From Candidatus Latescibacterota bacterium (lineage in GTDB: Bacteria; Latescibacterota; UBA2968): a stretch of DNA of 64,000 nt. Where the stretch lies: the NCBI GenBank assembly GCA_022821275.1, contig JAJEDY010000095.1, positions 66,700 to 130,699 of the forward strand, in the 5' to 3' direction. This document shows positions 1 through 64,000 of this stretch, in pieces (the stretch's first letter is position 1; every line of letters begins with the position of its first letter). The position numbers were made by a program, and so were the translations under genes. The notes below the pieces were generated by a model. That model worked only from the letters and a program-made list of their open reading frames with translations, was not told the origin of the DNA and did not search any database.

Positions 1-1
1 G

Positions 2-40
2 CAGGTTCAGGCGGCATTGGAGAATGCAGGTGTGATTTAA
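2..40 (+). CDS. 3' end of an unidentified CDS (partial)
   Basis: The first bases read in frame 2 as QVQAALENAGVI followed by TAA. This looks like the C-terminal tail of a gene lying mostly outside the window. Its stop overlaps the stop of the convergent sigma-factor gene. Twelve residues are too few to assign a family. Confidence 0.35.
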   Translation, partial: QVQAALENAGVI

Positions 41-1422
41 TCCTTTGACTTGAGCCTGATTGGCATTAGCAGTGCCAGCCATTCCTCATTCAAGGGCGTG
101 CGTAAGATGATCGCTTTTCCCTGTTCTCGAAATTCTATTGTGATTTCATCGCTGTCTTCAAAGTCCAGCGCATGCAGGATTTTTTTGAGATACGCGAAGT
201 TCACGGCGAACCTGAGTGTGTCTTCTGATGGTGTTTCAATTTTGGCATTGAGGGGGACCTGAAATATCCAATCTGCAATGCCTCCTGGCGAGTCGTCATC
301 TTTCGCGTCGAGGAGATATTGGAATTTGCCATTGTCTTCCCGAGCATATCCCGTATCTCGGGATGTGAGAAAGGTTATGGTCTGGGTTAGTGGCGAGAGG
401 TGCAGATCTACCCGAGGGCGATATTGCCACATGTCTGACTCTGGGTGCCGCGCTTCCATGAAGTCTTGTAGTAGGTTCAGGGCGTGTGATAGAAGAGTTG
501 AGGAGATGGAGACGCGCATGCTGGGGGCTTCTTGCGGGATGACCTGTTCGTATTTGACATAAGGGCCTTCGATTAAGGGCACTTGAAGGGTTGTGCCATT
601 GCTCTGGATTTCTGCGGTTGTTTCCGCGATTTTTAGTGTGGCTTGTTCGGGGAGTTGGATGTCTGACCAGGGTCCGATGACGATGGGTGCGGCGAGTTCC
701 GCGAGGCTTTTTAATGTGCGAATGATGAGGATATGCCCATTGGTCGCAATCGCTTGACCGCCTGTGTCGAGACATACGCCCTGTAAGATTGGGCGTTTTT
801 CATCGTCGCTTACAAAACCGATTACTTTTTTGAGCGCGTCCATGTCCGCGCGGTCCAGTTCAGTCGCTTGCATTTGAATATCCGACATTTTGTGTAACTC
901 TCCTTTTAATTTGAGACGCGCACGCCTGAGACGCCCGCGTACGGTTTCCACTGTGAGGTCCAGGAGGTCGGCTGTTTCCGCGTAAGAATACCCTTTGAAA
1001 TAGTGATGGGCGATTACTTGGCGATGTTCAGCCGATAGGATGTGAAGCGCGGCTCGTACGACATGTTTGATTTCTTCTTCCTCGTGTGTTGCAGGTTCTG
1101 GATAAAATGTTTCTTCCAGTCGCAATTGCACGGCTCGACGGCGATGATGGGAGTTGACGGCGTTGCGTACGATGCTGTGTAACCAGGGTCTAAATCGGTT
1201 GGGTTTGCGTAGCTGATGTAGATTTTCGTACACTTTGACAAATACGATTTGAGCCAGGTCTTCTACGTCATCGACCAGTCGCACAGATCGGGCAATTTGG
1301 GCATACACATATCGCGAATAGCGATGCACCAGAACTGCGAATGCTTTGCGGTCGCCGTCTAAAATCCGGGCGATGAGTGCGCTGTCTTCAATTTGTTCCA
1401 CGAATACTCCACAAGAAATCAA
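37..1422 (-). CDS. ECF sigma-70 factor fused to DNA sliding-clamp (DnaN)-like domains
   Basis: A 461-aa protein in two parts. Residues ~20-95 are sigma-70 region 2 (DVEDLAQIVFVKVYENL is the core-binding helix) and ~125-175 are region 4 with a helix-turn-helix (YSYAETADLLDLTVETVRGRLRRA), so this half should recruit RNA polymerase to specific promoters. Residues ~180-461 resemble domains 2 and 3 of the DNA polymerase III beta clamp: ALKKVIGFVSDDEKRPIL and ATNGHILI correspond to clamp domain-2 signatures, and the end, LALLMPIRL, matches the clamp C-terminus. Clamp domain 1 is absent. An in-frame ATG at codon 179 (base 888) follows AAGGAG by about 10 nt, so a separate 283-aa clamp-like protein could also be made. 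The gene is monocistronic here. Sigma part sure; clamp homology from motif reading. Confidence 0.85.
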   Translation of the reverse strand: MISCGVFVEQIEDSALIARILDGDRKAFAVLVHRYSRYVYAQIARSVRLVDDVEDLAQIVFVKVYENLHQLRKPNRFRPWLHSIVRNAVNSHHRRRAVQLRLEETFYPEPATHEEEEIKHVVRAALHILSAEHRQVIAHHYFKGYSYAETADLLDLTVETVRGRLRRARLKLKGELHKMSDIQMQATELDRADMDALKKVIGFVSDDEKRPILQGVCLDTGGQAIATNGHILIIRTLKSLAELAAPIVIGPWSDIQLPEQATLKIAETTAEIQSNGTTLQVPLIEGPYVKYEQVIPQEAPSMRVSISSTLLSHALNLLQDFMEARHPESDMWQYRPRVDLHLSPLTQTITFLTSRDTGYAREDNGKFQYLLDAKDDDSPGGIADWIFQVPLNAKIETPSEDTLRFAVNFAYLKKILHALDFEDSDEITIEFREQGKAIILRTPLNEEWLALLMPIRLKSKD

Positions 1423-1480
1423 TCCACGCGTGTTTTAATAAAAGACGAGGCTGCATTCCGAAAGTGTCGCATGGATAATA

Positions 1481-1512
1481 AAAAAAGCCCCGGATTGTTC
1501 CGAGGCTTTTTG
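1481..1512 (-). terminator. Rho-independent terminator of the PhyH gene
   Basis: A GC-rich hairpin (AAGCCCCGGA / TCCGAGGCTT, 4-nt loop, one mismatch) is followed on the minus strand by a T-rich run. It lies 13 bases after the stop of the PhyH gene and isolates it from the sigma gene. Confidence 0.8.
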
Positions 1513-1525
1513 ATTTTTTGGTCTG

Positions 1526-2344
1526 TTAAGTATTGGGACACTTAAAGTCCAGACCATCCATGATGACTTTTATCTGATCGGACGGCTTGAAATAATCTGT
1601 CGCCGTATAGTTTTTGCCCATGTCGCCCATTAACCGGCGGCGGCGGGGTGTCATGCGGGATAGCACTTCTTCGGGACACTTTTCGTAATCATAGGGTCTG
1701 CACCACATTTGTCCATACCGGAAGGTGATGCTGCGCCGCACGACATCTGTGTGATTTGGCGCGACTGCGTGCCACATGGTATTTGGAAAGATCGCGCAAT
1801 CTCCCGCTTCGGCGATGAGTTGTATTGCGCCAGGCGGTGTTTCATTGCGCGATCCTTTGGGCATTGGGCGGCGATGGCTGCCGGGCACCAGACAGAAGTT
1901 TGCACAATTCTCGTGTGGAATATCGGTGAGGAAGAACTGAATTTTGAAGTTTAATGGCAGACTGTCTGGCGTGACCCGAATTTGTGCCAGTGAGCGTCCG
2001 GCATCGGTGTGCCAGCCGATCAAGTTATCGGATTTATCATTTGGATAGCGCACGTAGATTTGCGATCCCATGATCTGGATATAAGGTCCCATCAGGTCGA
2101 GGATCGTGCCAAATAAGTTGGGGTGGTCCATCAATCCGTCGATCCGACTCGTTCGGAAGAGCGTTTGGATGATGGTATAGACGCCTTTTTCGAGCACCTC
2201 GGGATATTTGGCTTCATACTCCGCGATGACTTCATTGGCAGCGTCGAGATATCCCGCTGCTTCGTCTTTGGGGATTACATTTTTGAGATGTAAATATCCC
2301 TGTTCCTGCCACTGTTGCCGCATGGATTTGCTCAAGTTGTTCAT
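1526..2344 (-). CDS. Phytanoyl-CoA dioxygenase (PhyH) family protein
   Basis: A 272-aa non-heme Fe(II)/2-oxoglutarate-dependent oxygenase, which would hydroxylate an unknown substrate. The iron facial triad is visible as H112-T-D114 (GWHTDAG) and the distal H192 (WHAVAPNHTD), with R203/R204 as the 2-oxoglutarate anchor (VVRRSITFRYG). The start at 2344 is preferred over an in-frame start 69 nt upstream because it follows GGAG by 7 nt. The upstream toxin gene ends just before this start, so the genes may be co-transcribed. The true substrate of such environmental PhyH proteins cannot be inferred from sequence. Confidence 0.9.
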   Translation of the reverse strand: MNNLSKSMRQQWQEQGYLHLKNVIPKDEAAGYLDAANEVIAEYEAKYPEVLEKGVYTIIQTLFRTSRIDGLMDHPNLFGTILDLMGPYIQIMGSQIYVRYPNDKSDNLIGWHTDAGRSLAQIRVTPDSLPLNFKIQFFLTDIPHENCANFCLVPGSHRRPMPKGSRNETPPGAIQLIAEAGDCAIFPNTMWHAVAPNHTDVVRRSITFRYGQMWCRPYDYEKCPEEVLSRMTPRRRRLMGDMGKNYTATDYFKPSDQIKVIMDGLDFKCPNT

Positions 2345-2381
2345 GTCAAAGCTCCTATTTTTTGAACTTCGCGTGGTTGTA

Positions 2382-2726
2382 TCATGGAGACTCCTCGTTT
2401 TGTCCGGCTTCAATGCGGATGATTTCTCCGCGTTTCAAGTCATTCAGACGATTTAGCAATTCGGGAACCAGCGGTTTCAAGTCATTGATATCATTTGTTC
2501 TCGCAACGAGAACAACTACCGCGACATCTGCTTCTGTGATGTTTTGCTGGTATGGGATGCTCTGGTCAGCGGTGATGAGAACATCAAACTTGTCTCTGGC
2601 CAGCGTCATTAGTTCGCCATTGCTTTTGCTGTCCCATCCCAGATATTTGGCAGTCGCGACTTCATGTTCGCCTAGCAGGATGGGGCGTAAGGCCCATGTA
2701 ACTGATTCATCAAATAGTATCTGCAC
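2382..2726 (-). CDS. DUF5615 (PIN-like) family toxin
   Basis: A 114-aa protein with the PIN-like pattern of DUF5615: ILFDESV near the N-terminus supplies the first acidic residues, and DVLITADQSIPYQQN the second acidic motif. These proteins are thought to act as ribonuclease toxins paired with DUF433 antitoxins. The gene starts with GTG at 2726 and overlaps the end of the upstream DUF433 gene by 17 nt, the usual arrangement for this pair. Activity is inferred from family membership only. Confidence 0.85.
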   Translation of the reverse strand: MQILFDESVTWALRPILLGEHEVATAKYLGWDSKSNGELMTLARDKFDVLITADQSIPYQQNITEADVAVVVLVARTNDINDLKPLVPELLNRLNDLKRGEIIRIEAGQNEESP

Positions 2727-3180
2727 GGGCCTTTTTCTCCAGGACTTCTTGGGCCATTTTCAGAATGGCTACCAACTGCTCCTGGTTCGCTGATGGAAAT
2801 TCGTAAAAAAAGTCTTTCAGGCTATATGCGTTAGCCAGACAGTCGAACAGATTTTTAATCGGCAGTCGGGTTCCCGCAAATACAGGAGTTCCGCTCACGA
2901 TTTCGGGATCGCTGTGAAAAACGCTGTTAGGGGCATTATAGGCTTCCTGCTCCAGAGTTTCTCTGGCCATTTTAAGCACAGCATACGTCTGCTCTCGGAA
3001 TACCGTTGGAAAATCGTAATGAAAATCCTTCAGATTGTAGCCCCTGGCCAGGTAGTCAAACAAGTTTTTTACAGGCACGCGGGTTCTTTTGAAAACGGGC
3101 GTACCCTCCATGATTTCTTTATCGCAGTGAATCACGCTGTCCTCAATTGCAATAGACACGCTTTCGTTCGTTTGTGCCAT
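2710..3180 (-). CDS. Tandem DUF433-domain antitoxin
   Basis: A 156-aa protein with two successive DUF433 copies (about residues 15-80 and 85-150). Each carries the pattern D-x-E-I-x-x-GTPVF-x-x-TR-x-P-x-KNLFD, and the two are clearly similar to each other. DUF433 proteins are usually single-domain HTH-like antitoxins of about 75 aa, so this is an internal duplication. The start at 3180 follows GAGGAATCGCC; an upstream in-frame start lacks a good ribosome site. It is paired with the overlapping DUF5615 toxin. Confidence 0.85.
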   Translation of the reverse strand: MAQTNESVSIAIEDSVIHCDKEIMEGTPVFKRTRVPVKNLFDYLARGYNLKDFHYDFPTVFREQTYAVLKMARETLEQEAYNAPNSVFHSDPEIVSGTPVFAGTRLPIKNLFDCLANAYSLKDFFYEFPSANQEQLVAILKMAQEVLEKKARADTI

Positions 3181-3302
3181 GGCGATTCCTCGTGCTTTTG
3201 TGTGGTTGACGGACCGATTGGGTTTATATCTTAGTCCTTGCCCGATGTTGTACAATGCAATATTTTGCAGATGAGATCATCAAAAATTAAAAGGAGGCTT
3301 TT

Positions 3303-3623
3303 ATGCTCGTGTTGACAACCCCCAATATTGAGGGGAAAACTATTGATAGCTATCAGGGCATTGTGACTGGCGAAGCCATTTTGGGTGCCAATTTTTTCAA
3401 AGATATCTTTGCGAGTCTCCGCGATATTGTCGGCGGGCGTTCAGCCGCGTATGAGTCAGAACTTCGCCGGGCCAAAGATCTCGCCATTGAGGAAATGGTC
3501 GAACAGGCACGCGGTATGGGTGCCAATGCCGTCATTGGCGTGGACCTCGACTACGATACGGTTGGCGAGGGCAGCATGCTTATGGTCAGTGCCAGTGGTA
3601 CGGCTGTTACTTATCGGGATTGA
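3303..3623 (+). CDS. YbjQ/UPF0145 family protein
   Basis: A 106-aa protein matching the YbjQ (UPF0145) family: it begins [25 protein letters not shown], has the central helix [23 protein letters not shown], and ends [11 protein letters not shown]. The family is a small oligomeric fold, often labelled heavy-metal binding, of unproven function. A strong AAAAGGAGG lies upstream. It is transcribed divergently from the DUF433/DUF5615 pair, from a 122-base intergenic region. Confidence 0.9.
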
Positions 3624-3676
3624 GACGCGAACGAATCAACGAATTTAATGAAACTGGTAATGTATACATGAAAGCC

Positions 3677-3708
3677 GTCATTGCGGCATGTTTTTAGCCG
3701 CAATCCAG
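3677..3708 (+). repeat. 32-bp dispersed hairpin repeat, copy 1
   Basis: It contains TTGCGGC and GCCGCAA separated by about 10 nt, a perfect 7-bp stem. A second copy with one mismatch lies at 16508-16539. Both are intergenic. Confidence 0.8.
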
Positions 3709-3752
3709 AGGTTTTGAGTGGTAGGGCGGGGTTCGTCAGTTCGTCTATTCGT

Positions 3753-4622
3753 TCATTTTTTATAGTGTTCTTGGGAAAATTTCGATTCTTTTATTACGGT
3801 TTGCGATTCGTAAATGGATCCGCTTCGGAGTGCGCCAGGCCAGGGCATTCGCACGGGGACGGGTTCCACGCGAGGGATGTTGGTCGGTTCGCCGCGCACG
3901 ATTGTTCCATTGAACAAATCCCAGTTGTTCAGGCCCGATAGGGGATACGCATCGATCGCGCAATATTGAAACAGGAGCAGTCGGCGGGGTTTGTCAGATG
4001 TATTGGATACTGATCCGTGTAGCATGCGTACGTGATGGATTGTGATGCCGCCTGCTTGTACCATTACGGGTACGGCGCCTTTGTCGCTAAAGGTCGAGTC
4101 GGTTACGGCGCCGCAGAAATGGCCGTCGAGGTGATGGTCGTACACGGGTCCTTTGTGCGAGCCGGGAATGACGAGTAAGGGGCCATTTTCTTCTGTCATG
4201 TCGTCGAGCACTATACCCACGGCGAGCAAATCGTCGTTGGTGTGCGGATAAAATGCCCAGTCCTGATGCCACTCGACCGGGCTGCCGTAGCCGGGTTGTT
4301 TCATGTTCAGTTTGTTGCCATTGCACCGCAGGCCGTATCCGATCAATTGCGATACGATTCCCAAAATTTTCTCGTGATGCAGGGTCTTGCGATATACTTC
4401 ATGTAGCAAGATCGGACTTTTTAGGCGTCTCAATTTTGGGTTTTCAGGCGTGTGCCCGGGTTCGAGGTCGAATGCTTCGGTGTGTTCGGTGGCCTCCCGC
4501 GATTTTTCCACATATTCATCGGTAATTCGCCGCAGGTCATGGACTTCGTTTTCACTGAGCACGTTCTCCACACCGAGATATCCGTGTTCGTGATAAAACG
4601 CGATTTGTTCCTGGGTGAGCAT
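3753..4622 (-). CDS. Phytanoyl-CoA dioxygenase (PhyH) family protein
   Basis: A 289-aa Fe(II)/2-oxoglutarate oxygenase. H119-Q-D121 (VEWHQDWA) and distal H202 (MLHGSVSNTSD) form the iron site; R213/R214 should bind 2-oxoglutarate. NGPLLVIPGSHKGP is the usual PhyH strand motif. It is the second gene of an operon with the upstream sulfatase (15-nt gap), which suggests the two act on the same compound, for example oxidation of a molecule after desulfation. That link is inferred. Confidence 0.9.
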   Translation of the reverse strand: MLTQEQIAFYHEHGYLGVENVLSENEVHDLRRITDEYVEKSREATEHTEAFDLEPGHTPENPKLRRLKSPILLHEVYRKTLHHEKILGIVSQLIGYGLRCNGNKLNMKQPGYGSPVEWHQDWAFYPHTNDDLLAVGIVLDDMTEENGPLLVIPGSHKGPVYDHHLDGHFCGAVTDSTFSDKGAVPVMVQAGGITIHHVRMLHGSVSNTSDKPRRLLLFQYCAIDAYPLSGLNNWDLFNGTIVRGEPTNIPRVEPVPVRMPWPGALRSGSIYESQTVIKESKFSQEHYKK

Positions 4623-4637
4623 GGTTTGCTCCTTCTT

Positions 4638-6110
4638 TTATGGATGGCGGTATTTGTTTCCAAATTTTTCTCGCAGTAAGACCGCGCCTTCTGCGCGGTC
4701 GGTTTCTGCAAGGCGGTCGCAATAGTCTTCGAAAGCTCCCCAGGTGTGCATTGGCCCGCCCTCTTGCATGACTGTCCAGAGGGGGTCGTTGTCGTAGGGC
4801 CGCGGCATGGTTTCCATCATGTGGTCGTGCCAGTTCATGAGACGATACGCAGCTTCTCGGCATATATCGGGATTTTCCGCCGCTACGTCGCGCATTTCCC
4901 AGGGGTCGTCTGATAGATTGAATAATAATTCACGTGGATAAAGCCGATATCCGTCGTGATAGGTGCGGATGTAGATCCAGTCGTCAAAGCGGACGGCCCG
5001 TTGACATACATGCGCGCACTGGCTCAAGATTAATTCGCTGCGTCCGGCATCTGTGCCTTCGGTGATGACAGGGGCATAACTTTCGCCGTCCCAGAGTGCC
5101 TGCTTTTGTCCGCCTAAAAGATCGGCTAATGTGGGTGCTAAATCAATATTGTAATGCAGGCCCTCGTCTGTGATTCCAGATTGCCCACCGGGCCACTTTA
5201 CGATCATCGGAATATGGCAGGTCGCCTGATCGGCTGTTCCGTGTTCGCCGTATATGCCGAGTTCACCCATGTTTTCGCCGTGATCTGCGCTGATGATGAT
5301 CGCGGTGTCGTCCAGTACGCCTCTGTTTTCCAATATTTCCACAATGATGGCAATTTGATTATCTACGTACCGGATCGCGGTGTCGTATCCATCGATCATC
5401 CGCCGCAGGTCGTCCATGTTGTCCAACCGGCCGGGGTGCCGGGGAAAGCGGGGATTGGGGCGGTCGTTCCACATCATAATGTCCTGCGCGGTGTGGGGAC
5501 CGACGAGCTTTTTGTGTTCTTCCAGTAATTCAGGTGTCAACCAGTCCGGCAGGGGATCATCGGCAAAGGGTTCGCCGTATTCCGCTGGCGCGCGATAGGG
5601 GGTGTGTACGTCCCAGTAGTTGATGTGCAAAAACCAGTTGTCGTCCGCGGCATTGTCATTCAGCCATTTTTCGACTACGGGTGTTACTTCTTCGGCTGAT
5701 TCCATGCCGCCTTTGCCGGTGTTGTGTATTTCGTTGAAGCCCGCGTAAAAATGCCACGCGGCATGCCGCTGTCCAAAGGGGCTGATCATGGATGTTTTAA
5801 AGCCCTGACGCTGCAGGAATCCGGCCAGTCCCTCGTTGGCGAGGCGATCTCGAAATCCGCGGTTTGGTCCATTTATCCGCCGTTCTGATGCGGTGCCGCC
5901 GTGCCCTACGACGCCCGAATGAATGCCAAATTGCCCGGAGTAAAATGCCGTGCGCGATGGCAAGCAGGGCGCGTCTGTTGTATAGACCTGGTTAAATCGA
6001 ATGCCTTCGGCTGCAATTTTGTCAATTGTAGGAGATGTGTTGCGGTGATATCCGTAACAGCCCAGGTGCGTGGGATTTAAGGCGTCGAGATCGAGGTACA
6101 GAATGCGCAT
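4638..6110 (-). CDS. Sulfatase (arylsulfatase-type, FGly-dependent)
   Basis: A 490-aa member of the alkaline-phosphatase/sulfatase superfamily. The N-terminal metal ligands sit in LYLDLDALNPTHLGCYGY (D7, D9) and the catalytic formylglycine site is C49-L-P-S-R53 (APCLPSRTAFYSGQFG); Cys is the converted residue. IIISADHGENMGELG supplies later metal ligands. There is no signal peptide (starts MRILYLDLDAL), so it is probably cytoplasmic. A ribosome site AAGGAAC precedes the start. First gene of a two-gene operon with PhyH. Substrate unknown. Confidence 0.92.
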   Translation of the reverse strand: MRILYLDLDALNPTHLGCYGYHRNTSPTIDKIAAEGIRFNQVYTTDAPCLPSRTAFYSGQFGIHSGVVGHGGTASERRINGPNRGFRDRLANEGLAGFLQRQGFKTSMISPFGQRHAAWHFYAGFNEIHNTGKGGMESAEEVTPVVEKWLNDNAADDNWFLHINYWDVHTPYRAPAEYGEPFADDPLPDWLTPELLEEHKKLVGPHTAQDIMMWNDRPNPRFPRHPGRLDNMDDLRRMIDGYDTAIRYVDNQIAIIVEILENRGVLDDTAIIISADHGENMGELGIYGEHGTADQATCHIPMIVKWPGGQSGITDEGLHYNIDLAPTLADLLGGQKQALWDGESYAPVITEGTDAGRSELILSQCAHVCQRAVRFDDWIYIRTYHDGYRLYPRELLFNLSDDPWEMRDVAAENPDICREAAYRLMNWHDHMMETMPRPYDNDPLWTVMQEGGPMHTWGAFEDYCDRLAETDRAEGAVLLREKFGNKYRHP

Positions 6111-6272
6111 ATATGTTCCTTTCTATATTTTGTTCGTTCAAGGGGTAATTTACTTTTAAATTCGTTTCTTAGCAAGTGTTCCGCGCTGATAATCAGAACC
6201 TCTTGACGAATCGGTCCGTTGACATTATTCTGCATCGCATAAATAGTTGTGATTATAGCGAGGAGGCCGCAG

Positions 6273-7076
6273 ATGCCAGAGCCAACAATTTCTCTTTCAC
6301 GGGAACAGATCCATTCATTTCACGAAGATGGGTTCCTCGTTCTCAATGCGATTACGACGCAAGAGGAGGTGGAACAGCTTCGAGAGATTTATGATCGGCT
6401 TTTTTTTGAACGCACGGGGTGGGATCAGGGGAGTCAGTTTGATCTGGCGGGTACCGATGAGGATGATCAACCGCGTCTTCCGCAATTGCTCGGTCCCAGC
6501 CGTTTTGCGCCTGAATTGAAGGATACGCTCTATCTGGCAAATGCGCGAGCGATTGCGCTGCAATTGCTCGGTTCTGATATGCTCGATAGGAATGGCGAGC
6601 ATATGATTTACAAACCGCCGCGTATTGGTGCGGCAACGCCGTGGCATCAGGATCAGGCGTATCACAATCCTGAGTTGGCGTACAAAGGCGTAAATTTTTG
6701 GATGCCGCTGGACGATGCGACGGTTGAGTCGGGGTGTTTGCAGTTTATTCCCGGTAGCCACAAGCTCGATGTTTTGCCGCATCACAGTATTAACCGGGAT
6801 CCGCGTATTCACGGTCTTGAGGTCGATAATCCCGAACAGTATGCCGAACGGGCGGTTCCCTGTCCTGTTGCGGCTGGCGGGGCTTCGCTTCACGCGTGTT
6901 ATATGCTGCATTACGCAGAGCCAAATCACACAGATGTTCCGCGGAGAGCTTATACGCTTACGTTCAGGACGCCACCCCAGAATCGCGATAAGCCCGTTGA
7001 CGCGTACTGGCAAAAAAACAAACAGACGGCGCGGCAAACAAGGGCAGATGCTTATCAAACAAGGGGTTCTATGTAG
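6273..7076 (+). CDS. Phytanoyl-CoA dioxygenase (PhyH) family protein
   Basis: A 267-aa PhyH oxygenase with iron ligands H125-Q-D127 (PWHQDQAYH) and H213 (MLHYAEPNHTD), and R224/R225 for 2-oxoglutarate. The ATG at 6273 follows GAGGAGGCC and is preferred over a GTG 24 nt upstream. The C-terminus is basic (KNKQTARQTRADAYQTR). It starts an operon with the NAD-dependent epimerase 20 nt downstream. Confidence 0.9.
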   Translation: MPEPTISLSREQIHSFHEDGFLVLNAITTQEEVEQLREIYDRLFFERTGWDQGSQFDLAGTDEDDQPRLPQLLGPSRFAPELKDTLYLANARAIALQLLGSDMLDRNGEHMIYKPPRIGAATPWHQDQAYHNPELAYKGVNFWMPLDDATVESGCLQFIPGSHKLDVLPHHSINRDPRIHGLEVDNPEQYAERAVPCPVAAGGASLHACYMLHYAEPNHTDVPRRAYTLTFRTPPQNRDKPVDAYWQKNKQTARQTRADAYQTRGSM

Positions 7077-7096
7077 TAAATCAAAAAGGAGTTTTT

Positions 7097-8104
7097 ATGA
7101 AAGTTCTCGTTACAGGCGCTGCCGGACAGGTGGGTTGCCGACTGGTGCGCCAGTTGCTCGACCAGAATTGTGAAGTTCGGGGGACTATCCTTCCCGATGA
7201 TCCCACGCGTAGCCGTCTCGATGGCGTCGATATTGAGTTGCGCGAGGGAGATTTGACGGATTTATCTTATGTTAAAGATGCCGTCGAGGGTGTGGATGCG
7301 GTTATTCACACGGCCAATCTCGTCGGTCCGCATTTTGAACTTAATAACCAGATTAATCTCCAGGTTACACGCGCGTGTGAGGGTGTTGCCGATCGTCTCG
7401 AACGCTATGTTTATACCAGTTCTTCGGGTGTGTTTCCCAATAATGGCGAAAATGTTCCGTGTGCTTATCACCCGGTGGATGAATTACATCCCAAACGGCC
7501 GGATGGCGAGTATTCTATGTCCAAGTATTTCGGCGAGGTGATGGCAGAACGCGCTAATCGAGAGACGGGTTTGCGCTATTCGATTGTGCGCCCGAGTCAC
7601 GTTTTGTCCGGGACTAAAATTTTGAATCAGTTCAGCGTTGCGCGCGTGGTCAATTTGCTGAAGAAAAGCCAGGAAAGGCCCGGTACTGAACTCTATATGG
7701 CAGATGGTACAGAACTCTGGCACGATATCGAAGATAGGGCGGTTTCTCCCAGTCAACCGTGTAGTATTACGGATGAGGATGGACGTCCCTGGCTTTATCA
7801 GCCGCAGGATGCCCGCGATATTGCCCATTGTCTGGTTTGTGCGCTGAATTCTGGCGCGGCGCTGGGCGAGTCGTTTAATGCCGGCGCGCCAGAGCCATTT
7901 CCTTTTACCGAAGGGGCGCGATTGATTGGAGAGAAAAGAGGGGTTGATCCGCTTGAGGTCAGGGTTCCGCTACAGTACATGTATGATCACGCGATTGGCA
8001 AAGCTAAGAGTCTGATTGATTATCGTCCGCAAGGCGATTTGAATGCGATGATTGAGTCGGCTTTTGCGTGTGAAGAAGGCGCAACGGATTATATTTGGGA
8101 TTAA
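7097..8104 (+). CDS. NAD-dependent epimerase/dehydratase (extended SDR)
   Basis: A 335-aa extended short-chain dehydrogenase. The Rossmann motif is at residues 7-13 (GAAGQVG), the active-site pair is in EYSMSK (Tyr-x3-Lys), and the SSSGVFP stretch carries the catalytic Ser. Such enzymes act on nucleotide sugars or related polyols; the substrate is not evident. A strong AAAAAGGAG lies upstream. Second gene after PhyH; its stop overlaps by 3 nt the stop of the convergent Gfo/Idh/MocA gene. Confidence 0.9.
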   Translation: MKVLVTGAAGQVGCRLVRQLLDQNCEVRGTILPDDPTRSRLDGVDIELREGDLTDLSYVKDAVEGVDAVIHTANLVGPHFELNNQINLQVTRACEGVADRLERYVYTSSSGVFPNNGENVPCAYHPVDELHPKRPDGEYSMSKYFGEVMAERANRETGLRYSIVRPSHVLSGTKILNQFSVARVVNLLKKSQERPGTELYMADGTELWHDIEDRAVSPSQPCSITDEDGRPWLYQPQDARDIAHCLVCALNSGAALGESFNAGAPEPFPFTEGARLIGEKRGVDPLEVRVPLQYMYDHAIGKAKSLIDYRPQGDLNAMIESAFACEEGATDYIWD

Positions 8105-9123
8105 AGGCGCGTCCGCAAGGTATCTATCAGATCATCTGCTGGTTCGAAGGGTAGTTCTACGGGGCGATGTTCCAGCGCGCTTGTGTAGATTCCCAGGATG
8201 ATGTTGAAGTCGCGCAAGGCGAGGTCGAGGTTTAGTGGATGGACCTTTGCGTCGTCTTCTATCCATTGTAGCATGGCGTCTGTCATGGCCGCTTGTCCGA
8301 GTATGTCTTCGTCCGGGTATCCGTGCGTGCCCCGCTCTATGTGGCCATCGATCCCTGTTTCCCACGACCACATGGTCCAGTGTACATATCCCCGCGTGCC
8401 ATAGGTGGCGATCCGTTTGTGGACATTGGTGCGGTCTTCATTTGTTACGCGCGGGGCAAATGGTCCCGAGATGAGTTGGGCGCGCAGGCCATCGGCATAT
8501 TCTATTGCGCCGATGCACTGGTCGGGCGCGAAGTGTTTTTTGGGCGTGTCTTCCAGGCCGTCCGTGCCAGAGGCTTGTCCCATTACTTTTATGGGGAGGC
8601 CATCTGGATGAAAGGCGGCGATGGATTGTAGTGCGTGGGTGCCCTGATACGCCAGGTTCATGCCACAACTCGCTTCGATAAATCGGATGTCGCCGATTTT
8701 TCCTTCCTGTACGATGTTTTGCAGATGCTGTCTGCGCGGGTGAAAGTGTAGCTGGTGATTTACCGCGATTTTGGTTTTTGCGGTTGCTGCAAAGTTTTTG
8801 ATGGCGCGCCAGTCTTCTCCCTGAATTGCTATGGGTTTTTCCACGAGGACAGCGGGTACACCGGCGTTTTCCGCGGCTTCGAATATCTCCAGTCGCACGC
8901 TGGGCGGGGTGTTTACGTGTACCAGGTCTGGCTGTTCTTTTTCAAACATTTCCCGGTAGTCCAAATACCTTATATCGACGTCAAATGCATCGCCAAATGC
9001 GTGCAGACTTTCTTCTGTTCGCGTGGAGATTGCGGCGAGTTTGCCGCGTGTTACGTGTTGATACGCTTCCGCCAATCCCCGCGCTCGCCCGCCACTTACG
9101 CCGATTATTGCACATTTCAGCAT
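8101..9123 (-). CDS. Gfo/Idh/MocA family oxidoreductase
   Basis: A 340-aa NAD(P)-dependent oxidoreductase, usually acting on sugars or inositols. The N-terminal Rossmann fold is seen in CAIIGVSGGRARGLAEAY and the conserved EKP in VLVEKPIAIQGED. The start at 9123 (MLKCAIIG) follows GGAGGAAGAACCC and is preferred to an in-frame start 45 nt upstream. It lies 100 bases downstream of a zinc dehydrogenase gene in the same direction, with a dispersed repeat between them. Confidence 0.9.
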   Translation of the reverse strand: MLKCAIIGVSGGRARGLAEAYQHVTRGKLAAISTRTEESLHAFGDAFDVDIRYLDYREMFEKEQPDLVHVNTPPSVRLEIFEAAENAGVPAVLVEKPIAIQGEDWRAIKNFAATAKTKIAVNHQLHFHPRRQHLQNIVQEGKIGDIRFIEASCGMNLAYQGTHALQSIAAFHPDGLPIKVMGQASGTDGLEDTPKKHFAPDQCIGAIEYADGLRAQLISGPFAPRVTNEDRTNVHKRIATYGTRGYVHWTMWSWETGIDGHIERGTHGYPDEDILGQAAMTDAMLQWIEDDAKVHPLNLDLALRDFNIILGIYTSALEHRPVELPFEPADDLIDTLRTRL

Positions 9124-9180
9124 TGGGTTCTTCCTCCAAAATCGGTGAGACGCAAGACGACCACCCAACCAGCCCCTCTT

Positions 9181-9222
9181 TTTTATCTGTCTTTATCTGC
9201 GTTCATCTGCGTCATCTGCGGA
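9181..9222 (+). repeat. ATCTGCGTTCATCTGCG-type intergenic repeat, copy 1
   Basis: A low-complexity array of (T)ATCTGCGT / TCATCTGCG units. A closely similar stretch lies at 41305-41342 in the same orientation. Translated spuriously on the minus strand it gives NPQMTQMNADKDR, a peptide I recall from intergenic repeats in many bacterial genomes. It probably does not encode anything. Confidence 0.7.
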
Positions 9223-9223
9223 T

Positions 9224-10243
9224 TCACTTCCACGGTTTTAATACGACTTTTGCACACGCGCCTGTGGTTTGCAATTCCCAGGCTTTTTGCACTTCGTCCA
9301 GTGAAAATGTGTGTGAGATCATGCGATCCAATTTGTCTGTGTTTGCGCGGACGACTTGCATGAGTTTTGGTACGTCTTTTAAGTTGTAATGCCATGATCC
9401 GACGAGTGTGATGCCTTTTCGGATCATGTCCTGGCTGATTCGCAAGGGGGTGTCTTCTCCGCATTCGCCGACGAATGCGACTTGTCCGCGCCGTCGCGCG
9501 GCGTCGATGCACAATCGGTGTGCAGATACTGCGCCAGAGCAATCTACGGCAGCATCCACGCCAACGCCGTTGGTGAGGTCCATGATTTGTTGCAGGGCGT
9601 TTGCTTCGAGGGGATCGATTGCTTCGTCTGCGCCCAGTTCGAGTGCTTTTTCGCGTCGATAGGGGTTGATATCGACGGCGATTACGCGCGCGCCGAGGTG
9701 TTTGCCGTTGATGACGCCTCCAAGTCCTACGGGACCGAGGCCGGTAACCATGAATGTGTCATAGGCGTTTACTTGCATGCGCTGTATGGCGCCGAATGTG
9801 GGTCCCAGACCGCAGCATGCCATTCCCCCGTGTTCATAGGAGACATCGTCTGGAATTTTTGGCAGTAGCCAGTCGGGTTTCAAGAGGTACTGTGCCATGG
9901 TGGCTCTACCTTCGTCTCCGCCCGTGAATTCGGCGAAGTTGGTGCTTTGCTGGCAGTGGATATAATCGCCGCTGATACACAGGGGACAGATGCCGCACGG
10001 ATATTGGGGCATGACGGCGACGCGGTCGCCGACTGATACGCGTCCGGGTTGGGCGATTTCAACGACTTCACCGGCTGCTTCGTGCCCGAGAGAGGTGGTT
10101 TTTCTGCCGCCTGTAAATCCTTTGTATTCTGTACACATCGGCGCAGCGTGAACTTTTACCAGTACCCAGTTGTCTTTTGGCTTTGGATCTGGTACGTCTA
10201 TTACGCCGCCTTTGCGTTCACCAAATATTGTAGCTGCTTTCAT
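9224..10243 (-). CDS. Zinc-containing alcohol dehydrogenase (MDR family)
   Basis: A 339-aa medium-chain dehydrogenase that should oxidise an alcohol or polyol with NAD(P). Catalytic-zinc ligands are C37 (APMCTEYKGF) and the His of LGHEAAGE; structural-zinc cysteines are in CGICPLCISGDYIHC. The cofactor motif is GLGPVGLGGV. It is followed on the same strand by a Gfo/Idh/MocA gene, a frequent pairing in sugar-alcohol catabolism. Substrate unknown. Confidence 0.92.
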   Translation of the reverse strand: MKAATIFGERKGGVIDVPDPKPKDNWVLVKVHAAPMCTEYKGFTGGRKTTSLGHEAAGEVVEIAQPGRVSVGDRVAVMPQYPCGICPLCISGDYIHCQQSTNFAEFTGGDEGRATMAQYLLKPDWLLPKIPDDVSYEHGGMACCGLGPTFGAIQRMQVNAYDTFMVTGLGPVGLGGVINGKHLGARVIAVDINPYRREKALELGADEAIDPLEANALQQIMDLTNGVGVDAAVDCSGAVSAHRLCIDAARRRGQVAFVGECGEDTPLRISQDMIRKGITLVGSWHYNLKDVPKLMQVVRANTDKLDRMISHTFSLDEVQKAWELQTTGACAKVVLKPWK

Positions 10244-10337
10244 TTTTACCTCCAGAATGGGGTTGACAGAGGTTGTGGATCGCTATTCATTCACACGCTA
10301 TAATATTTCTAATGATAGATTTCAATAGGAGAATATC

Positions 10338-11351
10338 ATGGACAAAATCCGAGTTGCATTTATTGGCTGTGGTAATATGTCGTCGCAATTGCAGCGGTGC
10401 ATACCGCTGGTGCCTGAGTTTGAATTCGTCGCTACTTGCGATCTCATTGAAGAGAAGGCGAGATCAAATGCGCGTAGATTCGGCGCACTCCGTTATTATA
10501 CCGATTACAATGAGATGTTCAAGCATGAAGATCTCCACGCAGTCGCTGTTGTGGGCAGGCCAGAGGACAAGTTGCATCGAGATATCGGCATTGAATGTCT
10601 TCAGCGGGGTTATCATATCTATACCGAGAAGCCGCCCGCGACGACCCCTGAAGGTGCGAAGATGCTGTTGGATGCCTCAGTTGCTGCCGGCAAAACAGGG
10701 ATGGTCGGTACAATGTGGCGGCATGCCCCCGCGCATCAGATTGCCAGGGAGTTGATGGACGAAGCGGATTTTGGCGATGTTTGTCAATACCATACCCGCT
10801 ATATGGCGCCAGGTCCCCGGTTACAGGAGAGGGGATCGCCTTTTGCCTGGCCCTTTATGCTCGATCAGGTTATCCATCCTACCGATTGCATGCGTTTTTT
10901 TATGGGGCAGGTCAGCGAGGTCTTTGCGCTGGGTTCTGTTGCATCTGGCACGGTGTCGATATCCGTCAATTTGCGTTACGAAAACGGTGCCATCGGTACG
11001 ATGACGCTCGGTACGGGTCCGGTTTTGGAGGCGATGATTTTTGTCAAGGGTACGAATAATCAGGCTATTCAGGTGTTTGAGACGCGCCACTTGCGCCGTT
11101 ACCGCGTTCCGACATGGCTCGATTCTGGCGGTGGGTACGCCAATACACCTACCGAAGAATGGGATCTCAATACCGCGTTTCACAGCGTTGGTCGGCCGGG
11201 CTATCTCGAAGAGATGCAACATTGGGCACAGTCGCTGCAAGCCGACGTTCAGCCTCACTCGAGTCTTGAGGATGCCTATCAGAATATGCGGGTTTTGGAG
11301 GCGATTAGCCATAGTGTTGAGACGAGAGAGGTCGTTCAAATTTCCGCATAA
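10338..11351 (+). CDS. Gfo/Idh/MocA family oxidoreductase
   Basis: A 337-aa protein with the Rossmann start VAFIGCGNMSSQLQR and the conserved TEKPPATT (EKP). The central region (MWRHAPAHQIARELMDEADFGDV) and the C-terminal sheet are typical. AATAGGAGAATATC precedes the ATG. First of a two-gene operon with another Gfo/Idh/MocA gene 15 nt downstream; the two are different subfamilies and may catalyse successive steps. Confidence 0.9.
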   Translation: MDKIRVAFIGCGNMSSQLQRCIPLVPEFEFVATCDLIEEKARSNARRFGALRYYTDYNEMFKHEDLHAVAVVGRPEDKLHRDIGIECLQRGYHIYTEKPPATTPEGAKMLLDASVAAGKTGMVGTMWRHAPAHQIARELMDEADFGDVCQYHTRYMAPGPRLQERGSPFAWPFMLDQVIHPTDCMRFFMGQVSEVFALGSVASGTVSISVNLRYENGAIGTMTLGTGPVLEAMIFVKGTNNQAIQVFETRHLRRYRVPTWLDSGGGYANTPTEEWDLNTAFHSVGRPGYLEEMQHWAQSLQADVQPHSSLEDAYQNMRVLEAISHSVETREVVQISA

Positions 11352-11366
11352 CCTGAGGAATTTTTT

Positions 11367-12446
11367 ATGAATAAACCCATCCGCATGGCCGTGGTCGGTG
11401 TTGGGCGCATTGGCGTCTTTCACGCCCGGCATGTTCAGGAACTCGCCCGGGAAACGGGTGTGTGTGATCTCGTCGCTGTGTCCGATACCTATGGCGATAC
11501 GGCCAGTCGCGTTGCAGCAGCGCTCCAGGCAGATCAGGCGACTGAGGTTCACGCATTTAACGATGTGTCTGATCTCGTTGCGTCGAATGCAATCGATGCC
11601 GCGCTTGTTGCGTCGCGAACGGAAGACCACGAACGCGATGCGCGTATGCTTATTGACGCGGGTTGTCGCGTGCTTTTGGAGAAGCCGCTGACCCATTCGC
11701 TCGCGTCTGCCGAGGCTTTTGTTGCTGATTTGAACCGGGATTCCAGAAGGAAAAATGCGCTGATGCTGGCTTTTATGCGCCGGTTTGACGCACCGTTGTT
11801 GAAGGCAAAAGCATTGTTGGAACAAAAGGCTATCGGCAATGTGTTCAAGATCGTTTCGGTTCTGGAAGATCCAATTCCACCGCCCGTCGGTTACAATAGC
11901 GCGGGCTTGCTTACCGATATGGCTGTTCACAATTGCGATGAGATTTTCTGGTTGCTCGGCGGTCCTTTGCCCGAATATGTCGCTGCGTTTGGGTCCAATC
12001 TTTACAATAGTACGATTAGTACTGTTGAAGAGGATTACGATGATGCGTTTTTGCAGATGTGGTTTCCCGGTCGCTTAATTGGTCAGGTTATGGTCAGTCG
12101 CAATCACGTTGCGGGATATCGCAATGCGACCTGGATTTATGGCGATGATGGGGTGATTCACGTCGGTCATTTTCAGGAGGATCCGCGCAAGGTTGAGGTG
12201 GAGGCGTATGGTCGCGATGGTGTAATTTACAAAGAGTCCAGGCCCTTGCGGGATTACGGTCCCGATGTGCCCGTGTTTATCACCCGGTTTGGCGAGTCGT
12301 ATAAGAATGAGTTGGCGTACTTTATTACGCAGTGTATCAATGATGTGCCGTTTAGCGTTACGCACGAAGACGGTCTCAATGCGATGCGCGTCGCCATTGC
12401 CGGTGGCGAGGCGGTATGTGATAGAGAAGACGCGAAAAAGGTGTGA
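11367..12446 (+). CDS. Gfo/Idh/MocA family oxidoreductase (inositol-dehydrogenase-like)
   Basis: A 359-aa oxidoreductase with the classical GVGRIGVFHARHV nucleotide motif and LLEKPLTHS. The catalytic region ends in TDMAVHNCDE, matching the D-x3-H motif of inositol 2-dehydrogenase-like members. That resemblance makes a polyol or inositol substrate likely but not certain. The start follows TGAGGAATTTTTT. Second gene of its operon; convergent with PhyH at 12454. Confidence 0.9.
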   Translation: MNKPIRMAVVGVGRIGVFHARHVQELARETGVCDLVAVSDTYGDTASRVAAALQADQATEVHAFNDVSDLVASNAIDAALVASRTEDHERDARMLIDAGCRVLLEKPLTHSLASAEAFVADLNRDSRRKNALMLAFMRRFDAPLLKAKALLEQKAIGNVFKIVSVLEDPIPPPVGYNSAGLLTDMAVHNCDEIFWLLGGPLPEYVAAFGSNLYNSTISTVEEDYDDAFLQMWFPGRLIGQVMVSRNHVAGYRNATWIYGDDGVIHVGHFQEDPRKVEVEAYGRDGVIYKESRPLRDYGPDVPVFITRFGESYKNELAYFITQCINDVPFSVTHEDGLNAMRVAIAGGEAVCDREDAKKV

Positions 12447-12453
12447 CATACGT

Positions 12454-13314
12454 CTAACACGTTACGTCCTTGCCTTCGCTGCCATAGACCGCAAGGCGTT
12501 CTTCTGAGGGGATCGTCTCGATAGATCCGGGGATGTAATGCAGTTGCAGAGCGCGTCGGCGTCGGTCTGATCGGTTGGGCGGGGAGCCGTGGTGCAATCG
12601 CCCGTGCCAGAGCAATACGCCGCCGGGTTGCAGGGCGACTGCGGTGATGTGGTTGCGGGCGACATCGGTGTCGCAGATTTGCCAGTCGCGTCTTTTAAAA
12701 TGTATGACGGGTCCTGCTCGATGGCTTTGGGGGATGACGTGCATGCAGCCATTTTCTGGATCCGCGGGGTCGAGGGCAACCCACGCGCTGACGATGCAGG
12801 TGTGCATGGGCAGGTTGAAGTAGGCGTGGTCCTGGTGCCAGGGTTTTTCGCGTCCAATGCCGGGCGGTTTTAGCATGGCCTGGTCGGCGAATAGTTTGGG
12901 TGGTTCCCCCATGATGCGGGTTAAGATATCTATCAGTTGGGGGTCTTCGCCAAATGCGTCCAGACGCGGGTCAAATCCGACAAATCGGGTGAGTTTTCGC
13001 ACGAGTAGTTCGCGCGCGTGACCCGTTGAGCGTTTGACCTGTTTGGCGCGTCCGCGCTCGAATTGCACGCCCCGGAATTCGCGATTTTGTCCCGCGATCA
13101 ATTCTTTTACTGCGGCCATGCCGTCGTTGACCTGTGCGCTGGCATACGCGCCTTGAATTGGCAAAAAGCCCTGCGCGTGAAATTGCGCGATGTGTTCGTC
13201 GCTCACGTTTTCAAAGCCGTCAACACTTTCGGCGATGTGGGCGTAGTTGTAGAGCGCGGGGTCGTATTCGCCAGGCTCGTACGTGTCTTGCAGGTTATCT
13301 GTTTTTTCATCCAC
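12454..13314 (-). CDS. Phytanoyl-CoA dioxygenase (PhyH) family protein
   Basis: A 286-aa PhyH oxygenase with iron ligands H160-Q-D162 (KPWHQDHAYFN) and distal H242 (LHHGSPPNRSD), with Arg 251-254 next to it. GCMHVIPQSHRAGP is the family strand motif. It starts with GTG at 13314 behind GGAGGTTGTT; a nearby ATG is out of frame. It is divergent from the next PhyH gene with only 22 bases between start codons. Confidence 0.9.
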   Translation of the reverse strand: MDEKTDNLQDTYEPGEYDPALYNYAHIAESVDGFENVSDEHIAQFHAQGFLPIQGAYASAQVNDGMAAVKELIAGQNREFRGVQFERGRAKQVKRSTGHARELLVRKLTRFVGFDPRLDAFGEDPQLIDILTRIMGEPPKLFADQAMLKPPGIGREKPWHQDHAYFNLPMHTCIVSAWVALDPADPENGCMHVIPQSHRAGPVIHFKRRDWQICDTDVARNHITAVALQPGGVLLWHGRLHHGSPPNRSDRRRRALQLHYIPGSIETIPSEERLAVYGSEGKDVTC

Positions 13315-13336
13315 AACAACCTCCTTTGGAGATGTT

Positions 13337-14113
13337 ATGCTCGATCTCGAATTTGTTGAACCGTCAGAAGTTGACCGCGCAGTCTCTGTTTTTCACCGCG
13401 ATGGGCTTGCCGTTGTGACGGATGCGCTGACCGATGAGCAGTTCGCTTTTTTGAAGGATGGCGCGCATCGCGTTGTTGCCGAACAGACGAGCGCGATTCC
13501 GCTGGAGAAAGCGAACAGGGGGTTTGCGCGTTATTCGTTTGGTTCGCAGATCCATCACCCCGAATGGGCGATGCTGGCCGATCTGCCTACTATTCTACCT
13601 ATTATTGAAGCTATTTTCAATAGTAATCAGTTTGTGTGCAGTGGTGCTGGCGGCGATTATTCGCTGCCGGGTGCAAAAATTCAGCAGTTGCACCGCGATA
13701 TGTCCGATGTGATCAATGATCCCGAGCAGCGGGTGACGATTATGGATGTTCCGGTGCCGTTTATTGTGGTCAATTTTCCGATGATTGATTTTAGTGTGGA
13801 GAATGGGGCTACGCGATTTATCCGGGGTACCCATCGCTCGCGCCAGCCGATTCCCAGTCTGGAGGATGAACCCGATTGGATGAAGCATTCCGTGGCTTGC
13901 GCGCCGAGCAAGTCGGCGATTTTTCGAGATGTGCGCTGCTGGCACGGGGGCACGGCCAATATGTCTCGGGATGTGCGTATTATGACGAGTGTGGGCTATT
14001 ACGCGCCCTGGTTTCGCCGACCCGGTCGAGATGGCGAGATGCCCCGCGCGATTTACAAGTCTCTGTCAGAGCGCGGTAAAGTGCTGTGCCGGTCTATTGT
14101 GGCGTTGGATTGA
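13337..14113 (+). CDS. Phytanoyl-CoA dioxygenase (PhyH) family protein, divergent member
   Basis: A 258-aa protein with H119-R-D121 (QLHRDMSDV) and distal H203 (CWHGGTANMSRDV), R211 following. It is less typical than its neighbours but keeps the facial triad. The ATG at 13337 follows GGAGATGTT; an earlier in-frame start lies inside the neighbour. It leads an operon with a Gfo/Idh/MocA gene (15-nt gap) and an SDR, so all three probably act in one pathway. Confidence 0.87.
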   Translation: MLDLEFVEPSEVDRAVSVFHRDGLAVVTDALTDEQFAFLKDGAHRVVAEQTSAIPLEKANRGFARYSFGSQIHHPEWAMLADLPTILPIIEAIFNSNQFVCSGAGGDYSLPGAKIQQLHRDMSDVINDPEQRVTIMDVPVPFIVVNFPMIDFSVENGATRFIRGTHRSRQPIPSLEDEPDWMKHSVACAPSKSAIFRDVRCWHGGTANMSRDVRIMTSVGYYAPWFRRPGRDGEMPRAIYKSLSERGKVLCRSIVALD

Positions 14114-14128
14114 GAAGGGAGAAAATGT

Positions 14129-15148
14129 ATGAAGCTGGTCGTTCTTTCCTATAGTCACCACGGTCGCGGTATGGCGCGTACGGCGCGCGAACTCGGTCAC
14201 GATATTGTCGGTGTTATGGATGGCGATGCAGGTCCCCGGCAACAGTTGGCGAAGGAGTTTCAATGCCCTGGGTTTGAGTCGGCGGGCGCGTGTCTCGATG
14301 CGTGCCAGCCAGATGCGGCGCTTGTCGCGGGGAAACACGTCGAGATGCCGTCTCATGTGCAGGCGTGTGTGGATCGGCGCGTTCCCTATCTTCTGGATAA
14401 GCCGTTTGCCGATTGTGCTGATCGCTTGCGTCCCGCTGCGGAGGCGTCGGAGAAGTACGGTGTGTTCAGTGCGCTGGTGTTGCCCAATCGCGCGAGCCGA
14501 ATTGTTCGCGTGGTGGAAGATATGGTGGCAGATGGTAGTTTGGGCGATTTGGTGCTGTATAATAGCAGGTTGAATAACGGGCCTCCGTCCCGTTACGATC
14601 CGACGCCGTCAGCGTGGCATAATGATCCGGGTATTTCCGGTGGCGGTTGCTGGGCAGTTGAGGCGGCGCATGGGATTGATACGTTTTTGCAGTTTGTTGG
14701 CGGTCGGCGTATTACTGTGGTTGGTGCGGTTATGTCCAATGCGATGTACAGCCGGAGTGTGGAGGATAGCGGTGTTGGCGTGTTGCGGACGGATGACGGG
14801 ATTACCGGGATTGTTGAGTCCGGTTATTCTTATCCGGCGGGTACGCGCAGTGGCGATCATTTTTTTCGATTTGTCGGTACAAAGGCTTCGGTTTTTGAGC
14901 AGTACGGTCGCAATGGCGAGCCTTTGATTGAGGTTCACACGACTGAGGGTGTCCAGTTTAGCGAGGATATTTCGCACGGTGAGCGGATGCAGCGCGTGAT
15001 GGGTACGGCGCTCGATGCGAGTTGTGAGGGTAAGGCGTTTGAGCCGACGATTGTTGATGCGGTGCGTATTCTCGAGATTCAAGATGCGGTTTATGCCCAC
15101 GCACGACAGGGCGTGATGACCCATGGTCCGCATCCGATGGGGGCGTAA
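14129..15148 (+). CDS. Gfo/Idh/MocA family oxidoreductase
   Basis: A 339-aa protein recognised by the Rossmann-like start LVVLSYSHHGRGMARTA, the LLDKPFADC variant of the EKP motif, and the C-terminal sheet with SGGGCWAVEAAHGIDTF. The nucleotide motif is degenerate (no clear GxGxxG), so cofactor use should not be assumed. GAAGGGAGAAAATGT precedes the ATG. It sits between PhyH and an SDR in one operon. Confidence 0.85.
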   Translation: MKLVVLSYSHHGRGMARTARELGHDIVGVMDGDAGPRQQLAKEFQCPGFESAGACLDACQPDAALVAGKHVEMPSHVQACVDRRVPYLLDKPFADCADRLRPAAEASEKYGVFSALVLPNRASRIVRVVEDMVADGSLGDLVLYNSRLNNGPPSRYDPTPSAWHNDPGISGGGCWAVEAAHGIDTFLQFVGGRRITVVGAVMSNAMYSRSVEDSGVGVLRTDDGITGIVESGYSYPAGTRSGDHFFRFVGTKASVFEQYGRNGEPLIEVHTTEGVQFSEDISHGERMQRVMGTALDASCEGKAFEPTIVDAVRILEIQDAVYAHARQGVMTHGPHPMGA

Positions 15149-15173
15149 GATCTGTAAAAAAAAGGAGAGTACT

Positions 15174-15890
15174 ATGTCTAAAACGGCTGTTATTTCAGGG
15201 GTCGGTTCTGGTTTAGGTGCCGCACTGGTGAGGAAGTTTGCAAGCGAAGGCTATCAGGTGGGGTTGCTGGCCCGGTCCCCTGATTATATCCAGGATCTGG
15301 CTGAAGAACTGCTGCAAGAAGGTGTGAGAGCTTTAGCTGTACCCACGGATATCACCGATCCCCAGCAGGTGATCCAGAGTTTTGCCCGGGTGCGCGAGGA
15401 ACTGGGCCCGGTCGATGTCCTGATCAACCACGCCGGCAACGCCGCCTGGAAAGGGTTCCACGAACTGACCCCGGATGAGTTTGAACTGTCCTGGCGCGTG
15501 TGTGCCTACGGCTCCTTTCTGTGCGCCAAAGAAGTGGTCGACGATATGCTATCTGCAGGTAGCGGTGCCATCCTTTTCACCGGAGCCACCTCGTCCATTC
15601 GGGGCCGGGCAGGTGCCCTTGCTTTCAGCAGTGCCAAGTTTGCGGTGCGCGGTCTGGCCTGGGCGTTGGCCCGCGAGCTGTGGCCCGAAGGCATTCACGT
15701 GGCCCATGTTATCATAGATGGGGTGCTGGATACCCCCTTGTTGCGAGAGAGAGGGGATGTCGAGGAGAGTGAACCTCTCATGAATATTGACGCCGTGGCC
15801 GACGCCTATTGGCGTCTGGTGCAGCAGGACAAAGGCGCCTGGGGTTTCGAGATCGATTTGCGGCCCCACGATGAGGGGTTCTTTGAGTGA
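15174..15890 (+). CDS. Short-chain dehydrogenase/reductase with Phe at the catalytic Tyr position
   Basis: A 238-aa classical SDR fold: GVGSGLGAALV is the cofactor motif, LINHAGNA the NAG motif, and LFTGATSSIRG carries the catalytic Ser region. The expected YxxxK reads F-S-S-A-K, so the proton-donating Tyr is Phe. A subgroup of SDRs has this pattern, and activity may be altered. The start at 15174 follows AAAAGGAGAGTACT. It is more GC-rich than its neighbours, which could mean separate acquisition. Last gene of the PhyH operon. Confidence 0.88.
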   Translation: MSKTAVISGVGSGLGAALVRKFASEGYQVGLLARSPDYIQDLAEELLQEGVRALAVPTDITDPQQVIQSFARVREELGPVDVLINHAGNAAWKGFHELTPDEFELSWRVCAYGSFLCAKEVVDDMLSAGSGAILFTGATSSIRGRAGALAFSSAKFAVRGLAWALARELWPEGIHVAHVIIDGVLDTPLLRERGDVEESEPLMNIDAVADAYWRLVQQDKGAWGFEIDLRPHDEGFFE

Positions 15891-15892
15891 GG

Positions 15893-16162
15893 TCAACTAT
15901 TCGGTTCAATAAAACTACTCCCGATGCGGTAGGCGGTTGGATACCCGATTCGCAAACCGTAAATGATCGCATTGGGATGTTTGGCAAGTAGCTGTTTCGT
16001 AGCAACCAAATCGTCAGTGTTGATTTCGTATTCACCTGTTTCAATGTCGATGACTAAAAATTTGCCTTTGTGCTGAGGATCCAATTTTTCACGGATCTGT
16101 TGCGCATATATTGCTTCACCGTGTGATTCGACTTCTTGAGACGTATAATTCGTATAGGGCAT
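15893..16162 (-). CDS. Conserved hypothetical protein (89 aa)
   Basis: A small acidic protein with a clear ribosome site (GAAGGAGAAAGGTC). GKFLVIDIETGEYEINTDD and ATKQLLAKHPNAIIYGLRIGYP look like a conserved family of small proteins I have seen annotated only as hypothetical; some sit beside toxin genes. No catalytic motif is evident. A second small gene lies upstream in the same direction. Confidence 0.7.
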   Translation of the reverse strand: MPYTNYTSQEVESHGEAIYAQQIREKLDPQHKGKFLVIDIETGEYEINTDDLVATKQLLAKHPNAIIYGLRIGYPTAYRIGSSFIEPNS

Positions 16163-16214
16163 GACCTTTCTCCTTCAAGATTTCAGGCTGTCAAGCACCA
16201 CCACATCGCTTCGA

Positions 16215-16421
16215 TTAAACAAGGTCCTTTTCCTCTGGATAAAGTGCCGTCGCGTACTGTAAGGAGGCCGTGGTTAAATCTTTTTTATCTTGTTCATTCC
16301 AGGTGTCACTCTGGTTCACAACAGATAGCTCTTGTAAAATCAGCATTGCAAGACGAAACTGTTCGTCAGGTGGTAGGGGTTGAACGGTTTCGACAAAGAC
16401 ATCTTGCGCGGTCAGTGCCAT
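16215..16421 (-). CDS. Small hypothetical protein, antitoxin-like (68 aa)
   Basis: A 68-aa helical protein (FVETVQPLPPDEQFRLAMLILQEL) with an amphipathic N-terminal half that resembles small addiction-module antitoxins, though no family is recognised. It may form an operon with the 89-aa gene 52 bases downstream. No toxin partner is visible. The ribosome site is weak. Confidence 0.5.
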   Translation of the reverse strand: MALTAQDVFVETVQPLPPDEQFRLAMLILQELSVVNQSDTWNEQDKKDLTTASLQYATALYPEEKDLV

Positions 16422-16507
16422 GTTGACTTCTTCATTAAGATAACCATTACTACATAGTGCTATACGTAGCGGCTTGGTATAAAAAAGTGGCCTGATGTTA
16501 CTCCCCT

Positions 16508-16539
16508 GTCATTGCGGCATGGTTTTAGCCGCAATCCAG
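16508..16539 (+). repeat. 32-bp dispersed hairpin repeat, copy 2
   Basis: It matches 31 of 32 bases with 3677-3708 and has the same TTGCGGC/GCCGCAA stem. It lies in the 194-base gap between a small gene and the end of the giant helicase operon. Confidence 0.8.
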
Positions 16540-16615
16540 CTTGTTTTTTTATCAGCAAACTCAGGAGCGGCTACTTAAATCCGTAATCCACAGGCGAACT
16601 CCCAGATGTATAGGT

Positions 16616-19600
16616 TCATCTTCTCCTTTTAATTCGTTCCTGTGCCTTTCGCAATAAATCTCTTGAATCAATTCCAGAGTCTGTTTTGGGTGTCTCTATT
16701 CTTGTATTTTCTGAGGAGTGGTTCTCTTGTTTGCTGGTCTTATCCAGTTGCGATAATGGAGATCTCTGTAATAAAAGAGCCAGAACCCGATGTGCTTGTT
16801 TGCGTTTCAACAACCCCCTGCTTAAGGCTATTTGTGCATCAATACCCAAAAGACAATCCAGGCAGGCGGTCTCACAACGGTCATGATGGTCCGAGTTGAC
16901 ATAAAGAACGCGCAACGCTTCTTCAAGCCATAAACGGCCTAAGCCCAACAGTTCTCGAACATGACCTGCACCTCCTGCGACATTGTCATAAAGCACAATA
17001 CCCCACCCAGAACCATCCTTGCCTGCCGGTACAGTCATTACACCGATTTCACGCATATCCAGTTCAAGTATCTGAACACCTGCTCTTTGCAATGCATATC
17101 CCAAAGTGGTAATCAGAGCACGGTCTCGCGCCTGACCATCCAGACATTTCATAAAGTCAACCATCAAAACATCCGTAATCTCACGTGCTGCTAACATTTG
17201 TCCACGAAGTATAGGATGTTCTCCTTCAGACCAACAACGCATCCAAGAATTTGAAGAATGTAAAGGCGCGTGGTTGTCAAAATCAGGAGGAAGGTTCATG
17301 ATACCCTCGCCATAATCCATCTCACTTTCGGCAAAACCACACTTGAGGCAAATGGCAAATCCTTTATTTTCTTCTCCCTTGTTATAAACCAGTATTTCTC
17401 CATCTTCCTGATAGTGACAATCCAATCCTTGTATATCTCCTAAATTTTTGATGGATGTAATTTCCTCATCTCGGTTCTGCAAAAATGTTATGGTAGCTGT
17501 CTCCACAGAGCCAATACGTTCTTCATCGGTGCTAAACTTTGGTGGATCCCAAGCTGCACTGCTAAAACCGTGTTTAGGAAAAAGCATCGGCATGGGAGAG
17601 ATGGCTGGTCTTGCACCACATATAGGACAAACATGTTCCATCTTGGATATCCAATAATAGAAATGACCTTGGACACATTCACACCACTGACCTCGCAAGC
17701 CAAAAGAGATATCTCCATCCGTCCAATGTTTCAACAAACCACGCGACGAAATCTGCTTGCCACCCACCAATAATTGAGAACCAGGGACATATTCACGCAA
17801 AGCCAACAAACTACTGCGCTCCAAACGATATTGATCTTCTTCGCGTACCTTATTCCGGTATTCTTGATCCGGGACAATAACCCGCAACTTTTGCACACCA
17901 ATGGGAAAACCATAATGAGGTAAAAATTGGCGGTCAGCTAAACTCTCAATAACCGTAATCGCATGCAGTGCACTCAGTTGATAACGGATTGCGTTGGCTT
18001 GGGCTTGCTGTTCTTCTTCAGTAGCACGCCAGCTTGATAGTAAATTCTCATATTCTTCGCGCCAACTGTGAATGGACTCACGAAAGTGATTGATGGAATG
18101 TTGTAAAAAGCTATGCCAATCCTCTATTTCTTTTAATAAACGGGTTTGGTTCAACAAGATCCCAATCGTATTGCCAAGTACTTCTTGTCCCCCATCTCGT
18201 ATCCATTTCAGATAGCTTAAAAACTGTGCTTCCAAACCAGACACCGTCAAATCGGGATTCCACCATGGGAAATCAAGTTGATATTCCGACGCGATAGGTG
18301 TTCGAATGCTCGGCTTCGGATCTCCCTTTTTCCAATATGCCACCTTTGGTACACCGCAAAAGGTACCCATGTTGCCAAATGCGTTCATAGCTCCCACATG
18401 CTGATCTTCAGGATAAATGGCTCGAAAAAATTCTCCAATCAGGAAGGAGTGAAAATGGCGCTTCACGACTCGATTGCGATCAAGAAAAACCAGAGGTTTG
18501 CGTAAAGGCCGATCAAGATAGTCACCAACACGATTAAACACTTCTCGATCATAGGGTTGCGACCGGGCATAAGTTATCACAGCAGAAGATCCATCAGATC
18601 GACGGCCTGCCCGACCTGCACGCTGTAAATAGTTGGCCTTTCCCGGTGGTACATTGCTCATCAGGACCGCGTTTAACCCTCCTATGTCAATGCCCAATTC
18701 CAGAGTCGTTGTCGCACTCAGAATATTACGAATACCATATTTGAAGAGGTCTTGCAATCGCCTATTTTCATGAGGTGATAACTGTGCACTGTGTTCTTCT
18801 GCCCATAATCCCATCTGAAAAACTTTTGAATCACGATACTCACGCCGCTGCCGCCCGACCCGAGCATCTTTGTCCAGTTCGTCATCGAAGATGGATCTTA
18901 AAGTGCGACTGCAGCCAATTTCGGGCGCACAGCCCAAGATGCTGCGATACCAGAGATGTCCAGTCTTTTCACATCGGTAAATATTGATGGGACGCCGCAA
19001 ACCCAGATGGTCAAAGACCAACTGAATGGCATCTTGTGTTGGTCCAGTTCCAGACTGTCTTATATGACACTGAAGCCAAGACAATTGTCTATCCAAAGGT
19101 TTTTGTCCCACAGGATGCGCGGCTGTCATCAATTGCTCAAATGCTGTCTCAAGCATCTGTGTAGCCAAGTATTCAATGTCATCTGAAACGCCACAGGCTC
19201 TCAATACTTGATCTGCAAACCACAACCTACGTTGTCGCAAAGATTGTCCCACAAAGCTAATTAACCGGTTGCCAGATGCTTTTTCTGAACACCAATAGCC
19301 TATATAAGGCACATTAAATGGGCTGTCTCTCAAAGCATCTGAATCTTCAAGTGCAATAACTCCATCAGACCTAAGCGTATCACACAATGCTTTAAGAAAA
19401 TCCACCCATATCTGACTCAACTGGGTTCGAGCCTTTTCATGGGGCAAAGTACCAAGTAAAGTATTGGGCACTTGTAATTCATCAATCCCGGGATAGGTCA
19501 CTTCAACCAGACCGAGGTTTTCCAACGAATTGTGACCGCGATAAGTCCGGGCAAATTCTTGTGCCAAATATAGTCTGGCATGACGCTTCACTTGTTCATA

Positions 19601-21967
19601 ATTCTTTTCCCATTCTCGTTGTCCCCATCTTTCTCCGTCTTTTTTAGGTAGGTGACGAAAAGCTGTCTCGCGGTCCAGTAATTCTGATAGAAGAGGCTGG
19701 CGAGCCAGTTTTTCACACCAGTTATCAATAGAACCACCTGCGGCTGCGTTTTGTACCTGCAATCTTAAATATTGTAGAATATTTAAGATTACTTGCCTTG
19801 ACCCAGGATCAAGGTCAGGTTCTGCAAGCCGCATTTCATTGTTCTGGATCATTTCTTTAATGTTAGCAACTGTTTTTTCTCCACCCAAAGGTTCTTCGAC
19901 AATCTGTTTTAATATTGCGGCGCGGATAACTTGAAATTCGTGTTGTCCTGTCAAGCGAGGGCCTAAACGCGCTGCTTCCTGCCGACTGTCGCTGAAAACC
20001 AGCAAACGTCGGCCCCGTGCAGGCAGAAAATCATTCAACAGCGTTGGAAAATGCGGCATCTCTGACAATACTGTCTCTGTTAGAATAGATAAAAGAAGCG
20101 GTGACCAGCGACCAAAAGAAGTAAAAGCCTGTTGGCTTTCACCACAGCGAGCACACTCTGAAACCTCATATAGAGACACAGCCTTGTCAGATGTTTCCTT
20201 TAGCTCGGCTGTCATAGGGTCAATGACATATTTTCTGCCATTTGAAGTCGCCTTAAAAGAAAAAAACAAGGGATCTCTTGTCTCATCTGAAATAATGGGT
20301 TTGAGATACTGCCGGTCTCGCTTTCCTGCCAATAACCATTCCCCACAATTCCTACATCGAAATAGGGATAGTACTGCACCTCCACAAGCAGAACAGGCTT
20401 CATGAAATCCTGAAAGAACACGCCCTAAAGATTTTAGCTTTAAATGTTGTTTACCAGAACAATTCGAATTAACACAAATGGATAACCCATCGTTAGATCG
20501 TGCCACCAAATGGATTCGGTGGGGTATTAAAGGATATTGATGAGGCAACTCCCTTGCTGTTGCTGCAAGTTGGAGCAACACAATTGTCGCTTTTATCTCA
20601 TCTTTTGTCTGCCCGCCCCAAAGTGTCTCAGTCAGTTCTACCAATGGCAAATGTCTTTTTTTCCATAATTCTTTTTCCAACTCATGAATCAAAGGTGAGG
20701 CTCCTAATGTCTCCTTGAGCAGACGGGCTGGCACATCTCGTTCTTTTACACTATCCACCAAAGCTGAATTGACCAAAACCGGTAGTTGTTGTCGCAACTG
20801 CTGACACATATCTGGCTCTTTAGCCAGTATAGGCTGCATATCTTCATCATAGGTTATCAAAGGTCGGTCCAGCCAATCCTGTTTAATTAAATCCTCTGGC
20901 GTGCTATTTCGCTCTGGCGGTGCAGGAATGTCCAGTTGAACACGGGCCGAGCGTCCTTCTATAACTCGAACCTGATCAATTGATTTTGAAAAAATCGTCG
21001 CCGCAAACCTCTTAAGATCATCCGAGTTTCCCGACCCAAGTGTTGCAGAGGTCGCCATTTGTATAATATCTGAAGAAGAAACTCCGCAACGAATAGCAAG
21101 GCGTCGCAATAAGAGCGCGATTTCAGCAGCCAATGTCCCCGTGTATAAATGTGCTTCATCCAGAACCACCGCACGAAGTCCTGATCCAAAAAATACAGAA
21201 TCCTGTGGCCTACAAAGCATGTATTCCAACATAGAATAGTTTGTCACAAGAATATCTGGAACTTGATCGAGATTTGGAGGATTCTCCTTTCTACCAGTTT
21301 TTGGATTTTCCAGCCCTCTGGCTTCTTGTCTGGTGCGGACGCGGCAGGCGTCCCAATAGGGTATTCCGTCGCGATCAGCGAATTTTTTATTTTCTGGCGT
21401 TTCACTGGTGAAGTGGAAAAGTCGGATATGTGTTTGACCTTCAAGCCAACTGTAGAGTCGATCGACCTGATCATTGACTAACGCATTCATAGGGTACAAG
21501 ATGATGCACTTCACACCTTCTTGTTTAGTCGAAGAAGTATAGAGCGCATTTAGAATAGGCAACAGAAACGCCTCTGTTTTACCTGTACCGGTGCCCGCAG
21601 TTACAACAACTGCTTGTTTTTCTGCTTGTTTTTTTAGATCCTCAGCGCAACACAGGGCCTCATATTGATGGGTATAGAGAGGCCGTTCAGAAGGAACAGC
21701 CCCAGTTTTATCCAATTGATCGCGAAGCTGGGTATTAAATTTTCCCGCATCAACCAACTTAGCAAGTGTCCAATCAGACTGCTCTGCTGGGAAATTGCCC
21801 TCAACCCACAGATCGCTCAATAACCCACCATTTTGTGGTGTTGAAGACCATAACTCGCGACAAATATCTGCTAACTTCGGATCATTTACAAAGTTGTCGT
21901 CCACACAAAAATCGGTTAATCGTTTACGGATTTTTTCTGATAATTGCAGTGCGTCAAGTTGTGCCAT
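16616..21967 (-). CDS. Giant DEAD/DEAH-box helicase with DUF1998-type C-terminus (DruE-like)
   Basis: A 1783-aa superfamily 2 helicase. Walker A is GTGTGKT at 125-131 and DEAH at 270-273. The second RecA domain (roughly 1080-1150) has TTTLELGIDIGG and the motif VI stretch QRAGRAGRRSDG. Cys clusters around 495-550 and in VCPICGARP suggest zinc ribbons. The C-terminal ~150 residues (GGAGHVRELLGLG, CLDCLLG) match the DUF1998 region found in DruE and DrmB defence proteins. It starts 9 bases after the stop of the 1488-aa gene, with GGAGTAATTT. Layout fits Druantia type III; the assignment is by architecture, not by a search. Confidence 0.8.
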   Translation of the reverse strand: MAQLDALQLSEKIRKRLTDFCVDDNFVNDPKLADICRELWSSTPQNGGLLSDLWVEGNFPAEQSDWTLAKLVDAGKFNTQLRDQLDKTGAVPSERPLYTHQYEALCCAEDLKKQAEKQAVVVTAGTGTGKTEAFLLPILNALYTSSTKQEGVKCIILYPMNALVNDQVDRLYSWLEGQTHIRLFHFTSETPENKKFADRDGIPYWDACRVRTRQEARGLENPKTGRKENPPNLDQVPDILVTNYSMLEYMLCRPQDSVFFGSGLRAVVLDEAHLYTGTLAAEIALLLRRLAIRCGVSSSDIIQMATSATLGSGNSDDLKRFAATIFSKSIDQVRVIEGRSARVQLDIPAPPERNSTPEDLIKQDWLDRPLITYDEDMQPILAKEPDMCQQLRQQLPVLVNSALVDSVKERDVPARLLKETLGASPLIHELEKELWKKRHLPLVELTETLWGGQTKDEIKATIVLLQLAATARELPHQYPLIPHRIHLVARSNDGLSICVNSNCSGKQHLKLKSLGRVLSGFHEACSACGGAVLSLFRCRNCGEWLLAGKRDRQYLKPIISDETRDPLFFSFKATSNGRKYVIDPMTAELKETSDKAVSLYEVSECARCGESQQAFTSFGRWSPLLLSILTETVLSEMPHFPTLLNDFLPARGRRLLVFSDSRQEAARLGPRLTGQHEFQVIRAAILKQIVEEPLGGEKTVANIKEMIQNNEMRLAEPDLDPGSRQVILNILQYLRLQVQNAAAGGSIDNWCEKLARQPLLSELLDRETAFRHLPKKDGERWGQREWEKNYEQVKRHARLYLAQEFARTYRGHNSLENLGLVEVTYPGIDELQVPNTLLGTLPHEKARTQLSQIWVDFLKALCDTLRSDGVIALEDSDALRDSPFNVPYIGYWCSEKASGNRLISFVGQSLRQRRLWFADQVLRACGVSDDIEYLATQMLETAFEQLMTAAHPVGQKPLDRQLSWLQCHIRQSGTGPTQDAIQLVFDHLGLRRPINIYRCEKTGHLWYRSILGCAPEIGCSRTLRSIFDDELDKDARVGRQRREYRDSKVFQMGLWAEEHSAQLSPHENRRLQDLFKYGIRNILSATTTLELGIDIGGLNAVLMSNVPPGKANYLQRAGRAGRRSDGSSAVITYARSQPYDREVFNRVGDYLDRPLRKPLVFLDRNRVVKRHFHSFLIGEFFRAIYPEDQHVGAMNAFGNMGTFCGVPKVAYWKKGDPKPSIRTPIASEYQLDFPWWNPDLTVSGLEAQFLSYLKWIRDGGQEVLGNTIGILLNQTRLLKEIEDWHSFLQHSINHFRESIHSWREEYENLLSSWRATEEEQQAQANAIRYQLSALHAITVIESLADRQFLPHYGFPIGVQKLRVIVPDQEYRNKVREEDQYRLERSSLLALREYVPGSQLLVGGKQISSRGLLKHWTDGDISFGLRGQWCECVQGHFYYWISKMEHVCPICGARPAISPMPMLFPKHGFSSAAWDPPKFSTDEERIGSVETATITFLQNRDEEITSIKNLGDIQGLDCHYQEDGEILVYNKGEENKGFAICLKCGFAESEMDYGEGIMNLPPDFDNHAPLHSSNSWMRCWSEGEHPILRGQMLAAREITDVLMVDFMKCLDGQARDRALITTLGYALQRAGVQILELDMREIGVMTVPAGKDGSGWGIVLYDNVAGGAGHVRELLGLGRLWLEEALRVLYVNSDHHDRCETACLDCLLGIDAQIALSRGLLKRKQAHRVLALLLQRSPLSQLDKTSKQENHSSENTRIETPKTDSGIDSRDLLRKAQERIKRRR

Positions 21968-21976
21968 AAATTACTC

Positions 21977-24900
21977 CTATAGATTGCGGATTATATCATT
22001 AAAGATATTGATGCAAAGGTAACGATTAAAGGGTTGCACATTCATTGATATTTCAAGGTTTTCTCGATTAATTGCTGAGAGATGTCGGTTGCGTCCAGAT
22101 TTTGCCATTTCCACGCCTTGTTGAGCGACATGTTTTAAAAAAGAAGGAGCGAGTATCATGCTTTGAGCGGCTTCATCAAGACGATTTTCCTCCTCAATTC
22201 TGGTGTCTTGCTCCGAGGCTCGTGATGGCAAATACAGAAAGCGTCGCTTAGCACTTTGAAGATGATCATTCCACTCAGACTCCTTGAAATTTCTGTAACG
22301 CGAATCCAGCAATGCCTGCACCACGCGTCCCATAAAAATGGGATTTATATGCCCTAAGCAATGGAGTGCTTTCCCAAAGTTGTTCAAAAATTGATCTTGT
22401 ATCATCAAATCAACAATGGCTGATGCGTGTTCAGGTTCAACAGGAATCTCAACAAATAATTCTCCAATATTGGCAAACCACGTTTCATAGGTTTCGTTAA
22501 AGCATAGGTACCTTGGAAGCCCTTGATCTTGCACCCAGGCAGATAGTACAGCGACCAAGTTTGTTTCGATGAAACGGATAACTTTTTCTCTCCATGTCGG
22601 CTTGAGAATAGGGAGATGTAACCATCGCATCATCGCTGCCACATTTTGAATACTTTTAGCATCCAAAGAATCCAAAATCTCTATGTGATCTTCCCACCAA
22701 CTTCCCACACATTCTCCACGATACGCAATGCCACAGGCAACCAAAGGGCTATCGATTTCCGCGAGCCATTGCCTACCTTCATGCATCTCAATTTCGAATT
22801 GAGACACACGTCCATTGGGTGATACACCGATCAAGAAATGATCAGATCCCGGCTCTACATCTCTGTGCAAGAATATATCAATGAGGGTTTCATCCATCAG
22901 CACTTGGTCTATAATCCCACGGTCAACTACTTCCGTGGATAGCGTCAACAGTTTTTCTTCTGATAAGCAGTTATAGGGTTTTTGGACTTTCAAAGGTGCT
23001 CCCAATCCCACCAATCCTCCGAGTGTTCTAGGACGCTTCCACAGCCTGCGTAGAAACACACTCCCTTCCATCAAAGCGAGATCTTGGAAACGCTCCCCTC
23101 GCCAATGATTTGGAACGAAAACTTGTACACGATTAGATTCCAGTTCTCTAACAGTTACCTCTCGCCCAATAAACATCGGCTTCCACCGGGTCTTTCGTTC
23201 AATGACTGATCCCATAAAGTCTAAATCAACTGGCAATCGAAGACGTTTTTTATCGCCATTGCAGTCCAAACGAAATTCAATTTTGCTCCCTCGCCAGATA
23301 GCGAGTGCGACCTCTGGTGTCAATTCAATATTTTTAATTCGTCTCTCTTCCGGCAGAGGTGTGACTGCGACGGGTTTTTTACAGAAAATAGCGTGAGAAA
23401 TTTTGACTTCAGGAGGAATATTTTTGATAGCCAAATCAAATTTGTCCCCAAACTCCAAGGTGGCGTTTGATACTACCTTGATCTGAATTTTTTGCTCCCA
23501 ATCAGAGAGATGGGATATAGATTTATCTGATTGTTCAGATTTTAAAAGAGGAGACCAAAAATCATCTTCTTCCATAGTAATTTTTAAGTCAGGTGACCAT
23601 CCTTTTTGCAGTAAAATCAATCGCCATTTTCCTTCTCCAACAAGCCTCCACGGCTCAATAGATGGTTCAACCCCAAGATCTGTCAAGGTAATCAGCACAT
23701 ATTGTGACTGAGTATCCATCTGTCTTTCCCAAGCATTGATTTTGCGCCCTGAAGGAAATAGAAAGACACTGACCATCAAATCATCATCTTCATTCCAGAG
23801 TTGGAGTTCCTGAGTATAACACGTTTTGCCTTCCGAATCACATAGACGAATGATTTGCTGAGGACTATCAAGATGGATACGGATTTCCTCTATACACCCA
23901 TAGCTGCCATTGGCATCTCTAAGAAGCGAGCCCATATACCGTTCGCCTACAAAAAGATCGTAGCGATCATCATTAAGATCCATCCGATCAAGTTGTTGTA
24001 GAGGACATTCAAAAAATGGCTTGTCAACACCGTCCCATCGAAGGTTGGGGCTATGGACCAACATTACGTGCTGTCCATCATCTTCACCAGATACCTGAAT
24101 ATTCGGTGTGGAAAGCTGGTCTTCAAGTTCTTCAACCGACTTTGTAGCATCTAGCACATCTTGTGTTTTTTCAGGTAGTACCCAGGGATTAGCATCGAGA
24201 ATTTTGGTAGCTATATCCAGCGATATGCGGTTAAACCGAAAATCTCTCAACGTATGGAACAAATGAAAGAAACTCTCGCTTTTTAAGTGCGTGCTCAACA
24301 ATAAATCGAATGCGCGAAGATTTTTATGCCCCGTCAGCGTCAAAGGGAGTTGTTTAAGATGAGATAAAGCAAAGCCATATTGTAATGTCATGGTTATGTA
24401 ATAACTTTGCGTGCCTTCCTGCCCCAAAACATGCCGCAGATTAAATTTTCGACAGGTAGATTCTATTACATCTTTAAATCTTTGATTGATACCTTGATTT
24501 CCTTGAAAAACAATCTTTCTGGCATCATCATTTAATCGCTTGCGTAAAAACGGCCAAAGCATGCTTGATATAGATTCTCTGCGACCAACCTCTGTAGCCA
24601 ATAGTAGTAGTAAAAGGCCAGCTCCCAAAGCAACTGGAGTGGCTTTCCCCGCCCCCCATTCAAGATATTGTTCATAATCATCCAACAATGCACGCAGAGT
24701 AGATGCATCAATATGCTTTGCCCACAAAATCAGCCATTGATATCCTTCTTGATTGATACGCAATTCGCACAAAGAACGAGGCGTTGGCAGATCTTCAACT
24801 GCTTTAATGATTCGCAGAATAGCTTTACAAACAGCATCGGAATTTATTGGATCTAATCCGATAAAAAGATTTTTGTAATGATCTTTCTCATTTTCAATTT

Positions 24901-26443
24901 CCTCTAAAATTGTGTCATAATCTAAGTCGCTTGTAACACATAATGGAAATGTTGTGATTTCTGTTGGCTGGGGGTCAGATAAGGATGGTAAAATTTCCTC
25001 TTCTGCATATTCAGACAGCGCATAAATAGCTCGATCTACTTTTTTAATTTCATCAGCGCGTTCTAAGTTTTGAAGCACGGAATTGACTCGACTTGCTGAA
25101 AATCCTTTGGGAAAGTCCGGAAATAACTCTTGGGACTTTGCGGCGATGTCTTTGAAGTGAGCGGGCCGTTTCAGTATATTTAGCGTTCGAATTATGCAAG
25201 GTCTCAACCGTTTGATGGATCGGTGACTTTCTTCTGCACATCGAAATAGAATTCTATCTTCTGTTTTGCTAAGTCCTCCAGTACATCTTCTTGCAACAGA
25301 TAAGTAATCTTCCTCATTGATGTCATATTCCTTCTCCCAACGTTCCAAACCGGGAAGTTTTCCAAAGTCCTTCCCCCAGTTTATCCACAACCAGTCGCTA
25401 TTATAGACTTGGATTGGTTCGACCATTGCAATTGTTTTTAAAATTTGGTATAAACCTCGGTTTGTAATCCGTCTTCCAAAATAATTTTCCATCTTATTTG
25501 CAATCCTATCAGGAAACACAAGACGCATAGAGGACAATTCAAAAAGATTTTGTCCCAAAACATAACCGAAGATTATCCGAAATGCAGGATGCTGGAGCCG
25601 ATCAATCACCTTTTTTGTTCTCTGGCGTGCTCCTTCTCTTGAAACCCCTAACGCCTCACCCAATTCTTCCAGCGTATGTCCATCAAGTAACCTTTTCTCG
25701 ATCAAAGTTCTTTCATCGTCATCAAACTGAGACAACCAGTAACCGCCGTAACCGAGATCCAGATGAACAGGTTTTAAAATTCGATATTGAGCACGCGCTT
25801 GAAACCCATCCCATGAAAGCACCACTTCAGCTTGTAATCCCCAATATTGACAAAATGCAAGGAATGTACGCATATCGGCAGCAGATATGTCCTCATCACC
25901 TAATTTTTCAATCACCCCCACCTGTTCTAAAAGAGTCCATAGCTCGTCTGGTTTCAATTGATAGGGGCTGGCTATCAACCGGCAGATTCTCTCGCCAAGT
26001 ATATCAGTGACGGATTCTTCAGGTTCTGCATGCGAGCACCATGTCAGCAGATATCTACAGGCCGATTCAATTAGCGTTTTTCGTGGTATAAATCCTTTCG
26101 TGGAAAATTTTTCTTTAGGCTCAAGTGTGACATAAGCGGGATGATGAAGCAAAACTTTTTCTAATTTTGATGGCGAGATAACATATTCATCGCTTATAGG
26201 ATCAATCCGATCACAGATTTGTGCTGCTGTAAGTGCCGGTGTAGCAATCTTTGCGGTCCAGCCCAGTAACTTTTCAAGATGTTTTGAGTCTATGGGCTGT
26301 GGACTTTCAAAGCTATTATCCACATCTTCCGTTGTTGTTTTAATGGTTGCGTACGGATATTTGGACATATCCCACCGGAGTTGATAATCTATCATATCAT
26401 TCTTGATAGCAAACAAAGACCTTGGTTTGAGTTTACGCATCAT
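21977..26443 (-). CDS. 1488-aa HTH-containing protein, partner of the giant helicase (DruH-like candidate)
   Basis: I do not recognise this protein as a whole. Residues ~242-284 hold a sigma-70 region-4-like HTH (HTLEELGEALGVSREGARQ), and ~415-479 resemble a HARE-HTH winged helix (ILKRPAHFKDIAAKSQ ... RAIYALSEY). The middle is helical and the last 600 residues are beta-rich with no catalytic motif I can see. The start was chosen at tandem ATGs behind AAGGAAGTG; a TTG 30 nt upstream is less likely. It precedes the DEAH helicase by 9 bases. In a Druantia III reading it would occupy the place of DruH. Confidence 0.75.
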   Translation of the reverse strand: MMRKLKPRSLFAIKNDMIDYQLRWDMSKYPYATIKTTTEDVDNSFESPQPIDSKHLEKLLGWTAKIATPALTAAQICDRIDPISDEYVISPSKLEKVLLHHPAYVTLEPKEKFSTKGFIPRKTLIESACRYLLTWCSHAEPEESVTDILGERICRLIASPYQLKPDELWTLLEQVGVIEKLGDEDISAADMRTFLAFCQYWGLQAEVVLSWDGFQARAQYRILKPVHLDLGYGGYWLSQFDDDERTLIEKRLLDGHTLEELGEALGVSREGARQRTKKVIDRLQHPAFRIIFGYVLGQNLFELSSMRLVFPDRIANKMENYFGRRITNRGLYQILKTIAMVEPIQVYNSDWLWINWGKDFGKLPGLERWEKEYDINEEDYLSVARRCTGGLSKTEDRILFRCAEESHRSIKRLRPCIIRTLNILKRPAHFKDIAAKSQELFPDFPKGFSASRVNSVLQNLERADEIKKVDRAIYALSEYAEEEILPSLSDPQPTEITTFPLCVTSDLDYDTILEEIENEKDHYKNLFIGLDPINSDAVCKAILRIIKAVEDLPTPRSLCELRINQEGYQWLILWAKHIDASTLRALLDDYEQYLEWGAGKATPVALGAGLLLLLLATEVGRRESISSMLWPFLRKRLNDDARKIVFQGNQGINQRFKDVIESTCRKFNLRHVLGQEGTQSYYITMTLQYGFALSHLKQLPLTLTGHKNLRAFDLLLSTHLKSESFFHLFHTLRDFRFNRISLDIATKILDANPWVLPEKTQDVLDATKSVEELEDQLSTPNIQVSGEDDGQHVMLVHSPNLRWDGVDKPFFECPLQQLDRMDLNDDRYDLFVGERYMGSLLRDANGSYGCIEEIRIHLDSPQQIIRLCDSEGKTCYTQELQLWNEDDDLMVSVFLFPSGRKINAWERQMDTQSQYVLITLTDLGVEPSIEPWRLVGEGKWRLILLQKGWSPDLKITMEEDDFWSPLLKSEQSDKSISHLSDWEQKIQIKVVSNATLEFGDKFDLAIKNIPPEVKISHAIFCKKPVAVTPLPEERRIKNIELTPEVALAIWRGSKIEFRLDCNGDKKRLRLPVDLDFMGSVIERKTRWKPMFIGREVTVRELESNRVQVFVPNHWRGERFQDLALMEGSVFLRRLWKRPRTLGGLVGLGAPLKVQKPYNCLSEEKLLTLSTEVVDRGIIDQVLMDETLIDIFLHRDVEPGSDHFLIGVSPNGRVSQFEIEMHEGRQWLAEIDSPLVACGIAYRGECVGSWWEDHIEILDSLDAKSIQNVAAMMRWLHLPILKPTWREKVIRFIETNLVAVLSAWVQDQGLPRYLCFNETYETWFANIGELFVEIPVEPEHASAIVDLMIQDQFLNNFGKALHCLGHINPIFMGRVVQALLDSRYRNFKESEWNDHLQSAKRRFLYLPSRASEQDTRIEEENRLDEAAQSMILAPSFLKHVAQQGVEMAKSGRNRHLSAINRENLEISMNVQPFNRYLCINIFNDIIRNL

Positions 26444-26469
26444 CACTTCCTTCTTGCTTGGCAAGTATT

Positions 26470-26637
26470 TCAATTGAGTTTAGAGGTGAGTTTCTCTGCC
26501 AATTCATCCAGTATCTCTGAACAAGTTAATCCTTCAATTTTCCCCTGTCGTGCCAGTTCAAGACAGCGATACGGGTTGCCTTCTCAGCCGATACCGGACA
26601 ACAGAATGTTTGTATCATAAACGGCTATGGGTTGCAT
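26470..26637 (-). pseudogene. Truncated PIN-domain toxin (COG1569-like) with in-frame stop
   Basis: The minus strand reads MQPIAVYDTNILLSGIG, then TGA, then EGNPYRCLELARQGKIEG and SEILDELAEKL. That is the N-terminal third of a PIN-domain ribonuclease (first Asp in YDTN, later LARxGKI...SEEIL). The TGA replaces a likely Trp, and the reading ends after 55 codons where about 140 are expected. Its start overlaps the stop of the 93-aa upstream gene, the usual antitoxin-toxin junction. The giant operon begins immediately after it. Confidence 0.75.
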
Positions 26638-26906
26638 TCGCGGTCCTCATGGATGAGGTCATTGACAAAATTCTCGCGTTTCGCTTCGGTCATCGTATCC
26701 CAATTCAATCCCCGAGACGCACATAATTTTCGAAACTGCGCTTCAGCATAGTCCATGCGTGCCGTGCGATTGACTTCTGCCTGCTCTGCAAGTGCGAGTA
26801 ATACTTCTCGCTTCTCTTCCGGTGGCATTTGCTGGACCAAACCAATGACCTGATCGGTTGTTAATTCAACGGTCAAGATCATGTCAATCACTTTCTTGCA
26901 ATCCAT
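26625..26906 (-). CDS. Probable antitoxin of the broken PIN toxin
   Basis: A 93-aa charged, helical protein (LVQQMPPEEKREVLLALAEQAE). It overlaps the start of the truncated PIN gene, as antitoxins do. The first ATG lacks a clear ribosome site; the Met at codon 9 is an alternative start. With its toxin broken, it is an orphan here. A family name cannot be given with confidence. Confidence 0.6.
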   Translation of the reverse strand: MDCKKVIDMILTVELTTDQVIGLVQQMPPEEKREVLLALAEQAEVNRTARMDYAEAQFRKLCASRGLNWDTMTEAKRENFVNDLIHEDRECNP

Positions 26907-26921
26907 ATATATTGAGAAAGG

Positions 26922-27113
26922 TCAGTCGGTCGCAGCCGGGGGCCTTACCTGCTGAGCGGCCAAACGACGTGGTGGCAAGTTGATATATAGTCGGCCGCTT
27001 GCCTTCTCTTGTGCTTTGATATCTTTTACAATCAAATCCAAGTTGTACTTGAACCGCGCTGCATGCTCATGCCTGATTCGCCACACTTCTGCGACAATGG
27101 GATCGTTTTTCAT
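26922..27113 (-). CDS. Small conserved hypothetical protein (63 aa)
   Basis: It begins MKNDPIVAEVWRIRHEHAARF and continues DLIVKDIKAQEKASGR, a pattern I have met in small proteins located near toxin-antitoxin genes in many phyla. It has a good ribosome site (GGAGGATGAAAT). The predicted protein is basic and helical. It lies 15 bases upstream of the antitoxin-like gene and may be part of the same module. Confidence 0.65.
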   Translation of the reverse strand: MKNDPIVAEVWRIRHEHAARFKYNLDLIVKDIKAQEKASGRLYINLPPRRLAAQQVRPPAATD

Positions 27114-27145
27114 ATTTCATCCTCCAATATAAGGTTGGCTACACC

Positions 27146-28690
27146 TCATGCGCGGGCTGTCTCGAACCCCACCAGGTTGCGGGTTTCTCGGCTGAACTCT
27201 ACGGCGATGAGATGTATCGGCTCGCCGCGGTCACGGTACTTGTCGGCGTAGCGTTTCTGTTTCAGTTGCGCCATCGCTGCGCCTTCAGGGGCTAATTCGA
27301 CCACTTTGAACTCGAACAGATACACATTGCCGTTGAAGCGAACCGCCATGTCCAGACGGCCATGGCTGCTGCTGTCTTCCACAACGATGTCCAATCCCAC
27401 CGATGCGAAGTAGGAGTAGAACACGCTGGCGTAATAGCCTTCGTAATTCGCTATGTCGTTTTTCGTATGCCACTGGTAGGGAATGCTGGCGAAAAATGCT
27501 TTGAACAGGTTTTCCAGGCCAGCGAAGTCATTGACCAGCAACAGGTCATAGAGCCGGGCAATGTGCTCTGCCTGCTGCGTCGGGTTCCCGGTCAAGTGGT
27601 TCAGCAAACTTTCGTTCAGGCTCTGGCGCACTTCCTGATTTGGATAGCCCAGACGGTAGTAGATCCTGCTACCGCGCGGCTCGGTATGTCGAATGGTTAG
27701 ATAGCCGGTCTGGAACAGCAGGGCTTCGGTCGCGATGTGGTCAACATCAAATGTAGATAACAGTTCGTCATTGCCCAACAGGTTGTCCAGGGTCAGCGTC
27801 TCAACTCTACGCGAGATCAAGGTCTCGATCAGGAATGTTGGGGTACCGGTCTCGAACCACCACGCGCCAAAGCGTTGGCTGTCGAAGAGCAGGAGGATGT
27901 CGAACGGGTTATAGACCTCCTCCCCCAGCCAGCTATAGCCGTTGTACCAACGGCGTATTTCGTCGCGGTCAAAGCCGGGCAGTTCTGGTGCAAACACTGT
28001 GTCCAGGTCTGCATCGGTGTAGCCGCAGATGGCTGAGTAACGCACATCCAGCGTGATGTCCTTGAGATTGTTGAGGCCCGAAAAGAGGCTGACTTTGGAG
28101 AATTTGCTGACGCCAGTGAGGAAAGTGAACTTGATATAGGCGTCGCTGTCCTTGATGGTCGCGTACAGACCGCGCAAAAAGTCGCGGTTGGCGCGTGCGA
28201 CTTCTGGTATTTCGAGTGCGTCCAGAATCGGCTTGTCGTATTCATCTACCAGAACGGCCACCGGTTGCCCGGCACGGTCATGCAGTGCCTCTATCAAATA
28301 GGCGAAACGACCCGGTACTGTCTCGGCCTCAACAACCACTCCGGTTCGGCGTTCGATGGCGGCCAATTGATCCAGGAGATTCGCTTGCAGGTCGCCCGAC
28401 TCTTTGAAGTTGCCGCTACCAAAACTCAAGCGAATCACCGGATAGCGAACAGACCAGTCCCAGTGGTCGTGGATATAAAGCCCATTGAACAGCGGTTCGT
28501 TGCCTTCGAACAGTTCCTTCAACGTGTCCAGAAACAGACTCTTCCCAAAGCGGCGTGGGCGCGACAAGAAGTAATGCTTGCCCTCGTCTCTTAGTCGCTG
28601 AATGTAAGCGGTCTTATCGACATAATAGTAGTTTTCTTCTCGTATCTCACGAAAGGTCTGAATACCGATGGGTAGTCTGCGTCTGGTCAT
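27146..28690 (-). CDS. AAA-family ATPase with C-terminal PD-(D/E)XK (DUF1703-type) nuclease domain
   Basis: A 514-aa protein that begins RRRLPIGIQTFREIREENYYYVDKTAYI, the signature of the AAA-ATPase_like family, with the Walker-A-like loop SRPRRFGKSL near residue 45 and AVLVDEYDKPI as the Walker B region. The C-terminal part (GRLDMAVRFNGNVYLFEFKV) fits the PD-(D/E)XK core of DUF1703 (D...ExK). Such proteins are widespread in gut and environmental bacteria and suspected to be defence or mobile genes. AAGGAG precedes the ATG. Confidence 0.88.
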   Translation of the reverse strand: MTRRRLPIGIQTFREIREENYYYVDKTAYIQRLRDEGKHYFLSRPRRFGKSLFLDTLKELFEGNEPLFNGLYIHDHWDWSVRYPVIRLSFGSGNFKESGDLQANLLDQLAAIERRTGVVVEAETVPGRFAYLIEALHDRAGQPVAVLVDEYDKPILDALEIPEVARANRDFLRGLYATIKDSDAYIKFTFLTGVSKFSKVSLFSGLNNLKDITLDVRYSAICGYTDADLDTVFAPELPGFDRDEIRRWYNGYSWLGEEVYNPFDILLLFDSQRFGAWWFETGTPTFLIETLISRRVETLTLDNLLGNDELLSTFDVDHIATEALLFQTGYLTIRHTEPRGSRIYYRLGYPNQEVRQSLNESLLNHLTGNPTQQAEHIARLYDLLLVNDFAGLENLFKAFFASIPYQWHTKNDIANYEGYYASVFYSYFASVGLDIVVEDSSSHGRLDMAVRFNGNVYLFEFKVVELAPEGAAMAQLKQKRYADKYRDRGEPIHLIAVEFSRETRNLVGFETARA

Positions 28691-28720
28691 GATTTACTCC
28701 TTGCCCGCTTCAAATAGATC

Positions 28721-29782
28721 CTACAGACGGATCAAATCTGATAGGTTCTCGTGCTGGAAGATCATGGTCTCCTGGATGCTCGACATCCGCCCCTTTCCCG
28801 CTTCTCTGGCTCGTTGGTACATTGCGTATGCAATAGCCACATCGACATAGGCCAGGCCAACTGCGTTGAAGTAGGCCCGTTCTTCGGGGGTCTCCCTTCC
28901 TCCTTTTTCGCCGGAGACGACTTCGACAAGGTTCGCGTAAATGTCCTCGTCTGAGAGTTGTCCGTCCTTGTACATACGACTGAGCGTTTGCGTTCTGTGC
29001 TTTACGGTTTCCCAATCGTCGCACACAATTTTGTCGGATTGTCTCGCCACGTCGTACTCGTCCTCCCAGCCGCCGATATGGCTGTAGAAAGTTCCTGGCT
29101 TTATCCAGGCCGCTTTGAGAAGCGGGGCTTGCGCGCTCGTGGCTGTGACGAGAATATCGGCGCCCTCTATGGCCCGCTGTGCATTTGTCTGGGCGGCGGA
29201 AAAACGCATATCTTGAAAGAGGGAAGCCATTTCGTCGATGAACTGCTGTTCTTCGTGGTCATGCTTGGCTGAAACACGGCACTCCTCAAGGCCTGGAAAC
29301 ACCGTTTTCATGGCGATTAAGTGCATTTTGGCCTGTTCTCCTGCGCCAATAAAAGCAATGCTCCTGGAATCCGGTCTTGCGAAATGCCTGGCGGCAATGC
29401 CACCCATCGCGCCCACGCGCATGTTCGAACACAGGGTGCCGTCCATAAAGGCGATGGGATAGCCTTTCTCGATCTCGGATAGGATGAATACCGCAGAGAG
29501 GTTCTGCTGGCCGTATTTCTCGGGATTGAATGGGAATACGGATACCCACTTGGCTCCGCATATCTTTTCGGGTAAGAGCGTTGCCGGTAGGCAGTTAATG
29601 CGGTCCTGGGTGTCTTCATTGAAGATCTGAACTACTTTTTCCGGAAAAAGGATGTCATTTTTTTGAAAGGCGAGCATGGCGTTTTCAGCCGCGCTCATGG
29701 CCAGTCTTATGTCCAGGCATCCGGCTTGCAGGAGGTCTTCTTGCGAGAGGAAGAGACATTCGATGCGATGCTTATCTGTCAT
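28721..29782 (-). CDS. Ornithine cyclodeaminase/mu-crystallin family protein
   Basis: A 353-aa homologue of ornithine cyclodeaminase. The nucleotide-binding region is AFIGAGEQAKMHLIAM, the substrate Arg-Lys region is GGIAARHFARPDSR, and the end includes AYFNAVGLAYVDVAIAYAMYQ. Family members include imine and amino-acid dehydrogenases, so the exact reaction is open. It is the last gene of the five-gene operon starting at 33885. Confidence 0.9.
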   Translation of the reverse strand: MTDKHRIECLFLSQEDLLQAGCLDIRLAMSAAENAMLAFQKNDILFPEKVVQIFNEDTQDRINCLPATLLPEKICGAKWVSVFPFNPEKYGQQNLSAVFILSEIEKGYPIAFMDGTLCSNMRVGAMGGIAARHFARPDSRSIAFIGAGEQAKMHLIAMKTVFPGLEECRVSAKHDHEEQQFIDEMASLFQDMRFSAAQTNAQRAIEGADILVTATSAQAPLLKAAWIKPGTFYSHIGGWEDEYDVARQSDKIVCDDWETVKHRTQTLSRMYKDGQLSDEDIYANLVEVVSGEKGGRETPEERAYFNAVGLAYVDVAIAYAMYQRAREAGKGRMSSIQETMIFQHENLSDLIRL

Positions 29783-29795
29783 GGAATCTCCTTTT

Positions 29796-30836
29796 TTAAA
29801 GATTGACTCGCATATTGCCCGCGTGGTGAGAGTCTAATATGCCCAGCATGATCTGGAGTGTTTTTCTGGCTTCGCGTGCGGGCGAGACGAGTGTGCCGCC
29901 GTTTTCCAGGACGTGGATGAGTTCCGAGACGGCGCCAATTTGTCGGATTTCCATATAGGGATCCACGGGAACTGTTGCATGCGACCACCAGCGCGGTTCT
30001 TGTGGGGTAATAACCTCGAATTTTTGATCTGAGATTTCAATTCTTCCATTTTCACATGTCAGAGAAAATTTCGATCCGTTAAACGCCATTTTGCGGCAGT
30101 TGTAAAATGCGCGTACGCCATTGTCAAAATGGATGTACGCAGAGGCATAAGGGTCGGTTGCCGGGTCGTGCCCGCCATCGCCTTTGTATTCGGTGAAGTG
30201 CTCGAATCCGGGTTCCAGTTCGCCGACCAGCCATTCGGGATTTGCTTCGGCAAAAAAGCACATCATGTCGATCATGTGCGTGCCGTTGCGGAACATCATG
30301 GCGCGCGTACCAAATTGGTCGCAGACGATGGTTCGCAAGCGGCCCATTTCGCCGGATCGGATCATTTCCCTTGCTTGGAGATAACTCGGATACCAGCGGC
30401 GCGTGTGTTCAATTGAGAGGAGTACGTTATTTGCTTCTGCAGCTGCGATCATGCGGTCGGCGTCGTCCATGGTTGTTGCAATGGGTTTTTCGCACAGGAT
30501 TGCCTGTGCCGACCCCTCGGCAGCGGCTACTGTGATGTCGGCGTGTGCGTGATCAGATGTCACGACACTGACGAGGTCGGGTTGCTCTTTGTCCAGCATT
30601 TCCCTGAAATCTGTGTACGTGTTCACATCGGGCCAGACGTCGCCCCAGCGCTCGCAGAAGTCGTCCAGTACTTCCTGACGCAAGTCGCATATGCCGACGA
30701 CTTCTGTCTGTGCGTGTTTGTGATATGCCGATGCGTGCGACGGGGGCATGGCGCCGAAGACAGGTCCTCTGGTTTCATGTGGGCGGCTGGCACCAATGCC
30801 CGTCAAGCCTACGATTACAGCGCGATAGGTGTTCAT
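29796..30836 (-). CDS. Gfo/Idh/MocA family oxidoreductase
   Basis: A 346-aa protein with IVGLTGIGASRPHETRG, a Rossmann region longer than usual at the first loop, and the conserved LCEKPIATT. The catalytic stretch ends in THMIDMMCFFAEANPEW. It lies 13 bases upstream of the cyclodeaminase homologue and 15 bases downstream of a second family member. Substrate unknown; it probably works with the rest of the operon. Confidence 0.88.
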   Translation of the reverse strand: MNTYRAVIVGLTGIGASRPHETRGPVFGAMPPSHASAYHKHAQTEVVGICDLRQEVLDDFCERWGDVWPDVNTYTDFREMLDKEQPDLVSVVTSDHAHADITVAAAEGSAQAILCEKPIATTMDDADRMIAAAEANNVLLSIEHTRRWYPSYLQAREMIRSGEMGRLRTIVCDQFGTRAMMFRNGTHMIDMMCFFAEANPEWLVGELEPGFEHFTEYKGDGGHDPATDPYASAYIHFDNGVRAFYNCRKMAFNGSKFSLTCENGRIEISDQKFEVITPQEPRWWSHATVPVDPYMEIRQIGAVSELIHVLENGGTLVSPAREARKTLQIMLGILDSHHAGNMRVNL

Positions 30837-30851
30837 CTTGTACCTCCCTGA

Positions 30852-31901
30852 TTAGTCCAGTAAACGGTTGACGATGTGGTCTTCTGCATCAATTAAAGGA
30901 TGTTGCTCATTTTGCAAGGGCAAGGTGACTGGTTCGCCTGTATGGGCGGCTTGATAGGCGGCTGTTGTGAGCAGGGCTATGGATAGTCCTTCTTCTGCAC
31001 TGGTGACAGGTGTTGTGTCTTGTTCAATGCAGTGGATGAGATGCGCCACACAGGCCGCCATTCCCGCTGCTCTGGGCGGTGGCGTATCGACGAGCTTTCC
31101 GTTGACGGAATATCCCAGGCGATCTACCTGAACCCACGCGCCTTCGCCCGTGATGTTGACGCAATCGAATGTGGCGTCTTCGCGGCGCGCTTTTGATCGC
31201 CCCACGGTGAGTGTTGCAGTGAAATTGGGATACTCACACCAGAGCGTGGCGATGTCTTCTGTGCCAAATTGCGCGTATTCCTCAAAGTAGAGATTTTGCA
31301 TTTGACAACTCACCCTGTTGGGCATGCCAAAAAACCAGAGCAGAGCATCCACGGTATGGCTGCCCAGGTTCATCAATTCACCCCCGCCATTTTGCACGGC
31401 TGGCGTCGGATAGCTCACATAGGACATGAGGTCGCCAAAGAATTGTTTTACGCTGTTGTGGGCATAAGCGGAGATACGTCCGTATTCGCCCTGGTCGAGG
31501 GCTTCTTTGAGTCTTATCATTGTGGGTGAAAACCGCGTGGGATACGTCAGCAGTACTTTGTTCGATGCGCCAGCGACAGTATCGGCTATTTCTCTGGCTT
31601 CGACAACGGTTCGCGCGATGGCTTTATCGACGAGTACGTGTTTGCCGCAGGCGAGAGCTTTTTGGATTAGCGTGCGTTTGAGGTAAAAGTCCGTGCAGAT
31701 GGAGACGATATCCACATTCGGGTCTTCCAGGACCGCGTCGTAGTCTCGCGCGACTTCAAGGCCGTATAGTTGAGATAGTGCCTCGCCTTTACCCGCGTGA
31801 TGTTCGGCTGCTGCGACGATTTCGCAGTCTTCTCGTTCATGCCAGATCGGGCCGTAAGTATTCTGGTGTGCCCGATTTCCAATTAGTCCAATGCGATACA
31901 T
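30852..31901 (-). CDS. Gfo/Idh/MocA family oxidoreductase
   Basis: A 349-aa protein: RIGLIGNRAHQNTYG is the nucleotide-binding start, and LVDKAIARTVVEAREIA replaces the usual EKP with DKA. GELMNLGSHTVDALLWFFG holds the C-terminal catalytic His-Asp region. The altered Lys motif may signal different chemistry. GAGGGGAATAACCC precedes the ATG, and it starts 3 bases after the nitrilase gene ends. Confidence 0.86.
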   Translation of the reverse strand: MYRIGLIGNRAHQNTYGPIWHEREDCEIVAAAEHHAGKGEALSQLYGLEVARDYDAVLEDPNVDIVSICTDFYLKRTLIQKALACGKHVLVDKAIARTVVEAREIADTVAGASNKVLLTYPTRFSPTMIRLKEALDQGEYGRISAYAHNSVKQFFGDLMSYVSYPTPAVQNGGGELMNLGSHTVDALLWFFGMPNRVSCQMQNLYFEEYAQFGTEDIATLWCEYPNFTATLTVGRSKARREDATFDCVNITGEGAWVQVDRLGYSVNGKLVDTPPPRAAGMAACVAHLIHCIEQDTTPVTSAEEGLSIALLTTAAYQAAHTGEPVTLPLQNEQHPLIDAEDHIVNRLLD

Positions 31902-31904
31902 GGG

Positions 31905-32726
31905 TTATTCCCCTCCGTAGGTGGGCGATGAAAATGCGGGTTGTTGCGACCAGTGGTCAGTTTTTCCCATGATGCCGTAGAGTTCGGGACGCCGGTCGCT
32001 CAGATGGTTTTCATCCGATGCGTCTTTGAGATCGATTTTGTGGATCAATACATCTGGTACGTTGGATTGCAATTTTGCCGCGATTTTGCCGACAGGGTCT
32101 GTGATCAGGGCTACGTTGGGATGCGCGAAGCACACGAACATCTGATTTTCATAGGATCGCGTGCGCATCCACCATTCATTTTCTTCATGCCACATGCCAT
32201 AGGTGGGCATGAGACAGATTTTCGCGCCTTTGAGGCGCAATGTGCGGATCGATTCGGGCCATCGCCGGTCCGCACAGATTACTATGCCTACGGTGCCAAT
32301 GTCGAGGTCGAATACGGGCAGGTCATCGCCGCGTACAAAGCGGTGATCGTGCGTTTGCAAATGCGTTTTGTAATATGTTCCGACAATTTTTCCCGCGCGG
32401 TTCACCAATATAGCGGCATTGTAAAAATATCCCGCGCGTTTTTCAGTGTATCCAAAAACGATGTGGGTGCGCGATGCATGTGCCATTTCGCATACCTGTT
32501 GGATGTACGCACTCTGCTCGACGTCCTGTGCGACTTCGGCAAAGCGCTCTGCGGTCCAATTTTTTTCTGTTACCGCGTATCCATCCAGGAAACATTCCGG
32601 GGTTATGAATACGTCTGTATCTTTTCCATGTGTGGCAAATTGTTTTTCAAATACTGCCCAATTTTCCTCGACATCCCACTTTTTTGGCATGGCTTTTAGC
32701 ATGCCGATTTTGATTTTAGCAGGCAT
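31905..32726 (-). CDS. Carbon-nitrogen hydrolase (nitrilase superfamily)
   Basis: A 273-aa amidase-type hydrolase with the full Glu-Lys-Cys triad: E44 (FITPECFLDG), K120 (YYKTHLQ) and C151 (VICADRRWPE). It should hydrolyse a C-N bond of an amide, carbamoyl or nitrile compound. Its start overlaps the upstream gene by 11 nt, which shows tight coupling to the PLP enzyme. The pair may degrade a sulphur- and nitrogen-containing compound, which is inference from context. Confidence 0.9.
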   Translation of the reverse strand: MPAKIKIGMLKAMPKKWDVEENWAVFEKQFATHGKDTDVFITPECFLDGYAVTEKNWTAERFAEVAQDVEQSAYIQQVCEMAHASRTHIVFGYTEKRAGYFYNAAILVNRAGKIVGTYYKTHLQTHDHRFVRGDDLPVFDLDIGTVGIVICADRRWPESIRTLRLKGAKICLMPTYGMWHEENEWWMRTRSYENQMFVCFAHPNVALITDPVGKIAAKLQSNVPDVLIHKIDLKDASDENHLSDRRPELYGIMGKTDHWSQQPAFSSPTYGGE

Positions 32727-33885
32727 GTTGTTTCCCCTCTTTTACGTCTCTCAGTGCTTGTTCAAAATCCGCGCATAAGTCCTCAGCGGCTTCGATGCCG
32801 ACTGCTACGCGGATCAGTCGTTCGGAGATTCCCGCGTCGCGTCTTTCCTCTTCAGTAAGTCCCGAGTGCGATGTTTGTACGGGGCGGGTGATGAGTGTTT
32901 CGATGCCGCCCAGGCTGGGTGCGGAGATTGGCAATTGTAGTTTCGAGATTACCGCATCGGCTACGCGGCTGTCGCCCACTATTTCAAAGCTCAATACGCC
33001 GCCGCATCCTTTAAATAGTGTTTTTGCACAGTTGTGTTGTGGGTGGGTAGATAAGCCCGGATAATTTACGCGTACTACGGATAGGTGGTTTTCCAGGAAG
33101 GAGGCCAGTGCGTATGCGTTTTCGTTTTGTTTTTCCATGCGCAGGGCGAGGGTTTTCATGCCGCGCAATAAGAGAGAGCAGGCGTGTGGGTCCAGGCAGC
33201 CGCCCATGACATTCAGGCGGTGCGTTATGCGGGTGATTAGTTCGCGTGATCCGATCGCGCAACCAGCTACGATATCCGAGTGTCCGTTCAGGTATTTTGT
33301 GCAACTGTGTAAGGAGAGGTCAAAGCCGATCTCTAAAGGACGGAAGTTCACAGGCGAGGCAAAGGTGTTGTCGATCATGGAGATGAGGCTGTGGGATTGG
33401 GCAAAGGCGACGACGGATGGAAGGTCGGCGACTTCCAGCAGGGGGTTGCTCATGGTTTCGACATAGATGGCGCGGGTTTCGGGACGGACGAGTTTTTTCC
33501 ATTCTTCTGGGGCGTTTCCCGAGACGAAATCGACGTCGATTCCAAAGTCGGCGATGTCGTGCGCCAAAAAAGCACGCGTTCCGCCGTAGAGACAATTTTG
33601 TGCGAGGAGGTGGTCGCCTTTTTTTAGTACGGTCAATAGAGCGGTGGTGATTGCCGCCATGCCCGATGCGGTGACGACGGCGGCTTCTCCTCCCGCAATT
33701 TGTGCCAATTTTTCATGGACGACGGTGTGATTGGGGGTGTTGTTCAGGCGAAGGTATTTTATGTCGTGGTAACTGTCTTCACTGCTGTATGCAAATGTGG
33801 CGCTCTGAAATACGGGGAGCGCGACCGCGCCTTCGTATTTTTTTTCTTCTTCTCCTGCGTGGATTAGTTGCGTTTCAAGGTTCAT
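32716..33885 (-). CDS. PLP-dependent Cys/Met-metabolism enzyme (cystathionine gamma-synthase/lyase type)
   Basis: A 389-aa member of the trans-sulphuration family. The PLP Lys is K197 in SLHSCTKYLNGHSD, and TASGMAAITTALL and YVETMSNPLLEVADL match the family. It could be a cystathionine gamma-synthase, gamma-lyase or methionine gamma-lyase; the sequence seen does not separate them. It opens the five-gene operon that runs to 28721. Confidence 0.9.
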   Translation of the reverse strand: MNLETQLIHAGEEEKKYEGAVALPVFQSATFAYSSEDSYHDIKYLRLNNTPNHTVVHEKLAQIAGGEAAVVTASGMAAITTALLTVLKKGDHLLAQNCLYGGTRAFLAHDIADFGIDVDFVSGNAPEEWKKLVRPETRAIYVETMSNPLLEVADLPSVVAFAQSHSLISMIDNTFASPVNFRPLEIGFDLSLHSCTKYLNGHSDIVAGCAIGSRELITRITHRLNVMGGCLDPHACSLLLRGMKTLALRMEKQNENAYALASFLENHLSVVRVNYPGLSTHPQHNCAKTLFKGCGGVLSFEIVGDSRVADAVISKLQLPISAPSLGGIETLITRPVQTSHSGLTEEERRDAGISERLIRVAVGIEAAEDLCADFEQALRDVKEGKQHAC

Positions 33886-33903
33886 GTGTGGTTCCTCGGT
33901 TAT

Positions 33904-33935
33904 GTAGGGGCGGCGCCCCTGTGCCCGCCCGCGCT
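33904..33935 (-). repeat. GGGCGGGCACAGGGGCGCCG-type intergenic repeat
   Basis: The stretch read on the minus strand is a GC-rich palindromic sequence ending in GCCGCCCCTACA, a pattern of short intergenic elements common in many bacterial genomes. There is only one copy in the window, so its repeat status rests on memory of similar elements. It lies in the 263-base gap upstream of tRNA-Arg. Confidence 0.45.
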
Positions 33936-34065
33936 AAGATAGGCGTTTTAAGTTGTTACCCCCAGTCCCCAGCCCCTGCCTTTCCCTATGATTATACATT
34001 CCGACGTTGAGGGCAACCCAAAACACTATTGCCATTTGCTATCCGGGAGAATAGCCCGTTTCCGC

Positions 34066-34094
34066 TTGACAGTTCTTCTCGGTTTTGATACCTT
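34066..34094 (+). promoter_or_regulatory. Putative sigma-70 promoter for tRNA-Arg
   Basis: TTGACA (34066-34071), a 17-nt spacer and TACCTT (34089-34094). The expected start near 34101 leaves a leader of about 48 nt. A TATACT at 34126-34131 is a possible alternative -10. Confidence 0.5.
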
Positions 34095-34148
34095 TTTCTG
34101 CCTTACGGCGTTATGATGTATTGCAGATATACTAAGTACCTGATTTTA

Positions 34149-34225
34149 GCGGACGTAGCTCAACTGGATAGAGCACCTGACTACGGATCAGACGGTTCCG
34201 GGTTCGAATCCTGGCGTCCGCACCA
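34149..34225 (+). tRNA. tRNA-Arg (anticodon ACG)
   Basis: It folds as a full cloverleaf: acceptor GCGGACG/CGTCCGC perfect, D-arm GCTC/GAGC, anticodon loop CTACGGA giving ACG, T-arm CCGGG/CCTGG around TTCGAAT, discriminator A and encoded CCA. Position 27-43 is a C-A mismatch. ACG is normally modified to ICG and reads CGU/CGC/CGA. Confidence 0.95.
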
Positions 34226-34237
34226 GATCGAGAGAAG

Positions 34238-34270
34238 GGGTTACATCGCGACGGTGTAACCCTTTTTTTT
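34238..34270 (+). terminator. Rho-independent terminator after tRNA-Arg
   Basis: GGGTTACA / TGTAACCC, 8-bp stem, 9-nt loop, followed by eight T. It lies 12 bases after the tRNA CCA and ends the transcript before the serine hydrolase gene. Confidence 0.9.
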
Positions 34271-34295
34271 ATACAAAATAACGGAGAGTGTTTAC

Positions 34296-35546
34296 ATGGC
34301 GCGTTTTTTGAGACATAGTCTGTTTGCTCTGCTGGCTGTTTTTCTGTCCTTACACCCGATTTTTGCGACTGAAATTCCCCAGGGAGATCCCGCAGAGTTG
34401 GGGTTTTCTGCAGAGCATCTTGCGAAGATCCAACCCGCAATGCAGGCGCTGGTGGATTCCGGAAAATTTGTAGGTGTTTTGACGCTGATCGCCCGAAAAG
34501 GCAAAATTGTGCATTTCGAGACTGCGGGCTTGCGGGATCGGGAATTGAATAAGCCAATGACTGAGGATACGCTTTTTCGCATTTATTCTATGACCAAACC
34601 GGTTACCAGTGTTGCGATTATGATGCTCTACGAAGCGGGCAAGCTGAAGATGGACGATCCGGTGTCTAAGTTTATTCCCGAATTTGCCGATACAAAAGTT
34701 TATACGGGTGGTGGGACCGAGAATCCTGTTCTGGCGCCGCTCGATCGCGAGATAACGATTGCGGATTTGCTGTCGCATACGTCTGGTTTGACGTATGGCA
34801 TTTTTGGGCAGACATCCGTCGATACGCTTTATCGGATTGCGAATTTGTATTCGATTACATCAAATGTCGAATATGTCCAGAAGGTGGCCCAGCTTCCCCT
34901 GCGTTTTCAGCCCGGTACCCGATGGCTCTATAGCGTGGCGACTGATATTCTCGGTCGCGTGGTCGAGGTGGCTTCTGGTATGTCTTTGGGCGCGTTTTTC
35001 TCAGAGCGCATTTTTGGGCCTTTAGAGATGGTCGATACGGGTTTTTATGTGCCGGAGGAGAAGCGCGATCGCATGGCTACGCTGTATGGAAAGGACGATG
35101 AGGGCAATTTCAGGGCGCGCAACCGTCAGAGCAATATGCGGCGCAATGCACGGGAATCTGGCGGTGGCGGGTTGGTGAGTACGGCTCGGGATTATCTCCG
35201 ATTTTCCCAGATGTTGCTCAATGGGGGTGCGTTGTACGGTACGCGTATTTTGAAGCCGGAGACGATCCAGCTTATGACGGCTAATCATTTACCCGAGACG
35301 GCACGTTACCGACATCGCCAGCGCAAGAGCGATGGTTTTGGATACGGTTTTTCTGTGATTGTGGATGAGACCGAGACGCGTTGGGAGGATAGAAATGGGA
35401 CGTATTACTGGTCTGGTATTGCCAAGACGCATTTCTGGATTGATCCGCAGAATGAGATGGTTTCTATGGTGTGGACCCAGTTGCGCGGATCGGGCAATAT
35501 TACGCGGCCTTTCCAGCCTCTGGTTTACAAGGCGCTTGTTGAGTAG
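34296..35546 (+). CDS. Serine hydrolase of the beta-lactamase/penicillin-binding fold (class C-like)
   Basis: A 416-aa protein with an N-terminal signal peptide (hydrophobic core ALLAVFLSLHPIFATE), so exported. S98-M-T-K101 (YSMTKP) is the catalytic SxxK; Tyr in RWLYSVATDILG is the YxN-equivalent. Family members are beta-lactamases, esterases and D-aminopeptidases; the function here is unresolved, with esterase-like as likely as antibiotic hydrolysis. A ribosome site ACGGAGAGTGTTTAC precedes the ATG. It lies between two tRNA genes. Confidence 0.9.
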   Translation: MARFLRHSLFALLAVFLSLHPIFATEIPQGDPAELGFSAEHLAKIQPAMQALVDSGKFVGVLTLIARKGKIVHFETAGLRDRELNKPMTEDTLFRIYSMTKPVTSVAIMMLYEAGKLKMDDPVSKFIPEFADTKVYTGGGTENPVLAPLDREITIADLLSHTSGLTYGIFGQTSVDTLYRIANLYSITSNVEYVQKVAQLPLRFQPGTRWLYSVATDILGRVVEVASGMSLGAFFSERIFGPLEMVDTGFYVPEEKRDRMATLYGKDDEGNFRARNRQSNMRRNARESGGGGLVSTARDYLRFSQMLLNGGALYGTRILKPETIQLMTANHLPETARYRHRQRKSDGFGYGFSVIVDETETRWEDRNGTYYWSGIAKTHFWIDPQNEMVSMVWTQLRGSGNITRPFQPLVYKALVE

Positions 35547-35552
35547 GGAGGC

Positions 35553-35581
35553 TTGACAAAAGTATCGAACTTTATTAGGTT
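35553..35581 (+). promoter_or_regulatory. Putative promoter of tRNA-Glu
   Basis: TTGACA (35553-35558), 17-nt spacer, TAGGTT (35576-35581), about 20 nt upstream of the mature tRNA start. Confidence 0.5.
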
Positions 35582-35601
35582 GTCGCCATCATGTTGTGCG
35601 T

Positions 35602-35677
35602 GACCCCGTCGTTCAGTGGCCTAGGACACCAGACTCTCACTCTGGAGACGGGGGTTCGACTCCCCTCGGGGTCACCA
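35602..35677 (+). tRNA. tRNA-Glu (anticodon CTC)
   Basis: Acceptor GACCCCG/CGGGGTC, anticodon stem CCAGA/TCTGG with loop CTCTCAC giving CTC, T-arm GGGGG-type stem around TTCGACT, encoded CCA. CTC reads GAG. No other tRNA genes lie within 1 kb other than the Arg gene upstream. Confidence 0.93.
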
Positions 35678-35702
35678 AAATAAAAGTGTTTTTTTAATAT
35701 GA

Positions 35703-35744
35703 AAAAGGTCGTGAGGATTTATTCTTCACGACCTTTTGTTTTTT
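35703..35744 (+). terminator. Terminator after tRNA-Glu, possibly bidirectional
   Basis: Stem AAAAGGTCGTGA / TCACGACCTTTT with an 11-nt loop, followed by TTTTTT. It separates the plus-strand tRNA from the minus-strand XRE gene ending at 35765 and may serve both. Confidence 0.85.
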
Positions 35745-35764
35745 GCGGCATGTGCGAGTCGGTA

Positions 35765-36457
35765 TCACTCTGGGAGATAGACATTGTGTTCGATATCGTC
35801 TTCGACTCCCAGGCGGGATAGTAACTCCTCTATGACATCTGAATCAAATTTCACCTGCTCTGCGAGATTGACCAATTTGGTGTACGTGATTTCATCGCGT
35901 CGATAGGCTTCAATAGCCATTCCCATGAAATTGAGCACAAAGTTGCTAAAAGGATATTCTCGCCCTGCTTCAATGTTTAGATGTCGCGCCAGTTGAGATA
36001 AGTTGCGAATAGGGTCAACCCCTAACTCGATACGATCGCGTTCCGCCTCTGCTGCCTGTTCGCCTATTTGAATGGATTCCCATATATTTTTAGATGCAAG
36101 ATAGACCCCTTCCTGATCCAGCCCCAAAAGTTCTTTCAGGTTTGTATATGCTCTAAAAAGTTCGTTAGCGTCCCGAAGTGAATCGCTGGAGTTTTCGATT
36201 AGGTCTGGATGAGCGCGAAACAGAACAGCAAGCGCGTCTTGCTCGATAGGTCTTTCTTCTAAGAAACTGGCCATATCTCGCCCATAAAGACGCGATAGAC
36301 GCATAAGTTCCAGTGAGCTAACCGCCCGCTTTCCCGACTCAATTTGAGAAATTGCAACATGGGTAAGTTCAACCTGATCGGCAACTCGCTGTTGGGTCAA
36401 CCCAATTGCCTCACGCGCCCTTTTTAATCGCTGTCCCAAATCCCGTTGCATCAGCAT
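35765..36457 (-). CDS. XRE-family regulator, apparent ImmA/IrrE fusion lacking the metallopeptidase core
   Basis: A 230-aa protein with an N-terminal Cro/cI HTH (residues ~9-63; IGLTQQRVADQVELTHVAISQIESGKR). The middle ends AEAERDRIELGVDPIRNLSQLARHLNI, which resembles the start of ImmA/IrrE (DUF955) peptidase domains, and after residue ~175 the sequence (FSNFVLNFMGMAIEAYRRDEIT) resembles their C-terminal end. The HExxH zinc site between them is absent, so an internal deletion is likely. Such proteins regulate mobile-element or defence genes. It is 122 bases from the methyltransferase operon, same strand. Confidence 0.8.
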   Translation of the reverse strand: MLMQRDLGQRLKRAREAIGLTQQRVADQVELTHVAISQIESGKRAVSSLELMRLSRLYGRDMASFLEERPIEQDALAVLFRAHPDLIENSSDSLRDANELFRAYTNLKELLGLDQEGVYLASKNIWESIQIGEQAAEAERDRIELGVDPIRNLSQLARHLNIEAGREYPFSNFVLNFMGMAIEAYRRDEITYTKLVNLAEQVKFDSDVIEELLSRLGVEDDIEHNVYLPE

Positions 36458-36579
36458 TTTGTCATCTCCGCTATCGTTACTGGTTTGGATAATTTGAAGT
36501 CAGACTAAAAATTCTGGAGATGCCCAATTCTTGGTCAATGATCTACTGTTGGCTTACTTGAAGCTCGTGTTGCTCAGTT

Positions 36580-37554
36580 TCAAGATTGGTCAACTAACGA
36601 CCAAGCGGGTAGGTATTCTTGAATCTCTTGGAAAATCTTACGGATGTCAGTAGGCAGATTTTTTTGTTTAAATAGATTAGATTGCTCTAATAGCCAGCAT
36701 ATTCTGTATCGGTCACAAAGAATGCAATCAATAATGCGGTCTGGAGATACATTCCATTTCTGGGCAGTTGTCCGGGGAAAGTGAGGTATCATCAAAAAAT
36801 TGGAACTATTCACTTGGATATCAACAAATGCCAACAAAGAAGAATTCGGCATTGCTTCATGTTTTTTGCGCCACCAATATTTCGCCACCGTGCATTGTGC
36901 GAAGGCAAAAAAGGGATACTCTAAATTGTCATTAAAAGGACAAATGGCGACAATGTCGATGCCGTATTCTCTTTGTGAATCTGGGATTTCGTTTTCTCGC
37001 TTCAACATAGCATTTAATTTTTTTGCCAAAACAGGAACAGCCTGACTTGCAGAGTTCCCGAAAATTTCCCTACGATCTTTGCTGTGCTTACTGAATAGCA
37101 ATACCTCCGCCCAATCCGGAAACAACGCTTGCATCGCCTGTTTGCAGATAATTTCAAAATTGACTGGTAAAGAATTTTTTAAATCGAAAAACGAATCATG
37201 GAACGAGCAAGCCAATAAAAAAAGATATGACAAGTGATTTTTTGTCCCAGCCTTAATCGAAAGACGAACTTCACGTCCGTCGCATTCGAATGGATATAAA
37301 CCCTCCAGCCAAAGTACACGTGACTTAATAAGGTCTATTGCGTTATCAAAATTTGGCTCATATTCGTCTATCCACTCATCCCCTTCAAGATGCGAATCAT
37401 CACCCGAAGAAATCTCATCTTTAATAATATCGACAAAATCGGCATAATTAAAGCAACCATCAGATTCATCGGAAAACGCGACATAACACTCTATATGATC
37501 AGCTAACCCGACCGCATCCTCAATGGTTATTTTATTCCAAGCCGAATCAATCAT
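36580..37554 (-). CDS. Candidate PD-(D/E)XK-type nuclease of a methyltransferase-ParB operon
   Basis: A 324-aa protein with no named family that I can assign securely. YGIDIVAICPF then FFAFAQCTVAKYW fits a PD-(D/E)XK core (Asp in GIDIVA, Gln in place of Glu, then a downstream Lys), similar to restriction-endonuclease-like proteins with GVDIVAWRPF...QC. Its start overlaps the ParB-like gene by 4 nt (ATGA). It is the last gene of the operon and is proposed as the effector. Confidence 0.6.
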   Translation of the reverse strand: MIDSAWNKITIEDAVGLADHIECYVAFSDESDGCFNYADFVDIIKDEISSGDDSHLEGDEWIDEYEPNFDNAIDLIKSRVLWLEGLYPFECDGREVRLSIKAGTKNHLSYLFLLACSFHDSFFDLKNSLPVNFEIICKQAMQALFPDWAEVLLFSKHSKDRREIFGNSASQAVPVLAKKLNAMLKRENEIPDSQREYGIDIVAICPFNDNLEYPFFAFAQCTVAKYWWRKKHEAMPNSSLLAFVDIQVNSSNFLMIPHFPRTTAQKWNVSPDRIIDCILCDRYRICWLLEQSNLFKQKNLPTDIRKIFQEIQEYLPAWSLVDQS

Positions 37555-38645
37555 CGCTCTACCGTAATCTTTAAGCGGTCTATTGCAACATCAAGTACTT
37601 TCATTGCCTCGCGGACCTTTCCCACAGCTTCTTGGTCATCGAATGACACAGAGTGCAGATTCGAGTTTACCCGTTTAAGGTGGTCTGTAGCTCTGGTTAT
37701 ATCTTCTAAAAACTCCTCTCTATTGTCCACCGTATTACTATAAGCACTATCCAATGGCACACCTTGTCGGAATGCTTTCAGTGTGTCAGGGTTTTCTATT
37801 ATCGCACTTAATTTGCCGATGTTTCGAGATTCACCAAGACGAGTGGAACCCTTCTCATCTTTTTTAAACAACCACTCCGTAAGTTCTTTAAGAGGTGCTT
37901 CTTTCAATGCTTCTGGTTTGTTAATGGGGTATGTTGGTTTACCGTCTTCTTCTCTGACGCCAACAAATGACGCAATTTCCAAGTCTCCGATTGCCGTATA
38001 GAACACGCCGAACTGAAAACTGCCCTCATCCAAATCCTCAATGTCAAAAAAGTCACGTTCTTCAATGGCTTCGTACGCCGCTAAAGCATCCAGATTTCGT
38101 CGAACTGCATCGCGCTTGCTTCCGATTTCACGGGCAACCTCAATACAGCGTTGTTCAGGTTCACCTGATAATTGTTCAAACAACAATTTTAAGTATCGTG
38201 CCTTAGCCAAGGGCTCCCATCGCTGCACCCCAGAAATATGGCGAAAGCCCAGATATTGTAAGGCATCATCCCTTGATTCAACTATATGTACTGGGATTTC
38301 TGTTGGTCTGTGTTTAGCCTCTTCTGCCGCTCTTGTGATACTACGGATGTTGCCTGCTTCTCCCGGATCTTGCAACAGCCGTAATGCTGCCAGTCTGCGA
38401 TTACCCTCCAGAACTGTGTATTTGTCGTCTTTATAAGGAGTTACGACGATGGCTTCACCAGGGAAGAAACCATTCACTCCAATTGAGGTCATCAAATCAG
38501 TAATACCGGTTTTGCTCGCCAAATATTTGATAATTTCGCTATCTTTTGGAGCTACCGTTTTAGGCAACCGAGGATTTTCTTTATCAAATTCGAGATCGTC
38601 AATTTTGAGCTCTTTAAAGTTCTTGAGCACTTCAAAGTCGTTCAT
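37551..38645 (-). CDS. ParB/Srx-fold protein of a defence operon
   Basis: A 364-aa protein with a ParB N-terminal-like domain: GVNGFFPGEAIVVTPYKDDKYTVLEGNRRLAAL is the recognised core (GNRRL in place of GERR). The middle contains a helical DNA-binding-like region (CIEVAREIGSKRDAVRRNLDA). ParB-like proteins are common partners in R-M and defence loci, where they can bind DNA or hydrolyse CTP. It overlaps its neighbours by 4 nt on each side, so the three genes are one transcript. Confidence 0.8.
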   Translation of the reverse strand: MNDFEVLKNFKELKIDDLEFDKENPRLPKTVAPKDSEIIKYLASKTGITDLMTSIGVNGFFPGEAIVVTPYKDDKYTVLEGNRRLAALRLLQDPGEAGNIRSITRAAEEAKHRPTEIPVHIVESRDDALQYLGFRHISGVQRWEPLAKARYLKLLFEQLSGEPEQRCIEVAREIGSKRDAVRRNLDALAAYEAIEERDFFDIEDLDEGSFQFGVFYTAIGDLEIASFVGVREEDGKPTYPINKPEALKEAPLKELTEWLFKKDEKGSTRLGESRNIGKLSAIIENPDTLKAFRQGVPLDSAYSNTVDNREEFLEDITRATDHLKRVNSNLHSVSFDDQEAVGKVREAMKVLDVAIDRLKITVER

Positions 38646-39703
38646 GAGAATACCTCTTCCGGTAGTGCTTCGAAAATTTGCCGGAAAATCATTGGCGGTA
38701 CTGCATTGCCAATGACCTTATATTTGCTCAGCAATCCCGCTGTGTCTGGAAATTCCCAGCCGCCGAGGTCTTGAAGGGCTGCTGCTTCCTTATAGGAAAG
38801 CCGGCGAGCTTTATTGGGATCTCCTTCGAAAACCCACTGATCTGTGCCTATTTTTTTTAATGGCGGACTCATTGGATGCAACGGCATATGGCGTGCGTTT
38901 GCGAGTACTGTTTTGCTTGGTTCATCCCATCCGCGGTAGCGGTCACGAGAGAGATAATACCAATGAAAATCCTGATCACAAAACTCGCCTTGAGGCCATT
39001 CTTCTTGCAAGTCTTTTAAAACTTCTCGCTGTGTTTTAATCGGTTTCAGTCCCGGTCCATGTGTGGGTTTGGGAAATTGATATTTAACTCCGAAATCGGA
39101 GCGGATGCCGACGATAAAAATCCGCCGTCGCTCTTGGGCCAAACCGTACTCAGCGGCGTTGATGATGTCCCAGGTGACGCGGTATCCAGCTAAACGGAAA
39201 CGGACGAGTTGCGCATTTAAAAAATGTCGATTGTCGCTTCGCGCCATGCCAGACACGTTTTCTACAATAAAGACCTTAGGGCGGATCTTCCGCAGAGCGC
39301 GATCAAATTCGCGATACAGTACATTGATTTTGCGACCAGTATCGCGCGCTCCACCTTGACAGTAGCCTTGACAGGGATAGCATCCGGCCAGAACGTCCGA
39401 TGATGGAAAGGATCTGATTTGGTCAATGCTATCGGTTTTGAAATCGGTTTCGGGCAGATTGGCTTCATAGACATCCTTAGCATAGGCTAGAATGTCATTT
39501 GCCATTAGAATTTCGCAACCAGCGTCGATCAGTCCCCGATCGGAGCCTCCGCATCCTGTAAAAAGAGAAACCGTTTTCAATGGTTGTTTTAAAATGGATT
39601 TATTCAGCATCGCCTCATTCGCGTCGGTCAAACAAGTGTCTTCATCAATCTGGAACTCAGTCGCATTCTGAATGCTCTGAAATTCTACTTTGGTAAATTT
39701 CAT
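38642..39703 (-). CDS. DNA cytosine-5 methyltransferase
   Basis: A 353-aa C5 methyltransferase with the standard order of motifs: I (SLFTGCGGSDRGL), IV with catalytic Cys (GCYPCQGYC), VI (FIVENVSG), VIII (QERRRIFIVGIR), and IX/X (KARRLSYKEAAALQ, YKVIGNAVPP). It should modify a cytosine in a specific DNA site; the target cannot be read. The first gene of a three-gene operon with ParB-like and nuclease-like genes, so it probably protects self DNA. Confidence 0.93.
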   Translation of the reverse strand: MKFTKVEFQSIQNATEFQIDEDTCLTDANEAMLNKSILKQPLKTVSLFTGCGGSDRGLIDAGCEILMANDILAYAKDVYEANLPETDFKTDSIDQIRSFPSSDVLAGCYPCQGYCQGGARDTGRKINVLYREFDRALRKIRPKVFIVENVSGMARSDNRHFLNAQLVRFRLAGYRVTWDIINAAEYGLAQERRRIFIVGIRSDFGVKYQFPKPTHGPGLKPIKTQREVLKDLQEEWPQGEFCDQDFHWYYLSRDRYRGWDEPSKTVLANARHMPLHPMSPPLKKIGTDQWVFEGDPNKARRLSYKEAAALQDLGGWEFPDTAGLLSKYKVIGNAVPPMIFRQIFEALPEEVFS

Positions 39704-39788
39704 GCCTTACTCCCAGCCATATTAAATTTACTAGGGATATATGTTGTGTATATTGTAGGGAGAAATATGCAGGGGGGAAAAGTAGTGC

Positions 39789-39958
39789 ACATTTTGACAC
39801 ATAATACGACATGTATATATTTTTTGCAATGGAATTACAGAATAAAAATGAATAAGAAAAACGGATTCAAATCCGTAGTAATCGGTGTTTCGGAGGGCGA
39901 CTCCCCTCGATATTGTTTTTTATGGACTTACAGGACACAAGTTGAGAACAAGCGCATT
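39789..39958 (+). pseudogene. Remnant of a uridine-kinase-like 5' region
   Basis: Bases 39793-39910 align by eye with the promoter and first 19 codons of the uridine kinase gene at 50110-50230. Shared features are ATAATACG, TATTTTTTGCAAT and MN-KKN...VVIGVS versus MNEKN...IVIGIS. After that the Walker A is lost and the frame soon ends. A putative promoter is TTGACA, 16 nt, TATATT. It looks like a decayed duplicate, not a functional gene. Confidence 0.55.
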
Positions 39959-39967
39959 TGATGAGCT

Positions 39968-40972
39968 TCAGACGACCGCTGCTTCATCTATGGAAAAGAG
40001 ATTTTGTTCAGAGTCAAGCGTTGCTTTGATACCATTTGGAAGAACCATTTGAGGACTCGTATGCCCGATATCTACTTGTGTGAGGATGGGAAAATCAAAT
40101 GCCGATGTATAATGACTGATCAACTTTTGCAGTAACTCTTCCTGGGCTTCAGATAGGTTGTTCACTTTTCCTATGACCAAACCAGAAATCTCATCAAAAA
40201 GACCAATCTGCTGGCATTGTGCAAGGGCTTCCTCGGCATACATGAGAACGGTGTTTCCCATATTGACTTCTTCCAGATAAAGAATTTTACCGTGAAATGA
40301 AGGCCAAAATGGTGTGCCAAACAGTATCGGCAGGGTATGGAGATTGCCACCTATAAGAAGTCCCTGCGCTCTGCCACCTTTGAGCCAATGCCAACCAGGA
40401 TTATTCTTCATTTTCCGCGGGCTGTTTTCACTGGGTGCGTCATCTGTCCAGGTCTCCGGTGCCTCCAATGGTCCCGGGGCGGTTGATGTGAACAGGACAT
40501 CTTTTATACTTTCGAGTGTATAACTCAAGGGTTTCGGAAATTCGCTGAGACCGTTGAGTAGGGTTGGTCCGTGGAAAGTGACCATATTGAGGCGTGCGTA
40601 GATGCCGAGTAGCAGGGCTGTATTCGCGCTGTATCCCATCAAGATTTTGGGGAATCGCGCAATCAAATCCCAGTCGAGCAGGGGAAGGAGGGCATTGGTA
40701 CCAGATCCTCCTGAGAGACAAAAAATCGCTTTGATGTCCGGGTCAGCAAATAGGTCGTGAAGATCATCGACACGCAATTGGGGGGCTGGATTCAAATGTT
40801 CGCGTTGATGGCGTGCGTTATTCGCTATCTGAACTTTCAAACCGAGATCTTCAATGGCTGTCCGGGCGCGGGAAAGCCAATTGTTAGTAAAAGAAAAAAA
40901 TGAGGCAGCAGGCGAGGCGATTCCCACAGTATCACCGGGTTTTAATCTCGGTGGTTTGATCGTGTTATTCAC
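39968..40972 (-). CDS. LD-carboxypeptidase family (peptidase S66)
   Basis: A 334-aa S66 peptidase, which cleaves tetrapeptide stems of recycled murein or, in MccF-type members, microcin-like aminoacyl conjugates. The nucleophilic Ser is in FPKILMGYSANTALL, and the C-terminal His in DIGHTSPQMVLPNG. It starts GTG at 40972, overlapping by 4 nt the stop of the UPF0175 gene upstream. Cytoplasmic, with no signal peptide. Confidence 0.88.
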   Translation of the reverse strand: MNNTIKPPRLKPGDTVGIASPAASFFSFTNNWLSRARTAIEDLGLKVQIANNARHQREHLNPAPQLRVDDLHDLFADPDIKAIFCLSGGSGTNALLPLLDWDLIARFPKILMGYSANTALLLGIYARLNMVTFHGPTLLNGLSEFPKPLSYTLESIKDVLFTSTAPGPLEAPETWTDDAPSENSPRKMKNNPGWHWLKGGRAQGLLIGGNLHTLPILFGTPFWPSFHGKILYLEEVNMGNTVLMYAEEALAQCQQIGLFDEISGLVIGKVNNLSEAQEELLQKLISHYTSAFDFPILTQVDIGHTSPQMVLPNGIKATLDSEQNLFSIDEAAVV

Positions 40973-41229
40973 TGCTCACCAGCCTGAAGTCGTTCGCGTT
41001 TCCATTCCTCCGCATTGAGATCAAAGAAAGCAATGCCCAATTGAGATGCATGCTGAATAAATTCCCAGCGTGACATGTCCAATAATTGAGCCGCTTTGCC
41101 ACTGGATATGCTGCCTCGGCGATATAGCTCCAGAACAATCATTTCACGAGCCGTTTCTTGAATAGGCTGATTAAGTTCCTGTAATAGAACTGCCAGATCA
41201 GTATCAAGAGTTACTGTGACGAGTGACAC
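40969..41229 (-). CDS. UPF0175 family antitoxin-like protein
   Basis: An 86-aa protein with the UPF0175 signature: REMIVLELYRRGSISSGKAAQLLDMSRWEF, an HTH. These usually pair with a PIN toxin; here the next gene is an S66 peptidase overlapping by 4 nt, so it is an orphan or has been rearranged. It starts GTG behind AGGAGATTGTT; an in-frame start 63 nt upstream is less likely. Confidence 0.8.
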   Translation of the reverse strand: MSLVTVTLDTDLAVLLQELNQPIQETAREMIVLELYRRGSISSGKAAQLLDMSRWEFIQHASQLGIAFFDLNAEEWKRERLQAGEQ

Positions 41230-41304
41230 AACAATCTCCTGGTTGATGTTTTTTTCACTTCTTCTAACAAGAAAATGTAAAAGACTCACCACAGAAAGTC
41301 AATC

Positions 41305-41342
41305 AACGTTCATCTGCTTTTATCTGCGTTCATCTGCGGATA
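41305..41342 (+). repeat. ATCTGCGTTCATCTGCG-type intergenic repeat, copy 2
   Basis: It shares TATCTGCGTTCATCTGCG with the copy at 9181-9222. It lies between hsdM and the UPF0175 gene. Confidence 0.65.
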
Positions 41343-41356
41343 GACATGATTTCAGC

Positions 41357-43048
41357 CTACAACCCCCGCAAAGCCGATAGTGCTTCGGCGACTTCTCTCC
41401 CTTTTTGTTCTATGATGTTGAGCAGGTCTTCGGGAGTTCGGGTGTCTTCTTCGATGATGCTGTTGGGATTGACGGCTTTGAGGTCATAGACCGCGTCATC
41501 AATTGCCTGTGCTCGGTTCTTCAATTCTCGCGTATCTCGCCGCAGTTCTCCTTCCTGTATTTCCAGCACTTTGTAGTCACCCATTCCCTTTTTCATGGCC
41601 ATCAACTGAACTTTGATTGCATCGGCCTGTCGGCTTTTGGAATCGGCTTGTTTATAGAGAGGCGCAGATTCTTTGAGAGCGTCTTTTTTGCGTTGGGGGA
41701 GATCTACTGTCCAGCTTTTTTCGCTTTCCTCGCGTTTGGGCATCCGTTTGAAAAAGTCTTCGAAGTGTTTCGACGTCAGGGGATTGCGTTTTGTTACTTT
41801 TATGTCTGACAGGTCGTAATACCAGATTTCTGTTGTGGGTTCACCTTTTAAAAAGAAGAGCAGATTGGTTTTCACGCCAGCTCCTGCCGATGTGAAGACA
41901 CCGCTGGGCAGGCTCACAACGCACCACAGGTTGCACTCTTCGACGAGTTTGCGTTTGGTCTGGACAAAGGCGATTTCGTTTGTTCGAAATAAAATGCCTT
42001 CGTCCATCACAATGCCGCAGCGTCCGCCTTGCGTGAGGCTATCTATGATGTGTTGTAAAAAGAGAACCTGCGTGGCTCCTGTTTTGTAAGCAAATTGCGT
42101 TTGAGCGTCTTTGCCTTCTTTGCCGCCAAAGGGCGGATTCATCAGCACCACGTCAAATAGCGGTGGTGCATTGAGAAAAAGCCCGCCATAGACTTCATTG
42201 CCCGTGAGCGTGTTGCCATGCCAGATGTGGGGCTGGTCAATGTCGTGAAGTACCAGATTGGCAAGGGCGATGGGATAGATCAAATTTTCTTTTTCGCGTC
42301 CGTAGAACGTTTGTGTTTTGAGGATGTCGAGTTGATCGGGGGTGGCGTCGCCGCCGAGGTTGTGATGCATGTGTTCGTAAGCCTGAGCTAGAAAACCGCC
42401 AGTGCCACACGCAGGATCGTACACAGTTTCACCGATTTTGGGATCGACTGTGCGAATCAAAGCGCGGACGACTTCTCGAGGCGTGAAGAATTGACCGCCA
42501 TCATTGCCTTTTTCGCCCATGCGGAGTAAGAGACCTTCATAGACTTGCGATAAGGGAAAGACATGGGTTGGGTCAATGGTTTCGTCTTTGATTTCGTGGA
42601 CGCGGTCCAACACATCGAGCATGTTCCGCTCGGTGTCAATGCGGACCCGTTCGACACCAGACATGACTTCGCTGATGATCTTTTGCCGTGCAGTGGCGTT
42701 GGGTTTGTCCCGCAGTTCTTTCAGGTGGGACAGGAGGTCTTCGTTCACGAAGGTAAAGAATGCACCCAGTGTGCCTTCTTGAAGTTCTGTGCGTTTTGCG
42801 CCATCTGGTGCAGCCCAATCGCGCCAGCGATACGGTGCTTCTAATGATGGGATATAGTGTTGCCCGACGGCTTTTGACATCATTTCTTCTTGTTCTTCGC
42901 GCTCGTCCAGGATGCGGAGGAATAAGATCCATGTCAGTTCTGGTACATACTGCATTGCGCCCGCGCAGTTGGATCGCCGCATGATGTCGCAGATGCTTTT
43001 AATCGCGCTATCGACGGATTGCGCGGTGGATAGTCCTGCTTTTGTCAT
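41357..43048 (-). CDS. hsdM: Type I restriction-modification system, HsdM methyltransferase
   Basis: A 563-aa N6-adenine methyltransferase of a type I R-M system. The HsdM N-terminal helical region ends VPELTWILFLRILDERE; motif I is YDPACGTGGFLAQ and motif IV is MNPPFGG. It acts with HsdS to methylate, and with HsdR to restrict. The hsdS gene lies 18 bases upstream; hsdR is separated by several genes. Length is normal for the family. Confidence 0.93.
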   Translation of the reverse strand: MTKAGLSTAQSVDSAIKSICDIMRRSNCAGAMQYVPELTWILFLRILDEREEQEEMMSKAVGQHYIPSLEAPYRWRDWAAPDGAKRTELQEGTLGAFFTFVNEDLLSHLKELRDKPNATARQKIISEVMSGVERVRIDTERNMLDVLDRVHEIKDETIDPTHVFPLSQVYEGLLLRMGEKGNDGGQFFTPREVVRALIRTVDPKIGETVYDPACGTGGFLAQAYEHMHHNLGGDATPDQLDILKTQTFYGREKENLIYPIALANLVLHDIDQPHIWHGNTLTGNEVYGGLFLNAPPLFDVVLMNPPFGGKEGKDAQTQFAYKTGATQVLFLQHIIDSLTQGGRCGIVMDEGILFRTNEIAFVQTKRKLVEECNLWCVVSLPSGVFTSAGAGVKTNLLFFLKGEPTTEIWYYDLSDIKVTKRNPLTSKHFEDFFKRMPKREESEKSWTVDLPQRKKDALKESAPLYKQADSKSRQADAIKVQLMAMKKGMGDYKVLEIQEGELRRDTRELKNRAQAIDDAVYDLKAVNPNSIIEEDTRTPEDLLNIIEQKGREVAEALSALRGL

Positions 43049-43066
43049 AAATACCTCATTGAGATG

Positions 43067-44212
43067 TCAAAGTTCGCCGTTGAAGGCTTTGCGAAGTATC
43101 GCGGAGGGTAGTTGGTTAATTGTCTCTAAATTTTCCTTAATCGCAACACAAGCGCGTGAGATGTTGGCCATACGATCTTTTAGGGTAGCGGCGATGCGTT
43201 TTTGTTCGGAGAGGGGAGGAAATGGAACCACAAGGTCTTCAAGAAAGTATGAGGGGACCCTTTGTTGACCCACGGACCCTGTGAAGTGGGAGGTTGCTTC
43301 ATTGAGAATCGACGGTTGGCGGATGTAGAGATGTATCCATTCAGGTATGACTTTATCTCCTGGTCTGATGACATGAAATTCGGTCGTGCCAAAACCGATA
43401 CCGTCAATCAAATTTCTTGCTATAACGTGTTTCCCATTCTGCATGCAGGGTGTAATTTTGGCAAATAGAACATCATTTTCTTCAAAGTAGGTGTATCCCT
43501 TCTTAACCTCTCCAAAAGGCTTTTCTAATGGATCTGAGATGTTCCCCGAAGTTCCATCGACAGAGGGCATTGGGACAAAGGTTGTCGTTGCTTCTTCTGT
43601 CCGCTTAAGACCTCTGGGACGACGAGGGTTGATCTCTGCAATTTCCTTCAATTGAGGCCAACGCCATTCCTTTGCCTCGTTACTCTTGAAAGTTTCCCGC
43701 AAATACGCAGCCGATAAGGCCTCAGCAGCCTCTAATTGCGCTTCAGCAGCAACACGGGCGCGGGCAATGTCTGCCATGTGGTCATTTAGAATGGTGGCGA
43801 TGCGTTTTTGTTCAGAGAGCGGAGGGAGTGAAATTGAAAGATTATAAACATCATTTCTGTTTAGCCCAGGTACAGCAGCAGCCTTATTCAAATTTGGGAG
43901 ATTTAGGCTTTTGAGATAAAAAGACAACCACATAAGGTCGCATTTTGTTACAGAAGAATCTATGTAATACGTAGTATCAATCGGCCAGCATTTGTCCTTT
44001 ACCAAATGTATTTCCCCTATTGATCCTTTTCTGCCTATGACAATAGCTGGCCCAGAAATCAAGTGTGCATTATGGGTCCCAACAGGCCCGTTTGATCCAT
44101 ATACAGGTACGTTGCCAGGTACTCTGGACCGTGCGGGTAAAGATTTGCCGTAAAGCAATTCACAAATCTCACCCAATTTTGTTTCTTTCCAATCTGTCAC
44201 CGAACTTTTCAC
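43067..44212 (-). CDS. hsdS: Type I restriction-modification system, HsdS specificity subunit
   Basis: A 381-aa protein with two target-recognition domains, each followed by the conserved coiled-coil start LSEQKRIA (LPPLSEQKRIATILNDHMADIARARV and FPPLSEQKRIAATLKDRMANISRACV). The two repeats fit a bipartite DNA target; the target sequence cannot be read. It lies immediately upstream of hsdM in the same operon and downstream of an HNH-like gene. Confidence 0.92.
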   Translation of the reverse strand: MKSSVTDWKETKLGEICELLYGKSLPARSRVPGNVPVYGSNGPVGTHNAHLISGPAIVIGRKGSIGEIHLVKDKCWPIDTTYYIDSSVTKCDLMWLSFYLKSLNLPNLNKAAAVPGLNRNDVYNLSISLPPLSEQKRIATILNDHMADIARARVAAEAQLEAAEALSAAYLRETFKSNEAKEWRWPQLKEIAEINPRRPRGLKRTEEATTTFVPMPSVDGTSGNISDPLEKPFGEVKKGYTYFEENDVLFAKITPCMQNGKHVIARNLIDGIGFGTTEFHVIRPGDKVIPEWIHLYIRQPSILNEATSHFTGSVGQQRVPSYFLEDLVVPFPPLSEQKRIAATLKDRMANISRACVAIKENLETINQLPSAILRKAFNGEL

Positions 44213-44266
44213 GCTACAAATATCCTTTCTTTTGGAGATTATATACGGTAGTGCCCAAAACAGAGA

Positions 44267-45526
44267 TTAATCAAAAAGATTGAAAGGTTCTCGATGGTTC
44301 AGGTCTAAGAGAATGCCTTCTTTGGCAGGTGTCAAAAAGTCCGGCGCAAAAACCAAAAAAGGTAGGTGTTCTATGTTCTTCAAAAATTCTTGCGAAACAA
44401 ATTTTTGGAAGTCTTGGACAGAATCATGGTCTCTTAAAAACGGGTTTTCAGGAAAATGCTCAGTAACGGTTCCGTATTTGTCATGTTCTTCTAAATAGGA
44501 GAAAACAAGTATTGTCTCGTTAGTGTTGATTGGCAATATGTTGATAATATAAAAAAAGTGAAAAGTACCGCTATTGGGAGGCAAATTTTCGCTATTTTCA
44601 TTAGATACAGAAAGCCCTATTGTCGAATTGTCGGATCTCCAGTTTTCCATCAGTGACATCGGGTAGAAATCAAGAGCAAGAGAAGGAGAGCGTAAATAAG
44701 GTCTTTGTACCCTTACAAGACAAGTTCCCGCAACAGACGGTTCACCTTTAAGAAGAGAAAAATAATGTTTAAAAACGGGAAACCCCTGACGCATTTTTTC
44801 TTTTATCAATTTCCAATGTTTAAAATAAACAAAAGGGCCTTCGTTCTTAAAAGAAATATCCTGTTCTCGTTGTCCTTCGCTTAAGGTCTGTGGTTCCGGC
44901 TTAATCGCACCCTCTCTTATGAGGCCATCTATTTTTTTGTCATGAACATGGAGAGATATATTATGGCGATAGCAGACTGCCATGCTTGCCAAAAAACTTC
45001 TTATTGCTTGAGTATCACACCACGCTGTAAATATCCTATCACGAGTCCTATCATTGGGTAATACCAAACCTTCATCTACCTGATTGAATAACCAATTATC
45101 GCAAGATTCACAAACAAAACCCCAAGACCCCGTTTTTCTTCCCACTTTATGTGGGGAAATTTTCAGACGGGTTTCTTGTAATCCTTCTTTATGGGATTCT
45201 ATTATTTTTACATCATTATCTCTATTGACTAAATATTTTAGATATTTTTTTGAGATAACATGGTTATTCGTACCCGCATCTCTTTCGCCACACCATAAAC
45301 AAGGAATTTTAACAAGAGAGCCAGAAATAGCTTTTTTGAGATTTTGTGAATAACCGGCTTGTTTTTTTTCTAAATCGTCTTGACCTTTGAAATTTGAAAA
45401 ATTAGAAATCCATGTATTCTCTCGCACATATCTCTCTTTAATCGGGTCTAACTCATTTTTCTTAAATTCTTCTTTCTCTTTAATCTGGGCATGGTGAGCA
45501 TCGTCAAAACCTGTGTATATCCACAT
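44267..45526 (-). CDS. HNH-like putative nuclease within the type I R-M locus
   Basis: A 419-aa protein with paired cysteines and a central His: IPCLWCGERDAGTNNHVISKKYL then FVCESCDNW. The order Cys-x2-Cys, N-N-H-V-I-S, Cys-x2-Cys resembles the HNH nuclease fold with a zinc site. The rest is unrecognised. The start follows AAAGGAAAGAAT; an earlier in-frame Met lacks a ribosome site. It stands between hsdS and small antitoxin genes. Whether it is a nuclease or only HNH-like is unproved. Confidence 0.6.
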   Translation of the reverse strand: MWIYTGFDDAHHAQIKEKEEFKKNELDPIKERYVRENTWISNFSNFKGQDDLEKKQAGYSQNLKKAISGSLVKIPCLWCGERDAGTNNHVISKKYLKYLVNRDNDVKIIESHKEGLQETRLKISPHKVGRKTGSWGFVCESCDNWLFNQVDEGLVLPNDRTRDRIFTAWCDTQAIRSFLASMAVCYRHNISLHVHDKKIDGLIREGAIKPEPQTLSEGQREQDISFKNEGPFVYFKHWKLIKEKMRQGFPVFKHYFSLLKGEPSVAGTCLVRVQRPYLRSPSLALDFYPMSLMENWRSDNSTIGLSVSNENSENLPPNSGTFHFFYIINILPINTNETILVFSYLEEHDKYGTVTEHFPENPFLRDHDSVQDFQKFVSQEFLKNIEHLPFLVFAPDFLTPAKEGILLDLNHREPFNLFD

Positions 45527-45603
45527 ATTCTTTCCTTTTATCAACTTTGTTGGTTCTATATCTACCGATAGTGAACATCGTTCAAAGCACAAGGACTCAT
45601 TGA

Positions 45604-45843
45604 TTAGATCCTATTCTGTTCATTCGGCGGATCTACGTCCCCTACCTTTGCCATTGCTGCCAGAAATTTCTCTTTGCTCCCGCGGTTTGCACGCGCTTCA
45701 AGATGTGCTTCGGTCGCCATTGCTGATGCTTTTTCGGCCATTGCGAGCAGAATAAATTGTTCGAATGATATACCTTCGTGCTCGACAATATCCCGGACGG
45801 TTGCGTGAAGCGAATCGGATATGGTTATACTGATGGTTGTCAT
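45604..45843 (-). CDS. Small RHH-type antitoxin-like protein (79 aa)
   Basis: It begins MTTISITISDSLHATVRDIVEHEGISFEQFILLAMAEKASA, the pattern of a ribbon-helix-helix protein: a short beta strand then two helices. Such proteins are antitoxins or autoregulators. A toxin partner is not adjacent. The first base after its stop is 77 bases from the HNH-like gene, on the same strand. Confidence 0.7.
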   Translation of the reverse strand: MTTISITISDSLHATVRDIVEHEGISFEQFILLAMAEKASAMATEAHLEARANRGSKEKFLAAMAKVGDVDPPNEQNRI

Positions 45844-45929
45844 GGTCGTTAATCTATCTATTCAAGAAACTTCTATCTGGGGCTTTGCCTGTTCATTCGT
45901 TTCGCGATTAATAAGCAACAGAAGCCGTT

Positions 45930-45974
45930 ATAAAAAATAATGCCGAAAGCCTGTGTTTCAAGAGGCTCTCGGCA
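45930..45974 (-). terminator. Terminator of the DUF2442 gene
   Basis: A stem TGCCGAAAGCCT / AGGCTCTCGGCA with one internal mismatch lies downstream of the DUF2442 stop, and the minus strand continues TTATTTTTTATAA. Confidence 0.75.
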
Positions 45975-46013
45975 CTTGTACTCAGAAAGTAAGCTACAAA
46001 TCTCAATGCCTTG

Positions 46014-46337
46014 TTACACAGTCAGCTCATTCTCATGCTTTTGACCCCTTGACAAAAGCCACCGTTGAATTGATTTCGGACTTTCGCTGCTTGGACGCCC
46101 GTCTAACAATCCTTCAACAGAAATATGCTCGTCGAGACTGTCCCAGGCGATTGCACGGTTTTCAAATCCGAAGGGACGCCAATTCTTTCTCTCTTTGACT
46201 GTCCCATAATACAACCGGGGATACCATTCAAGAGGCACAGATATGAGGCGACCGTCCTTTAGAAAGACGGTCAAATGTGTCTCATCTGTTTCAACATTGA
46301 CGACAGAGGTCGGTGATTTAGATGCCAAAGTGCTCAT
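46014..46337 (-). CDS. DUF2442 family protein
   Basis: A 107-aa protein with the DUF2442 core: LTVFLKDGRLISVPLEWYPRLYYGTVKERKNWR then AIAWDSLDEHISVEGLLDGRPS. DUF2442 proteins are small, often beside DUF4160 genes and thought to be toxin-antitoxin components. No DUF4160 gene is seen here. A putative promoter lies 12 bases upstream. Confidence 0.88.
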   Translation of the reverse strand: MSTLASKSPTSVVNVETDETHLTVFLKDGRLISVPLEWYPRLYYGTVKERKNWRPFGFENRAIAWDSLDEHISVEGLLDGRPSSESPKSIQRWLLSRGQKHENELTV

Positions 46338-46348
46338 ATCCTTTCCTT

Positions 46349-46376
46349 ACGATAGACAATTTCGGATTTATGTCAA
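46349..46376 (-). promoter_or_regulatory. Putative promoter of DUF2442
   Basis: Minus strand TTGACA, 16-nt spacer, TATCGT (4 of 6 consensus), just upstream of AAGGAAAGG and the ATG at 46337. Confidence 0.45.
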
Positions 46377-46405
46377 CCAAAAGAAGTATCAAAGCCCAAT
46401 TTTCA

Positions 46406-46426
46406 AAGCACTTTTCGGAAGTGCTT
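46406..46426. other. Perfect inverted repeat AAGCACTT/AAGTGCTT
   Basis: An 8-bp stem with a 5-nt loop between the divergent DUF2442 and Panacea genes. There is no U-run next to it, so operator or attenuator is more likely than terminator. Confidence 0.4.
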
Positions 46427-46523
46427 CCCGGGAGCATTTTTCAATCTGCCATTGACTTCCTATTTGTGTTTTGTGATTTTAAAAAACAGCTTTATATTTT
46501 TAGACAAGCGAAAGGAGGTCTAT

Positions 46524-47180
46524 ATGTCATCCATAAAGATGCCAAAATTTAAAGAACGGAAAGCTGCCCAAGTTACACGTTTATTCATACGATGCAATGA
46601 TGGCCAAAGTTTCAGTGCACGCAAACTGCTTAAGTTGATCTATCTTGTTGACAGAAAAGCACTGGAGCTATGGGGATTCCCTGTAACCTATGATACGCCA
46701 AAAAATCTCCCGTATGAGGGCCTCCTGCCTGCCTATACGTATGATCTTATCGACCCTCCGAAGAACAAAAGAAATGCCCTTAATATATTTATGCCTAGAG
46801 ATAGCTACTGGTATGATTATTTTTCCAAATCCAATATGGGTCATTATACCATACCAACTGAACTAAATCCAGGAACAGCAGACCTATCTCGTGCTGAGAT
46901 TGAGTTGGTCGAGAATATCTTTGATCAATTTGGATATAAGACCGATGAACAATTGGATGATTATTTTCGTACTTTGCCCGAATCACGCCATTCAGAAACG
47001 CCACACGGGGGCATCGATTGGAAGGTTCTTCTTCAGGCTGTTGGTTGGGCAGGTAAAGATTTGGCAGAAATAAAGAAAGATCTTGAATTCCAGGCAAAAT
47101 TTGAAGGTCTTATTACAGCGGGAGAAAATGGAATTGTCACCCCCTACTTGAGGAGAAACCATGCCTATTACAGATCATAA
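46524..47180 (+). CDS. Panacea-domain (DUF4065) protein, SocA-like antitoxin
   Basis: A 218-aa protein with the Panacea fold: SARKLLKLIYLVDRKALELWGFPVTYDTPKNLPYEG. The C-terminal half is a variable helical domain. Panacea proteins neutralise several unrelated toxins, often translation inhibitors. The start at 46524 follows AAAGGAGGTCTAT. Its stop overlaps the start of the HicB gene by 20 bases, so the three genes (Panacea, HicB, HicA) are one transcript. Confidence 0.85.
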   Translation: MSSIKMPKFKERKAAQVTRLFIRCNDGQSFSARKLLKLIYLVDRKALELWGFPVTYDTPKNLPYEGLLPAYTYDLIDPPKNKRNALNIFMPRDSYWYDYFSKSNMGHYTIPTELNPGTADLSRAEIELVENIFDQFGYKTDEQLDDYFRTLPESRHSETPHGGIDWKVLLQAVGWAGKDLAEIKKDLEFQAKFEGLITAGENGIVTPYLRRNHAYYRS

Positions 47181-47487
47181 ACCTTCAGCACCAGTGAATC
47201 GCACAGGTAAGCAAAGTTTTATTAAATCTGGACAAACCTCTAAAAGCGCAACATCCTTCCGATATGTCTATTGGATTGATGATTCCTGGTTTATTGGGTT
47301 CCTTGCAGACTATTCAGATTATTGGACACAGGGAGCAACATTGGAAGAGTTAAAAGAAAACTTGACTGATATTTACAACCAGGTTAATGATCCTGAGGCG
47401 TTCCCCAGTGGCAGTGTTCATAATGAACTTTCGCTTGACGATGTTCCTGAAAACCACAAAACCGATGAGCTGTTGATCGAAGCATAG
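47161..47487 (+). CDS. hicB: HicB-family antitoxin
   Basis: A 108-aa protein. FRYVYWIDDSWFIGFLADYSDYWTQGATLEELKENLTDIY is a HicB-like partial RNase H fold, the shape of antitoxins that block HicA. It starts inside the Panacea gene and its stop is 3 bases before hicA. The order here is B before A, which occurs in many loci. Confidence 0.82.
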   Translation: MPITDHKPSAPVNRTGKQSFIKSGQTSKSATSFRYVYWIDDSWFIGFLADYSDYWTQGATLEELKENLTDIYNQVNDPEAFPSGSVHNELSLDDVPENHKTDELLIEA

Positions 47488-47490
47488 AAT

Positions 47491-47664
47491 ATGAAAAGAC
47501 GGGACTTAATACGAAAATTAACGGACGCGGGTTGCTCGTTCGTCCGTCATGGGAGAAGGCATGATATTTATGAAAACACCAATACGAATAAGCGTATGCC
47601 TGTCCCTCGTCACAGAGAAATTAAAGAATCAACAGCAAAACATATTCTCAAGGCACTTACTTGA
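47491..47664 (+). CDS. hicA: HicA-family mRNA interferase toxin
   Basis: A 57-aa ORF (ATG to TGA) that reads MKRRDLIRKLTDAGCSFVRHGRRHDIYEN ... RMPVPRHREIKE. The pattern (N-terminal K-R-x-x-L-I-x-x-L, RHGxRHxIY with the active His, and VPRHREI) is that of HicA, a double-stranded RNA-binding-fold toxin that cleaves mRNA. It lies 3 bases after hicB. Its small size means it is easily missed. Its presence in this place is well supported. Confidence 0.88.
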   Translation: MKRRDLIRKLTDAGCSFVRHGRRHDIYENTNTNKRMPVPRHREIKESTAKHILKALT

Positions 47665-47717
47665 GTAAGAAGCCGCACAGAAGTCTTTCAGGTTTTAATT
47701 AACCGCATTTTCCTCCC

Positions 47718-50087
47718 TTACAAAGCAAATATCCTTTCCTTTATTTTTATCAGCAAATCTGCAGGCTGTCCGATCTGGGCCAAGGCATTGATGCCGCCAG
47801 CCTGGGTAACTTCTTGCGTGGCGAAGACACGGGGGTTCTCCAGTCCGTCTGTGCCCGTGCGTGCAAATTGCATGGTGAGTGCTTTTAATGTATCAGCGGT
47901 TGGGGTGGGCAGTGTGTTGAGCCACTGGTCGTGTTTGTAGAAGAATGCGTCGGCGCGGGTTATTCGGGTTTTTGGCGCAAGGCCATAGCCGAGTTCAGCA
48001 AGGATGTCGTAGAGGTCGTAGTCAATCATGTCGTCTAAAGATTGTACCACCTGAGCGGATCGCCCCTGATCTGGTAAACGCGCCATGAAGTCTCTGCGAT
48101 TCTGGGGATGAATCCAGCAGGTTCGGAAGTCGTCCAGATTGGGCATTTCTTCTACGATCCGAGCGGATAGGCGTTGTTTGTATTCTTCGACGGTAATGGG
48201 CATGGATTTGCCATCTACTTCGGATAGGATGTATTTCCCCGCATCTGTGACCTGGACTTCCAGACCTTCGACGAGCACGGTGGGTTGTGCTGGGATGTCG
48301 CTACTGTCTCCATCGCCTGTGCTTTTGCTTTTGATTCGAGATTGGAAGTCTTCTCCAAATAATCGCGTGGCGTTTGTGTAATCGTAGATTCGGAACATCA
48401 TTTTATTCGTCACGGGATCGAGCCGCGTGCCGCGGCCAACCATTTGATAGAATGCGATTGGGGAACGCACGTATTTGAAAAAGACAATATTTTTGACGGA
48501 AGGCACATCCACGCCTGTTGAGAGCAAATCTACAGTTGTTGCGATGAAATGATGGCGGGAAGCACCGCGCAGATCGGCGACATAATCGCTGCCGCCACTG
48601 GCTGCGGTGCATTTGAAGGCGTAGGGATCCACGCGATCGCGGTTGTTGTCAGCGCACCATCTGGCATACAAATTGTTCATCGCGTTGGCTACCTCATCGG
48701 CATGGGTATCTCGAACGCAAAAGATAATGGTTTTTTGCTCTGGACCACCGGTTGCGACGAGGTGATTGAACAAGTCTTGAGTCATTTCTCGGACGCGGTC
48801 TGGCAATAGTATTCGGTATTCGTACTCGGTTTTGGAGAAGGATTCCGGGAGTTCATCTCTTCCGAGCGGTTGACCCGTTGTGGCGTCTTTGGGACCCAGC
48901 GCATAGATTTCATCTGCGGTGAGTTCGGTATAGTCGATATCCACTTGGCCTCGCTGGATTTCACAGGCTGCGAGGTAGCCGTCTTCATTGCCCTGGCTGA
49001 TGTCGTATTCGTAAACTGGCTCGCCAAAGTGCCGGATATTGTCGGCAGAAATTTGTTCGTCGGCCTGGATTTCGGGTGTGTTTTCACGGGTTTTAAGCTG
49101 TCTGGGCGTGGCGGTCAGACCGATTTGGGTGGCTTCTGGATTGCGCGTCAAGACCATGGACCATTTGCCCCAGGCAGATCGGTGGCATTCGTCGATGATG
49201 ATGTGAGAAAAGTAATTTTCGGGGTAGTTGGCTGTGAGGAAGTTCGCTTCTGCTGTGTCGGTATCTACATCGAGGGTTTGATATGTGGCGATGAGGATGC
49301 GGGCGTTTTTCTGCGGATTGCCACTGGATACTGCGGCGGCATCTGCACCGAATACATTTTGAAATGCGCCGAGTGCTTGGGTACGCAGTTCGTCCCGGTC
49401 ACAGACGAATAATGCTTTGCGAAGTTGCCCGGCATCGGCAATGCGTTTGAGCAGGTGTACGGCGATAAATGTTTTGCCTGCGCCCGTTGCGAGAGATAGC
49501 AGGGCGCGTTTGGCTTCGCCGCGTTTTTCGCATTGGGCGAGTTTTTCAAATGTGGCGCGAATGGCTGCGTCTTGATAATAGCGGCGCGTGGCTTCACCGC
49601 CGGGATAGGGTACGAGCAGGGGTTTGGCCTCGTCGTCGTCCAGAGAGAAGCCCTGAGCATTTTCATAACGTTGGCGCAGGTCGTCGGGTGTGGGAAATTT
49701 AGAGAGTGGATAAGGCTCTGTGGTTTCTCCTGTTATGCGGTCATATTCAACAACCTGATGTCCATTGGTGGAAAAAACAAACTGGACATTGAGTCTTTTG
49801 GTTGCTGCTGCATATTCTTTCCCTTGCTGAAGGCCATGTCCCGGAGAATATTGCTCAGATTTTGCCTCAATCAATGCCAGAGCTACTGGTTGTGTGTCCG
49901 AGTTCACGCGAACACGAAGGGTGTAATCAATGCGTCCTTGAGAGCGTTTGCGCGGTTTGCCATCTACGACGTCAACTGCCCCCGGCGTCTCTTCCCGCTT
50001 AATTTTGTCCTCACCCCAACCTCTTTGATGCAGCGCGGGATCAATCAGCTTGGCTCGCGTATCGGCTTCGTTATGAAGTTCTTGCAT
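47718..50087 (-). CDS. hsdR: Type I restriction-modification system, HsdR subunit
   Basis: A 789-aa restriction and translocation subunit. The N-terminal nuclease has D and ExK (GRIDYTLRVRV ... LALIEAKSEQ); the motor has Walker A (GAGKTFIAV), DECH (IIDECHRSAWG) and a C-terminal helicase motif (QMVGRGTRLD). The end matches the EcoEI-type R C-terminal domain. Length is normal. It is separated from hsdS/hsdM by about 3.5 kb holding the toxin-antitoxin and HNH-like genes, some on the other strand. Confidence 0.92.
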   Translation of the reverse strand: MQELHNEADTRAKLIDPALHQRGWGEDKIKREETPGAVDVVDGKPRKRSQGRIDYTLRVRVNSDTQPVALALIEAKSEQYSPGHGLQQGKEYAAATKRLNVQFVFSTNGHQVVEYDRITGETTEPYPLSKFPTPDDLRQRYENAQGFSLDDDEAKPLLVPYPGGEATRRYYQDAAIRATFEKLAQCEKRGEAKRALLSLATGAGKTFIAVHLLKRIADAGQLRKALFVCDRDELRTQALGAFQNVFGADAAAVSSGNPQKNARILIATYQTLDVDTDTAEANFLTANYPENYFSHIIIDECHRSAWGKWSMVLTRNPEATQIGLTATPRQLKTRENTPEIQADEQISADNIRHFGEPVYEYDISQGNEDGYLAACEIQRGQVDIDYTELTADEIYALGPKDATTGQPLGRDELPESFSKTEYEYRILLPDRVREMTQDLFNHLVATGGPEQKTIIFCVRDTHADEVANAMNNLYARWCADNNRDRVDPYAFKCTAASGGSDYVADLRGASRHHFIATTVDLLSTGVDVPSVKNIVFFKYVRSPIAFYQMVGRGTRLDPVTNKMMFRIYDYTNATRLFGEDFQSRIKSKSTGDGDSSDIPAQPTVLVEGLEVQVTDAGKYILSEVDGKSMPITVEEYKQRLSARIVEEMPNLDDFRTCWIHPQNRRDFMARLPDQGRSAQVVQSLDDMIDYDLYDILAELGYGLAPKTRITRADAFFYKHDQWLNTLPTPTADTLKALTMQFARTGTDGLENPRVFATQEVTQAGGINALAQIGQPADLLIKIKERIFAL

Positions 50088-50164
50088 TATTGGATTTCCT
50101 TGTCAGATGCGTTTTGTAAAATTATAATACGCTATGTGTCTATTTTTTGCAATAGGGCTATGGA

Positions 50165-50803
50165 ATGAATGAGAAAAACGAGGTTCGCCCCATCGTAATT
50201 GGTATTTCGGGAGGGTCTGCCGCGGGCAAGACGACTTTTACGGATATGCTTGCTGACAGGCTCGCAGATTTTGGACCTGTCGTGCTCAATCAGGACAACT
50301 ATTTTCGCGATTGGTCAGCACTGCCAGAAGACGAGCACGAGAGCAAGCGGACGGCAAATCATCCGCGGGCTGTGTTGTGGGAGCATTTGATCGCGGATGT
50401 TAAATGTTTGCGCGAGGGGCAGGCGATTGAAATGCCACCGCCCGGGACGCGCGCTTTTCGGCGGGGCGATGATCCCCAAAAGGTCGTGCCTGAGAAGCTG
50501 GTTATTGTGGAGGGACACTTGATTTTTTCGCAGGAGGCTCTGAGGTCTTTGCTGGATCTCAAACTGTTTTTGGAAGTGGATACACACGAGCGGGTGCTCA
50601 GGCGTATGTTGCGGAATACTTCGAGTGGGATGTCAATAGAGGATGCTGTGGCATGGTATCGCCGGGATGTCATACCTAATTATCGCGTCTATACGGAGCC
50701 GACAAGCGCGTACGCAGATTTGATCGTACCGTTTGAAGGGGATGTGCAAGTAGCAGTAGATGTTGTAGCAAATGGCATACGCAGGATGATTCACCATAGA
50801 TAG
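50165..50803 (+). CDS. udk: Uridine kinase
   Basis: A 212-aa P-loop kinase: GISGGSAAGKTT (residues 13-24) is Walker A, VVLNQDNYFRDW the uridine-kinase Asp/Tyr motif, and VIVEGHLIFSQEAL the later motif. It should phosphorylate uridine and cytidine in pyrimidine salvage. It has no downstream operon partner. A degraded copy of its 5' region lies near 39.8 kb. Divergent from hsdR. Confidence 0.88.
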   Translation: MNEKNEVRPIVIGISGGSAAGKTTFTDMLADRLADFGPVVLNQDNYFRDWSALPEDEHESKRTANHPRAVLWEHLIADVKCLREGQAIEMPPPGTRAFRRGDDPQKVVPEKLVIVEGHLIFSQEALRSLLDLKLFLEVDTHERVLRRMLRNTSSGMSIEDAVAWYRRDVIPNYRVYTEPTSAYADLIVPFEGDVQVAVDVVANGIRRMIHHR

Positions 50804-50889
50804 CAATATGGCTTGCCTCGCGTGGTTTCAGGTCGTAAATTTATGAATCGACGACGGAATTTGTAACAACGTTGGGTGGCTGGGTCGGG

Positions 50890-50920
50890 TTCGTTGATTC
50901 GTTGATTCGTTGATTCGCAG
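50890..50920 (+). repeat. Short tandem repeat (GTTGATTC)n
   Basis: Three to four units of GTTGATTC lie in the 170-base gap between udk and the broken PhyH gene. A related CGAATCAACGAAT stretch occurs on the same strand around 3627-3650. The rest of the gap holds nothing I recognise. Confidence 0.6.
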
Positions 50921-50973
50921 TTTGATCTTACGACGCTGATTTTTGACCTGTAATTTTTTAGGAGACGACCACT

Positions 50974-51801
50974 ATGACCGTTCAATCCGATTGGGCTGTT
51001 CTGACAGATGAAAAGCGCCAGTTTTTTGAGGACAATGGGTATCTGGTGATCGAAGACGCGCTGCCGCCCGATGTTGTTGCCGAGCTTAATGCGGCTGCAG
51101 ATGAAATTTACGACCGGGAAAAGGAGGCTGATCGCCTGGAGAAAACTGGCAAGCTCAATTTGCGGAACTGCATTGTGCATCACGATGCTTTTCTTCAGTT
51201 GCTCGACTGGCCGACCACGGCTCCTCTGGCGTGGCAGATTCTCAACTGGAATATCCAGATGATTACCTCGCACCTCATTGTTTTGCCCTCTGGTCCAGAG
51301 CCTCCGGAAGAGGTAAAGCGCAAGGGCGGGTATCACCGCGATGGCGGTTCGTCTTCTCGGGAGATGACCGAACCCCATCCGCGCATTCTGCTCAAAATAG
51401 CCTACGCCATCAGCGATCAGACAGATCCCGCGTCGGGGGCGACGCAACTCGTGCCCGGGAGCAATCGGCTATTTGGCAGGCCCGCAATTGATCCGGCGAC
51501 GGGGCATCCGAGAGGTGCGATTAATATGAATGTCAAAGCGGGTTCGGCATTTATTTTTGAACAGCGCACGTATCACGGCATTGGCAGAAACTGGTCGGGT
51601 TTTCCGCGCAAGACCATTTTTATGGGCTAAGCGTATCGCTGGGTCAAGCCGATGGATTAGATCCATATGCCCGATGAACTCGTTGCGCGTGCTAATCCCA
51701 TTCAGAAACAACTCTTAGGTGCGGTCTCCGATCCACTCAGTTTTTATATTCCGCAAGCGCAAGATGTGCCGCTCAGAGAACTCGTGGAAGAAAGTGTGTG
51801 A
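50974..51801 (+). pseudogene. PhyH-family gene interrupted by two in-frame stops (TAA, TAG)
   Basis: The first 218 codons form a PhyH oxygenase with H121-R-D123 (YHRDGGSS), distal H201 (TYHGIG) and R212. Then TAA (codon 219) interrupts FMG*AYRWVKPMD, and TAG (codon 229) interrupts again; the frame continues IHMPDELVARANPIQKQLLG to TGA at 51801, for 275 codons in all, the usual PhyH length. Both stops fall where PhyH proteins tend to have Tyr. Start follows TTAGGAGACGACC. The gene is probably dead, or makes a truncated protein. Confidence 0.8.
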
Positions 51802-53508
51802 TTACTCGTCTGTGACACATCCCTCCGAAGCCGTTTTTACGTTTTTGATGTATTTGTAAAGGGTGCCGCGGTTGGCTTTGTACGGCGGCGGGGTCCAGGC
51901 TGAACGGCGTTTTTCCAGTTCTTCAGGGGAGATGTCCATGTTGATCTCTCCGTTTTGGCTGTCGATGGTGACCTGGTCGCCGGTTTGGACGAGGGCGATG
52001 GGGCCGCCTTCGATGGCTTCGGGAACGACGTGTCCGATGAGAAAGCCGTGCGATCCGCCCGAGAAACGCCCATCGGTAATCAGCGCGACATCCTGTACCA
52101 GTCCCGCACCGGCCAATGCAGATGTGGGGGTGAGCATTTCCGGCATGCCGGGTCCGCCTTTGGGTCCTTCGTAGCGGATGATAATGACATTGCCTTTTTC
52201 GATCTTGCCCTGTTCGAGGGCGGCGAGCATGTCTTCCTCGCAGTCGAATACATTGGCCGCACCTTTGAATGCCTCGCCTTCTTTGCCTGTGATTTTTCCG
52301 ACTGAACCTTCCGGTGCCAAATTCCCTCGTAAAATTTGCAAGTGCCCCGTTGGTTTGAGGGGATCATTAAAGGGTCTGACGATGTCTTGCTGTCCTTCAC
52401 CCGTTCCATAAGGGAGAAGGGTTTTTATATCGGCGAGATTTTCGGCTATTGTTTTGCCCGTTACGGTCATCTGGTCGCCGTCGATGAGGTCGGCGTCGAG
52501 GAGCAATTTCATCATTGCGGGTGTTCCGCCGATGTCGTGAAGCTCTTCCATGACATAACGTCCGGAGGGTTTGAGGTCACACAGGAGAGGTGTTTCGTTG
52601 GATATGTGCTGAAATTCGTCGATGTCGAGGTCTATGTCATAAGCTCTGGCAATGGCGAGCAGGTGGAGTACGATATTGGTGGATCCGCCCGTGACAACGG
52701 CGAGGCGGATGGCGTTGAGGAATGATTGTTTGGTGACGATGTCGCGCGGTTTGAGGTCGGCTTCGAGCAGGGCGCGCACAGCGTGACCGGCGCGAATACA
52801 TTCGGCGTGTTTATCGGGGTCTTCTGCGGGTGTACACGAAGAATAGGGCAGGGAGAGACCCATGCATTCGATGGCGCTGGCCATGGTATTGGCGGTGTAC
52901 ATGCCGCCGCAGGCACCGGCGCCCGGGCAGGCGTGTTCGACAATTTCCTGGCGCTCGGCATCGCTGAGCGAGTCTGTGAGAAATTCGCCGTAGCTTTGAA
53001 AGGCGGAGACGATGTCGAGTTTGCGTTCTTCACCTTGTATGGTGGCGCAACCGGGCTTTATTGTGCCGCCGTAGATCATCAGGGCAGGGCGGTTGAGGCG
53101 GCCCATTGCCATGACCACGCCGGGCATGTTTTTGTCGCAGCCGGGCAATGCGATCAGGCCATCGTACCACTGTGCGCCCATGAGGGTTTCGATGGAGTCG
53201 GCAATGAGGTCGCGGGATTGAAGGGAGAAGGACATGCCGTCTGTGCCCATGGATATGCCGTCGGATACGCCGATGGTGTTGAAGCGCATGCCAACGCACC
53301 CGGCTTCGGTGACGCCTTTTTTTGTTTCGGCGGCGAGGTCGTTGAGGTGCATGTTGCACGGGTTGCCTTCGTACCAGACCGAGGCGATGCCGACCTGTGC
53401 TTTGTCCATGTCGGCGCGCGTCAGTCCCGTGGCATAGAGCATGGCCTGAGATCCGCCCTGGGATTTTTTCTGGGTGATTTGAGAGCTGTACTTGTTCAGT
53501 TTTGCCAT
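51802..53508 (-). CDS. ilvD: Dihydroxy-acid dehydratase
   Basis: A 568-aa IlvD of branched-chain amino-acid synthesis: it dehydrates 2,3-dihydroxyisovalerate to 2-oxoisovalerate (and the isoleucine analogue). The iron-sulphur Cys are visible in [10 protein letters not shown] and [18 protein letters not shown], and [13 protein letters not shown] is the late signature. Full length. It is monocistronic here and its stop meets the end of the PhyH pseudogene. Cytoplasmic. Confidence 0.95.
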
Positions 53509-53607
53509 TGAGGTTTTCCTTTCGGAGATGAAACTTTGGGTTTGTCTTATTTTTCGGGGTTGTAATTTAACCGATTTTTGGGAGATGTGTCAACAAGGGT
53601 GTGAAAT

Positions 53608-54120
53608 ATGGCTGACTATGTGGTGCCAGATTATTTGCGGGTGGGACTGAATCTGGTGTTTGTGGGATTTAATCCGAGCTTAAGGTCTGCGGAAATTGGT
53701 CATTATTACGCGGGGCGCGGCAATCAGTTCTGGCCGTTTTTGTACGAGGCTGGGCTGACAGGTCGCTTGTTGGAGCCGCGGGAGGATGCGACTATTTTGG
53801 ATTATAATATCGGGCTGACAGATATTGTGAAGGGGCGCGCGACGCGGGGGATTGGAGATCTGACGGATGGCGATTATGTGTCGGGTTTTGAGCTGTTGCG
53901 AGAAAAAATGCGGAGGTATCGACCGAGGGTGATTTGTTTTAATGGGAAGAGCGGATATGCCAAAGTGATGGGCGGGAGGCGAGATTACGGTTTGCAAGAT
54001 GAGATGCTGGAAGGCGCGAAGCTGTTTCTCGCACCGTCAACGAGCGGTGCGCTGCCCATGCCGAGGGTTGAGAAGTTGCGGTATTATCGAGAGTTGAAGT
54101 TTTTTGTTGATAACCTGTGA
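53608..54120 (+). CDS. mug: G/U mismatch-specific DNA glycosylase
   Basis: A 170-aa MUG/TDG-type uracil-DNA glycosylase. VGFNPSLRSAEIGHYYAGRGNQFW holds the first motif (with Asn as the catalytic residue) and PSTSGALPMPRVEKL the second. It removes U or T (and ethenocytosine) opposite G. It is followed 10 bases later by a sulfatase. Normal length. Confidence 0.92.
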   Translation: MADYVVPDYLRVGLNLVFVGFNPSLRSAEIGHYYAGRGNQFWPFLYEAGLTGRLLEPREDATILDYNIGLTDIVKGRATRGIGDLTDGDYVSGFELLREKMRRYRPRVICFNGKSGYAKVMGGRRDYGLQDEMLEGAKLFLAPSTSGALPMPRVEKLRYYRELKFFVDNL

Positions 54121-54130
54121 AGGAGTAAAG

Positions 54131-55534
54131 ATGAAGCGACCGAATATTTTGTTTGTGATGACCGATGACCACACGCCGCGCGAGATGAGCAGTTATGGCA
54201 ATCCAATTTTGCATACGCCCAATCTGGATCGCATTGGGAATGAGGGTACGCGGTTTAATAATTGTTTTTCTACTAATGCACTGTGCGCGCCTGCGCGGGG
54301 TACGGTGCTGACGGGATGTTTTTCACATGTCCACGGTATTCGGGGAAATTCCGAGAGGGCCGATGCGATTGAGAATCTGGATCCAAATGTGCCGACGTTT
54401 CCCGAGTTGCTTCAAGTCGAGGGGTATAAGACCGCGTTGTTTGGCAAGTATCACATCCGGCAGGATCCTCGCGGGTTTGATACGTGGTGTATTCATCCCG
54501 GGCAGGGTGTGTATTTTGATCCGACGTATATCGATAATGGGAAGGAGGTGCAGAAGGAGGGGTATGCCACGGATATAACGACGGATATGGCGCTTGAATT
54601 TTTGAAGGGTCTGGATGAGGAGCAGCCTTTTTGTCTGGTGTATCAGTTTAAGGCGCCGCATCGGCCGTTTACGCCAGCACCCCGGCACGCGCATCTTTTT
54701 GAGGATGTTGAGATTCCCCAGCCGGAGACGTATGGCGATGGTTTTGCGACGCGAAAAATTGCGGCTCTGGCTGAGGATATGAAGTTTGATATTAGTCTGG
54801 CACCCGATTATGACGATATACCCGAGGGCTTGAGTGAAGGGGAAAAGAAGGATTGGATTTATCAGCGTTTTATGAAGGATCGGTATCGCACGATTTACGG
54901 TGTGGATGAGAACCTGGGGCGGGTGCTGGATTATCTGGATGAGACGGGTTGGGCTGATGATACGCTGGTGATTTACACGTCGGATCACGGGTATTTTTTG
55001 GGCGATTACGGATGGTACGATAAGCGGTTTATGTACGAGCCGTCGATTCGCATTCCGCTGGTGGTGCGTTATCCGAATGGGGGTATCAGCGGGAATGTGA
55101 CCGATGCGCTGGTGATGAATGTGGATTTTGCGCCGACGATTCTGGATTTTGCCGGTGTTGAAATTCCCGAAGGCGTGCAGGGCGAGAGTTTGCGCCCGTT
55201 GCTCCAGGGGACAGAACCCGAGGATTGGCGCAGGTCTGTTTATTACGCCTATTTTGAGGATTCGTGGGTGCTGCACGGCAAGGGGGCAGAGGCGATGTCA
55301 GAACCGTCATTCCAGTATTTTACACCGCACCGCATTGGCCCGCATCGCGGCGTGCGTACAGACCGCTACAAGTTGATTGAATATTATGCCGAGGGCGATT
55401 ACTGGGAGTTGTTCGATTTGCAAGAAGATCCCAATGAGTTGCGGAATGTGTACGAAGACGCCGCGTATACAGATCTGGTGGCGGATTTGAAGGTTGAGTT
55501 GCGACGGTTGCAGACGCGGTATGGGGATTTGTAA
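54131..55534 (+). CDS. Sulfatase (FGly-dependent)
   Basis: A 467-aa sulfatase. LFVMTDDHTPREM supplies the first metal Asp pair, C-A-P-A-R (residues ~54-58; ALCAPARGTVLTG) is the formylglycine site, and YTSDHGYFLGDYG the later ligands. The start at 54131 follows AAGGAGTAAAG and is preferred to an in-frame start within mug. No signal peptide, so probably cytoplasmic. Substrate unknown; it does not sit beside a PhyH gene as the first sulfatase does. Confidence 0.92.
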   Translation: MKRPNILFVMTDDHTPREMSSYGNPILHTPNLDRIGNEGTRFNNCFSTNALCAPARGTVLTGCFSHVHGIRGNSERADAIENLDPNVPTFPELLQVEGYKTALFGKYHIRQDPRGFDTWCIHPGQGVYFDPTYIDNGKEVQKEGYATDITTDMALEFLKGLDEEQPFCLVYQFKAPHRPFTPAPRHAHLFEDVEIPQPETYGDGFATRKIAALAEDMKFDISLAPDYDDIPEGLSEGEKKDWIYQRFMKDRYRTIYGVDENLGRVLDYLDETGWADDTLVIYTSDHGYFLGDYGWYDKRFMYEPSIRIPLVVRYPNGGISGNVTDALVMNVDFAPTILDFAGVEIPEGVQGESLRPLLQGTEPEDWRRSVYYAYFEDSWVLHGKGAEAMSEPSFQYFTPHRIGPHRGVRTDRYKLIEYYAEGDYWELFDLQEDPNELRNVYEDAAYTDLVADLKVELRRLQTRYGDL

Positions 55535-55540
55535 GAACAG

Positions 55541-56953
55541 TTATTTTTTGGGCATGTACACATCAGTCGCAGAGCCGAGGTGGATTTCTGAGGCAATGCC
55601 GATGGTTTCGGCAAGCGAGGGGTGGGGATGAATGGTGTGGGCAATGTCTTCGGCGACGGCGGCCATTTCAATGGCGAGTACGCCTTCGGCGATGAGGTCG
55701 CCCGCGTTTGGTCCCACAATGCCCATGCCGAGTACGCGCTGGGTATAGGGATCGACAATGAGCTTGGTCTGGCCTTCGATGCGTCCAATTGCATGCGCTT
55801 TGCCCGAGGCGGCCCAGGGAAAGCGCACGATATCGACTTTTCGGTCTTGTTTGAGGGCGTCGGTTTCGGTCAGGCCCACCCAGGCAATTTCGGGATCGGT
55901 GTACACAACAGAGGGAATGAGTGCGTCGAAAGACGCGGGCTCACCGGCGAGAACTTCGGCGGCGATTTTGCCTTCGTGTGCGGCTTTGTGGGCAAGACCG
56001 GGACCCGGAATGGCATCGCCGATTGCAAAGAGACGGGGGTCGTTTGTACGCATTTGTGAATCGACTTTGATGAATCCCTGTTCATCGGGTTCGATTTCCG
56101 TGTTTTCAAGGCCGATATTGTCTGTGTTCGGACGTCGGCCAATGCAGAGGAGGACGCGGTCGAATATTTCGGATGTTTTCGATTCTTCGCCTTCCCAGTT
56201 TACTTCAATACCGGTATTGACTTCTTCGATATGCGTGACGCGCGTGCTGGTGTGTATGGCGCTGAATGCCTGACGCAATCGGGTTTCGAGGGGTTTGACC
56301 AGGTCGGGGTCGGTGCCGGGCAAGAGGGTATCGGTCATTTCGACGACGGTGACGGCACTTCCCAATGCGGCATAAACACTGCCGAGTTCGAGACCGATGA
56401 TGCCCCCGCCAATGACGAGAAGGCTTTTGGGTATTTCATCGAGGTCGAGCGCTGTTGTCGAGTCCAAAATGCGCGGTGTGTCGAGTGCGAAAATTGGGAG
56501 GACGATAGGGCGTGATCCCGTGGCGATGATGGCGTGTTCAAATTCGACGCGGTCAATATCTCCATCGCCTTCGATAGACGCGCTTTGCGAATTCTCGAAT
56601 TGCGCGTAGCCCGTCAGGTGGGTAACCTTGCGCTGGCGCACCAGGCCAGACAGGCCAGTTGAGAGGCGGGTGATGATGTTGTCTTTCCAGCCTCGCAGGG
56701 CGTCCAGATCGATTTTGGGATCGCCAAAGGTGAGGCCATAAGTTCTGGCTTCACTGGCTTCGGTGATGAGTTCGGCAACGTGGAGCAGGGCTTTGGATGG
56801 GATGCATCCGCGCAATAAACAGGTGCCACCGAGGTTGTCGTCGGCATTGACGAGGGTGACATGCAGACCCAGATCAGCCGCGCGAAAGGCCGCTGTATAT
56901 CCGCCGGGACCACCGCCGATTACGAGGAGATCGGTTTTGTGCGTTTCGGCCAT
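55541..56953 (-). CDS. lpdA: Dihydrolipoyl dehydrogenase (E3)
   Basis: A 470-aa FAD enzyme that reoxidises dihydrolipoamide of 2-oxo acid dehydrogenase complexes. GGTCLLRGCIPSK carries the redox Cys pair C45/C50, GGGPGGYTAA the FAD site, IGGGIIGLELG the NAD site and IHPHPSLAE the catalytic His-Glu. It starts 14 bases after the E2 gene. No E1 gene is in the window, so the complex may be pyruvate, oxoglutarate or branched-chain type. Confidence 0.95.
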   Translation of the reverse strand: MAETHKTDLLVIGGGPGGYTAAFRAADLGLHVTLVNADDNLGGTCLLRGCIPSKALLHVAELITEASEARTYGLTFGDPKIDLDALRGWKDNIITRLSTGLSGLVRQRKVTHLTGYAQFENSQSASIEGDGDIDRVEFEHAIIATGSRPIVLPIFALDTPRILDSTTALDLDEIPKSLLVIGGGIIGLELGSVYAALGSAVTVVEMTDTLLPGTDPDLVKPLETRLRQAFSAIHTSTRVTHIEEVNTGIEVNWEGEESKTSEIFDRVLLCIGRRPNTDNIGLENTEIEPDEQGFIKVDSQMRTNDPRLFAIGDAIPGPGLAHKAAHEGKIAAEVLAGEPASFDALIPSVVYTDPEIAWVGLTETDALKQDRKVDIVRFPWAASGKAHAIGRIEGQTKLIVDPYTQRVLGMGIVGPNAGDLIAEGVLAIEMAAVAEDIAHTIHPHPSLAETIGIASEIHLGSATDVYMPKK

Positions 56954-56967
56954 GTGATTTCTCCAGT

Positions 56968-58233
56968 TTATCCGCCCATGAGCATGAGTTCAGGGTTTTC
57001 GAGTGCATCGACGATTTTTCGCATGAATCGCGCACCGTCGGCGCCGTCAATAACGCGGTGATCATAAGAGAGTGCCAGCGGCATGATGAGGCGGGGTTCG
57101 ATGCGCCCTTCGCGCACGGTGGCTTCTTCTCTGGCACGTCCAAATCCCAATATTGCAACTTCGGGATAGTTGACGATGGGGGTAAATTCGCCCACGCCCA
57201 GGCTGCCCAGGTTGGTGACGGTGAATGTGCCGCCCTGTAATTCCTCGAGGCCAATTTTTCCGGTGCGTGCGCGCTGGCTGATGTCGCCGAGTTCGAGTGC
57301 CAATTCCAGGATGTCTTTGCGATTGACGTCTTTGATGACGGGAACGAGCAAGCCGCGCTCGGTGTCAACGGCGATGCCGAGATTATAGTAGTGTTTGAGA
57401 ATAATTTCATTGGCTCCCGCATCGAGGCTGGCGTTGAATTGCGGAAAGGTCTTGAGCGCGGTGATGATTGCTTTTAGCGCGAGGACGGTCGGCGTCAGTT
57501 TTGCCCCCGATGCTTCGACTTTTTCTTTGTTGCGCTGCCGAAATGCTTCGAGGTCTGTGACGTCTGCGCGATCAAATTGCGTGACATGAGCCACCTGTTG
57601 CCAGGCCTGGCTCATATTTTTTGCGATAATCTGCCGAACTTTGCTGAGGGGTTGGCGTTCGATGTTGCCCCATCTCGAGAAGTCGGGCAATTGGACGGGT
57701 GCAGTTGGTGCGGGACCACCTGTTTGCCGATCGCGCACAGCGGCTTTGATATCGTCTTGTGAGATGCGTCCACCGGGGCCTGAGCCAGCGACCTGGGTGA
57801 GATCTACGCCGAGTTCTCGCGCGAGCCGCCGCGTGGATGGCGCTGCGGGAATGGGATCGCCGTTGGACGCGGGTGCAGGTGGTCTGGGTGCGGGAGGTGT
57901 TGGTTCGGGTGCTCTGGCGGTGGATTCGGGTTCTTCTTTTGGTGCAGGAGTTGGTGCTTCGGCTTCCGGCTCCGGGGGTGATGGGGCGGATTGTTCGCCC
58001 TCTTCAACGGAGATCAATAAGCTGCCTACGGGCACGCGGTCTCCGGCATTAATGTGTATTTCTGTGACTGTGCCAGCAACACTACTGGGTACTTCGACCA
58101 GGGCTTTGTCGGTTTCGAGTTCGAGCACGCTCTGATCGATTTCAATAGTATCGCCCTCGGCAACGAGTACGCTGACTACATCGCCTGCTTCTACGCCTTC
58201 GCCGAGATCGGGAAGTTTAAATTCGGTTGCCAC
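56968..58233 (-). CDS. 2-oxo acid dehydrogenase E2, dihydrolipoyl acyltransferase
   Basis: A 421-aa acyltransferase. One lipoyl domain (residues ~1-75; lipoyl Lys K43 in ETDKALVEVPS), a Pro/Ala/Glu-rich linker (~80-120), a peripheral subunit-binding domain (~125-165; STRRLARELGVDLTQVAGSG) and the catalytic domain ending LSYDHRVIDGADGARF (catalytic His). The start is GTG at 58233 behind AAAGGAAATTCCC. First gene of the E2-E3 operon. Confidence 0.93.
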   Translation of the reverse strand: MATEFKLPDLGEGVEAGDVVSVLVAEGDTIEIDQSVLELETDKALVEVPSSVAGTVTEIHINAGDRVPVGSLLISVEEGEQSAPSPPEPEAEAPTPAPKEEPESTARAPEPTPPAPRPPAPASNGDPIPAAPSTRRLARELGVDLTQVAGSGPGGRISQDDIKAAVRDRQTGGPAPTAPVQLPDFSRWGNIERQPLSKVRQIIAKNMSQAWQQVAHVTQFDRADVTDLEAFRQRNKEKVEASGAKLTPTVLALKAIITALKTFPQFNASLDAGANEIILKHYYNLGIAVDTERGLLVPVIKDVNRKDILELALELGDISQRARTGKIGLEELQGGTFTVTNLGSLGVGEFTPIVNYPEVAILGFGRAREEATVREGRIEPRLIMPLALSYDHRVIDGADGARFMRKIVDALENPELMLMGG

Positions 58234-58282
58234 GGGAATTTCCTTTCTACACAACGGGGTATAGACTTAAGGAATGTAAAAA

Positions 58283-58311
58283 TTGACTTATAATATTACA
58301 TTGAGTATTAT
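58283..58311 (+). promoter_or_regulatory. Putative sigma-70 promoter facing a hairpin-terminator unit
   Basis: TTGACT (58283-58288), exactly 17-nt spacer, TATTAT (58306-58311). The start would be near 58318, just ahead of two hairpins and a U-run. Confidence 0.55.
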
Positions 58312-60573
58312 CATTATACCACCCCAACGATAGTATCGTTGGGCCGACGCCCCGTAAGGGGCGTCTCTTTTTTTTACTGCCATTTGTCTGGTTAGGATAC
58401 TCAGACACCGATCCCACCTCACTTCCTCGCTCCTCTCACGCTGTGTCCACCGTTCACCTGTGGATCTTATTCGTTTCCGGTTGCCAGTCGCGGATAACCA
58501 GAGCCTCCAGCACACGGGTTTGTTGCACGCCTTGGGTGAATGCTGCTGAGAACTGGACGATGTCGCGGAACATACGAAGCTGACGTCGAAGTTCGGGATT
58601 ATCCTCATCTGAAAGGTGCTGCAAGAGGTGCTGCCTGCGCGTTTTTCCTCTTGTTGCTTATAGGCGTAGAAGATAGACGAGGGGAACTCTGGGCTACATC
58701 GCTCCCTCAACCGTCGCAATGTCTTGCCAAGGAGGTTCTCAAACCGTTGGCGAGGGTCTTCAAATCTGTGTCGATTGGCAACCATCTCTTCGCCCTTAGG
58801 AACAAGGATGCCGGCGAACAGATCCGGGTAGGTACTACGGAGCAACAAGCGAAGCCATACGTAGAAGAAATCGGACAGATCAGAGTAGTCTATGTTATCG
58901 TAGTAGGGAGGATCAGTTACGATGACCGGACAGTTCTCTGCATGTATCGTCGTAGAGGCGTCTGCTTGATGTGCTTCTCCAGTATTTACATCAATAGGAA
59001 GACACTCCAAAACTTTAGTTACCCACTCAATTTGTCCCAACCAGTTACCCGATGAATTACAGAAACGGTTACCTTCGGCAAAATCCCAAACCATCGAAAT
59101 CGCATGGCGTGCAAAAACGCCAGTAATAGCATTGAGGGAGTTTAGCCACCTTGTATAACTGCAACCACTTTCGGTAAGTCTGCCAATGGCAAGAGCAAGA
59201 TATGTGCAGACAGCACCAGCGTATTCTTCTTTTTTATTTTGTTTAATTTGATTACGAACCTCTGCCAACAAATCGCTAAAAGTGGTCAGGGCGGTTAACT
59301 GGCGTTCAGTGAAAAGTTTATGCCACTCCGTGAATCCGTAAATCTGTGTCCTGATGCTCAACGCTCGTTCAGGTAAGTTTCCACTTGGTCGCCATTTTGG
59401 TTCGGTGTTCTGCGCGGCTTGGACCTGCTCATCGTTGGGCGACAGGAATAGCCGCTTACGATCGCCCTCGGCGACGATGGCGGTCATTTGCTGGCCCATG
59501 TTGCCGGCACGCGCTTGTTCGCGCACATAAGTCAGCTTCACAGCACCGCCACAACCGAGACAGGTCGCGCCGTTGCGATTCACCGTGCCAGCCGATGGAA
59601 CGCCATTTGGATTGTCTTGCACGGTCCACGATATAGACTTTGATTCGCGGTCTATAACGGGCCTCATCCAGTGCGTGTTGCCGCGCTTCTTCGATAATTG
59701 AAATGTCCGCATAAGCGGCATGTTCATTCCACATGCTGGATTAGGGCAGGGTATTGTGCGTGCCCACAGCCACGCGATTACAGTAGCCTCACTACTATCG
59801 GGTAATTTCGCCATTGGATAGAGATGACCAATGCGCTTAAATGCTTCTTCGCGCATCCATTGGCCGTAGTAGCGAATGTCGTCTGCGAGTCCTGTTGCAC
59901 CACGCCAGGCCACTTTCTCGGGCTTCCTATTTTTTTTGCCCCTGCCGATGTATTTGCCCGTTAGCATGCCCATCGGATCGGCGTCCGGGTTGACTGGTGG
60001 CTTGCCGCTGAACTTGGGGGGCAGTTCGATGAGTGCCTTGTTTATTAGCACCGCCACTGGGTTGAGGTCGGAGCCAACGGCACGCAGTCCGAGTCGCTGT
60101 GCCTCCAGCGGAATCGAGCCTCCACCGGCGAAGGGATCGTAGATGGGCAAAGCCTTGTCATTCAGGTAGTGCAGAACGTCAGCCGGATCGGTAGGTGCAG
60201 TTTCGCCGCGTGTGCGTGCCACTGAGCGAGCAATTTCGTATCGCGCTTCCGCTACGAGTGTTTTTACATCGGGTTTGCTCTCGTCTGTGTTCTGCCACTT
60301 GACCAGTTCTTTGATGATGTCATGTAGCCGCTCGCGCTCAATGCGTTGCGTCTCTTCGTCGGGAAACTCGTCGGGACATTCGGAAGGGTCATCTACCATA
60401 CTGGCGAAAATGACAGCGCGACAGGCAGCCAGTGGACGGCGTGCCCACCACAAGTGTAGAGTCGAAGGATGTCCGTGCCGGATGGATTTCTCGCGTGCGG
60501 ATTCGCGGTTGATGTCCTCGAGTGGCAGGTCAACTTCGATGAGTTTACGGCGATATTGGGGTTGGGTAGTCAT
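58288..60573 (-). CDS. DUF1156 adenine-specific DNA methyltransferase with a lost C-terminus
   Basis: A 761-codon frame. The first ~644 residues are a DUF1156 methyltransferase: KLIEVDLPLEDINRES then LHLWWARRPLAACRAV, motif I in YDPFAGGGSIPLEAQR and motif IV in VTDPPYYDNIDYSDL. After YAYKQQEEK (near 58641) this frame is out of phase, while another frame reads RQLRMFRDIVQFSAAFT ... RDWQPETNKIHR to TGA at 58454. This is a deletion or frameshift that removed the usual C-terminus and joined the tail of another gene. Tail beyond 644 is not real protein. Last gene of the operon. Confidence 0.82.
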   Translation of the reverse strand: MTTQPQYRRKLIEVDLPLEDINRESAREKSIRHGHPSTLHLWWARRPLAACRAVIFASMVDDPSECPDEFPDEETQRIERERLHDIIKELVKWQNTDESKPDVKTLVAEARYEIARSVARTRGETAPTDPADVLHYLNDKALPIYDPFAGGGSIPLEAQRLGLRAVGSDLNPVAVLINKALIELPPKFSGKPPVNPDADPMGMLTGKYIGRGKKNRKPEKVAWRGATGLADDIRYYGQWMREEAFKRIGHLYPMAKLPDSSEATVIAWLWARTIPCPNPACGMNMPLMRTFQLSKKRGNTHWMRPVIDRESKSISWTVQDNPNGVPSAGTVNRNGATCLGCGGAVKLTYVREQARAGNMGQQMTAIVAEGDRKRLFLSPNDEQVQAAQNTEPKWRPSGNLPERALSIRTQIYGFTEWHKLFTERQLTALTTFSDLLAEVRNQIKQNKKEEYAGAVCTYLALAIGRLTESGCSYTRWLNSLNAITGVFARHAISMVWDFAEGNRFCNSSGNWLGQIEWVTKVLECLPIDVNTGEAHQADASTTIHAENCPVIVTDPPYYDNIDYSDLSDFFYVWLRLLLRSTYPDLFAGILVPKGEEMVANRHRFEDPRQRFENLLGKTLRRLRERCSPEFPSSIFYAYKQQEEKRAGSTSCSTFQMRIIPNFDVSFVCSATSSSSQQHSPKACNKPVCWRLWLSATGNRKRIRSTGERWTQRERSEEVRWDRCLSILTRQMAVKKRDAPYGASAQRYYRWGGIMIILNVIL
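58318..58375 (+). ncRNA. Candidate short RNA (two hairpins, about 58 nt)
   Basis: The stretch holds a 9-bp hairpin CCCAACGAT/ATCGTTGGG (3-nt loop, 58323-58343) and a second hairpin GACGCCCC/GGGGCGTC followed by eight T, so a transcript would end near 58375. It is preceded by the promoter above and is antisense to the frame-shifted tail of DUF1156. Inferred; expression unknown. Confidence 0.4.
58346..58375 (+). terminator. Strong rho-independent terminator
   Basis: Stem GACGCCCC/GGGGCGTC, 4-nt loop (GTAA), then TCTTTTTTTT. It ends the candidate short RNA, and no plus-strand gene lies just upstream that would otherwise need it. Confidence 0.75.
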
Positions 60574-60605
60574 ATCAGCACTATCTTGTCCATATTCTCG
60601 CTGAA

Positions 60606-61583
60606 TTAGACAGGTTGGTTAGGGCCAATGCCAAGATCAACCTGAACCGCCTGTGGTGGTGTTGGTGGGATATGCCGCTTGATAAATGCGCGCCCAGTAT
60701 GATTTTCAACGATTTTGACAGCAGGGGTTCCGGTAAATGTATGGGTAGTTGCATGAAATACCGATAGACTGAGGTCTTGCAACTTATGATCTTTTTCAAG
60801 CTCAATCACCTTTAGTTGGTGTTTCAAGAGATCTGTCCGCGATATGTGCCGGCTATGGCTCTTGAAGTTTTTGTGATTGGCAAGCCAGCCGGAAATCGCC
60901 GAGGCTTTTTTCAGTGAATCAGGGCTATCTTTGAACATGTAGGTTTCCAGCCATGTCCTTACGAGTTCCTTGGACAAATTCAGAGCTGTCTCACATTGCA
61001 CCAAAAGATCTGGGCCATATTGGCTCAACATTGGCAACCAAGCCGATAGTTTTGCTGGATCAGAGCATTCCGTTTGCGCTCTATCGAACTGATCTAAGAT
61101 GGCCTGAGCAGGGACGAAGCGAGTCCCTAAAGAGGTAGATAGCAAAACTTGTGGGTCGGTTGGTCCCAAAAAAGAATGCTTGCCCAGTACGATCTCATCA
61201 GCGGCACATGAAATCATGGTTGCCGCTGACATTGCGAGTTGGGGAACGATTACTCGGATGTGAGAAAACCGGGATCTGAGATAAGAGACTATGGCCTCAG
61301 CCGCTTCGGGAGAGCCGCCGGGGCTATGTAAAATCAGGTCGAGATTTCCGCCGCTTAGTCCCGATGTTACTTCCATGAGGGCGTGAATGTCCTCGTCACT
61401 GATCGAAATATAAGCCGCTGGTGCTTCCTTCTGAATCCATCCCGAAGCGTATAGGACAACATTTCGACTTGTGTGCTGGTGGAGTTTGAGGAGATATTTT
61501 CTTCGAACGCCATCGAAATCAGGCGGGCCATCTTGTTCGCGGGATTGGGCGAGTTCGGCTAAGATTTCACTCCATATTGGCAT
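60606..61583 (-). CDS. SDH/SppA-type ClpP-fold serine protease
   Basis: A 325-aa protein of the serine-dehydrogenase-proteinase family. LDLILHSPGGSPEAAEAIV is the oxyanion-loop region; PQLAMSAATMISCAADEIVLG has the likely nucleophilic Ser of the Clp/crotonase fold; FLGPTDPQ follows. There is no signal peptide or membrane segment, so a cytoplasmic protease. It lies between the 69-aa gene and DUF1156, 32 bases from the latter. In a defence operon it could cleave a host or phage protein. Confidence 0.82.
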   Translation of the reverse strand: MPIWSEILAELAQSREQDGPPDFDGVRRKYLLKLHQHTSRNVVLYASGWIQKEAPAAYISISDEDIHALMEVTSGLSGGNLDLILHSPGGSPEAAEAIVSYLRSRFSHIRVIVPQLAMSAATMISCAADEIVLGKHSFLGPTDPQVLLSTSLGTRFVPAQAILDQFDRAQTECSDPAKLSAWLPMLSQYGPDLLVQCETALNLSKELVRTWLETYMFKDSPDSLKKASAISGWLANHKNFKSHSRHISRTDLLKHQLKVIELEKDHKLQDLSLSVFHATTHTFTGTPAVKIVENHTGRAFIKRHIPPTPPQAVQVDLGIGPNQPV

Positions 61584-61608
61584 AGATAAGCTCTTAGTTT
61601 ATGCAAGT

Positions 61609-61818
61609 TTACTGTACATTAGCGTGGTCAGTCGTTGTCACAATTTCCGGGCATTTGGTTGCCTGACGGTAAGAATCGAGCCCCTTATCTGTCTCTTGGT
61701 AGTTTTGGTAAACCTGCATAACTTCGCGGACTCCTGGGCGGGCCAATGCCTCCTTTAGCATGGCAGCGTGTTGTTGCTCCCGGTTCGGCTTTTGGGATTT
61801 CGATGTGTGTTTGGTCAT
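61609..61818 (-). CDS. Small hypothetical protein (69 aa)
   Basis: A 69-aa charged protein: SQKPNREQQHAAMLKEALARPGVREVMQVYQNYQETDKGLDSYR. The stretch ARPGVREVMxVY recurs in small hypothetical proteins I have seen near restriction and toxin genes; no function is known. A clear AAAGGGGGAAAGTC precedes the ATG. It lies 25 bases before the protease gene. Confidence 0.68.
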   Translation of the reverse strand: MTKHTSKSQKPNREQQHAAMLKEALARPGVREVMQVYQNYQETDKGLDSYRQATKCPEIVTTTDHANVQ

Positions 61819-61996
61819 GACTTTCCCCCTTTGGTCATGGTTCTTCCCTTATGAATTTCCAACGATAGTAAATTGGAGTGGTCGCTATAGGATTGGTTCG
61901 CGGCTGATCCGCTGAGTTTGTACAGAATTATCTCACGGCAGTTTTTCAAGTAAAATTACACGTTTTTGAGAGTATCACAACCCATATTTTTGTATT

Positions 61997-64000
61997 TCAT
62001 AGCTTTTCTTTAAAATCAATACTAAGCTGGGTGCTGTTCTCCCGCACGGAGCGAGTGATACTTTCAGAGAAGCCAGCTAATTTTTTTGCATTGATGGTAA
62101 TGCTAATGGTTATTTCCCCGCCATCGTCGCGCAGGTTGCGGATAATCTCTTCGCGCAACAGGTTGACATCATCCAGGGAAATATCGCTCTGCATTGTCTT
62201 GGTGGCAGTGATGTGCCTGGGGCCGCGCTGTGTGGGTGCTACAGGATCATCGGTTTCGGTAGGTTCTTCTTCGGTGGTGTAGGTGTCTGTGTCATCAGTT
62301 GGTGTCTGTGTTTCTTCCTCTTGACGTCTAACAGCCTCTTGAAGCTCATTGACTATGTGTGCGTGGATTTCCCTATTGTTCAATGCGCCCGCACGATCTG
62401 TGACGACTTTATTGAGGTTTTCCTCTGCGTGGAAATAGTACCGATCGTCGCTGCTATAGAGGTAGTAGAGGTCGCCGCTCATGCGATTGAGAGCTTCGTT
62501 ATAGACTGAGACACCTTGTCCGGGTTGAACAACGCCCAGGCGAATCTGGCGAGCATCAATACCCTTGACGGCACCACTGGTGGAACTGCCGAGAAATACA
62601 GCACGAGCTATGCGCCGCGCTGCGCCTCCGACATTGGCAAATCGCTGGTAAGAATGATCTATGTTGTCGGTCCTGGAGCCATCGCTATCTATTTCAGACA
62701 GGACAGGACTCCATTGGTTACCAAGCAACCTGACAAATTCGTTGGCCAATGCTGCATCGCTTAAGGTCAGATTGCCCGGCATGATCAGTGGGGAAGAATC
62801 GCTGTTGAGATACAGGCGGCTGACGCAATGCGCCATCATCCTAAGCACGCCGCGCGTGCGCTGGAACTGAGGAATAGCAGACCAGTCTGCATAGAGACGG
62901 TCAAATATTTCTGGGTGGATGGGATAACACGCCTTCATGCGCTCCAAATAACGCTGTTCATTGGTTCCTTGAGGATAGTCTCGAGGATTGTACATCCGCG
63001 AGAATCTTTCGCAGGTGCGATCTCTTTCCGCTTCGTCTATAACATTGCCGAAGAGCCTTCGGCGTACCACTTCAAACGCTTCGTTGACCTCAAGAGGTTC
63101 CCATACGGCTTCGATGCGTCCCAGGAGATGCTCAAGCCGACTGAGGGCCTCCATACCGGCATCGCTTCCCGCCTCAATGCTGCTTTCGGGCAAGGTTACG
63201 ACCAGGGATGTTTTGTCGTTCCTGCGGACAGATTGGGTGAGTGCCTGGATGAAGGTGTAAATGTTGTCCTGTGCGCTTTCGGCATTGCGCACATACGCTA
63301 CAAGTTCGTCAATGAGGATAACACAGGGTGCTACCTGTTCGAATAGTTGATCGAGTTGAGCACCGCCGGGTGCCGTGCCCTGGCGTGCGGCTTGACCTAC
63401 CAGGTCGTAAGCCTCCTCTCCACCCAACTGGTAAGCCATCACGCCCCACAGAGTATTTAGAGGGTCGCCCTTTTCCTTAGTCTTTGTTGTATCGGTGGAT
63501 GAAAGATACGTCCCATCGAGTACGACGACACGGGCTTGAATGCCGCTATCTGTATCCAGCCCGGCTTCTTCTATCAAGCCGCGTATTTCGTTGTAGGTCT
63601 GCTCGGATTGCTCATTCCCTGTAGGATTGGTCAGGGCGTCGGTGCTGTTCACCAGGTGATAGAGCGCGATCAGGCTGTGGGTCTTACCTCCGCCGAAGCC
63701 CGTTTTGGTTTGGATAACGGGATCGCCACCATTGCCGCTAATCCTTTTTAGGGTGTTTACCAGTAATGTGCGGATGCCTGGGGTGATATATGTGTGATTG
63801 AAGAAACTGACCGGGTTGCCGTAATTTGTGGCACTGGCGCGTCCATCATATACCTGCTGCAAGTCTGCTGCAAACTCTGCTTCCTGAAAAATTCCCTGCT
63901 GAACATCTGTATTGGGTCGAATCACTTCGCGCCAGGGTGTGAGGTTGCCGTTTGACCGGGAGGGTTGTGTTGTGGGTTCACTCTGGGTCTGTGCCGGGAC
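61997..64000 (-). CDS. DUF499 ATP-binding protein, anti-phage-type (partial at window edge)
   Basis: The reading frame is open to the last base of the window, starting upstream of it, so the 5' end is missing; residues LTPWREVIRPNTDVQQGIFQEAEFAADL continue the N-terminus beyond any internal start. Walker A is TKTGFGGGKTHSLIALYHL, and VILIDELVAYVRN is the Walker B. The C-terminus is acidic (PTETDDPVAPTQ) then ends FKEKL. DUF499 proteins occur in a defence locus with DUF1156 methyltransferases. A GTG at 63925 is not the real start. Confidence 0.85.
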   Translation of the reverse strand, partial: VPAQTQSEPTTQPSRSNGNLTPWREVIRPNTDVQQGIFQEAEFAADLQQVYDGRASATNYGNPVSFFNHTYITPGIRTLLVNTLKRISGNGGDPVIQTKTGFGGGKTHSLIALYHLVNSTDALTNPTGNEQSEQTYNEIRGLIEEAGLDTDSGIQARVVVLDGTYLSSTDTTKTKEKGDPLNTLWGVMAYQLGGEEAYDLVGQAARQGTAPGGAQLDQLFEQVAPCVILIDELVAYVRNAESAQDNIYTFIQALTQSVRRNDKTSLVVTLPESSIEAGSDAGMEALSRLEHLLGRIEAVWEPLEVNEAFEVVRRRLFGNVIDEAERDRTCERFSRMYNPRDYPQGTNEQRYLERMKACYPIHPEIFDRLYADWSAIPQFQRTRGVLRMMAHCVSRLYLNSDSSPLIMPGNLTLSDAALANEFVRLLGNQWSPVLSEIDSDGSRTDNIDHSYQRFANVGGAARRIARAVFLGSSTSGAVKGIDARQIRLGVVQPGQGVSVYNEALNRMSGDLYYLYSSDDRYYFHAEENLNKVVTDRAGALNNREIHAHIVNELQEAVRRQEEETQTPTDDTDTYTTEEEPTETDDPVAPTQRGPRHITATKTMQSDISLDDVNLLREEIIRNLRDDGGEITISITINAKKLAGFSESITRSVRENSTQLSIDFKEKL

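Follow-up and report, generated by a model that had tools for sequence, protein, structure and literature searches.

A candidate Druantia III-like operon pairing a nuclease-less DruE helicase with a very divergent, putatively DruH-like partner at a defence hotspot

A two-gene operon in a 64,000-nucleotide stretch of a Candidatus Latescibacterota genome (hereafter the window) probably represents a self-contained, horizontally swapped Druantia III-kind system of antiphage type, in which a DruE helicase is combined with a partner whose core (~950 residues) would be a very divergent relative of DruH. The evidence comes from the operon and its site, from the helicase and its phylogeny, and from a partner family that accompanies this DruE clade across genomes.

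Operon Structure and Genomic Context

Both genes lie on the minus strand and have intact reading frames, with a 1488-aa partner (21977–26443) transcribed first and a 1783-aa helicase (16616–21967) second, separated by 9 bases. These open reading frames bear out the pair as described in an earlier sequence-only reading of this DNA, including its sizes and gap. The two may be translationally coupled, given that the Shine-Dalgarno sequence of the helicase gene (TAGGAG) overlaps the stop codon of the partner (21967–21988, minus strand). Within the phylum, two of 64 genomes carry the pair; the second, G041 (locus L051), shares 79% and 71% identity with the window genes. Relative to the G041 orthologs, dN/dS is 0.19 and 0.26 for the two genes, which indicates purifying selection.

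The operon stands out from its surroundings both in composition (G+C of 0.41–0.45 in the operon interval vs. 0.50–0.57 in the flanks) and in distribution. When the site was compared by BLAST in sister genomes (G029, G030, G032–G035, and G037), homology stopped near positions 16505 and 26472; the window therefore has a ~9.97-kb insert (16506–26471) that holds just these two genes and that is absent or replaced in the sister genomes. Specifically, the same flanks lie 74 bp apart in G037 and enclose short remnants in G032, G033, and G035, while G029 carries a TmtA-like gene at this site (L137:1167–5597) and G034 carries TmtA together with a DrmD-like helicase. TmtA and DrmD-like genes at the same site in a sister genome span L138:2148–9091. 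The operon site is a defence hotspot with swapped cassettes.

The neighbours noted in the sequence-only reading, a broken toxin module and an ATPase/nuclease gene, are indeed present. The PIN toxin gene (26472–26906) has a premature internal stop, is cut short at the cassette boundary, and adjoins a 93-aa antitoxin; its copy in G029 (L137) is intact. The second neighbour (27146–28690) encodes an AAA-ATPase_like and PDDEXK_9 protein and is multi-copy in the window genome and its genus. Neither is part of the system, because sister genomes without the operon have these genes, or traces of them, at the corresponding position; the PDDEXK_9 gene was also discounted for being multi-copy and for lying there without the operon. 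Elsewhere in the window, PADLOC identifies type I restriction–modification genes (HsdM, HsdS, and HsdR-like; 41357–50087), HmaB and HmaC of the Hma defence system, which run off the window end (58288–64000), and a PD-Lambda-5_A-like protein adjoining a DNA cytosine methylase that best matches DruM2 models (37551–39703). The swap site, the type I restriction–modification genes, and the Hma genes together form a strong context for defence.

The Helicase and Its Phylogeny

By profile, the helicase is a DruE of type III: it scores 747.5 bits against the PADLOC DruE3 model (PDLC00037), and other DruE types match more weakly. The DEAH helicase with zinc clusters and a DUF1998-type tail that had been proposed was recovered in full, as this YprA-family SF2 protein (16616–21967, minus strand) has Walker A at residue 124, DEAH at 270, motif VI (QRAGRAGR) at 1115, six CxxC pairs (zinc clusters), and Pfam matches to DEAD, Helicase_C, and MZB/DUF1998 (the last at E = 5e-9). 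A phmmer search with the helicase also matches a 2108-aa DEAD/DEAH helicase in the PDB (9tu7_Y). In the DruE tree, the clade found with the window-type partner (support 0.989) is sister to the bona fide type III clade, i.e., the DruH-associated DruEs (support 1.0), and the union of both has a support of 1.0. The assignment to Druantia III thus stands for the helicase by profile and by tree, and the gene order, with the DruH position before DruE, holds as well.

What the window DruE does not have, as judged from tail length, is the C-terminal PLD nuclease region of ~400 residues that is a feature of type III-A. Only 78 aa follow its last Cys cluster, vs. ~405 aa in the pair of DruH-associated DruEs whose cluster was located; in type III, two PLD domains have been assigned to this region (PMC12458937 and PMC13192584). 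Bell et al. (PMC12458937) present a distinct III-like (III-B) branch whose DruE-type helicases mostly have no nuclease domain, as in the window, and the operon could belong to that published branch, in which case the novelty would lie solely in the annotation of the partner sequence. This reading is compatible with a divergent Druantia III-kind system, yet we regard it as rather doubtful. L122, the one full-length actinobacterial two-gene DruE placed in the tree, branches outside the sister pair formed by the window-type clade and the DruH-associated DruEs, and the main text of Bell et al. makes no mention of DruH or of this partner family.

A Partner Family That Travels With DruE

As a single query, the partner gave no match in a GTDB genome scan or in a tblastn search of plasmids, and its relatives were therefore reached via DruE. 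A search of GTDB genomes that used three aligned DruEs as the query yielded 80 loci, comprising the 47 closest DruEs and 33 more distant YprA loci. With membership defined as a match to one partner-core profile of 908 positions, the same partner family is found beside 41 of the 42 close DruE relatives that have readable upstream DNA (the exception is L043), and it is absent from all 33 of the more distant YprA loci (0/33). The partner-before-DruE order is kept in the relatives—though in L058 the partner gene is divergent, not co-directional—and carriers fall into at least 12 phyla by record title, with Roseomonas, Belnapia rosea, Geomonas limicola, and Desulforamulus putei as cultured examples. 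One further pair (G003, L019) was left out, having only weak partner similarity and a sequence that had entered the model iteration. Across 28 loci, the distance matrices of the partner and of DruE are strongly correlated (r = 0.86, vs. at most 0.41 in permutations), and the two proteins therefore travel together.

Most of this family is shorter than the window protein. The usual length of 850–1000 aa corresponds to window residues 540–1488, a conserved core (21980–24826, minus strand) for which AlphaFold2, Foldseek, and a 32-sequence alignment provide the evidence; longer partners carry N-terminal extensions. In the window, the extension is residues 1–539 (24827–26443, minus strand), a module that is restricted to a subset of the family; it has homologs in L018 and the Roseomonas/Belnapia group and is absent from most of the ~950-aa partners. 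It contains the only Pfam match of the full partner, to Sigma70_r4 (PF04545; residues 236–285, 25589–25738, minus strand), with a match (E = 5e-10) that lies above the curated cut-off, in agreement with the sigma-region-4-like helix-turn-helix (HTH) claimed from sequence. Extensions of this type are present in the window pair, Roseomonas, and Belnapia, and Sigma70_r4 matches 5 of 39 family members. The HARE-like winged helix claimed for the same protein was not recovered, with no Pfam match to it on the partner at E ≤ 1 and no match to HARE-HTH (PF05066) at E ≤ 10 in a six-frame search of the genome. A winged helix in the N-terminal module is nonetheless possible, if unproven, because the putative stretch is conserved across related N-terminal modules; AlphaFold2 models the module poorly (pLDDT 39). 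The longest extensions belong to partners of ~2300 aa (L030:1330–8223 and L049:1217–8275), with partners reaching 2352 aa, and the one such protein scanned, that of L030, has no Pfam match.

The presence of Sigma70_r4 in the partner, and the fact that YprA-family helicases act in repair too, would suit a DNA-repair or transcription module made of an MrfA/YprA-like repair helicase and a sigma-like regulator. We consider this very improbable: the DruE3 score is far above that of any housekeeping family, the spread is patchy (2/64 genomes of the phylum), the site is swapped with other defence genes, and most partners do not have the HTH extension. For the same reason, HTH content is secondary as an argument for the new subtype that the sequence-only reading had suspected, since most of the family does without the extension that carries the HTH; in substance, the suspicion stands, as there is a coherent partner family for which no PADLOC DruH model is among the matches listed.

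A further gene varies among the relatives. In nine of them (L030, L049, L032, L064, L036, L052, L055, L066, and L070), a ~560-aa NERD and UvrD-like helicase gene adjoins the pair and may precede, follow, or separate the two genes; no counterpart is present in the window. At L044:14985–18980, a 1331-aa protein with NERD and two protein-kinase stretches directly follows DruE.

Relationship of the Partner Core to DruH

Standard profile searches do not connect the partner to DruH. The window partner has no PADLOC match at E ≤ 5, for 39 partner-family proteins the listed matches cover 25 families without any DruH model, and phmmer with DruH references finds no significant match among the partners, while proteobacterial DruHs, used as positive controls, match strongly, with up to eleven PADLOC DruH models. 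Profile–profile comparison, on the other hand, yields a weak similarity to proteobacterial DruH above the nulls, and a clearer one to actinobacterial partners. Specifically, hhalign scores the core against DruH at 32.3, vs. a maximum of 23.1 for 40 shuffled nulls, with an hhalign probability of 2% that falls with a larger alignment. Partners from the actinobacterial two-gene DruE loci, which also have no PADLOC match, score 57.6 against the N-terminal domain of the core (shuffles, maximum 21.9; reversed profile, 23.6). The core and DruH align colinearly in their N-terminal domains, which also have an R-x8-W spacing in common (R82/W91 in the core and R79/W88 in E. coli DruH).

At the level of predicted structure, AlphaFold2 predicts for the core (pLDDT 85.3) an order of helical, tandem Ig-like, and helical domains, which agrees with the order published for DruH, namely helical ends and three Ig-like domains (PMC13192584). 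In Foldseek searches of the PDB and BFVD, the core model matches only generic Ig-like proteins, so the resemblance to baseplate J proteins that has been published for DruH was not recovered for this core; the solved DruH structure, 9TUD, was not among the matches listed from a library ending in April 2026. Profile similarity and predicted fold together suggest that the core may be a distant homolog of DruH, though this is not proven.

If it is not, the partner would be an unrelated sensor family joined to a DruE-type helicase, with a convergent likeness to DruH, and the operon would represent a separate YprA-helicase defence type. Such non-homology would be in keeping with the 39 family members without a DruH model among the matches listed, with the 2% hhalign probability, and with Ig-like arrays being common folds. 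It is unlikely, however, considering that no shuffled or reversed null reaches the profile scores, that the N-terminal match is colinear with the same motif spacing, and that the DruE clades are sisters.

Comparison With Known Systems

Taken as a Druantia III-kind operon, the window pair compares most directly with proteobacterial Druantia III (E. coli NZ_CP127005, L106), which has the same two genes, a large partner followed by a DEAH/DUF1998 DruE. The DruE clades are sisters (1.0) and the predicted order of the partner core is alike, but the window partner has no DruH model match and has an extra N-terminal HTH module, and the window DruE is without the C-terminal PLD region. The actinobacterial two-gene DruE loci (L122, L131, and L132), which are likened to the Druantia III of M. 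smegmatis by size and order only, resemble the window in having a DruE without a C-terminal nuclease, in placing the partner first, and in an N-terminal partner domain that is alike by profile. They differ in that the L122 DruE branches elsewhere and in that the partner is not alignable by ordinary sequence search. TALON and ARMADA also use a YprA-family helicase, and TALON has a NERD nuclease gene, as nine window relatives have a NERD/UvrD protein; unlike these systems, the window cassette lacks genes for a BrxHII-like helicase, a PglX-like methylase, TBP, and TPR-CSD.

Proposed Mechanism and Implications

In published Druantia III, DruH is likely the sensor and DruE loads on 3′ single-stranded DNA (PMC13192584), and in M. 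smegmatis both genes are needed (PMC13316683). Borrowing the sensor and effector steps from these studies, we propose that the Ig-like array of the partner would recognise a late phage product, and that activated DruE would load on intermediates of phage replication at their 3′ single-stranded tails and translocate, which would block phage replication or circularisation. Having no fused nuclease, DruE might remodel DNA or expose phage DNA to host nucleases, and in some relatives the NERD nuclease/UvrD helicase from the adjacent gene could supply the nuclease. The N-terminal HTH module would then be an optional add-on that might bind DNA for autoregulation or target reading, a step we infer from the domain alone.

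Beyond the single operon, the variation among relatives tentatively suggests a broadly distributed new Druantia-like type—a nuclease-less DruE clade with an Ig-like core, swappable N-terminal modules, and, in some lineages, a NERD/UvrD nuclease acting in trans—which could well exist, even if we lean slightly against it. If it does, defence finders that need a known DruH would miss the system. Tools with this requirement would call such loci a lone DruE or nothing at all, and the spread of Druantia III-like systems is therefore likely underestimated. The partner family offers a natural experiment on the role of DruH, in which a constant core is combined with variable N-terminal extensions, and the nuclease is absent or encoded by a separate gene; through such variation, the way in which a DruE with no fused nuclease halts phage DNA becomes directly testable.
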